Below are positions 1 through 35,333 of a DNA stretch of 35,333 bases, piece by piece. Below the pieces are notes generated by a model that saw only the letters and a program-made list of their open reading frames with translations, did no database searches and was not told the DNA's origin. Position numbers and translations under genes: made by a program. The stretch is taken from the NCBI GenBank assembly GCA_020442065.1, contig JAGRKZ010000120.1, positions 1 to 35,333 on the forward strand. The letters run 5' to 3'. How positions within the stretch are numbered: the first letter of the stretch is position 1; each line of letters begins with the position of its first letter. Source of the stretch: Bauldia sp. GTDB taxonomy: Bacteria > Pseudomonadota > Alphaproteobacteria > Rhizobiales > Kaistiaceae.

Positions 1-33
1 CTGGTCTGGCGGATCGAGGCGGTTCCCGCATGA
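1..33 (+). CDS. 3' end of a head-tail joining/adaptor-like protein (partial)
   Basis: Frame 1 reads LVWRIEAVPA and then a TGA that overlaps the next gene's ATG (ATGA). An ending of this kind is typical of small head-tail adaptor proteins in HK97-like and GTA-like modules. Its position just before tail-completion genes fits. Only ten residues are visible, so the family call rests mainly on position. Confidence 0.5.
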   Translation: MVWRIEAVPA

Positions 34-686
34 GGCTGATCGCAGCGGTCGAGGGACGCCTTGCGGATGTCATGGCGGCGGAGGTAGCGGCCGCCGAGAA
101 GGCGGTCTCGACCGGCGTCCGCGACGGCGCCGAGGGCTTGAAGACCGAGCTCCGCCGTCAGGTCACCTCGGCCGGGCTCGGAGCCCGCCTCGCCAACACC
201 TGGCGGTCGAAGGTCTTCCCGCCCTCGGGGCGGAGCATCAGCGCAGCCGGCTTCGTCTGGTCGAAGGCGCCGGGGATCGTCGGCGTGTACGAGGATGGTG
301 CGGTCATCCGCTCGAAGCGCGGTCTGTTCCTCGCGATACCGCTGCCGGCCGCCGGCAAGTACGGTGACGGCGGCAGGAAGATCACGCCAGGCGGGTTCGA
401 GCGGCGGACCGGGATCAGGCTCCGCTTCGTCTATCGCCGCAACGTGCCGTCGCTGCTGGTTGCCGACAATGCCCGCCTCGACCGTCGTGGTCTCGCGCGG
501 GCGAACATCGGACGGCGGAAGGGCGCGGCATTCACCAAGCTCGCGGGACGCTCGACCGTGCCGGTGTTCCTCCTGGTCCCGCAGGTGCGCGTCCGCAAGC
601 GCCTCGACGTGGCCGGCGCGGCGGACCGTTGGCAGGCGGCGCTGCCGCGCCTCGTCCTCGACAACTGGCAGGAACCGACCCGATGA
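30..686 (+). CDS. DUF6441-like phage tail-completion protein
   Basis: A 218-residue protein with no signal peptide or membrane segment. It has an Ala/Arg-rich helical N-terminus (about residues 1-55), a middle part with FVWSKAPGIVGVYEDG, and a basic C-terminal half with many Arg/Lys. It resembles the DUF6441 family of alphaproteobacterial prophages, which sits where HK97 gp10-type tail-completion proteins lie. The start overlaps the upstream stop (ATGA) and the stop overlaps the next start (ATGA), so the three genes are probably translationally coupled. The family assignment is from memory of sequence style; the virion role is inferred from position. Confidence 0.6.
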   Translation: MRLIAAVEGRLADVMAAEVAAAEKAVSTGVRDGAEGLKTELRRQVTSAGLGARLANTWRSKVFPPSGRSISAAGFVWSKAPGIVGVYEDGAVIRSKRGLFLAIPLPAAGKYGDGGRKITPGGFERRTGIRLRFVYRRNVPSLLVADNARLDRRGLARANIGRRKGAAFTKLAGRSTVPVFLLVPQVRVRKRLDVAGAADRWQAALPRLVLDNWQEPTR

Positions 687-1114
687 CCTCGCGACGCGAG
701 ACGGTGCTTTCCGCTCTGTTCGCGCTGCTCGATGGCGCGTTGTCGGCCAAGGTGCTTCGGAACGAGCCGCTGCCCGAACGCATCCCGCAGGACGGCCTCG
801 TCATCCTGCGGGACGGCGATCCCGGCGAGCCGTCCGTGACCCTCTCTCCGGTGTCGTACCTCTACGAGCACCGCGCCGAGCTGGACGTCGCCGTCCAGGG
901 CGCCGGCGCTTCAGCTCGCGATGCCGCGTTCGATACCCTGCTCGAAACTATCGCTGCGGCAGTAGCCGGGGACCGGACGCTCGGTGGCCTTGCCGATCGC
1001 GTTGAGGCGCTCGCGCCGGTTCCATCCGAGATCGCCACTGAAGGCGCCGTGCCGATCAAGGCAGCCACGATCCCGGTGGTCCTGATCTACGCGACCACCG
1101 ATCCCCTGACCTGA
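683..1114 (+). CDS. Tail terminator-like protein
   Basis: A 143-residue protein starting MTSRRETVLSAL at an ATG that overlaps the upstream stop; an in-frame ATG at 629 would overlap the previous gene heavily and is less likely. The pattern is an N-terminal helix, then a strand-rich part with YLYEHRAELDVAVQG and a C-terminal strand (AATIPVVLIYATTDPLT). This matches small tail-terminator or tail-completion proteins, which are encoded just before the tail tube. Homologues in rhizobial prophages are often labelled 'acyl-CoA transferase', which I consider an annotation error. The function is inferred from position and size. Confidence 0.6.
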   Translation: MTSRRETVLSALFALLDGALSAKVLRNEPLPERIPQDGLVILRDGDPGEPSVTLSPVSYLYEHRAELDVAVQGAGASARDAAFDTLLETIAAAVAGDRTLGGLADRVEALAPVPSEIATEGAVPIKAATIPVVLIYATTDPLT

Positions 1115-1140
1115 ACCCACTCAAGACTACGAGGTGAACC

Positions 1141-2085
1141 ATGGCTCGCGCCTACGGCGCCAACGCCCAGCTGCTTGCTGCCTTCGAGACCACCTACGGC
1201 ACGCCGCCGGTCTCCGGATTCCGGAAGATGCCCTTCGTCTCCTCGACGCTCGGCTCCGAGCAGGGGCTGATCGCCTCCGATTTGTTGGGGTATGGCCGCG
1301 ATCCCTTGGCGCCGATGCGCGACGTGATCGCCGCCGGCGGCGACATCGTCGTGCCGATCGACCTCCGCAACTTCGGCCATTGGCTGAAGCTCAGCTTCGG
1401 TGTCCCGATTACCACCGAGGATACCGGCGTCTATACCCACGAGTTCCAATCGGGGTCCTACAATCTCCCCAGTCTCTCGATCGAGATCGGTATGCCCGAG
1501 GTGCCGGCCTACTTCATGTCGGCCGGCATCCGGGCAAACACGCTTGCCTTCAATATGCAGCGGTCGGGCCCGGCCAATGCCACGGTCTCCTGCATTGCCC
1601 AGGGGGAGACGCGGACCGCATCGAGCGCTGCCGGGGCGCCGACCGAGCAGGCTCTCGCCCGCTTCAACCAGTTCCAGGGCGAGGTCCGGCGCGACGGGCA
1701 GCTCCTCGGCAATGTCACCGGCGCCGAGCTCACCTATTCCAATAACCTCGACCGGATCGAGACGCTCCGCGCCGACGGCAAGATCGCCGGCGCCGATCCG
1801 ACCATCGCGGCGCTCACGGGAACGCTGGAGGTCCGCTTCGCCGACACCACCTTGATCGATGCCGCGACCAACGGTGCGGCGAGCGAGCTCGAGTTCTCAT
1901 ACACCATTGACGCCGACAACCTGTTCAAGCTGACCGCCCACGCCGTCTATCTGCCGAAGCCGAAGCTTGCGGTTCAGGGACCGGGTGGAGTCCAGGCATC
2001 CTTCGCTTGGCAAGCGGCGCGCGATGGCGTCCTCGGACGGATGTGCACTGCCGTCCTCATCAACGACGTAGCGAGCTACGCATGA
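1141..2085 (+). CDS. Major tail tube protein
   Basis: A 314-residue protein beginning MARAYGANAQLLAAFETTYG, typical of siphovirus tail tube proteins in alphaproteobacterial prophages. Gly/Thr-rich beta segments run through it, for example GVYTHEFQSGSYNLPSLSIEIG near residues 100-120, as expected for a tube subunit that polymerises around the tape measure. GAGGTG lies just before the ATG as a ribosome site. It follows the tail terminator and precedes the assembly chaperones, the standard order. The stop overlaps the next ATG (ATGA). Long for a tube protein, it may carry an additional surface domain. Confidence 0.85.
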   Translation: MARAYGANAQLLAAFETTYGTPPVSGFRKMPFVSSTLGSEQGLIASDLLGYGRDPLAPMRDVIAAGGDIVVPIDLRNFGHWLKLSFGVPITTEDTGVYTHEFQSGSYNLPSLSIEIGMPEVPAYFMSAGIRANTLAFNMQRSGPANATVSCIAQGETRTASSAAGAPTEQALARFNQFQGEVRRDGQLLGNVTGAELTYSNNLDRIETLRADGKIAGADPTIAALTGTLEVRFADTTLIDAATNGAASELEFSYTIDADNLFKLTAHAVYLPKPKLAVQGPGGVQASFAWQAARDGVLGRMCTAVLINDVASYA

Positions 2086-2525
2086 TCCGCCTCGACCTCA
2101 AACGCGAGCCTTACCCGCTCGACCTCGGCCACGGTGTTGTCGTTACCGTCGCGCCGCTCACCTCGGCGTTGCTCATGGCCGCCCGTCACGACCCGGCGGT
2201 CAACGCGACGCCGGTGGACAGCCCCACGGTGACGGCCGCCCGCACCCTGGCGCTCATCAAGGCGGTCGGGCGGCGCGGCATCCTTGCCTGGGAAGGTGTC
2301 GGAGACACCGACGGCAACCCGATCGACCCCTCGCCCGAGCGGATCGATGCGCTCCTCGACCTCTATCCGATCGCGGAGAGCTTCGAACGGCTCTATCTCG
2401 GACCCGCTCTTCTGCTGGACGCGGAAAAAAACGTCTCACCGCCCTCGCGGAATGGCACTTCGGCGGGGGCGGGCACTACTGCGAGGCCTGTGGCTCCCCG
2501 TGCGAAGCGTGCCCGTACCGGGTGA
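2082..2525 (+). CDS. Tail assembly chaperone, unshifted (gpG-like) product
   Basis: A 147-residue zero-frame product starting MIRLDLKREPYPLDLG at an ATG overlapping the tube gene's stop. The first 115 or so residues look like a real folded domain. After the A7 run at 2425-2431 the zero-frame tail becomes low-complexity (SPPSRNGTSAGAGTTARP), as is usual when the conserved reading continues in another frame. Position between tube and tape measure is that of lambda gpG and its many analogues, which bind the tape measure protein and recruit tube subunits but are absent from the virion. Confidence 0.7.
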   Translation: MIRLDLKREPYPLDLGHGVVVTVAPLTSALLMAARHDPAVNATPVDSPTVTAARTLALIKAVGRRGILAWEGVGDTDGNPIDPSPERIDALLDLYPIAESFERLYLGPALLLDAEKNVSPPSRNGTSAGAGTTARPVAPRAKRARTG

Positions 2526-2746
2526 ACGCGCCACGGACGGTCGAGGGTTTTGGCGTGTGGGACGTCATCCTCAAGAGCGCCGGCCAACTCCGCATTGCCC
2601 ATGGCGTCATTCTCGGTCTCGACTTCGGAGCCATCCTCGGTCTCGGCGCCGCCCTCGGGACAGATGTCCACATGCTCGGCGAGTGCCTGCCCGCGATCGA
2701 GGCGGCCATCGTCCGCAAGATGAACGAACAGCTCCAGGCGCGCTGA
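2082..2746 (+). CDS. Tail assembly chaperone, -1 frameshift (gpG-T-like) product
   Basis: Reading 2082-2432 in frame, then slipping back one base and continuing from 2432, gives an open frame of about 221 residues ending at 2746. The shifted part starts RLTALAEWHFGGGGHYCEAC and includes CxxCxxxCxxC, a possible zinc site. It joins the frame that begins VNAPRTVEGFGVWDVI at GTG 2522, which could also be a separate start. The C-terminal part has a hydrophobic Gly/Leu-rich stretch (GVILGLDFGAILGLGAALG). The -1 extension is a conserved feature of this gene pair across long-tailed phages. Not proven here, but frame, motif and position agree. Confidence 0.7.
2426..2432 (+). promoter_or_regulatory. 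Slippery heptamer A AAA AAC for -1 frameshifting
   Basis: In the zero frame the codons are GAA AAA AAC, giving the canonical X XXY YYZ form A AAA AAC inside a seven-A run. Both P-site and A-site tRNAs can re-pair after a one-base backward slip. The GC-rich DNA downstream could form a stimulatory structure, but I did not identify a specific stem. The run is conspicuous in a gene that otherwise has few A runs. Confidence 0.7.
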
Positions 2747-2752
2747 CCTTCC

Positions 2753-5179
2753 ATGGCCGATCGCCAGATCTCCATCCGTCTCGCCGTTGTCGACGGCAAC
2801 AAGACCAAGGCGGAGCTCCGCTCCGTCGGCGACGAGGGCGACAAAAGCCTCAACAAGATCGCGACGGCCGGGAAGCCTGCCTCCTCGGCGTTGAAGGCGA
2901 TTGACGCCGCTTCGCGCGACCTCGGTGGTCAGTTCGGAAGCCTCACCACCCGGCTCGGGCCGGCCGCCGCTGCGCTTCGTGCCCTTGGTCCGGTCGGGGT
3001 CGGCGTCGCCGTTGGTCTCGGCGCCATTGCCGGCGTGATCGCCGCCGGGCTTCCCCAGTTCGCCGAGGCCGAACGGATGGCGCTCCGGCTCGAACAGGTG
3101 CTCAGGGCCACCGGCCATGCCTCTGGTCTTACCGCGCGGGAGATCAGGGCGCTCGCCGACGAGACCGAGCGTTCGACTTTTGCTACCGCCGAGGAGGTCC
3201 AGGAAGCGGCCGCGGTGCTTGCTACCTTCCGCTCGGTCCAGGGCGATACCTTCCGCCAGACGCTGGTTCTTGCCCAGGACCTCTCCGCTGTCTTCGGCCA
3301 GTCACTCACCTCCTCAGTGACCCAGCTCGGCAAGGCGCTGGAGGACCCGATCCAGGGGATCAGCGCTCTCCGCCGGGTCGGCGTCTCCTTCAGCGCCACC
3401 CAGCGCGAGATGATCGAGGGAATGGTCAAGGCCGGCGATGTCGCCTCCGCCCAGAAACTCATCCTTGAAACCCTCGCCAAACAGGTGGGTGGCGCGGGCG
3501 AGGCCGAGGCGTCGGGTCTCGCGGGGGCCTTCGATCGCGCCAAGGACGCGGTCGGCAACTTCCTCGAAGGGATTGTCGAGGTGACCGGGATTGCCGGTGC
3601 CACCGAGGCAGCGCTGGAAAGAATCGCCGGCGGCATCAAGCGGGTCAACGACGCCCTCTTCACCGAGTGGCCGATCGGCGAACAGGTGGTTGCCGCCAAC
3701 CGGGAGCTGATCGAAGCGCAGGATAGGCTCGCGACACTGGAGGAACGGCTTGGTGACATGACCGGCCGCGCCCGCGCGGTCGCCGAAGCCCAGGCCAGGC
3801 AGCTCCGCGAGCAAGTCGCCGATCTGGAGGCCGAGGTCGAGGCGCTGATCGAGCGCGGCCGTGCCGAAGTGGCCGAGATGGAGCGGGCGGAGGCGGGCCG
3901 GGCCGCCGCGGAAGCCAACGCGAGGACGGAAACAGCGCTTGGGCGCCTTCGGGAGCTCAGGGAGGAGCTGGAGGGGCTCGGGACGACCGACGAGAAGATC
4001 GCGGCGGTCAACATCAAACTCGCCGAGACCGTCGCGCAGCTTGATGCGCTCCGCAATCCCGATGGCTCCAACGTTACGGCGATCGAGGATGCCATCAATG
4101 CCGCGACTGAGATCGCCCGCAGGCGGATCGAGGCTCTGGAGAAGCCGGCGCTCGACGCCGCCGAGCGCCAGGCCGAGACCACCAAGCGCCTCCTCGACGA
4201 TCTCGGACGGGCGATCGACTCCTTCGGCGACAAGCGTGCCGAGTTCGTCGAGAACTATCTCAAGCGGCTTGGCGAGGGCGTTGCTCCTGAGGTCCGCGTC
4301 GAGGTCGAGGCGCTCGCCAATCGGCTCTACGACTTGAAGGAAGCCGAGACGGCCGCGGCGGAGGCGACCCGATCCCAGTCAGAACTGATGTCGGAGGGAA
4401 GATCCGTCACCGAGGCCAACCGTACCGCGACCGAGCGTTATGCGGACGAGATTGCCCGGCTGAACGGGCTGCTAGCAGCCGGCGCCATCGACCAAGAGAC
4501 CTATGCGCGGGCAGCGGATTCCGCCGCCGATGCTCTCGAACAGGCAAACCGGGCCGCGCTGCAGTCGGCGACCGACGCGCAATCGGGCCTGAAGCGCGCG
4601 ATCGACGACTATCTCGCCACGGTCCGAGACTCTGCCAAGCGAGCCGAGGACTTCCTAAAGGACGCGTTCTCCGGAATCGAGGACGCGATCGTCCAGTTCG
4701 CCACCACCGGCAAGCTCGAAATCCGGTCCCTCGCTGACTCCATCGTTGCCGACCTGATCCGCATCCAGGTCCAGAAGTACATCACCGGACCACTCGCCGG
4801 GTTGCTGGGAGGTCTCGTAGGGAGCGGCTCGGGCGCCTCATTGTTCACCGGCCTCTTCCACCATGGCGGACCGGTCACTGCCGGCGCCGGGGCCAGCCGC
4901 GGTCCGGTGCCTGCCTTCGCCTTCGAAGGCGCACCGCGGCTTCACGGCGGCGGCATGATGCTGCGACCCGACGAGGTGCCGGCGATCCTGCAGACCGGCG
5001 AGCGGGTGCTCTCTCGTCGCGATGTCGCCGACCTCGGCCGCGATCGGAGCTCCGCGCTGGCGCCGATGGTGGTGACCTTCAACGTCACCACGCCGGATGC
5101 AGGCTCGTTCCGGCGGGCACAGGGTCAGATCGCTGCCGAGATGACCGCGGCGCTCGAACGCGCGCGGCGCAATCTATAG
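2753..5179 (+). CDS. Tail tape measure protein (lambda gpH type)
   Basis: An 808-residue protein, the longest helical protein of the tail module, which sets tail length. A Gly/Ala/Val-rich hydrophobic segment lies near residues 80-105. Long Ala/Glu/Arg-rich coiled coils run from about 300 to 620. The C-terminal part, around residues 620-760, has ATTGKLEIRSLADSIVADLIR, then Gly-rich FHHGGPV and PAILQTGERVLSRRDV, the lambda-family tape measure C-terminal signature. It follows the frameshifted chaperone by a few bases, as expected, because the chaperones coat this protein. At roughly 1.5 angstrom per residue it would give a tail of about 120 nm (inference). Confidence 0.9.
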   Translation: MADRQISIRLAVVDGNKTKAELRSVGDEGDKSLNKIATAGKPASSALKAIDAASRDLGGQFGSLTTRLGPAAAALRALGPVGVGVAVGLGAIAGVIAAGLPQFAEAERMALRLEQVLRATGHASGLTAREIRALADETERSTFATAEEVQEAAAVLATFRSVQGDTFRQTLVLAQDLSAVFGQSLTSSVTQLGKALEDPIQGISALRRVGVSFSATQREMIEGMVKAGDVASAQKLILETLAKQVGGAGEAEASGLAGAFDRAKDAVGNFLEGIVEVTGIAGATEAALERIAGGIKRVNDALFTEWPIGEQVVAANRELIEAQDRLATLEERLGDMTGRARAVAEAQARQLREQVADLEAEVEALIERGRAEVAEMERAEAGRAAAEANARTETALGRLRELREELEGLGTTDEKIAAVNIKLAETVAQLDALRNPDGSNVTAIEDAINAATEIARRRIEALEKPALDAAERQAETTKRLLDDLGRAIDSFGDKRAEFVENYLKRLGEGVAPEVRVEVEALANRLYDLKEAETAAAEATRSQSELMSEGRSVTEANRTATERYADEIARLNGLLAAGAIDQETYARAADSAADALEQANRAALQSATDAQSGLKRAIDDYLATVRDSAKRAEDFLKDAFSGIEDAIVQFATTGKLEIRSLADSIVADLIRIQVQKYITGPLAGLLGGLVGSGSGASLFTGLFHHGGPVTAGAGASRGPVPAFAFEGAPRLHGGGMMLRPDEVPAILQTGERVLSRRDVADLGRDRSSALAPMVVTFNVTTPDAGSFRRAQGQIAAEMTAALERARRNL

Positions 5180-5189
5180 GGATCGAGAC

Positions 5190-5774
5190 TTGCCCGGCTT
5201 CCATGACGTCTCGTTCCCTGACGCCATCGCGCGGGGAGCAACCGGCGGCCCGGAGTACTCCACCGACGTCGTGATGGTCGGCTCAGGCTACGAGCAGCGG
5301 AACGTCAATTGGGCTTCGGCCCGCGCCCGTTACGACATCTCGACCGGCATCCGCACCCGCGAGCAGATGGCCGAGGTGATCGCTTTCTTCAGGGCAAGGA
5401 AGGGACGCGCCTACGGCTTTCGTTTCCGCGACTGGGCTGACTTTGAGGCAGTCGACCAGCCGCTGGTCGAAGTGACCACCACGGTCTGGCAGCTGGCCAG
5501 GCAGTATCCGAGCGGTCCTTATGCCGACCTCCGCACCATCACCAAGCCGGTGTCGGGGACCGTGGTCGTGAAGGTCAACGCCAATGTCGTGTTGCCCTCA
5601 ATCGATCATCTCACCGGGCGCGTCACCTTCGGCTCGCCGCCCGTGGCCAACCCGACTGCGTCCTTCCTGTTCGACGTACCCGTCCGCTTCGACACCGACC
5701 ACCTGCAAGTCGTCTCGCCCGCCTATCACCTGCAAAATATCCAATCGATCCCGCTGATCGAGATCAGGGCCTGA
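5190..5774 (+). CDS. Distal tail protein, DUF2460 family (GTA gp12-like)
   Basis: A 194-residue protein beginning MPGFHDVSFPDAIARGATGGPEY, diagnostic of the DUF2460/TIGR02217 family. Further family marks are YEQRNVNWASARARYDISTGIR and GRAYGFRFRDWADF. In the Rhodobacter GTA the equivalent forms a ring between tail tube and hub. The start is TTG at 5190, preceded by AGGGATCGAG; no better ATG fits the conserved N-terminus. It comes right after the tape measure and before the DUF2163 protein, the canonical GTA-type order. Confidence 0.9.
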   Translation: MPGFHDVSFPDAIARGATGGPEYSTDVVMVGSGYEQRNVNWASARARYDISTGIRTREQMAEVIAFFRARKGRAYGFRFRDWADFEAVDQPLVEVTTTVWQLARQYPSGPYADLRTITKPVSGTVVVKVNANVVLPSIDHLTGRVTFGSPPVANPTASFLFDVPVRFDTDHLQVVSPAYHLQNIQSIPLIEIRA

Positions 5775-5781
5775 CCACCCG

Positions 5782-6618
5782 ATGAAGACCGTCTCTCCCG
5801 CGCTCGCCGCTCACATCACCGGCGAGGTGACGACGCTCGCGAGTTGCTGGCGCCTCGATCGGACCGATGGCTGGGTTCGCGGCTTCACCGACCACGACCA
5901 GGACATCGTCTTCGAGGGCGTCACCTATGTCGCAGCGACCGGCTTCCTGCCGAGTGCCGTGAAATCCGGCTCCGACCTCTCGGTCGACAACCTCGATATC
6001 GAGGGGTTTCTGGATGATGACGCACTCAAGGCCGCGGACTTGTCCGCCGGTCTCTTCGACGGCGCGAGGATTGAGGTCTTCCTGGTCAACTGGGCCGCCC
6101 TCGGCCAGGGCAAGCTGATCCTCCGAAAAGGCTGGCTCGGCGAGGTCAAGCGCGCTGACCAGCGCTTCTCCGCCGAAATCCGCGGTCTCGCCAACCTCCT
6201 CCAGCAGACCCACGGCAAGCTCTATTCGCGGCTCTGCCGCGTTGATCTCGGCTCATCCGAGTGCACGGTCAACCTCGCTCCGCTCAGCGATGACGCAACC
6301 GTCGACGAAGTCGTAGCCGCCGATCAGATAATCATTACGACCGCGCGGCCGTCAGGCTTCTTCACCTTCGGCAAGGCGACCTTCCTCACCGGCGCAAACG
6401 CCGGCGCCTCGAACGAAGTGCTCCTCCACGATCAGCAGACCATCCGCTTCTTCGTGCCGATGACCCGCCCGATCGCCGTCGGCGACACCGTCCGCCTCGT
6501 CACGGGCTGCGACAAAACCCCAGAGACCTGTCACGCCAAGTTCGGCAACATCCTCAATTTCCGGGGCGAGCCGCACATCCCGGGAAATGACAAGGTGTTC
6601 TCGTACCCGGTGCGCTGA
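5782..6618 (+). CDS. Tail hub protein, DUF2163 family (GTA gp13-like)
   Basis: A 278-residue protein with an N-terminal DUF2163 domain (about 15-165; GFTDHDQDIVFEGVTY is characteristic) and a C-terminal domain with RLVTGCDKTPETCHAKFGN and NFRGEPHIPG, typical of TIGR02218. Four cysteines (C152, C161, C243, C250) lie in the conserved positions; I recall that the GTA hub homologue was reported with a bound iron-sulphur cluster, not checked. It begins eight bases after the preceding stop. It is the last tail gene before the 4.7-kb antisense insertion; its usual partner, the NlpC/P60 gene, only appears at 11333. Confidence 0.9.
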   Translation: MKTVSPALAAHITGEVTTLASCWRLDRTDGWVRGFTDHDQDIVFEGVTYVAATGFLPSAVKSGSDLSVDNLDIEGFLDDDALKAADLSAGLFDGARIEVFLVNWAALGQGKLILRKGWLGEVKRADQRFSAEIRGLANLLQQTHGKLYSRLCRVDLGSSECTVNLAPLSDDATVDEVVAADQIIITTARPSGFFTFGKATFLTGANAGASNEVLLHDQQTIRFFVPMTRPIAVGDTVRLVTGCDKTPETCHAKFGNILNFRGEPHIPGNDKVFSYPVR

Positions 6619-6727
6619 CCAGCATTGGCATTGTGACCGACACTCACCGCGACGGAATCGCCTGAGTACGGCTGCCACGAACTCTAAGGTTCGCGGTTTG
6701 CGCTGCGCGTGGAGGCGGACTCCTTTT

Positions 6728-9700
6728 CTAATTCTCGTTCTCGGGATGGGCGTCGCCAAAGGTGACTACGATTGAAGGCGCCTCGGCTAAACCTACAAGC
6801 TTGACGCCATTAAGAGGACGCACCGTTGCGCGATTGGCGGGATCCAGTATCAGTCGCACCTCGTCGCGGTAACCCTCCTCTAGACCGCTCACTAAGGCGA
6901 GAATGAAGTCGTTACCGCGTTCCTTCGCTCGCTCGTATTCGGCGTTGGACATTTCGACGGAGCTTTGAGGGGAGCGTCCCGTCGCTTTCATTTCGACAAA
7001 GGTCTTCCAGCTGATCGCACCATCTGCACCGACGCCATGACGATTCCGGAAGTCCACTAACTCATCTTCGGCCGAAGTCTCCAATGCCTGCGCGAGCAGC
7101 TCCCACGCGCGCTGATCGAGATCGGCCTGCGTGTATGCTGAGGGAGCGGAGCGCGACGCTGGATCGGTCGGTCTGCTAGGCGGAGGTGTGTCATGCAGAT
7201 TTGGTTTGGGCTGTGGGGCCGTCGGCTTCGCTTCGCCGCCGGTGACAACGATGGCGCCTACGATCGGACCAATGTCTTCCTTAAGCTTGCGCAGCTTCAC
7301 GTTAGGTCCCTTTCCAGACGGTGCGCTCACCGAGATCTTCTTTTTGGGCGCCGCATTGATCTTGGCCACACGATCTTGCATGGCCTCGGCGTGCTCTTCG
7401 TCGGATGCCAGTCGAATTGCCACCGTTGCAGCCTCGCGGCCTTCCTGCCAGGCAACCACCCATTCCGCCTCGATGCCGCGACGTGATGCGGCAGGAAATA
7501 AGGATGCGATCGCATGGCCGCCGTATTCTCGTTTTGGCAGCGCGTCCTCCCACGCGTGCAGTTCCAGCGGACTAAAGGTAAGAAGCGCCTCAAGCTCAAT
7601 AGCGATGTTGCCGGATGATAGTTCCTCGTCTTTGGCCGAGACCGCGATAGGGTTCGGATAAACGAACAATGGAATCTCGCGCAATTGGTCCCACGCGATA
7701 GACATGTGCTCTCGAGTTTCGGGATTGTTCCGCGCGAGTTCATCTGACAGGTGATCGACAGCCCGAACAAAGTGCGCCCTGACTCCATCGCCTCGATCTC
7801 GTGCAGCCTCCCGGTCATCCGTGACCCTCAGGCTAGGCGATCTGCGTGTTACCCCTGCAAGAGCGATCAGCTGCGGTAGTTCACGCACGTCGCATGGCGG
7901 CGTCCAGAGCCTGCGATTGGGAAGCGCCTTCGCTAACTGGTTTCGCAGTTCCGGATCATCGATGAAGAACATCGGCCGTTCGGATTGCCATCGATCGGCG
8001 CAATGCAGCGGAAGTGTTTTCAGTCGCTCACGATGCCTGCGCTCGGCGTGTTGCAACAGGGGCTCGATGTATCGATAGACATCGATCAGGCTGGCCGTCA
8101 CCTGAACGTCGTAGGGTTGGCCTGCCACCCTTTTCAGGAAGGACAAGCAATCATCTAGCGATGGCTCACGCACATCGAGAGCCGCCCATAGAGTTGTGTA
8201 GGCCGGCCCCCCCGGCACGAAACGCGCTCGATCGTGGAAGATGTCCTTGCCGCGAAGTAGGTCTGAGGGTCGCCGCCAAGCGTCGCCACCGATGTATATG
8301 AGTCCCATCCCCTCCGCGAACCTAGCTCGTAGTTCTTGGGCGGTGAGATCGCCAATCCGTGTGTTCCACCCAACAGTAGTCGGTACGTGCTTGGCGATGT
8401 TCCGATACACCTGCATGACCTGAGAGTCGTTGGGATGCTCGCTTCCATCGCGCAGATCGCGCAAGAGTGTCACCAGATCACTGACGCGCACCGAGGTGAT
8501 TAGACCGAGCGTGGTCGCGAAATCTGCCCCGAAATCATTCGGCTCGATGTCCACTACGAATGCGGTGTTTGCGTAAAGTGTCTGGGTCTCGGATGTCTTC
8601 ACAACCGCTGCACTCGGCGCAACGAGGTCTCCCTTGCCGATCGCGATCCATTCGGTCTCGCGCAATTTGACGAGCCAGTCCGCGGTGACCGACGACCTTG
8701 CGTAGGTGTAAACGCGTGCCACGTGCTGCGAAGCGACCGTCTTTCTATCCGCATAGCGGCGTTCCCAAGCGCGCGCCAATGCCTTGAGCAGCGCGGGGCT
8801 ACGAACCCGCAAGTCTTTCTTTGACAACTTGGGGAAGGCGGCGAGAACACGCTCCAAATCGGGCGAAACATAATCGCGCGGCACTAGCTCGGCTCCAACC
8901 GCGCGTAACTCGCGGACCCGCGTGGTCCCGCCCCAGCGCACGGCTCCCGTCTCGTTCAATCGGGGTGCGGTTTCCGCCCCGAGTAGCATCAGAAACTTCC
9001 GCGGGCCACGCGAAACAACGCCATCCGCCCGCCTGCGGGAGTGTCGCGTTGCGCCCGTCTTCAGCTGCTCATCATATCGCGCCGCGATCCATTGGATTGC
9101 GGGTAGCGTTCCCGCCGCTGTGGGCCAATACGGAAAGTCGGAGTCCAACGTCTTGCAGAGGTATGCGTCACCGGGAGAGACCTTTTGGCGATGTGGCTTG
9201 CCAGCCTTGTAGACGTAGCCGTCCAGAAGCAAGACAGAGCCAACATCGCGACCAAGTTCCTCCGCCCTGCGATCGCTCAGTTCATCAAAGCGGTCGCGCA
9301 GTTCACGTAAGTCCACATCTTCGATCTGCAGCTTCTCATCGTCGAAGCGTTCCGCGAAGGCGGCGAGTTCGGTCTCGGCATCAACGGTCGTTCGGAACGC
9401 GGCGTTCTCGGCGAGCCAAGCGACAACAACGTCGCCGTCATCTCCAAGCTCGTAGGCAGGATGCAACCGGTCCAAGAGATTCCAGCGAGTGGCAAAGTGG
9501 GATGCCTCTCCGCCAAGAATCAATGGTTTCGCGGTTTCTCCCGCACGCAGACAAGACAGCGCGCGGCCGTCATCGGAAAGCCAGATTGGCACATTGAATA
9601 GTTCGTCATCATCATGGCACTCGATAAGAATGCGGGCCGCCTTGACCCACCACGCAGGTGTCTTGGGAGTGAATAGGTTGCGCTCGAAACCATTCAGCAA

Positions 9701-11167
9701 TTCCCCTGTGCCAACCCTCGTGCAAGCATCAATCTCGTCGAGCACCGCGCGCCAACGCTCCGCGCCATCGCGTACGTCTTTCGGTAGCGCGCGTGCATCT
9801 TCGACCAAGAGCTCAATATCGGTGTCGGTTAAGAAGCCGGTTAGTTCCTCCTCCTCGTAGGCGATACGCGCAAGCGGCACGGGTCCGTCTTGCAGCGCGA
9901 TAAGGGCCTCCTCGCCGATGCGTTGTAGTGCCGCTTCGAAGGCCGCCGCGAAAGCAGCCCGTGGCCAGCGGTCGGCCTCATTCCCGATGTGCTCGGTCGA
10001 TAACGGCACGAAACGCCACGCCTGCTTTGGAGCTGTCGTGAGCAATCCGGACGCGATCTCAGCGAGAACATCGCCACAGCGCTGAACAAGCCAGTTGTTC
10101 CAAGCATTCGCGATTAAGGCGTCACGCGCCGTGCTGGGATCGAACTGGGCGTCAACCGAAAACGACAACCCGACGGGCACACGGGTCTTGAATCCTATGA
10201 ACAGACTCCCGGTAATGCCCTCGCGAGCGACCGCCACAGAGATATGTGTGGTCTCGCTTCGAGCTTTGTGTGCCGGATGCAGATGTTTGGGAACTGTTAG
10301 CGACGCCTTCCATACCGTCCACGATTGGGAGTCGCCGTGTACCTCTCTAGATGAAAGACTCGAGAGCACACCGTTCTTCTGAACAAGCTGAACATCGCAC
10401 CACGCACCGAACTCTAACGTGCGCCCTTCGACGGTGCTTCCGGCCAGGTCACACCACCGAAAACTCGAAACAGAGGTCAGGAAAAGGAGGCCGTCGTCAT
10501 CCCACGCGTCGAACCAGGCCTTGAGCTCGCGCTCATCAAAATCCGTCTTGAGATTAAGGACGATGAGGGTATCGCGCGCCGGGTCGTAGAACCCCGGTAG
10601 CGTTGTTTCCGCACCAACTACGTCAAGCGACAATTGATCGCCGGAGAAATGATAGGGGTCCGAGTGGATCGAGAGTCGGTCAGCGATGCGCTTCAAAGTT
10701 TTAAGGCCGATGCCGAAGCGACCCCGCTGATCCGGACGATTCGTTTTTGTGGTCAGGAATGGCAATGCCATGCCAAGCACATGCTGACAGGCGACGGGCT
10801 GCCCGTTATGGACGATCAGGAGTTGGCGACCCTCAGGGTTTTCTCGAAATGCCATACGAACGTCGGTGGCCCTGAGATCATCGGCGTTCTGTATGAATTC
10901 AACGAGCCCCTGAAACGGCTCGACGTTCAAGTCCTCGGCCGCCGCAGCCGCGCTGCGCATCATTTTCTTGATGGCGCCCGGCGACGTCGCGAGCGCATTC
11001 GCTAGACCAACGACGACGCCGGTGGCGAACTCCGTCGTCCGTGGGTCTATGATATCGTCTACACCCTGTGCGTCCTGCCATATTAGCTGCGCGGCGGCCG
11101 CACCCTCCTCAGCATGCCTCTCTGAGGCCGTATCTTGCGAAACCGTCGCCTGTTCGCTCGCTGTCAT
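6728..11167 (-). CDS. Sacsin-like GHKL ATPase with C-terminal DUF3883-like nuclease domain; candidate defence gene
   Basis: About 1479 residues from ATG 11167 (MTASEQATV), which has AGG nine bases upstream; the frame opens 36 codons earlier but that part looks non-coding. N-terminus: GHKL ATP-binding fold of the sacsin/Hsp90 type, with LVEFIQNADD (E90, N94), a G1-like LLIVHNGQPV (about 117-126) and GRFGIG (149-154). The long middle (about 250-1280) is unrecognised. C-terminus: VDFRNRHGVGADG then FVEMKATG, giving D1372, E1392 and K1394, the PD-(D/E)XK pattern of DUF3883; EYERAKERGNDFILALVS matches that family's ending. It lies antisense between two adjacent tail genes, and GC is about 58% in two sampled lines, against about 67% in a sampled hub-gene line. 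ATPase plus nuclease suggests sensing and DNA cleavage; the role is inferred. Confidence 0.75.
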   Translation of the reverse strand: MTASEQATVSQDTASERHAEEGAAAAQLIWQDAQGVDDIIDPRTTEFATGVVVGLANALATSPGAIKKMMRSAAAAAEDLNVEPFQGLVEFIQNADDLRATDVRMAFRENPEGRQLLIVHNGQPVACQHVLGMALPFLTTKTNRPDQRGRFGIGLKTLKRIADRLSIHSDPYHFSGDQLSLDVVGAETTLPGFYDPARDTLIVLNLKTDFDERELKAWFDAWDDDGLLFLTSVSSFRWCDLAGSTVEGRTLEFGAWCDVQLVQKNGVLSSLSSREVHGDSQSWTVWKASLTVPKHLHPAHKARSETTHISVAVAREGITGSLFIGFKTRVPVGLSFSVDAQFDPSTARDALIANAWNNWLVQRCGDVLAEIASGLLTTAPKQAWRFVPLSTEHIGNEADRWPRAAFAAAFEAALQRIGEEALIALQDGPVPLARIAYEEEELTGFLTDTDIELLVEDARALPKDVRDGAERWRAVLDEIDACTRVGTGELLNGFERNLFTPKTPAWWVKAARILIECHDDDELFNVPIWLSDDGRALSCLRAGETAKPLILGGEASHFATRWNLLDRLHPAYELGDDGDVVVAWLAENAAFRTTVDAETELAAFAERFDDEKLQIEDVDLRELRDRFDELSDRRAEELGRDVGSVLLLDGYVYKAGKPHRQKVSPGDAYLCKTLDSDFPYWPTAAGTLPAIQWIAARYDEQLKTGATRHSRRRADGVVSRGPRKFLMLLGAETAPRLNETGAVRWGGTTRVRELRAVGAELVPRDYVSPDLERVLAAFPKLSKKDLRVRSPALLKALARAWERRYADRKTVASQHVARVYTYARSSVTADWLVKLRETEWIAIGKGDLVAPSAAVVKTSETQTLYANTAFVVDIEPNDFGADFATTLGLITSVRVSDLVTLLRDLRDGSEHPNDSQVMQVYRNIAKHVPTTVGWNTRIGDLTAQELRARFAEGMGLIYIGGDAWRRPSDLLRGKDIFHDRARFVPGGPAYTTLWAALDVREPSLDDCLSFLKRVAGQPYDVQVTASLIDVYRYIEPLLQHAERRHRERLKTLPLHCADRWQSERPMFFIDDPELRNQLAKALPNRRLWTPPCDVRELPQLIALAGVTRRSPSLRVTDDREAARDRGDGVRAHFVRAVDHLSDELARNNPETREHMSIAWDQLREIPLFVYPNPIAVSAKDEELSSGNIAIELEALLTFSPLELHAWEDALPKREYGGHAIASLFPAASRRGIEAEWVVAWQEGREAATVAIRLASDEEHAEAMQDRVAKINAAPKKKISVSAPSGKGPNVKLRKLKEDIGPIVGAIVVTGGEAKPTAPQPKPNLHDTPPPSRPTDPASRSAPSAYTQADLDQRAWELLAQALETSAEDELVDFRNRHGVGADGAISWKTFVEMKATGRSPQSSVEMSNAEYERAKERGNDFILALVSGLEEGYRDEVRLILDPANRATVRPLNGVKLVGLAEAPSIVVTFGDAHPENEN

Positions 11168-11332
11168 GTCACAACCTGCGTGTTTGCCAGGTTTATCGCT
11201 ACCCGAGTGTACAACCCGCTTTGTATGACGCCGAGGGCGTTGATCTGATTCCAACGGGTTCTTGGAAAGAGGCATTCAGGTCGGTAGCGCCCCGGATCTC
11301 CCCAGCCAGCACCTGCGCGGCATTCCATCATC

Positions 11333-11776
11333 ATGAACAGTCGTTTCCTGCGATCGGCCCTTCTCGCCGAGGCCCGCTCGTGGCTCGGGACGCCCTGGCA
11401 TCACCAGGCCGCAGTGAAATGCGCCGGCTGCGACTGCATCGGGTTCGTGCGGGGCGCGGCGGAGCCGTTCATCGGCAAGGTGGACCACCGGATGGATTAT
11501 GCGCCGACATGGCCGCTCTACCGCGCCGAGCCGCTGCTCTTCGCCGAGTTCAAGGCGCGGGCGAAGGAGATCAAGCCAGTGAAGGCAAAGCCCGGCGACG
11601 TGCTGCTCTTCGGTGTCGGCAAGGGACCGGCGCACCATTGCGGCTACCTCGCCGAGAACGGACGGCTGCTCCATTGCTATCGCGAGGCGGGCCAGGTGGT
11701 CGAACAGGACCTCACTGACTTCTGGCGTTCGAAGATCCGGCACGCTTTCCGGCTTCCTGGCATCAGGGACGGGTGA
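11333..11776 (+). CDS. NlpC/P60 tail-tip peptidase (GTA gp14-like)
   Basis: A 147-residue protein of the phage cell-wall peptidase family (NlpC/P60). Catalytic candidates are C35 in AGCDCIGFV and H102 in PAHHCGYL, with H114 as possible third residue; GDVLLFG is the usual strand before the histidine. It would cut peptidoglycan at the tail tip during DNA entry. Its normal neighbour is the DUF2163 gene, now 4.7 kb upstream across the inserted antisense gene. No good ribosome site precedes the ATG (the sequence before it is cattccatcatc), possibly because coupling to the upstream gene was lost. The next gene follows by six bases. Confidence 0.88.
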   Translation: MNSRFLRSALLAEARSWLGTPWHHQAAVKCAGCDCIGFVRGAAEPFIGKVDHRMDYAPTWPLYRAEPLLFAEFKARAKEIKPVKAKPGDVLLFGVGKGPAHHCGYLAENGRLLHCYREAGQVVEQDLTDFWRSKIRHAFRLPGIRDG

Positions 11777-11782
11777 TGCTTA

Positions 11783-12418
11783 ATGGCCCGCCTCGTTCTC
11801 TCCATCGGCGGCATGGTGCTCGGCAACCTGCTGCTGCCCGGTCTCGGCTCAGCCCTCGGCGGCGTGCTCGGGTCCTATGTCGGCGGCATCGTCGACCAGC
11901 AGCTGTTCGGGCCCGAGACGGCCAACAGCACGATCCATGGGCCGCGGATGCAGGATCTCCGGGTCCAGTCGTCCGGCTATGGCGCGGTCATCCCGCGCGT
12001 CTACGGCAAGGCACGGGTCTCCGGCAACGTCATCTGGATGCGCGGCTTCCATGAGGAGACTCGGAGCCAGTCCGAGGAGGTGGGCGGCGGTGGCAAGGGC
12101 GGCGGCGGTGACAGCCAGACGGTCAAGACGGTCAGCTACCACTACTACGCCGACCTGGCGGTCGGGCTCTGCGAAGGGCCGATCGACGACGTGACCCGCA
12201 TCTGGGCCGACAGCCATGCACTGGACGACAACAAGTACGCAGATCTTAGGGTCTATCGCGGGACGAACGGCCAGAGCCCCGACCCGCTGATCCAGGCGGT
12301 CAAGGGCGTGAACAAGACGCCAGCCTATCGTGGACTCGCCTACGTCGTCCTCGAAAAACTCTACATCACGCCCTTCGGTAATCGCCTCCCCAACCTCACC
12401 TTCGAGATCAAGACCTGA
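11783..12418 (+). CDS. Stand-alone paralogue of the tail hub N-terminal domain
   Basis: A 211-residue protein that aligns along its whole length with the first 210 or so residues of the next gene, at roughly half identity by eye. Shared stretches include EEVGGGGKGGGG, SQTV, HYYAD, LCEGP/ICEGP, and KTPAYRGLAYVVLE. The N-terminus is Gly/Leu-rich and hydrophobic (about 1-35), as in the paralogue. It ends with its own stop at the point where the big protein continues into its TIM-barrel region. This is a tandem partial duplication kept as a separate gene; it may form part of the hub or fill alternating positions in it (inference). Stop and next start are three bases apart. Confidence 0.8.
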   Translation: MARLVLSIGGMVLGNLLLPGLGSALGGVLGSYVGGIVDQQLFGPETANSTIHGPRMQDLRVQSSGYGAVIPRVYGKARVSGNVIWMRGFHEETRSQSEEVGGGGKGGGGDSQTVKTVSYHYYADLAVGLCEGPIDDVTRIWADSHALDDNKYADLRVYRGTNGQSPDPLIQAVKGVNKTPAYRGLAYVVLEKLYITPFGNRLPNLTFEIKT

Positions 12419-12421
12419 TCC

Positions 12422-15400
12422 ATGGCCCAGCTTGCGCTGACGCTCGCCGGCGGATGGGCGGGCGGGGCGCTTGCAGGCGGTGTCGGCCGGGCCTTCGGCT
12501 CGTTGGTCGGCGGCTACCTCGGCGCGATCGTCGAGCAGGAGCTGTTCGGACCCGAGCGTGACCCTCACGAGGTCGCCAAGAGCGGGCAGGTCTCGGATAT
12601 CCGCATCTCGGGGTCGGCCTATGGCCAGAGGATCCCGCGGGTGTGGGGACGAGCCCGGCTGCCGGCCAACATCATCTGGCTCCGCGGTATCAAGGAGAAG
12701 GAGATCACCACCACCGAAGAGGTCGGTGGCGGAGGAAAAGGCGGAGGTGGCGGAAGCCAGACCGTCTCGAACAAGAGCTTCCACTACTATGCCGACATCG
12801 CTCTTGGCATCTGCGAAGGTCCGGTCACCTCGGTCTACCGCATCTGGGTCGACAACCAGCCTCTCGACCCGGAGCACGTCGCGGCGTTGCGCATCTACTA
12901 TGGCGAAGAGGACCAGGAGCCCGATCCGCTGGTCCAGGCGGTGAAGGGGGTCAGCAAGACGCCCGCCTATCGCGGTCTCGCCTATGTCGTCCTCGAAGAC
13001 TTCTATCTGACACCGCACGGCAACCGCATCCCGAACTTCGAGGTCGAGGTCTTTCGAGGCTCTCCGGACGGGACGGTCGATGCGCGTCATCTTGTCGAGG
13101 GCGTCTGCCTGATTCCGGCCTCGGGCGAGTTCGCCTATGACACCGAGATCGTCCGGAGCCGCTTGAACCGCGACGCCTCCGATCCTGGCCTGCCGGGGCA
13201 GAAGAATGCCATCAACAGCCACACCGGACAGAAGCGAGCCGACTTCAGGGTCGCCATCGACAACCTCGAACGGGAGCTGCCCAATGTCGGTTGGATCAAC
13301 CTGGTCTATGCCTGGTTCGGCACATCGATCGATGTCGCCACCTGCTCGATCCGGCCGGAAGCCGAATACGCGCCTGATCCGAACGTCTTTCCCGACACCG
13401 CTCCATTCCTTTGGCTGGTGAAGGGGTTCGGGCGAGGTTTCTGGCCACGCGTCTCGACCTCCACGCTTCCGGATGGCTCGATCGGGCTCTCCTACGGCGG
13501 GACCGTCTCGGACGGATCGGTGATCCGGTGCGTCGAGCACCTCAAGGAGCAGGGCTACAAGGTCCTGTTCACGCCCTTCCTGATGATGGACATCCCGCCG
13601 CCAGACCCGAACCCGTTCCCCTGGCGGGGCCGGATCGGTGGCGACGCGGCCGACGTCGAGGGCTTCTTCACCCGGACCGACGGTTATCTCCGCTTCGTCC
13701 GCCACTGCCTCGACCTCTGCGAGCAGGCGGGCGGCGTCGACGGTTTTGTCGTCGGCTCCGAGATGGTGGCGCTCAACCGCATTCGGGGCGGCGGCGACTA
13801 CCCCGCGGTTCCCTTCTGGCAGCAGATAGCGGCCGAGGCGAAGAGCCAACTCGGCTCGGGGACCATCGTCACCTATGCGGCCGACTGGTCCGAATACCGC
13901 TACCACGATCGCGGCAACGGCGATGTCGACTTCCCGCTCGACGCGCTCTGGGCCGACGAGAACATCGACGTCATCGGGATCGATGCCTACTTCCCGCTGA
14001 CCGACGAGCCGGGAAGCGTCAGGGACCGGGCGGCGATTGGGGCCGGCTGGTCGTCGGGCGAGCTGATCGACTTCTACTATGCGAGCCAGGCGGATCGAGA
14101 CCTGCCGCGCCGCGGCGCCAATCGCGTCCGGACCGAAATCGACGATCCCTTCTACGCCATCAAGGACCTCCGCGGCTGGTGGGAGAGCACCCACGTCCCG
14201 CGGGTGAACGGCGTTCCGACCGGACCGGCGACCGACTGGGTGCCGCAGTCGAAGCCGATCTGGTTCACCGAGTATGGCTTTGCCTCGGTCAACGCCTCGA
14301 CCAATCGCCCCAACGTCTTCGTCGACCCAAAATCGGCCGAGAGCGATTACCCCTGGTATTCGAACCGCTCGGTCGACCGAAACATCCAGCGGCTGGCGGT
14401 CCACGCCACCGAAGAGTTCTGGGCCGATCCCGCCAATAACCCCGTCTCGGCTCTCACCGGCAAGAAGATGGTCCAGAGGAAGTTCCTCTGGACCTGGGAT
14501 GCCCGTCCTTACCCCTTCTTCCCGGCGCTCAAGGACGTCTGGTCGGACGGGGAGAATTTTCGGCTTGGACACTGGGTCCAGGGAAAGCTCGGCAACATGC
14601 AGCTCTCGGAAATCGTCAGCGACCTGTGTCTCAGGGCCGGCTTAGCCCAGAGCGACTTCGATGTGTCGGACCTGACCGACGAGGTGGTCGGCTATGTGGT
14701 GACCGAGCGGAAGGCGATCCGGGAGATGATCGCCGTGCTCCAGACCGCCTACTTCTTTGATGCTGTCGAAAGCGGAGGGGTGCTCAAGTTCGTCAAGCGC
14801 GGCAATGGCACCCAGGTGTCGGTCGATCAGAACGACCTCGGCGCCGCTGAGGGCGAGGGCGACCGGGCTAGGGCCAAGATCGAGCGGACACAGGACATCG
14901 AGCTTCCCGTCGCGGTCGACGTGATCCACCTCGCTGAGGGTCGCGACTATCAGACCTCGACGGTGACCGCCCGCCGGCAACTCGGCACCTCCCAGAGCGT
15001 CACCGCCTATTCGCTGCCGCTCGTGCTTTCGGTCGAGGACGCGCAGGCGATCGCCCAAGGAGCGCTCCGCGAGATCTGGCAGGGCCGCGTCGCCATCGAG
15101 GCGAAGCTGCCGACCCGCGGCATTCTGATCGACCCAACGGACGTGATCGACGTTCCCGTGGACGGTGTTCTGCGGCGCTTCCGCGTCACGTCGGTCACCT
15201 ACGGCAAGCCGGGGCTGGTGCTGCTTCGCGGTGTCGCGACGGACGGCGAGCTACCCCAGTTCGTGACGGTGCCTACCGAGAGCGGAGAAATCCCGCCGGT
15301 CGTCCCCGAGCCGGCCGGGCCGATCCGGGTCGAGCTTATGGACCTGCCGCTGATGGTCGAGGCGCATGCCGCGAGCGCCCAGAGCTTCTATTTCGGGGTG

Positions 15401-16249
15401 TGTCCGGTCGGCGGCGGCACCTTCAAGGGCGCCACCCTCTTCCGCGAGACCGCCGATGGGCTCGACTTCACCATCGCCGCCACTGCGCCGCTTCCCTCGA
15501 TGATCGGCGACACGGTCACCTCGCTCGCACCCGGCCCGGCCGACTATTGGGATGAGGTGAACACCGTCGAGGTCCAGCTGACCTTTGGCACCCTCGAAAG
15601 CCTGCCCGATTCCCGCATCCTCAACGGCGCCAACGGGGCCCTCGTCGGCGAGGAGCTCATCCAGTTCGCGACCGCCGAGCTGATCGGACCGAGCCACTAC
15701 CGGCTCTCGCGGCTTTTGCGTGGGCGGCTCGGAACCGAGCACCAAATCGTCACCCATCTACCGGGATCGCGCTTCCTGCTGCTCAATCCCGGTCGGCAGG
15801 TTCGCCCGACCTTCTCCGTCACCGGTCTTGGCATTCCGATCGAATGGACCCACGCGCCGGTCCCGCAAGGCCCGACCGGCGACCAGGCCGGCAGCGCCGT
15901 CTTCGTCAACGCCGGCGGCGGCCTGAAGCCGTGGTCGCCGGTCCAAGAGACAGGGACGCGCAACCCGGCCGGCGATCTAACCATCACTTGGGTTCGCCGC
16001 ACACGATTTGGCGGGTGGTGGCTCGACCATGCCGACGTGCCGCTCAATGAGGAGAGCGAGCGCTACGAGGTCGACATCCTCGACGGCGCAATCGTTGTCC
16101 GGACCCTCTCGGCCTCAAGCCCGACCGTCACCTATGCCGCGACGGAGCAGACTGCCGACTTCGGTGCCCCGCAGTCGTCCGTCTCCGTAAGGGTCTACCA
16201 GCTCTCGGCCATGGTCGGTCGCGGCTGGCCCGCAAGCGCCATCCTCTAG
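12422..16249 (+). CDS. Tail hub/host-specificity megaprotein with TIM barrel (GTA gp15-like)
   Basis: A 1275-residue protein of the GTA gp15 (Rcc01698) family, of normal length. In order: N-terminal hub domain (1-215) with a Gly-rich loop; glycoside-hydrolase-like TIM barrel (about 230-640) with FVVGSEMVALN (E447) and IWFTEYGFAS (E617) at positions of acid/base and nucleophile; tail domain of the phage tail 3 type (about 690-900), with VTERKAIREMIAVLQTAYFFDAV; beta-rich C-terminal domains. It sits at the tail tip and probably contacts the cell surface; sugar-cleaving activity is only suggested by the fold. A fibre gene follows. Confidence 0.92.
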   Translation: MAQLALTLAGGWAGGALAGGVGRAFGSLVGGYLGAIVEQELFGPERDPHEVAKSGQVSDIRISGSAYGQRIPRVWGRARLPANIIWLRGIKEKEITTTEEVGGGGKGGGGGSQTVSNKSFHYYADIALGICEGPVTSVYRIWVDNQPLDPEHVAALRIYYGEEDQEPDPLVQAVKGVSKTPAYRGLAYVVLEDFYLTPHGNRIPNFEVEVFRGSPDGTVDARHLVEGVCLIPASGEFAYDTEIVRSRLNRDASDPGLPGQKNAINSHTGQKRADFRVAIDNLERELPNVGWINLVYAWFGTSIDVATCSIRPEAEYAPDPNVFPDTAPFLWLVKGFGRGFWPRVSTSTLPDGSIGLSYGGTVSDGSVIRCVEHLKEQGYKVLFTPFLMMDIPPPDPNPFPWRGRIGGDAADVEGFFTRTDGYLRFVRHCLDLCEQAGGVDGFVVGSEMVALNRIRGGGDYPAVPFWQQIAAEAKSQLGSGTIVTYAADWSEYRYHDRGNGDVDFPLDALWADENIDVIGIDAYFPLTDEPGSVRDRAAIGAGWSSGELIDFYYASQADRDLPRRGANRVRTEIDDPFYAIKDLRGWWESTHVPRVNGVPTGPATDWVPQSKPIWFTEYGFASVNASTNRPNVFVDPKSAESDYPWYSNRSVDRNIQRLAVHATEEFWADPANNPVSALTGKKMVQRKFLWTWDARPYPFFPALKDVWSDGENFRLGHWVQGKLGNMQLSEIVSDLCLRAGLAQSDFDVSDLTDEVVGYVVTERKAIREMIAVLQTAYFFDAVESGGVLKFVKRGNGTQVSVDQNDLGAAEGEGDRARAKIERTQDIELPVAVDVIHLAEGRDYQTSTVTARRQLGTSQSVTAYSLPLVLSVEDAQAIAQGALREIWQGRVAIEAKLPTRGILIDPTDVIDVPVDGVLRRFRVTSVTYGKPGLVLLRGVATDGELPQFVTVPTESGEIPPVVPEPAGPIRVELMDLPLMVEAHAASAQSFYFGVCPVGGGTFKGATLFRETADGLDFTIAATAPLPSMIGDTVTSLAPGPADYWDEVNTVEVQLTFGTLESLPDSRILNGANGALVGEELIQFATAELIGPSHYRLSRLLRGRLGTEHQIVTHLPGSRFLLLNPGRQVRPTFSVTGLGIPIEWTHAPVPQGPTGDQAGSAVFVNAGGGLKPWSPVQETGTRNPAGDLTITWVRRTRFGGWWLDHADVPLNEESERYEVDILDGAIVVRTLSASSPTVTYAATEQTADFGAPQSSVSVRVYQLSAMVGRGWPASAIL

Positions 16250-16276
16250 CTTCTTCCCCACTCAAGGACGACTCCC

Positions 16277-17725
16277 ATGCCGACGCCACGCTTCGGCCTG
16301 CCCTTCATTGCGCAAGGGCAGGCCCAGAAGGAGGTCACCCACAATGATGCGCTGATCCAGCTCGACGCGCTGGTCGACCTCTTCCTCCTCGACCGCGACC
16401 TGTCTGTGCCACCGGCGAGCCCGGCCAATGGCGATGCTTATCTCGTCGCGGCGAGCCCGACCGGCGCCTGGTCGGGACAGGCCGGCAAGATCGCCTATGC
16501 GCTCGATGGGGGCTGGCGGTTCTACGGTCCGATCAAAGGCCTGGTCGCCTATGTGGCCGACGAGCAGGTCTTGCTTGTCTACACCGGGTCTGTCTGGGTC
16601 GACTGGGCGAGCCTGCTCTCGCTCCAGAACCTCGTCCAGGTCGGCATCCGGACGACTGCGGACGCGACCAATCGGCTCGCCGTGAAATCCAATGCGGTGC
16701 TTTTCAGCCATGACGACGTCACTCCCGGTACCGGCGACATGCGCGTGGTTATCAACAAGAGCGCAGCTGCCAAAGACGCCGGCTTTACCCTCCAGGACGG
16801 CTTCTCGACCCGCGCCCTGTTCGGGCTGCTCGGCGACGACAATGTCGCACTGAAGGTCTCACCGGACGGATCATCCTTCTTCGGGGCGCTCTCCGTCGAC
16901 AAGGCGACCGGGAATGTCGGGCTCGCCGGCTACACCGCAGACGGCAACGAGCTCGGGGTCAAGGCGACCAACATCCTTTTCGATCGCAAGACCGCGAATA
17001 TTAGGGCCCTGTTCAATAAGGCTGCTCCGGCCGACGACGCTTCCTTCGGCTTTGAGACCAACTACAGTCCGCGGGCGCTCCTCGGACTTCTCGGCGACGA
17101 CAATTTTACGATCAAGGTATCGCCGGACGGATCGGGCTTCACCGTCGCAATCAGCATCGACAAGACCACCGGCGCCGTCACCGTAGCGGCCCTCACCGCC
17201 AATGGCGCCGTGGCGTTGTCGCCGGCAAACGCCAACGTGGTCATCTCGCCCACCGGCACGGGCACGGTCACCATCAGTCCGGCCGCCGCCGGCGCAATGA
17301 ACAATGTCAATGTCGGAGCGACCACCGCAGGCACCGGCCGCTTCTCGACCTTGACCGCGACCGGCGCGGTGACGCTGTCACCCGCCAATGCCAACGTCGC
17401 GATCTCGCCAACAGGCACAGGGACGGTGACGATCTCACCGGCGGGATCCCTTACCATCAACCCGACCGCCGCTGGTGCGATCAACAACTGCAGCGTCGGC
17501 GCGACAACCGCCTCGACCGTCCGCGGCACGACGATCAACGCGACCACCGCGTTTCAGCAGAACGGCACGCAGGTCGTCGCCGCGCGACGCACCGGCTGGG
17601 CGGCCGCGACCGGTACCGCGACACGGACCACCTTCGCCACCGGCAGCGTGACGCTTCCCCAACTCGCCGAGCGGGTCAAAGCGCTCATTGATGATCTCAT
17701 TGCGCACGGATTGATCGGAACCTGA
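16277..17725 (+). CDS. Tail fibre protein with DUF2793 N-terminus and internal repeats
   Basis: A 482-residue protein. Residues 1-90 are a DUF2793 domain (RFGLPFIAQGQAQKEVTHND is characteristic), thought to attach fibres to the tail tip. Two repeats of about 50 residues share RALFGLLGDDN or RALLGLLGDDN plus KVSPDGS and SIDKTTGAV-like ends (about 180-215 and 268-305). Two further repeats carry LSPANANV, ISPTGTGTVTISP and GATTA (about 315-430). The C-terminus is short and helical (LPQLAERVKALIDDLIAHGL). The repeated Ser/Thr/Gly/Asn beta composition suits a trimeric fibre shaft. It is probably a receptor-binding component; there is no recognisable enzyme domain. Confidence 0.8.
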   Translation: MPTPRFGLPFIAQGQAQKEVTHNDALIQLDALVDLFLLDRDLSVPPASPANGDAYLVAASPTGAWSGQAGKIAYALDGGWRFYGPIKGLVAYVADEQVLLVYTGSVWVDWASLLSLQNLVQVGIRTTADATNRLAVKSNAVLFSHDDVTPGTGDMRVVINKSAAAKDAGFTLQDGFSTRALFGLLGDDNVALKVSPDGSSFFGALSVDKATGNVGLAGYTADGNELGVKATNILFDRKTANIRALFNKAAPADDASFGFETNYSPRALLGLLGDDNFTIKVSPDGSGFTVAISIDKTTGAVTVAALTANGAVALSPANANVVISPTGTGTVTISPAAAGAMNNVNVGATTAGTGRFSTLTATGAVTLSPANANVAISPTGTGTVTISPAGSLTINPTAAGAINNCSVGATTASTVRGTTINATTAFQQNGTQVVAARRTGWAAATGTATRTTFATGSVTLPQLAERVKALIDDLIAHGLIGT

Positions 17726-17737
17726 GGAGAAACGGAA

Positions 17738-18007
17738 ATGGCCCTCCTGAAATCTATCAACACGGAGTTCGGTGCACCTGCCCAATACTGGCGGGTCGTG
17801 AGCGTCAGCGACGACCTCCTGGCCAGGAAACTCGATATCGCGACGGCAGGCTACTTCAACGAGGAGGCTCGCCGCGCGGAACGCCAGCCGATGGCGATCT
17901 GGCAAGGCCGAATCGAGGGCGATCGGTACCGCCGCTCGCCGTCGTTGGCCGAAGTCTACGCCCTGCTCAAGGAACTGCCGGATTGGGCGGAAGCCGAAAG
18001 CGACTGA
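17738..18007 (+). CDS. Small conserved phage protein after the tail fibre
   Basis: An 89-residue soluble protein, MALLKSINTEFGAPAQYWRVVSV at the start, with no membrane segment or cysteine. A strong ribosome site (GAGGAGA) precedes the ATG. I recall similar short proteins (a 'tEFG-pA-YW-i' opening) next to tail fibre genes in other proteobacterial phages, without known function. It could be a fibre-associated or fibre-assembly factor. The function is not established. Confidence 0.7.
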   Translation: MALLKSINTEFGAPAQYWRVVSVSDDLLARKLDIATAGYFNEEARRAERQPMAIWQGRIEGDRYRRSPSLAEVYALLKELPDWAEAESD

Positions 18008-18037
18008 CAATTCGCGAACAAGAAAAGGAAACAGACC

Positions 18038-18298
18038 GTGGATCTGCAATGGTGGATCAGTGTCATCGAGATTCCGGCGCTCGTCGGTCTCTTCTGGCTG
18101 GTCCAAAGCTACAAGACGGCGGGCGACAAGGCGATCGAGTCCATTCGCGAGGAAGTCTCGGAGTTCAAGCTCCATGTCGCCACCAACTATGCCTCGCTCG
18201 CCTACCTTAAGGACGTGGAGGCTCGGCTGGTCCAGCATCTCCTGAAGATCGAGGCGAAGCTCGACCGCGTCGTCGAGCACCGGCCGCCGGCCGAATAG
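18038..18298 (+). CDS. Small single-span membrane protein with coiled coil
   Basis: An 86-residue protein from GTG 18038 (MDLQWWISV), with AAAAGGAAA about eight bases upstream. One hydrophobic helix (about 5-24: WWISVIEIPALVGLFWLV) is followed by a charged amphipathic helix (about 30-80; KAIESIREEVSEFKLHV, then ARLVQHLLKIEAKLDRVVEH) suited to coiled-coil pairing. The position between fibre and endolysin genes suggests a lysis role such as holin modulator or spanin-like factor, but the shape alone does not prove it. A hairpin terminator follows. Confidence 0.7.
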   Translation: MDLQWWISVIEIPALVGLFWLVQSYKTAGDKAIESIREEVSEFKLHVATNYASLAYLKDVEARLVQHLLKIEAKLDRVVEHRPPAE

Positions 18299-18321
18299 AC
18301 GCTACCGCACCATCGTTCCCC

Positions 18322-18360
18322 GACGAAAGCCCGCCCATCGAGGCGGGCTTCGTCATTTTG
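18322..18360 (+). terminator. Hairpin with T run between small membrane protein and endolysin
   Basis: GACGA(A)AGCCCGCC pairs with GGCGGGCTTCGTC across a short loop, with one bulged A, followed by ATTTT. It looks like a rho-independent terminator with a weak T run. Because lysis genes continue downstream, it is more likely a partial terminator or attenuator than a full stop. Confidence 0.6.
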
Positions 18361-18376
18361 AAGGAGACCATGAGAG

Positions 18377-18907
18377 ATGCTTCCAGAACGCTATGCCTGG
18401 CTTGCCCGCGAGACCGGCCCGAGAATGATCGTCGAAGCCCTCAAGCTCTTCGGCACGCTCGAGGCAGCAGGATCGCGGAACAACCCGACCATCGTCGCCT
18501 GGGCGAAGGAGGTCGGCGGCGAGGTCGCCGACCTCTACAAGGCCGACAGCATCCCTTGGTGCGGGTTGTTCCTGGCCGTCGTCGCCAAGCGCGCCGGCAA
18601 GGTGTTTCCGCAGCATCCGCTCTGGGCGCTGTCATGGTCGGCGTTCGGCAGCAAGGTGACAGCCGCCGGGCTCGGCGACGTACTGGTCTTCACCCGAAAG
18701 GGAGGCGGCCATGTCGGACTCTATGTCGGCGAGGACGCCGGCGCGTTTCATGTACTTGGCGGCAATCAGTCCGATCGCGTCTGCATCACTCGCGTGGCTA
18801 GGAGCCGGCTCTATGCGGCCCGTCGCCCGCTCTACCGCGTCCAGCCTGACAACGTGCGGCCGCTCCATCTTGAAGCGTCCGGCGCGCTCTCGCTGAACGA
18901 AGCCTGA
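18377..18907 (+). CDS. Endolysin-like peptidase, TIGR02594/CHAP-like
   Basis: A 176-residue protein of the TIGR02594 family, a cysteine peptidase fold related to CHAP. Catalytic candidates are C62 (SIPWCGLFLA), H112 (GGGHVGLYVGE) and N130 (LGGNQSD), which match the family triad. There is no signal peptide, so release would need a holin. AAGGAG lies ten bases before the ATG; another ATG at 18370 is in a different frame. With small membrane proteins on both sides it forms the lysis module. It probably cuts peptide links in peptidoglycan. Confidence 0.85.
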   Translation: MLPERYAWLARETGPRMIVEALKLFGTLEAAGSRNNPTIVAWAKEVGGEVADLYKADSIPWCGLFLAVVAKRAGKVFPQHPLWALSWSAFGSKVTAAGLGDVLVFTRKGGGHVGLYVGEDAGAFHVLGGNQSDRVCITRVARSRLYAARRPLYRVQPDNVRPLHLEASGALSLNEA

Positions 18908-19029
18908 TCCCAGGCATCCCGTCTGTTCTGACCCCTTCAGCCAGCTTTGCCGTCGACGCGGTCATCCGCGGCACGAACTCGGCTCATGCGCCCGGCCGTA
19001 AATGCGGCGCGCTCTCCATGGAGGTTCCC

Positions 19030-19212
19030 ATGCTCAAAGGATGGAAGACCCTTATCTTCAGCGCCGGCGTAGCACTCTTCGGCGTGCTTCAGGCCGCCGA
19101 CTGGGTGAGCCTTCTCGGCTCGGAGACGGCCGGCTACGTCGTAACCGGGATCGGCATCGTCAGCGCGGTCCTGCGGTTCATGACCGACACGCCGGTGATG
19201 AAGAGCAACTGA
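19030..19212 (+). CDS. Small two-span membrane protein, holin-like
   Basis: A 60-residue protein, MLKGWKTLIFSAGVALFG at the start. Two hydrophobic helices (about 7-25 and 33-52, SETAGYVVTGIGIVSAVLRF) are separated by a short turn; the C-terminus is charged (MKSN). The start is set by GGAGG at 19020-19024, five bases upstream of ATG 19030; the in-frame ATG at 19018 overlaps that site. Small size, two spans and location after the endolysin suit a holin. Similar short proteins occur in rhizobial phages without assigned function. Confidence 0.65.
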   Translation: MLKGWKTLIFSAGVALFGVLQAADWVSLLGSETAGYVVTGIGIVSAVLRFMTDTPVMKSN

Positions 19213-19618
19213 CACAACTAGCTTAGGGCCCTGTCGACGCTGGCGCGGGTCGTTCTCGCGACCCCCGAAGGGGCGCGCGAACGGCAGGCAAATGGCGCCG
19301 GCAGGGCCGAGGCCTTCGCTGAGTCCGCTACTTGTGTCGTCGTGTCCTTTGTCGGCCGTCAATCCGCCAGGCGAAGCAGCGGGGGCGGGGTTCGCGGGCG
19401 ACCTGCGAACCTAAAGCCCTTAAATCCGTCGCTTGAAGACCCTCTGACTGTGAATTCTTGGCTGCGGCGGGCGCATTGTCCCGGACTTCCGCGGAGATCT
19501 GCGCTAGAGGGGAAGGGCTTGTCGCGGGAGAGATTCGGAGCTTGGCCGCCATATACGGCAACGCTTAGTGTTAGGGGGTCGATCACGCGCAACCGAACCT
19601 AACGCCTGGGCTGGGGAT
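19213..19618. other. Gene-free spacer between lysis genes and defence cassette
   Basis: I see no credible gene in these 406 bases. It holds a GC-rich hairpin (19251-19283, GACCCC-CGAA-GGGGC core, no T run), a 7-bp inverted repeat GGTTCGC/GCGAACC (19389-19411), and a candidate promoter and palindrome in front of the DUF499 gene. This is where the phage backbone ends and the cassette begins. The hairpins may end late transcription before the cassette, but neither has the T tract of a classic terminator. Confidence 0.5.
19542..19603 (+). promoter_or_regulatory. Candidate promoter and operator for the defence cassette
   Basis: TTGGCC (19542-19547) and TAGTGT (19566-19571) are 18 bases apart, a weak sigma-70-like pair. 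Overlapping and just downstream is an inverted repeat GTTAGG (19570-19575) / CCTAAC (19598-19603), which could bind a repressor. The ATG at 19619 follows with GGGG upstream. Match quality is modest. Confidence 0.3.
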
Positions 19619-22600
19619 ATGCCTGTAGCGACCGTAAAGCAGCTCTGCACGCCGAGCAGTCTCGTAACGAGCGACAGCCTCGTCGAGCAAGTCGCTCAGA
19701 TCGAGGATTTTGCGTCCGGCAAGATCAACGGCAAAGAATTCTTTCGCCGCAACTATTTCACCGATGGGCTGCGGCGATTGGTCGAGCGGGGCTTTGAGCG
19801 GCTCGGTGGCAAAACCGATGATGGCGCGTTCTACCTGACCCAGGCGATGGGCGGCGGCAAGACCCACAGCTTGATCGCATTTGGCTTGCTCGCATCCGAT
19901 CCCGCGCTGCGCAAGGAAGTTCTCCCTCGATTGACGTCCGGTGGCGAGTTCGGAGCCGCCAAAGTCGTTATTTTCAATGGCCACCAGAACCCCGACAGTC
20001 TTCTTTGGGGGTACATTGCCGAACAGCTGGGTCGCGTCGAAATCATGACGCCCTTCTGGCGCAATGGCCCACGCACTCCCGGCGTGGACGAATGGGCGGC
20101 GGTTCTGGGCGACGAGCCGGTATTGATCCTTCTCGATGAGTTGCCGAGCTACCTTCAGATGGCTCAGGGCGAGCCGGTGGGAAACTCAACGCTGGGCGAC
20201 CTCACCATCGGCGCATTGGAACGCCTCTTCAACGCCTTGCCACGCTGCCCGCGCGCTTGCGTCGTCGTCACCAACCTGAAGGACGACGTTTATCTCGACG
20301 GCTCAGGGCAGCTGCGCACGCTCATCGAGAGTCTCACCAAGCACTATGACCGCAACGCGCAAGCCATCACGCCGGTTCAGCAGAACACTGGCGAGGTCTT
20401 CGCGATCGTACGCAAGCGTCTGTTCGACGGCCTTCCTACTGCCGACCGCATCGACGAGGTGGCGCAGGCTTACGTAGACGCGCTCCAGAAGGCCAAACGC
20501 GTAGACACGATCGCCACGACGCCGGAGACGTTTATCGAACGAATTCGAGAGACCTACCCCTTCCACCCGTCGATCCGCGATATTGTAGCGCGCTTTGCAG
20601 AGAACCGCGGATATCAAAAGACCCGAGCGCTCATCCGGCTCCTTCGGCTTGCGGTCAGAAGCGCGTTCAACGCGAACGACAACGCCTTCCTGATCGGCCT
20701 TCAGCACCTCGATTTCAACGATCAGGCGACGATAGAGGAAATCCGCAAGATCAATCCCGCCTACGCGAACGCGATTTCGCGCGACATCGCGGATCGGGGA
20801 AACGCACTCGCCGAGCGCATCGACGCGGCCGAGGGCGTTCCAACCGCATCGGCGGTGGCCAAGGTCCTTCTGATGTCGTCACTCTCGACCGCGGAGACTC
20901 CGCTTCGGGGTCTAACCGATGGCGAACTGATCGAAACGCTTGTCGATCCGCTGCTTGAAGTCTCTGAGATCAAGGCGTCGCTCGGCCGTCTGCAAGGACA
21001 GGCGTGGTATCTCTTCCAGGGCGTCGATCAGCGCATCTTCTTCGGCCAGACCGCCAACGTGACTGCCGAGATCACCGAAATCGCCGCGAACATTGCGGAG
21101 GAACAGGTCGATCAAACGCTCAGGGCGAAGCTGCAAGAGGTATTCAAGCCGCGAACCGGAGCGCTTTATTCAGACCGTATGGCGATCCTGCCGGCGCTTG
21201 ACGAAATCCAGCTCGATGATGATCGCCCGACGCTCGTCATCCTCGAGCGTCCGGCCGACAAGCTTCCCCAGGATTTCGTCGATTGGTGGAACAAGCAGGA
21301 TCTCCAAAACCGCGTGCTTGTCCTCACCGCCGATCCGAACGCCGTTACAACGCTCCGCACCAGCGCGCGGCGCATGCGCGCGATCGAGAAGGTCGAAGAG
21401 CGGATCAAAACCCAGCACGGTTCGGCCTCAACACAAATGCAGGAATTGCAGGGCGTGAAGGAACGGGAGGCGGCTGGCTTCACCAGCTCACTGCGGGAAA
21501 CCTTCAAAACGATTGTGTTCCCGACCGGCAAGTCACTCCGCAAGGTCGATGACTTCCGCATGGAGTTCGATCGCAACGACTATTCCGGTGAACAGCAGAT
21601 CGTCGACACGCTGACCAAGCGCGGCAAGTTCATCCCCAGTGACAGATTCGACGCCGAGTTTGAGAACCTCCGCCTCGAAGCAGAGGACCTCCTCTTTGAC
21701 GCCGATGCCGTTCAGCAATCATCGCTCCGCCGCAACGCCGCCATCCGATCGGGCTGGTTCTGGCTTCCCCGCAATGGCTTTGATCAGCTCGTCAAAACGT
21801 CCGTGCAACGGGGTTTCTGGCGGGAGAAGGACGGCCTTGTCGCCAAGAAATGGGAGCGCCGCACCAGGGTGACGGCGCGGCTCGATGATTTTGGACCGAA
21901 CCCGCTCGAAACCGGCCGCTTCATCGTCAACGTAACGCCCGAAGACGCGGATACGGTCTATGTGTCCGAGAAGGGGTTGGCCGATCCATCGCGCGATACC
22001 AAGCTCGACGGCCGCGTCTACGAGACAGAAGCCGCCGCGGCATGGTTCCTCGCCGTCGATAGCAAGGGCGCGGCTACGACGGGCGATCCGTTCGAGTGGC
22101 GCGCACCCATTCGCGTGAAGCCGGATGTGAAGCGCATATCGGGAGGCTACAAGGTCTCCTTCATTGTGAGTCCGCGATCAGCGGTGGTCCGGGCGACCTT
22201 CGACGGGACCGATCCCAAGGCCGGCCCAGTAGTCGGAGCGGAGATCGAAGCCCCTGCCGGAGCCACGAAGCTTCGAGTCGTCGCCGAGGTAGCCGGGCAG
22301 TTCAGCCAGGAAGAAGATGCACCGCTCACCGGGCCAAACGAAGGTCCAGGCGGCGGCTTCACTCCACCAAAAGCCGCGCTGAAGCTGGACGCTCCCGTTA
22401 CGATGACATCCCGTTTCGAGCCGAAGGACACCGCCGCCGCCTTTTCGGCCCTCGATCGCCTCGCGAAGACCGCGGGGACGCAAATCCTCGGAGGCTCGAT
22501 CGAGGTGAATGGCGGTCGCCTCGCTGGGGACTACCTGACGCTTAGGGTCGGCCAGGATGTGAAGGTCGGCGCGAGCGAACTGGACGCACTGGTCAAGACC

Positions 22601-22741
22601 TTGGTCGAAACGTTGAACGCTTCTGCACCCACCGTGAAACTTCGCATCGACGGTATTGCATTCCTGTCCGGACGGGACCTGACTGCCTTTTGTGATGCGT
22701 CGGGCGAGGATTTCGATCGTGTGACGTGGGCACAGGAGTAG
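19619..22741 (+). CDS. DUF499 family ATPase of an anti-phage cassette
   Basis: About 1040 residues from ATG 19619 (MPVATVKQL; a longer frame from 19568 adds 17 unlikely residues). Walker A QAMGGGKTHS lies at 75-84 (K81, T82) and Walker B VLILLDE at 168-174 (D173, E174), with VVTNLKDD as a likely sensor region. FHPSIRDIVARFAENRGYQKTR is a DUF499 mark. The C-terminal third is beta-rich, with GYKVSFIVSPRSAVVRATFDGTDP. It is probably the AAA-type ATPase controlling the complex that recognises or processes phage DNA. It is first of four genes in one direction; four bases separate it from the DUF3780 gene. The family is strongly supported; the mechanism is not known to me. Confidence 0.85.
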   Translation: MPVATVKQLCTPSSLVTSDSLVEQVAQIEDFASGKINGKEFFRRNYFTDGLRRLVERGFERLGGKTDDGAFYLTQAMGGGKTHSLIAFGLLASDPALRKEVLPRLTSGGEFGAAKVVIFNGHQNPDSLLWGYIAEQLGRVEIMTPFWRNGPRTPGVDEWAAVLGDEPVLILLDELPSYLQMAQGEPVGNSTLGDLTIGALERLFNALPRCPRACVVVTNLKDDVYLDGSGQLRTLIESLTKHYDRNAQAITPVQQNTGEVFAIVRKRLFDGLPTADRIDEVAQAYVDALQKAKRVDTIATTPETFIERIRETYPFHPSIRDIVARFAENRGYQKTRALIRLLRLAVRSAFNANDNAFLIGLQHLDFNDQATIEEIRKINPAYANAISRDIADRGNALAERIDAAEGVPTASAVAKVLLMSSLSTAETPLRGLTDGELIETLVDPLLEVSEIKASLGRLQGQAWYLFQGVDQRIFFGQTANVTAEITEIAANIAEEQVDQTLRAKLQEVFKPRTGALYSDRMAILPALDEIQLDDDRPTLVILERPADKLPQDFVDWWNKQDLQNRVLVLTADPNAVTTLRTSARRMRAIEKVEERIKTQHGSASTQMQELQGVKEREAAGFTSSLRETFKTIVFPTGKSLRKVDDFRMEFDRNDYSGEQQIVDTLTKRGKFIPSDRFDAEFENLRLEAEDLLFDADAVQQSSLRRNAAIRSGWFWLPRNGFDQLVKTSVQRGFWREKDGLVAKKWERRTRVTARLDDFGPNPLETGRFIVNVTPEDADTVYVSEKGLADPSRDTKLDGRVYETEAAAAWFLAVDSKGAATTGDPFEWRAPIRVKPDVKRISGGYKVSFIVSPRSAVVRATFDGTDPKAGPVVGAEIEAPAGATKLRVVAEVAGQFSQEEDAPLTGPNEGPGGGFTPPKAALKLDAPVTMTSRFEPKDTAAAFSALDRLAKTAGTQILGGSIEVNGGRLAGDYLTLRVGQDVKVGASELDALVKTLVETLNASAPTVKLRIDGIAFLSGRDLTAFCDASGEDFDRVTWAQE

Positions 22742-22745
22742 AACC

Positions 22746-23414
22746 ATGGCCACACCAGCCGCCAATTTCGATTGTGCCGACATCTATCAGGAGCATGGCT
22801 ATCTCGTGCGCCTCACCAGGGGCCGCGACGCCAAGGTCCATGTCTTCGAGGTGTTCGGCCGCCCCCCTACCGACCGCGAGGCCGAATGGGCGCCGGAGAC
22901 GATCCTGCGCTGTGAGGCATCCCGTGACGTGTGGGATGTGATCTCGTCCGAGGTTCGCTCCGAGTTTAACCGGCGTCTCAAGGCCGAGGGTAAGCCGGCT
23001 GGCCGCTGGGGTGCGGACGAAACCGCGGTCCAGCGCCTGCTCGGAAAGGAGCTTCTGGTTTTGCTTTGGGCAGTCGAATTGCCGGATGTGAAGCCCGAGG
23101 AGATCGCCGTTGCCATCCGCAACTGGCTTGGCCTGAAGACCGAGGAACGCTGGTGGCTCTACACCATGACTGCGGCGGCAACTGGCCTCGCCCATCAACT
23201 CGGGATGGGATGGCGTGGCGCGCTTCGGCAGGCGCTCTGTTTCGGCACCCGTGCCGACACTTTTCATCTCGGCACGATCACAGGCCGCGGTACATTGGCG
23301 CCGCGCGCGAACGATGCGTTCGCCGCAAGCGGCGGAAAGCCCGCGCACAAGCGGAAGAGATCCACCCCCGATGATCCTGGCTTTCTCTTTAATGCGCCTG
23401 TCCCGGCGGAGTGA
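22746..23414 (+). CDS. DUF3780 family protein of the anti-phage cassette
   Basis: A 222-residue soluble protein, almost always found with DUF499 and DUF1156 genes. Recognisable parts are YLVRLTRGRDAKVHVFE near the start, KELLVLLWAVELPDVKPEEIAVAIRNWLGLKTEERWWLYTMTAAATG in the middle (a helical core rich in Trp) and a Lys/Arg-rich, probably disordered C-terminus (KPAHKRKRSTPDD) that might contact DNA. There is no catalytic motif that I can see, so it is probably a structural or adaptor subunit. It starts four bases after the ATPase stop and ends 21 bases before the methyltransferase. Confidence 0.82.
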   Translation: MATPAANFDCADIYQEHGYLVRLTRGRDAKVHVFEVFGRPPTDREAEWAPETILRCEASRDVWDVISSEVRSEFNRRLKAEGKPAGRWGADETAVQRLLGKELLVLLWAVELPDVKPEEIAVAIRNWLGLKTEERWWLYTMTAAATGLAHQLGMGWRGALRQALCFGTRADTFHLGTITGRGTLAPRANDAFAASGGKPAHKRKRSTPDDPGFLFNAPVPAE

Positions 23415-23435
23415 CCATTTCATTCGGGAATTTCA

Positions 23436-26400
23436 ATGTCCGCAATGACCGCCGTCGCCGCACAACCGAAGGAAACGCCCGGTCTTGCACCGTTCTCGCT
23501 TAAGGACACACCGGCCTTCATCGAGCGGCAGTTTCCGGTCGGGCGGCTTTCGGCGGAGGCGTACAAGGAGAGGAAGGCGGGCGCCGGGCAAACGCTGACC
23601 GCACTCGGCTCGTATTGGAAAGGCCGCAAGCCGCTCATTCTCGTGCGCGCCGTCGTGCTGGGTGCCCTGCTGCCTGCCAGTGACGATCCCGCCGCCGATC
23701 TCGACATTTTCCTGAAGCTCATGGCGATGGACGATGCCGCGTTTGCTCGCCGCTTCGACGGCAGCGCGTCCGAATTCGCTCGCCTCTTTCCCGACCATGC
23801 CCAGTCGGTCGCGACGAACGTCCGCGTCGTCTGGCGCAAGGAGGCAGACCGGAAGACGCGGGCGCGGGCGACGGACCCGGTGGACTTCTCGGCACGGTTT
23901 CCGGAGGAAGCCGAACGCTTCACGGAGGTAGTAGAAGGTCCTTGGCGCTGGCGCGAGGACCTGACGGAGCCCGAACGACAGACGCGCGTGGCCGAGGCTT
24001 TTGCAGGCCTTCCCTATGCCGAGCGGCTGAAGCATGTCCGGCGGCCTGAGGAATGCGACGAAGCGGAGCTGCTCAAGCCGATCTGGCCGGCGGTCAACCC
24101 TCATCTCGGCACCAATGCTCGAAGCTTGCCTGAGCTTGTCGAGCAACTCGGCATCGCTCGCTTCGGACACCGGCCGAAAGTGGCGGACACGTTTTGCGGC
24201 GGCGGCTCGATTCCCTTCGAGGCGGCGCGCATCGGCTGCGATGTTCATGCAACTGATCTCAACCCGATCGCCTGCATGCTCACTTGGGGCGCTTTCAATA
24301 TTATCGGTGCATCGAAGGAGAGGCGCACCGAGATCGAGAGGGCGCAAAAGCAAGTGGCGGCCGCAGTAGACGCCGAGATCACCCGACTTGGAATTGAGCA
24401 CGACGAGGACGGCAACCGAGCAAAAGCCTACCTCTATTGTCTTGAGACAAGCTGCCCGCGCACTGGTTGGATGGTGCCGATCGCCCCCTCATGGGTCATC
24501 TCGAAAACGCGCAACGTCGTCGCGAAACTCGTGCCCGACCACTCCAACAAGCGCTACGATATCGAGATCCATTCCGGTGTCTCCGCGGCGGAGATGGCGG
24601 AAGCCGAGCGCGGCACGGTGCGGGAGGGGAGGCTCGTCCACCCAATGAACCCTGAGCGCTCGGGGGTCGAGATCAAGACGATCCGTGGCGACTATCGCGA
24701 TGCAAATGGCGTAACCCGCAATCGTCTGCGGCTCTGGGAAAGATCTGACTTCGTGCCGCGCCCAGACGACATTTATCAGGAGCGGCTCTACTGCGTTCAA
24801 TGGATCACTAAAGAGAGCATCGGGAGGGGACGGCAAGAGACCTTCTTCGCCTCTGTAAACGAGGCTGACCTTGCGCGCGAACGACAGGTTGAGGCCATTG
24901 TAGCCGCAAATCTCGCCCGCTGGCAGGACGATGGACTTGTCCCTGACATGCCGATTGAGCCGGGAGATAAGACGGACGAGCCAATCCGTACGCGCGGATG
25001 GACACACTGGCATCACTTATTTGGAGCTCGAACTCTCGCCTGGGCAGCCGCTTTTGAAAATGCCGGATCACCCGTCACACTGTTGAATTTGTTTCGCGGG
25101 CTTGATTACGGCTCACGTCTTTGCTCGTGGGATGTTGGTCACAAGGGTTCAAGCCCGCAGGTCAAGCACGTCTTTGTGAATCAAGCTTTTAATACTATGG
25201 CCACGTATTGCACGAAATCTTCTTTCGATCTCAATGAGGTTGCGCAGATAGATGCCATTTCTGCCCCTGTTCGCGAACCGAAGGTCATCCGGCCGATAGA
25301 GGCACGACAGGTCAGTGAGCCGTCTGATTTTTATGTGACAGACCCTCCATATGCGGATGCCATTCGCTATGAGGAGATCACGGAGTTCTTCATCGCTTGG
25401 CTACGCAAGAATCCGCCCCCTCCGTTTGATCATTGGGCGTGGGAATCGCGGCGCGATCTCGCGATCAAGGGCAAGGACGAGCACTTCCGCCGCGACATGG
25501 TGGCTGCCTATGCGGCCATGACTCGCCACATGCCTGATAATGGCTTGCAGGTGGTCATGTTCACCCACCAGGACGCCGGGGTCTGGGCGGACTTAGGTGC
25601 CATCCTCTGGGCCTCAGGTCTCCGTGTTGCGGCTGCCTGGAACGTCGTCACGGAAACCGAGAAGCCCAATAGCACAGGCAACTACGTTCAGGGCACAGTC
25701 TGCCTCGTGCTTCGCAAGCGCCTCGGCGAAGCGAATGCCCGGCGTATGGAGATCGAAGCCGAGATCGAGGAAGCTGTCGCTGCGCAGATTGCCCGCCTCA
25801 CGGACCTCGATGATAGCTGGCATGAGCGCGCCAACGCCGAAACACTCTACACGGACGGCGACCTGACGCTGGCAGCCTATGCCGCAGCGTTACAGGTCGT
25901 CACCGCCTATTCCACAATCGACCGGCAGCCGCTCGACCGCGATCTCTACCGCAAGCTCGCCAAAAGCGAGCGAACAATTATGCGCGACCTCGTCGACTAC
26001 GCGGCGCAGGTGGCAAACGGCTTGCTCGTTCCAGAAGGATTTCCGCGCGACATGTGGCGCGATCTGGGATCCTCGGAGCGCTTCTATGTCCGCATGCTCG
26101 ATATGGAAGCCAAGGGCGCGACCAAGGTCGCCGACTTCCAGAACTTCGCCAAGAGCTTCGCCTTCGCTGACTACGCATCCCTGATGGGATCGACGACCGC
26201 CAATGCTGCCTCGCTCGCCGGCGCCGGCGACCTGAAAGGGCGCATGCTCGATGGCGACGGTTTCGCCAACACCCAGCTCCGGCAGGTGCTGTTCGCCACT
26301 TGGAAGACGCTGGATGGCAGGGAGCGCGACCCGAAGCGCGGTGTCACTATTCTGAAGACGGAATACACCGCTGATTATTGGCAACGCCGCCAGAAGCTGA

Positions 26401-26504
26401 TCGGCCTTGCCGAATATGTCGCGGGCAAGACCAAGACCACGCGGCCGGAAGAAAGCCAAGCCGCGCACGAGCTTGCCGAAGCGCTGAAGCTTGATCGGGT
26501 GTGA
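23436..26504 (+). CDS. DUF1156-type adenine DNA methyltransferase
   Basis: A 1022-residue methyltransferase. SAM-binding motif I is DTFCGGGSIPFEAARIG (from D251), then CDVHATDLNPIACML; the catalytic motif IV is DPPY (636-639) followed by ADAIRYEEITEFF. This order and the length match DUF1156 proteins, probably N6-adenine methylases. The stretch between motifs (about 320-620) probably includes target recognition. In the cassette it would mark host DNA as self. GC drops to about 46% at about 25070-25400 in an otherwise GC-rich gene. The stop overlaps the helicase start (GTGA). Confidence 0.88.
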   Translation: MSAMTAVAAQPKETPGLAPFSLKDTPAFIERQFPVGRLSAEAYKERKAGAGQTLTALGSYWKGRKPLILVRAVVLGALLPASDDPAADLDIFLKLMAMDDAAFARRFDGSASEFARLFPDHAQSVATNVRVVWRKEADRKTRARATDPVDFSARFPEEAERFTEVVEGPWRWREDLTEPERQTRVAEAFAGLPYAERLKHVRRPEECDEAELLKPIWPAVNPHLGTNARSLPELVEQLGIARFGHRPKVADTFCGGGSIPFEAARIGCDVHATDLNPIACMLTWGAFNIIGASKERRTEIERAQKQVAAAVDAEITRLGIEHDEDGNRAKAYLYCLETSCPRTGWMVPIAPSWVISKTRNVVAKLVPDHSNKRYDIEIHSGVSAAEMAEAERGTVREGRLVHPMNPERSGVEIKTIRGDYRDANGVTRNRLRLWERSDFVPRPDDIYQERLYCVQWITKESIGRGRQETFFASVNEADLARERQVEAIVAANLARWQDDGLVPDMPIEPGDKTDEPIRTRGWTHWHHLFGARTLAWAAAFENAGSPVTLLNLFRGLDYGSRLCSWDVGHKGSSPQVKHVFVNQAFNTMATYCTKSSFDLNEVAQIDAISAPVREPKVIRPIEARQVSEPSDFYVTDPPYADAIRYEEITEFFIAWLRKNPPPPFDHWAWESRRDLAIKGKDEHFRRDMVAAYAAMTRHMPDNGLQVVMFTHQDAGVWADLGAILWASGLRVAAAWNVVTETEKPNSTGNYVQGTVCLVLRKRLGEANARRMEIEAEIEEAVAAQIARLTDLDDSWHERANAETLYTDGDLTLAAYAAALQVVTAYSTIDRQPLDRDLYRKLAKSERTIMRDLVDYAAQVANGLLVPEGFPRDMWRDLGSSERFYVRMLDMEAKGATKVADFQNFAKSFAFADYASLMGSTTANAASLAGAGDLKGRMLDGDGFANTQLRQVLFATWKTLDGRERDPKRGVTILKTEYTADYWQRRQKLIGLAEYVAGKTKTTRPEESQAAHELAEALKLDRV

Positions 26505-29260
26505 CCGCGATGGGGATCGAGCGTTTCTCCTCGCGACGTCAGGCGCTCGGCCCCGTTCTGGCTGAGCGACTCGATCACGCCTCGCGCTATCTGCGGATCG
26601 CCGGCTATTTCCGCTCTTCGCTTCTGGAAGTCGTCGGAGAAGCGCTCGATACCGTCGGCGAAGTCCGCGTTGTCTGCAACGGCGATCTCGATCCCTATGA
26701 CGTGAAGGTTGCAAAGGCCGCCCGCGACGGCCACGAAGCCTTGGCCCGGACCCTCGTTTCAAGCTGGCAATCGACCGAAGACGGGCTTGATCTTCTGCTT
26801 TCCCGCGAACGCTACCGTCGCCTGCACGATCTTCTCGCATCCGGCCGGATGAAGGTTCGCGTCGTGCCGCGCGATAGCGATAACGTTTTCGTGCACGGGA
26901 AGGCCGGCGTCATCGAGCACGCGGACGGGCGCGCCTACTCCTTCGTCGGAAGCGTGAACGATTCGGCGAGCGCCTTCCGGCATGCCTATGAAATCCTCTG
27001 GGGCGACGAAGACCCTGCCGCGGCGGAATGGGTTCGCGACGAGTTCGAGCATTTCTGGCAACAGGGGATCGATCTTCCCGATGCCGTCGTGAAGCACGTC
27101 GCGGCGATGGCAAGTCGGATGGAATACCGCTCCATCGAGGATGCGCGGGAAGCAAACAACGGCAACGTGCCGGCGGAAGCGGTTCTCGCCGATCGGCCGA
27201 TCTACAAGGGCGGCCAAATCCTCCGCTCCTGGCAGAAGCGCTTCGTCCAGACCTGCGTCGATGATTACCGCCTGCACGGAAAGGCGCGCTATCTGATCGC
27301 CGATGATGTCGGGCTGGGCAAGACGTTGTCGATGGCCGCCGCCGCCCTGGTGCTCTCGCTGCTCGAAGACAAGCCCGTGCTCGTTCTCGCGCCTGCTACT
27401 CTCATTTGGCAATGGCAGGAAGAGCTCGAAGACAAGCTCGGCATTCCATCGGCGGTCTGGTCCACGACCAAAAAGTGCTGGCTGGACGGCGAACGCCGGC
27501 CCCTGACGCAACGCGGCGATCCGTCCTTGGTGGCAAAGTGCCCATGGCGGATCGGGATCGTCTCGACCGGACTAATCGTCAACGGCGACGATGCGGCCGA
27601 GCGTGGCGCGTTGGCGAAGAAGAGCTTCGGCGTCATCATCCTCGACGAAGCGCACAAGGCGCGTGCGTCGCGTGGCATGAATGGTCGCGAGGCGCCGCGC
27701 CCTAACAATCTCCTCGATTTCCTGCGGAAGGTGGCGGCAAAAGCGACGAACGTCATTCTCGGCACCGCGACTCCGATCCAGCTTGATGCGGTCGAGCTAT
27801 GGGACTTACTTGTGGGACTCACCCAGGGCGCGCCGCAAGTGCTCGGCACGCCGTTCGACGGCGGCGAATGGGTGCGCGAGGAGTCCATCCGCCTGCTGAC
27901 CGGCGAACGTCCCTGGCCGCAACACGAAACCTCACGATGGGGCCTATTCCGCAATCCGCTGCCGCCAGCTACGGAAGATCCAGTCTTCCGAGACGTGCGC
28001 AACTCGGCACGCCTCGACGGCAAGGTTGTTCTCGGCCCGCGCTTCGACGAACTCGATCGCGACGTTCGCGACGACTTCCTGCGGGAATTCACGGGTCTTG
28101 CCGAGCGTCATAACCCGATCGTGCGACGCGTCGTTCGCCGCACGCGGCCGATGCTTGAGGAACGGGGGCTTCTGAAGCGGATCGGCGTTATTGCCCATCC
28201 TCGCGCCGACGATGGGCTTCCACCAGCGTTGTTTGATGGGCAAGGCTTGGTGATGGGCTTGGCGTTTACCGCTGCCTACGAAGCCGCTGAATCCTTCAGC
28301 CGTCTCTATGCGTCACGTCAACCTGGTGCCGGCTTTCTCAAGACCATCCTACTGCGGCGGATTGGATCGTCGGCCCGAGCTGGCCTCGAAACCGCGCGCC
28401 ATCTTTTGGGCCGGATCGACGCGTCGGCGGTCCCCGAGGACGAAATCGGCGATGAAGGCGTGCCGACGGACAATGCGTCGCCCGACTCTCAAGAAATCCA
28501 ACTGCTTCACGAAGTCGAACGGAATCTTGCCGCCGTGGTGGACGGCGTGGATGTCGATCCGAAGGTTCAGGTGGTTCTTCATTATCTCCGCGAAGGGCGT
28601 TGGCTGGAGGAGAACGGGGCGATCATTTTCAGCCAATACCGCACGACAGCGGAGTGGGTGCTGGAGGCTCTGTGCGCGGCTTTCCCCGACGAGCCGGTGG
28701 CCCTCTACGCTGGCGGTTCCGCCTCGTTTGTTCAACGCGGATCAGAGCGCCGCACGGCGGCGCGCGAGCAGATCAAGGCGTCGATCCAGAACGGCGACAT
28801 ACGTCTCGTTTGCGCGACGGACGCGGCTTGTGAAGGGCTGAACTTGCAGCGGCTGGGGGCGCAAGTGAACATCGACCTGCCATGGAATCCGTCGCGGCTC
28901 GAACAGCGCAAAGGCCGGGTCCAACGGATCGGCCAGGTCCGGGATAACGTCCATGTCTTGAATCTCCGCTATGCAGGGACGGTTGAGGACGACGTCTACG
29001 CGGCATTATCCCACCGCTTCGGCGACATCTTCTCGGTACTGGGCCAGCTTCCGGACGCATTTGAAGATCAGTGGATCGATGCCGTTCTGCGCGATCGCCA
29101 AGCGGTTAGGAACTTCTCCCAGCGTGTGGAGAAGGCTCGTCCGCCCATGGAGCTGCGGTATATGCGCGACGTAGCGGACGACCGGGGGCTCGATTGGGAA
29201 TACACGGAACGCGTTCTATCGTCGCGCGATCTAGACGAGTGGATGCGGCAGGGTTGGTAG
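26501..29260 (+). CDS. Phospholipase-D nuclease fused to SNF2-family helicase
   Basis: 919 residues from GTG 26501, overlapping the methyltransferase stop; ATG 26510 is an alternative. N-terminal PLD-like domain (about 1-190) with HGK (132-134) and GSVN (150-153), the HxK...GSxN pattern, single copy, so it may work as a dimer. SNF2 motor: Walker A DVGLGKT (K274), DEAH (382-385), ILGTATP motif III, and C-terminal ATDAACEGLNLQ plus RLEQRKGRVQRIGQ (motifs V and VI). Last gene of the cassette and probably its translocase and nuclease; the fusion parallels the separate PLD and SNF2 proteins of DISARM (DrmC, DrmD). Cleavage is inferred. Confidence 0.88.
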   Translation: MTAMGIERFSSRRQALGPVLAERLDHASRYLRIAGYFRSSLLEVVGEALDTVGEVRVVCNGDLDPYDVKVAKAARDGHEALARTLVSSWQSTEDGLDLLLSRERYRRLHDLLASGRMKVRVVPRDSDNVFVHGKAGVIEHADGRAYSFVGSVNDSASAFRHAYEILWGDEDPAAAEWVRDEFEHFWQQGIDLPDAVVKHVAAMASRMEYRSIEDAREANNGNVPAEAVLADRPIYKGGQILRSWQKRFVQTCVDDYRLHGKARYLIADDVGLGKTLSMAAAALVLSLLEDKPVLVLAPATLIWQWQEELEDKLGIPSAVWSTTKKCWLDGERRPLTQRGDPSLVAKCPWRIGIVSTGLIVNGDDAAERGALAKKSFGVIILDEAHKARASRGMNGREAPRPNNLLDFLRKVAAKATNVILGTATPIQLDAVELWDLLVGLTQGAPQVLGTPFDGGEWVREESIRLLTGERPWPQHETSRWGLFRNPLPPATEDPVFRDVRNSARLDGKVVLGPRFDELDRDVRDDFLREFTGLAERHNPIVRRVVRRTRPMLEERGLLKRIGVIAHPRADDGLPPALFDGQGLVMGLAFTAAYEAAESFSRLYASRQPGAGFLKTILLRRIGSSARAGLETARHLLGRIDASAVPEDEIGDEGVPTDNASPDSQEIQLLHEVERNLAAVVDGVDVDPKVQVVLHYLREGRWLEENGAIIFSQYRTTAEWVLEALCAAFPDEPVALYAGGSASFVQRGSERRTAAREQIKASIQNGDIRLVCATDAACEGLNLQRLGAQVNIDLPWNPSRLEQRKGRVQRIGQVRDNVHVLNLRYAGTVEDDVYAALSHRFGDIFSVLGQLPDAFEDQWIDAVLRDRQAVRNFSQRVEKARPPMELRYMRDVADDRGLDWEYTERVLSSRDLDEWMRQGW

Positions 29261-29380
29261 TCAGGGAACGAACTCGGGAGGTCCAAGTCAAGTCGTGTCA
29301 CCTTGGCGCGGCGGTAAGGTTCTCGGACCTTGTGGTGGTCAAAGGCTGCGGCGAAGAAAGAGCGAGGCGAATCGACAAGT

Positions 29381-30550
29381 CTAGTCTGCCGGTGCGCCTG
29401 CCATGGCGCCCGCGAGCGTGTTTGAGACGTGGTTCGCCGCTGCATGCACCGGATCAGCCGCGAGGTGGGCGTATCGCGCCGTCGTCTGGACCTGTGTGTG
29501 ACCCAGAAGCTTACCGATCATCGGTAGCCCTTGCCCCGCGGCAATGGCAGTCGAGGCGAACGTGTGACGCAGGTCGTGAATTCGAACATCCTTCAGCCCG
29601 GCCCGCGCCCGAACCCGCTGCCAGAAGGGTTGGAGATCGGTAAGCCGCGCACCGGGTTTCGCGCCGGCGATGACCCATGGGTTCCCCTCGATGCGCTCGA
29701 TCCGGACAAGCAATTCCACTGCGGGCTGCCCGAGATAGACCACCTTCGCACCGGTCTTTGAATCGGGAAGCCTTAGCGCCCGGCCAGCGATGTCAACGTG
29801 CTCCCATTGCAGGGTCATGATCTCGCCGAGACGGCAGCCGGTTAGGATCAACAGGCGAACTGCTGCGATGGCCGACGGGAACTCGATCCCTTCCTGCTCC
29901 ATCTCCCGAAGCACCTCGCCGACCCGCCTAAGCTCCGCCGCGCTCAGGAATCGCTCGCGCTTCTCCTCGGCGTATTTCCTGATGTGCTTGCGCGGATTGG
30001 TGCCATCAGGCCGTAGACCCCACATCTCGGCCAAGCTGAACATCTTGGAAATGATTTCGATGCACCGGTTGGCGTCGTAGGGAATGTGCCGGAGATCGTG
30101 GTGGATTTCGGCAATATCGGCCCGCGTCACCTCGGTCACACGGTGGTGGCCAAGCGCCGGGAGGATCACCTTCTCCAGCATTCGACGGTAGCCTTTGGCC
30201 GTGCTCTCCTTGAGGCGAAGAGACACGTGCTCCTTGTCGAAACGTTCGGCGAGCTCCTTGACCGTGATAGCTCGGCGCGCAGCATCGCGCTTGCCGGCGG
30301 GGTCATCGCCATTTCTGGCCGCCGCGATGACGGTGATCGCTCGTGTCCGAGCCTGTTCACAGGTGAGGACAGTGCACGGGCCGAGGCTCATGCGGCGCGA
30401 TCTTGTGCCCGCGCGGTATTGGACCACATAACCTTTCCGCCCGCTCGGCATCACGCGCAGGCCGAACCCCGGAATGTCGTGATCCCAGATGAAATACTCG
30501 GCAGCCCGAATCTCGGCGGCATCGATTATGCGCTTGGTCAGTTTCGGCAT
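29381..30550 (-). CDS. int: Tyrosine-family phage integrase
   Basis: A 389-residue integrase with an N-terminal DUF4102 arm-binding domain (MPKLTKRIIDAAEIRAAEYF; GFGLRVMPSGRKGYVVQYR), a core-binding domain (about 100-200) and a catalytic domain. The catalytic set is complete: R240 (LTGCRLGE), H325 and R328 (HDLRHTFAS), H351 (LLGHTQ) and nucleophile Y360 (ARYAHL). It is convergent with the cassette. The nearest tRNA target is 4.7 kb away at the right edge, farther than usual, with the recombinase operon in between. Integrases of this type normally use tRNA genes, so the tRNA-fMet fragment is the natural candidate. Confidence 0.92.
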   Translation of the reverse strand: MPKLTKRIIDAAEIRAAEYFIWDHDIPGFGLRVMPSGRKGYVVQYRAGTRSRRMSLGPCTVLTCEQARTRAITVIAAARNGDDPAGKRDAARRAITVKELAERFDKEHVSLRLKESTAKGYRRMLEKVILPALGHHRVTEVTRADIAEIHHDLRHIPYDANRCIEIISKMFSLAEMWGLRPDGTNPRKHIRKYAEEKRERFLSAAELRRVGEVLREMEQEGIEFPSAIAAVRLLILTGCRLGEIMTLQWEHVDIAGRALRLPDSKTGAKVVYLGQPAVELLVRIERIEGNPWVIAGAKPGARLTDLQPFWQRVRARAGLKDVRIHDLRHTFASTAIAAGQGLPMIGKLLGHTQVQTTARYAHLAADPVHAAANHVSNTLAGAMAGAPAD

Positions 30551-31054
30551 GAGGCGCGATCCAGGCTCGGTCGATCCTGGCGCCTCTTCCGCGGAAGCGC
30601 CGTGGAAGCAAGTCCCGGGAAGTGAGGCCAGAACCGTCGCAAACGACAGTGCGAGGTGAACCGCCTTAAGTCAATTAAGTCATTGGAAATACGCAGGAAA
30701 AAGAGCTGGCGCGCAATGCTGCGTAGAGTTTCGTTCCGGTACGTCGATGAGATCGTAAAGGTCGCGCCACCGACCTTGAGGTTTCTGCCCACCGAGTTCG
30801 GCTTCGAAATGGGACGAGCGGCCGCACGTGCCGGAGCCCTGTGGTCCAGCGCTCTCGATGAGGCTCCGGCACGTGGCTTGTTGGGCCGGTCGATGATCGA
30901 AATCGGCCAGCCTTACTGTCGGCCTATGTCGGCCGACCCGGTGGGCTCCGAACGGGTTCGCCGCCATCCCCACCACCGCGCTCGATCCGCCCCACAGTGC
31001 GGCGTCTCCCACGGTCCCCGCGCTTCTCGGGTCCGGGTCCCCTTCGACCAAGCC
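30551..31054. other. Gene-free region between integrase and ParB/RepB-like gene
   Basis: No credible gene in 504 bases. Right at the integrase start is an inverted repeat GAGGCGC (30551-30557) / GCGCCTC (30580-30586), then the palindrome TTCCGCGGAA (30587-30596), together a plausible integrase operator. Further right there is a 14-bp inverted repeat (30825-30875) and a cluster of TCGGCC repeats (about 30901-30938). It is a promoter region for the integrase on one side and the 3' end of the ParB operon on the other. Confidence 0.5.
30825..30875. repeat. Perfect 14-bp inverted repeat with 23-base loop
   Basis: CACGTGCCGGAGCC (30825-30838) pairs exactly with GGCTCCGGCACGTG (30862-30875). It contains CACGTG. 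No T run follows on either strand, so it is not a standard rho-independent terminator. It lies downstream of the ParB/RepB-like operon and might be a binding site for one of those proteins or for the recombinase. Confidence 0.6.
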
Positions 31055-31954
31055 TCAGGCCGCGGTCGACTCCAATTCCGCAATCCTCTGAAACTCGGTC
31101 AGAAACTCCTGGTGATGTTGCGTGAGGTATCGAACGACCCTGGCGTTGCCGAGGAGCTTCGCCAGGTAGCCCTTGGCGAGGACGAGATCGAGATGGTCGG
31201 CGCCATAGGATTGTTCGGCCATCTTGAAATCGCGATCGAGGTTGGCGGACTCGCGCTCCATCAGCGCGATCTGATCGTCGCTGAGACCGTTCACTGTCTT
31301 TCGCTTCTGGGCGTCAGCCAACTGGGACGGCGGCGTCGCAGCGTAGAGCGACTTGGCATAGTTGATCGTGTACTTGTTCATCGCGACCATCAGTTCGGCG
31401 GCCTCGATCTGGCGCAGCGGCGCCATCTTTCTGAGTTCGGTAAAGGAATTGATCGGGACGTGCTTGTCCTTGAGAATCTCGGCCGCCTCCGGGCAGATCC
31501 CGACGAGCAAGCGACGCTTCTTGCGAATCTCGGCGACGTTGACGTTCAGCGCCCGGGCGATCCGTTCCTCGGGAACGCCACGCTCGACCGCCTTCAGGAT
31601 CATCTTGTGTTCCTGAACGATGGCGATGCGGCTGACCCGGCGATTGTAAGTGAAGGCTTCGTCGTCGGTTGAAACCAGGCATGCGACTTCGGTTTCGCCG
31701 AGGTCCTTCAGCACCTCGATGCGGAGATGCCCGTCAAGGAGGAGGTATTTGCCAGCGTCCGCTCGGTCGCGCGCGACCACTGGAGGCTCGATGATACCGA
31801 CTTCGCGGATCGAGGCGGCGATCTGTTCGAACTTCGGTGTCTTCTTGATGCTCTCGGTGATCACTCGGAGCGGTTGGAGGTCGGCGATCGGAATCTTGAT
31901 CCCGACATCTTCGAAGGCCATCTTGACGCGATCGGGAGCTGCCTTGCGCGCCAT
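31055..31954 (-). CDS. ParB/RepB-like protein (RepB C-terminal type)
   Basis: A 299-residue protein. The N-terminal half is a ParB/Srx-type domain: GIIEPPVVARD (54-63) and LLLDGHLRIEVLKDLG (71-86), in which DGHLRIE replaces the usual GHRR box. A helical HTH part follows (about 115-150, EERIARALNVNVAEIRKK), then a helical C-terminus like plasmid-partition RepB C-terminal domains. It starts three bases after the stop of the other ParB-like gene, so the two are co-translated. There is no ParA partner in view, so plasmid-like partition is doubtful; a regulatory or recombination-accessory role is as likely. Confidence 0.8.
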   Translation of the reverse strand: MARKAAPDRVKMAFEDVGIKIPIADLQPLRVITESIKKTPKFEQIAASIREVGIIEPPVVARDRADAGKYLLLDGHLRIEVLKDLGETEVACLVSTDDEAFTYNRRVSRIAIVQEHKMILKAVERGVPEERIARALNVNVAEIRKKRRLLVGICPEAAEILKDKHVPINSFTELRKMAPLRQIEAAELMVAMNKYTINYAKSLYAATPPSQLADAQKRKTVNGLSDDQIALMERESANLDRDFKMAEQSYGADHLDLVLAKGYLAKLLGNARVVRYLTQHHQEFLTEFQRIAELESTAA

Positions 31955-31957
31955 CGG

Positions 31958-32848
31958 TCATCCCTCCGCGGATGCTTCGAAGCGGTTGGCGAGGTTCCGA
32001 GGCAACGTGTCGAGGCCTTCCGCCCTGAGCAGCGTCACGAAGTTCTCGTCCGCCAGCAGCTTGCGCAGTGCCTCCGTCACGAACACCAGGCGGTCTCGCG
32101 TGGCCTCGGATTTTCGGATCAGGCATCGCTTCTTGTCCGTGTCCTGGCGATAGGCCCGCACCAGCGATTCCGACGACACGCTGCCATTATGTTTCGGTGC
32201 CTTGATGCCGAGGCCTCTGCCGCGCCGTCGACGCTGCTCGATGATCCGCTTGACGATCAGGAGTTTGCGGCCGCGGAGTTCCTTCTTTTCGTAGGCTTGC
32301 TGAAGGGCAAATTGCACCCCCGCATCATCCGTCTCGGCGATCTCGACGGCGACGCTAACCGGCAGGTGGCCGGACTCGACACCGCGGAGGAGGCGGTGCT
32401 CGCCCTTTTCGAGGAGTCTGATGACGCCGCGCACGTACTCGACCGACAGGTCCGTCTTCCGCGCGATCTCGGCCTCGCTATATCCGCGACGCTTCAGCCC
32501 CTCGATGTCGTGGAGGAGGTCGATGGCACGATGCTGCCGGCGGGCACAGTTCTCGACGAGGCTCATCACGAGGCAGTCATCGCTGTTCGCATCGACCACG
32601 AGTGCTGGTATCTCCCGCTGCCCGAGCAATCGGTAGGCCTCGAGCCTGCCCTGGCCGCAAACGAGGTCGTAGCGGATGCCCTCGGGATGGGAGCGTTGGG
32701 TCACTGTGATCGGCTTCTTGAGGCCGAGTTCCGCGATGTTGGCGACGATTTCCTTGAAAAGCCGCGTGTTCCTGAAGCGCGGATTGATGACGTCGACCTT
32801 GTCGACGGGGATCAGTTCGATCGCCGGAACGGTCGGTGGTTTCATCAT
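31958..32848 (-). CDS. ParB-like nuclease-fold protein
   Basis: 296 residues (MMKPPTVPAIELIPVDKV at the start). ParB domain with NPRFRNTRLFKEIVANIAELGLKKPITV (22-49), DLVCGQGRLEAYRLLG (61-76, box II-like) and SLVENCARRQH (96-106, box III-like), then an HTH (about 122-145, GYSEAEIARKTDLSVEYVRGVI). The first ATG overlaps the recombinase stop (ATGA); AGGAGG lies four bases before it and seven before the second ATG. With the neighbouring RepB-like gene and recombinase it forms a three-gene unit that I have seen in alphaproteobacterial integrated elements, not characterised to my knowledge. Confidence 0.82.
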   Translation of the reverse strand: MMKPPTVPAIELIPVDKVDVINPRFRNTRLFKEIVANIAELGLKKPITVTQRSHPEGIRYDLVCGQGRLEAYRLLGQREIPALVVDANSDDCLVMSLVENCARRQHRAIDLLHDIEGLKRRGYSEAEIARKTDLSVEYVRGVIRLLEKGEHRLLRGVESGHLPVSVAVEIAETDDAGVQFALQQAYEKKELRGRKLLIVKRIIEQRRRRGRGLGIKAPKHNGSVSSESLVRAYRQDTDKKRCLIRKSEATRDRLVFVTEALRKLLADENFVTLLRAEGLDTLPRNLANRFEASAEG

Positions 32849-34377
32849 GCTGCCTCCTGCAGCTTGACGCGGGCGCCCATGGAGTAGAGCGGATCGAGCG
32901 TCTCGAAGCGGTAGGCGTCGAGGGATAGGCCGTTGCTCTCCGCCAGACGAAGACGCGGCACAGTCATGTCGATGCGTGGCAAGAGGTAGTAGTCGAGCGG
33001 GGTCCGGTTCGGGCGGTCCATGCGGAGGACGACCGTGATGTCGGGTTGCAAGCTGGTGTCGAAGCGAACGTTCCAGCGAAGCGAACCGGTCGCCAGCTCG
33101 AGGCAACGGGCAATCACGATCGAAACCGTGAACTCGCCATTGACGGTGACGAGGTCGGTCGTCGCATCCTTCTCGGCTCGGCCGCCGAGCCTCTCGATGG
33201 CGGCGATGGTCGCGGCGATGACGTCGGGATAGAGTCCGCGAAGGAGACGATTGATCTCGACGTAGCGGTAGTCCCGATCCGGCGTGAACCCAACGAGCTG
33301 ATAGGCACGGAGCAGACTGCCATACCGACTTTGATAGGTGCTGCTCGATGGGAGATGCTCGCTCTCGTCGATGATCAGCCCGGATAGATATCCATGGCGC
33401 TCAAGGAGTTGGCGGAGGCCGTCCAACATCTCAGCGTCAGTGAAACGGCGCGACCGCTCACGGATAATCGTTTGAGCCGCGTCAAATAGCTCCTTATCCA
33501 CGACTCGGTCGAACGCCCCCTCCGCCCGTATCCACATGTCCGGACCGTTGCGGACGCGCTTCTTCTTGAGCTTGAACGAGACGCGGTTCCAGAGATTGTT
33601 GCCGACGTATTTTTCGTTGATCAGGACCTGGTGGACGGTGCCGCGCGTCCAGGGGCGACCGAGGTCCGTCATGATGCCGCGACTATTCAGGTCGTTGGCG
33701 ATCTCCTTTTCGACTCTCTCGCCTGCGACAAAGCTACGGTAGATCGACCGAACGGTCTCGACCTCTTCTTCCGGGCCAAGCGTGAGGATCACGCGGTCGG
33801 TCTGGATGCTTTTGTGCTCGCCACGATTCAGCTCACCCTTCGCATTACCCCCTTGATCGATAAGGCGCCGCCGCAGGCCGTAACCCGGCGCGCCACCCTG
33901 CCGGAATCCCATCTCGATCAAGCGACACTGGCCTGCAAAGACCTTTGCCGACAGTTCGCGACTGTACTCGCCGGCCATGGCGCGCTTGACGCCCTTGACG
34001 ATCGTCGAGACCGGACTGCCATCGTTCTCGAACTGCTCGGCACAATAGTGCACGGCAACGCCGGCGCGCTTACAGACGTACTCGTAGTAGGCGCTTTCAT
34101 CGGCGTCCTGGAACCGCCCCCAACGACTGACGTCGTAGACCAGGATCGCCGTGAAGTCGGCGGCCCCGCTTTCGACGTCCCTGATCAGTTGCTTGAGCGC
34201 ATCCCTCCCATCGAGGCGTAAGCCGCTTCGGCCCTCGTCGGCATAGGTGCGGACAATCTCGATCGAACGCTGATCTGCATACCGACGGATCGCCTCGGCC
34301 TGGTTCTCCGTCGAGTATTGCTGGTGCTCGGTCGACATTCTCACGTATTGGGCCGCGCGTATTCCACCTTCAGTCAA
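32845..34377 (-). CDS. Large serine recombinase
   Basis: About 510 residues, taking TTG 34377 as the start (LTEGGIRAAQYVRMST), because GGAG lies eight bases upstream and the conserved N-terminus begins there. Resolvase domain 1-150 with catalytic S15 (YVRMST), YADEGRSGL and YDVSRWGR; recombinase domain (about 165-290) with GYGLRR and LNSRGIMTDLGRPWTRGTVHQVLINEKYVGN; then a long C-terminal part without the usual zinc ribbon that I can see. It could integrate or excise DNA between two short sites. Its operon partners are two ParB-like proteins rather than a recombination directionality factor of known type. Confidence 0.88.
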   Translation of the reverse strand: MTEGGIRAAQYVRMSTEHQQYSTENQAEAIRRYADQRSIEIVRTYADEGRSGLRLDGRDALKQLIRDVESGAADFTAILVYDVSRWGRFQDADESAYYEYVCKRAGVAVHYCAEQFENDGSPVSTIVKGVKRAMAGEYSRELSAKVFAGQCRLIEMGFRQGGAPGYGLRRRLIDQGGNAKGELNRGEHKSIQTDRVILTLGPEEEVETVRSIYRSFVAGERVEKEIANDLNSRGIMTDLGRPWTRGTVHQVLINEKYVGNNLWNRVSFKLKKKRVRNGPDMWIRAEGAFDRVVDKELFDAAQTIIRERSRRFTDAEMLDGLRQLLERHGYLSGLIIDESEHLPSSSTYQSRYGSLLRAYQLVGFTPDRDYRYVEINRLLRGLYPDVIAATIAAIERLGGRAEKDATTDLVTVNGEFTVSIVIARCLELATGSLRWNVRFDTSLQPDITVVLRMDRPNRTPLDYYLLPRIDMTVPRLRLAESNGLSLDAYRFETLDPLYSMGARVKLQEAA

Positions 34378-34468
34378 CGATTCGACTCCTTCCACGCCAA
34401 CGCTTCGATCGAGCAGTGGCGTGGCGATCCCGGTGACACGTTGGGGACGAAAGCCTCCGTGCCCGGAG

Positions 34469-34505
34469 TTTCCGCCTCCCCAGTCTAGCGACGGAGGGGC
34501 GGAAA
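34469..34505. promoter_or_regulatory. Inverted repeat overlapping the ribosome site of the HTH gene
   Basis: TTTCCGCC (34469-34476) and GGCGGAAA (34498-34505) form an 8-bp inverted repeat that ends one base before ATG 34507 and contains the GGAGGGG ribosome site between arms. Further TTTCCG/TTTTCCGCC copies lie in the first codons. This is a good candidate operator for the HTH protein it precedes, in the divergent region shared with the recombinase. Confidence 0.4.
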
Positions 34506-34506
34506 G

Positions 34507-34863
34507 ATGTTTCCGAAAAAGGGCAATGTTTTTCCGCCGCGCGCCGGCGAGCGGCTGTCGGGCAAGCGCTACGCCGGCGCGGTGGCCACGGCGTTGCGGG
34601 CTGAACTCGGCGAAACCCACCAATCGGTCAAGACCATCATGAGATGGACCGGCGCCACAGAGCGGACCGTGAAGAACTGGCTGGCGGGAGAATCCGGGCC
34701 GAGCGGGGAGCACCTCGTAAGCCTCCTCCGACACTCCGACGCCACGCTGGAAGCGGTCCTGCTCCTAGCGAAGCGCCGGTCCACTTTGGCAGCAGACAAG
34801 CTCCTCTCGGCACGAAATACGCTGCTTGAGGCCCTCAAGACGATCGACGTGTTGATCGATTGA
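34507..34863 (+). CDS. Small helix-turn-helix protein divergent from the recombinase
   Basis: A 118-residue protein. Residues 39-75 look like a lambda-repressor-type HTH: QSVKTIMRWTGATERTVKNW then LAGESGPSGEHLVSLLRHSD. A leucine/alanine-rich helix follows (80-118), suited to dimerisation. The N-terminus (MFPKKGNVFPPRAGERLSGK) is basic. GGAGGGG lies about nine bases upstream of the ATG. It is transcribed away from the recombinase/ParB operon, the usual position of a local regulator. I do not recognise a named family. Confidence 0.72.
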   Translation: MFPKKGNVFPPRAGERLSGKRYAGAVATALRAELGETHQSVKTIMRWTGATERTVKNWLAGESGPSGEHLVSLLRHSDATLEAVLLLAKRRSTLAADKLLSARNTLLEALKTIDVLID

Positions 34864-35204
34864 GACTATCTCGACTTGCCGCTCTCCAAGACCTTCGTCT
34901 ATGCTACAAAGTGACTGCATGCGACCGCACTGGATCAGAGCGGTTTTCACGTGTCCGGGAGCCGCGAAAAGCGCTTATGTTTTGACGACGGATCTTGCGG
35001 ACGATAGGAATTCCGCCGATTATTCTGCTTCCAGAACGTAAGCGCCCCGAATTCTGGAAGCACTGTGGAAGCAAGAAGAGAAAAACCGTCGCGATACGGC
35101 GCGAAATAGCGCGAAAGTGAGAGTGACGGGAAATTCTGCTAAGGGGCGGAAATGTCGGGGTGTTTCGAAGTCTAGCGCAAGTAATAGAGCATCAACCGTT
35201 TTCA
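34864..35204. other. Gene-free region between HTH gene and tRNA fragment
   Basis: No credible gene in 341 bases. A fair sigma-70-like pair, TTGCCG (34876-34881) and TATGCT (34900-34905), 18 bases apart, points rightwards with no gene behind it. A 9-bp inverted repeat CTTCCAGAA/TTCTGGAAG (35028-35060) is followed by direct repeats of TGGAAGCA. These are the kind of sites expected for integrase or Xis arms beside an attachment core, but that is inference. The base composition is lower in GC than the rest. Confidence 0.45.
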
Positions 35205-35249
35205 CTCATAACCTGAAGGTCGTAGGTTCAAATACTACCCCCGCAACCA
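35205..35249 (+). tRNA. 3' fragment of initiator tRNA-fMet (CAT); presumed attachment-site copy
   Basis: Begins in the anticodon loop (CTCATAA, anticodon CAT at 35207-35209) and continues through anticodon stem 3' strand, variable region, T arm (GTAGG, loop TTCAAAT) and acceptor CCCCGCA-A-CCA. The acceptor ending CCCCGCAACCA is that of initiator tRNAs, whose first base cannot pair with A72. The 5' side does not pair (TTTCA versus CCTGA), so the gene is not intact. In the T arm the stem reads ACTAC, so base 61 is A rather than C and cannot pair with G53, as in a decaying, non-functional copy. Confidence 0.85.
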
Positions 35250-35275
35250 AAAAATCTAGTCTTATCAAAGATTTC

Positions 35276-35301
35276 AAAGCCGATCTAAACGCTCGGCTTT
35301 T
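35276..35301 (+). terminator. Rho-independent terminator downstream of the tRNA fragment
   Basis: AAAGCCGA pairs with TCGGCTTT over a nine-base loop, followed by a short T run (TTTT). It lies 27 bases after the CCA end, where a host terminator of the original tRNA-fMet gene would be, which supports placing the host flank to the right of 35249. Confidence 0.65.
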
Positions 35302-35333
35302 GCGATTCCAAATCCTTGTCAACACCTGGTCAA

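Follow-up and report, generated by a model that had tools for sequence, protein, structure and literature searches.

This locus raises the question of what a 1479-residue gene encodes and why it lies antisense within a phage tail operon. In the window (the whole stretch of DNA analyzed, 35,333 nucleotides of a Bauldia sp. contig), the minus-strand frame at 6728-11167 was translated over 1479 residues without an internal stop, and Pfam placed tail genes on both sides of it, indicating a single-gene unit. The features of the region were as follows.

2753..5179, plus strand, tape-measure protein, 808 aa (PHROG 24, 7.2e-42)
5190..5774, plus strand, DUF2460 tail protein, g12-like (PF09343, 1.4e-64)
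5782..6618, plus strand, DUF2163/BR0599 baseplate hub protein, g13-like (PF09931, PF09356), left neighbor of tmtA
6728..11167, minus strand, tmtA (Tiamat), single gene running against the tail operon (translation and PADLOC profile)
6761..7144, minus strand, predicted PD-(D/E)XK nuclease domain with NOV_C (DUF3883) inside, residues 1342-1469
6986..7024, minus strand, predicted metal-binding catalytic motif D1382 ... E1392-x-K1394
9722..10414, minus strand, Hsp90 middle-domain-like region, residues 252-482 (model)
10415..10981, minus strand, sacsin SR1/Hsp90-type GHKL ATPase domain, residues 63-251 (model)
10706..10723, minus strand, conserved glycine box GRFGIG, residues 149-154
10877..10900, minus strand, ATP-site motif E90-x2-Q93-N94-x-D96-D97, residues 90-97
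11333..11776, plus strand, NlpC/P60 tail peptidase, g14-like (PF00877), right neighbor of tmtA
11783..12418, plus strand, gp211, separate paralogue of the g15 N-terminus (PHROG 4271, positions 1-203)
12422..16249, plus strand, g15-like tail protein with GTA TIM barrel (PF13547, PF13550, PF23666)
29381..30550, integrase gene

The g12-like label of the DUF2460 protein follows the numbering of RcGTA, and DUF2163 is the name used in the preliminary description for what Pfam calls Phage_phiJL001_Gp84_N/Phage_BR0599. That description held that the minus-strand gene parts two usually adjacent tail genes, DUF2163 and NlpC/P60, which proved correct, as the spacing between the two is -3 to 81 nt in each of the other 43 contigs measured. 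The gene thus lies antisense within a co-oriented operon, a feature of noncontiguous operons.

The open frame extends to an upstream ATG at 11275, which would give a protein of 1515 aa. However, 35 of 38 aligned sequences (37 homologues and the window's own) start within the first 11 residues from the ATG at 11167, and the latter is therefore the better start. The GC content of tmtA was 0.593 (GC3 0.65), lower, as had been noted earlier, than that of the four tail genes measured (GC 0.64-0.66, GC3 0.83-0.84). Comparison with the Ferrovibrio copy revealed purifying selection on the frame (pN 0.21, pS 0.74). A scan for sigma-70-like sites, covering that promoter type only, found none upstream of tmtA on the minus strand, and no tRNA was found in the window.

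The PADLOC TmtA profile PDLC03968 matched the protein with 1660.7 bits, residues 15-1473 aligning with positions 6-1483 of the 1486 in the profile. Over its full length, the product of 6728-11167 corresponds to that of the known defense gene tmtA (Tiamat), and an unknown system was rejected because the match runs from end to end. The proposal of a single-gene defense system is supported by this match; the kind of gene is already known, and what is new is its tail-operon setting. Like Tiamat, the window's gene encodes a single large protein that PDLC03968 covers throughout, with a GHKL N-terminus and a NOV_C C-terminus. Tiamat was published by Millman et al. 2022, as cited in PMC12926258, and is included in PADLOC-DB; PMC10482375 and PMC12926258 give its mechanism as unknown.

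Residues from about 63 to 482 modeled like the N-terminal and middle domains of Hsp90, so that the unrecognized stretch of the protein, put earlier at about 1000 residues, is present but comes to about 700. For this middle part (about 483-1195) no relative was found in structure searches, those with the whole model being dominated by the N-terminus. The NCBIfam sacsin N-terminal domain scored 55.3, above its cut-off of 50, and Pfam HATPase_c_3 scored 18.2, under its cut-off of 25. In 103 aligned sequences, E90, Q93, N94, D96 and D97 of the ATP-site motif are invariant, as are G149, R150, G152, I153 and G154 of the glycine box, whereas F151 is at least 90% conserved; the site residues of the N-terminal GHKL ATPase are thus intact, as in Tiamat. 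The structure alignments took in 102 of 120 listed homologues, 188 having been found. At the C-terminus, Pfam NOV_C scored 24.7 bits at residues 1382-1430, above its cut-off, and the predicted structure has an alpha-beta core with D ... E-x-K that resembles PD-(D/E)XK nucleases; D1382, E1392 and K1394 are invariant in the same 103 sequences. The N-terminus is therefore predicted to be a sacsin/Hsp90-type GHKL ATPase and the C-terminus a PD-(D/E)XK nuclease, in agreement with the preliminary description.

The distribution of relatives was patchy. A profile search of the host's order gave any match (E 0.001) in 16 of 397 genomes and a full-length one in two, the host's own included, and a search of its class at E 1e-50 gave 3 of 385, of which only its own was full length. 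In a phylum-wide protein search, its own genome was alone among 398 in the matches listed, each genome contributing no more than two scored candidates. The tblastn search of plasmids returned nine records, of which three span 80% or more of the query (best Aminobacter, 27.5% identity), and that of the phage collection returned no match. Scans of IMG/VR with short exact peptide patterns matched 3, 40 and 16 stretches, none of them a relative; patterns so short and exact leave room for TmtA in viral contigs. A prophage home as the typical one for tmtA thus received no support from these pattern scans or the phage collection. The window's copy lies in the tail operon of a probable prophage, whereas one survey puts Tiamat on the chromosome in nearly all actinobacterial cases (PMC10482375), and it occupies genomic-island hotspots in Pseudomonas in the account of PMC12629846.

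Another possibility is that TmtA serves the host in stress or in a chaperone-like role, comparable to sacsin in animals, and plays no part against phages. Sacsin and Hsp90 are the nearest matches of its N-terminal domain, and going by Pfam and NCBIfam names, NOV_C and sacsin-type ATPase domains also occur in NO VEIN of plants and sacsin of animals, both of them eukaryotic and with roles in the cell. A similar architecture occurs in plants, and Tiamat calls in plant metagenomes fell 100% on plant sequence (PMC12409356); judging from the NOV_C name, these are probably NO VEIN proteins. However, the nuclease triad is invariant, full-length copies occur in so few genomes of the order, nuclease, helicase or integrase genes accompany tmtA at Stappia-like, Aminobacter and Yoonia loci, and PADLOC classes TmtA as a defense gene. 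Judged by the rarity of full-length copies and by the genes beside some of them, the relatives are not housekeeping genes, and a host chaperone without defensive function is quite improbable.

The element that carries tmtA is probably a prophage. The GTA_TIM, Phage-tail_3 and Rcc01698_C domains of the tail would also suit a gene transfer agent, with TmtA as cargo in the domesticated cluster of the host. However, GTA_TIM finds a stronger match elsewhere in the host, on contig C37, beside DUF2460, DUF2163, NlpC and g15 in order, and the DUF2163 protein of the window shares 70-79% identity with phage-type contigs vs 41-46% with the other matches in the bacterial family. The tail genes of the window are thus not those of the resident RcGTA-type clusters of that family, and the host's GTA was rejected as the identity of the element on both grounds. 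Since an integrase gene is also present, a gene transfer agent appears extremely unlikely. In the same tail module, gp211 is 54% identical to residues 1-210 of g15; it was rejected as a broken piece of g15, being a separate paralogue that also forms its own gene in L003-L007, and a gp211 scan gave one locus and no additional one.

Next, the tail-tip junctions were compared in 46 contigs with this tail module, an insert being at least 300 nt between tail-tip genes. The comparison takes in two cellular genomes (G297 and G486). These contigs were told apart by name alone and may still include near-duplicates from one metagenome. Inserts were present in 15 of the 46. The DUF2163-NlpC junction was filled in the window only (1/44), and it was rejected as a hotspot among close relatives; two more distant ones, L145 and L168, hold 2.9 and 2.0 kb there. 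The busiest site was NlpC-gp211 (9/44), followed by DUF2460-DUF2163, one junction upstream of the tmtA site (6/42), and the TMP-DUF2460 junction beside the tape-measure gene was never filled (0/41). Three of 43 measurements at gp211-g15 (L115, L210, L216; -629) are artifacts of paralogy at cut loci. The ten independent inserts leave out L121 (375 nt), L284 (1343 nt) and L198 (752 nt), in which no ORF makes a credible gene, those of the latter two lacking a coding GC pattern; cargo shared by L206 and L217 was counted once per junction, and L207, L208 and L209 represent one insert, counted once.

Each of the six unrelated inserts at NlpC-gp211 was antisense (one-sided p 0.016). Among them are PD-T7-5-like, PD-T4-7-like and DUF3883 (NOV_C) genes, and one is metal/redox-like rather than defense-like; sense-oriented inserts also exist (L285, L194). 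The neighboring gaps of close relatives thus likely hold further defense genes. The suggested cargo hotspot holds for the neighboring junctions, which are refilled with unrelated, partly defense-like cargo, but not for the exact junction, and the tail-tip module combines conserved anchors with cargo turnover as prophage hotspots do.

The gene, its orientation, the empty junction in relatives, the domain matches and the invariant residues were observed directly, as were purifying selection on tmtA and repeated cargo at neighboring junctions. We consider it reasonably probable that TmtA is an ATP-gated nuclease defending the lysogen and that late transcription on induction would silence it. An infection signal would lead to ATP-driven closure of a TmtA dimer, bringing two nuclease domains together, and the joined domains would cut phage (or host) nucleic acid. 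Expression in the lysogen would come from the gene's own promoter. If one late transcript is to reach NlpC, gp211 and g15, which lie beyond tmtA, it would cross the gene in the opposite direction, and this may lower tmtA expression on induction, as published for Tai in phi80. Alternatively, TmtA may defend while nothing depends on its antisense position: a gene that landed there by chance would be tolerated because no tail gene is broken, and switching would not be involved. The single filled DUF2163-NlpC junction, the sense inserts and the non-defense cargo are consistent with such placement, but the uniform orientation at NlpC-gp211 and the empty TMP-DUF2460 junction argue against it, and it is rather unlikely.

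Silencing by late transcription has partial parallels. In phage phi80, an opposite-orientation defense gene, tai, interrupts the late operon and is on in the lysogen; however, Tai is another protein that blocks tail assembly, its counter-defense gene (Ati) is known, and it normally sits upstream of the packaging module rather than at the tail tip (PMC11364771). The Tha/Ith pair of S. aureus prophages likewise ties immunity to the life cycle through a noncontiguous operon, but in that pair it is the inhibitor that runs antisense, and the defense gene belongs to the cI operon (PMC11087260). Tab of P. aeruginosa phage JBD26 is a defense moron within the late operon, apparently with its own promoter, but has 83 residues and lies between terminase genes with an anti-Tab gene (PMC10884400). 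P2/P4 hotspots hold variable antiviral cargo (about 1-5 kb) flanked by conserved phage genes, at one cos-proximal locus, whereas several consecutive tail-tip junctions are used in the window's group (PMC9122126).

Tentatively, the tail-tip operon of these alphaproteobacterial phages may be a dispersed defense hotspot and a chain of noncontiguous operons, in which antisense immune genes lie between consecutive tail genes; their orientation could act as a self-immunity switch, since the tail-building late transcript would silence them. TmtA would be the largest cargo. Prophages need immune genes on in dormancy and off at waking, and the orientation would, if this is true, provide a simple general switch without a dedicated inhibitor. 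The junctions DUF2460-DUF2163-NlpC-gp211-g15 offer fixed anchors for defense-gene hunting in alphaproteobacterial phages, and the window puts Tiamat in a tractable phage setting. The tail tip is also a place to seek unknown defense genes, as several inserts match no family, among them a 235-aa gene in L199 and a 230-aa gene in L115. The L206 insert contains an 86-aa sense ORF, a possible gene.

The window, which is the entire contig C103 (35,333 bases) of a 277-contig, 5.36 Mb genome, begins within the tail region, and no head genes are visible there. The features used in the analysis were as follows (coordinates, strand, feature).

2753-5179, +, tape measure gene, TMP (PHROG)
5190-5774, +, DUF2460 (Pfam)
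5782-6618, +, DUF2163/BR0599 (Pfam)
6728-11167, -, tmtA, 1479 residues (translation)
11333-11776, +, NlpC/P60 (Pfam)
11783-12418, +, gp211, a paralogue of the g15 N-terminus, between NlpC/P60 and the g15-like gene
12422-16249, +, g15-like protein with the GTA (gene transfer agent) TIM barrel (Pfam)
29381-30550, -, tyrosine integrase gene
32845-34734, -, large serine recombinase gene

Since tail genes are accompanied by an integrase gene at 29381-30550, and the window starts inside the tail, the element carrying tmtA is probably, not provenly, a prophage. The two recombinase genes are separated by 2.3 kb holding two unmatched genes, and the pair possibly marks the border of two mobile elements. 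A four-gene cluster at 19568-29260 (+; DUF499 ATPase, DUF3780, DUF1156 methyltransferase, and PLD-helicase), each with a strong PADLOC match, adjoins the integrase gene and is a candidate for a second, modification-type defence system. The gp211 gene was also separate from g15 in loci L003-L007; in more distant phages, a single gene was matched by both queries.

TmtA adds a new member to an established family. Residues 15-1473 were matched by the PADLOC TmtA profile PDLC03968 (1660.7 bits), and seven further TmtA profiles matched less strongly. Only NOV_C exceeded the Pfam cut-off, NCBIfam identified a sacsin N-terminal domain, and the PHROGs search gave no match. A protein search revealed 188 relatives among 7994 scored candidates, and the closest of the 120 listed shares 79% identity across the whole protein. 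No variation occurred at the ATP-site residues or at D1382, E1392, and K1394 in 103 aligned sequences. Comparison with the Ferrovibrio copy (L051) gave a pN of 0.21 and a pS of 0.74, and synonymous sites were saturated against three more distant copies. A study of plant metagenomes reports every one of its Tiamat calls on plant sequence (PMC12409356), consistent with plant proteins of the NO VEIN type being picked up by TmtA profiles.

Of 397 genomes searched in the order with a profile, two contained full-length TmtA. One copy, in genome G550, lies near a ResIII helicase and a RecB-like AAA_12/RNase_H_2/PDDEXK protein similar to PADLOC MkoA. A relative on an Aminobacter plasmid (27.5% identity) is surrounded by genes for RecB-like and PD-(D/E)XK nucleases and is close to an integrase gene, and an integrase gene adjoins the Yoonia copy; three neighbours of the Ferrovibrio copy had no Pfam match. 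The window's tail genes were absent at TmtA loci L051, L052, L053, L082/L083, and L088, and therefore the tail-operon setting is so far unique to the window copy among the loci searched.

Inserts of at least 300 nt between neighbouring tail genes were counted in 46 contigs (IMG/VR scans with DUF2163 and NlpC, two genomes, and the window) whose DUF2163 was 70-79% identical to the window's, or was the window's own. At least one insert was present in 15 of the 46.

Inserts and empty-junction lengths at tail-tip junctions
TMP to DUF2460: 0/41; -3 to 14 nt
DUF2460 to DUF2163: 6/42; 6 to 67 nt
DUF2163 to NlpC: 1/44 (the window itself); -3 to 81 nt
NlpC to gp211: 9/44; -6 to 10 nt
gp211 to g15: 1/43; three measurements were artefacts, otherwise up to 16 nt

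The NlpC-gp211 inserts had a GC content of 0.54-0.60 versus 0.63-0.68 in the flanks, and with shared cargo counted once they comprise six unrelated inserts.

Cargo at NlpC-gp211
L115: three genes, a PD-T7-5 match (4.7e-15), a DEDDh exonuclease with BRCT matching PDC-S48 (4.1e-33), and one unmatched
L293 (same contig as L117): PD-T4-7-like gene (6.5e-18)
L204: 371-residue protein with C-terminal NOV_C (1.3e-10), a domain family shared with TmtA
L207/L208/L209: protein with a T5orf172 domain
L199: unmatched 235-residue gene
L206 and L217: DUF305 and MauE proteins

Cargo at DUF2460-DUF2163
L206 and L217: cation-efflux genes, antisense
L285: Na/H exchanger, sense
L194: HNH_5 protein, sense

With defence-like matches alongside cation-efflux, DUF305/MauE, and exchanger genes, the predicted cargo of this hotspot is mixed, defence-like genes being abundant, not exclusive. 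In L206 and L217, metal or redox cargo is divided between the two junctions on one contig each. At NlpC-gp211, all family-matched ORFs and all those over 100 aa surviving overlap removal were antisense. Counting related inserts once, 6/6 were antisense at this junction (one-sided p 0.016) and 8/10 over all junctions (p 0.055). More distant relatives (DUF2163 42-44%) were filled at the window's junction: L145 by 2.9 kb (4808-7748) and L168 by 2.0 kb (4855-6856), the latter with an antisense HTH gene weakly similar to CapH and a DUF4258-like gene below cut-off.

Antisense defence genes in late operons and prophage hotspots at single loci are already known. In the literature searched, with most subscription papers outside reach, no report was found of a hotspot over successive tail-tip junctions or of Tiamat within a tail operon. 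A GTA-origins paper describes g11-15 clusters that vary and, in some phages, contain uncertain insertions (PMC11409702), so insertions as such are already on record.

The antisense genes leave gaps of 1-109 nt on the convergent side and mostly 17-57 nt on the start side (window, 165; L217, 183; L206, 565 to the last matched gene). With such small gaps inside the tail operon, a late transcript for NlpC, gp211, and g15 would have to traverse them in reverse. In published work, phi80 taiEcA, opposite in direction, breaks the Q-dependent late operon and its expression is reduced by Q (PMC11364771), S. aureus Tha immunity is tied to the life cycle through an antisense arrangement (PMC11087260), and Tab of JBD26 is a moron within the late operon (PMC10884400). 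By analogy, TmtA would be active in the lysogen and silenced once the prophage is induced. A simple promoter scan found no promoter of tmtA's own, and no counter-defence gene was identified.

The host genome also carries its own GTA-like cluster on contig C37 (L084), and its third tail locus with DUF2163 and NlpC is on C149 (L110). In GTA-type tail clusters of 6 of 28 genomes of the host's bacterial family, an antisense gene, conserved and about 103 aa long (L101, 2599-2910, -; also L093, L096, L097, L098, and L108/L111), occupies the DUF2163-NlpC junction, the same site as the window's tmtA insert. It had no Pfam match and nine matching proteins in a large database, the three named ones being from Kaistia, and is under purifying selection (e.g., pS 0.39, pN 0.11).
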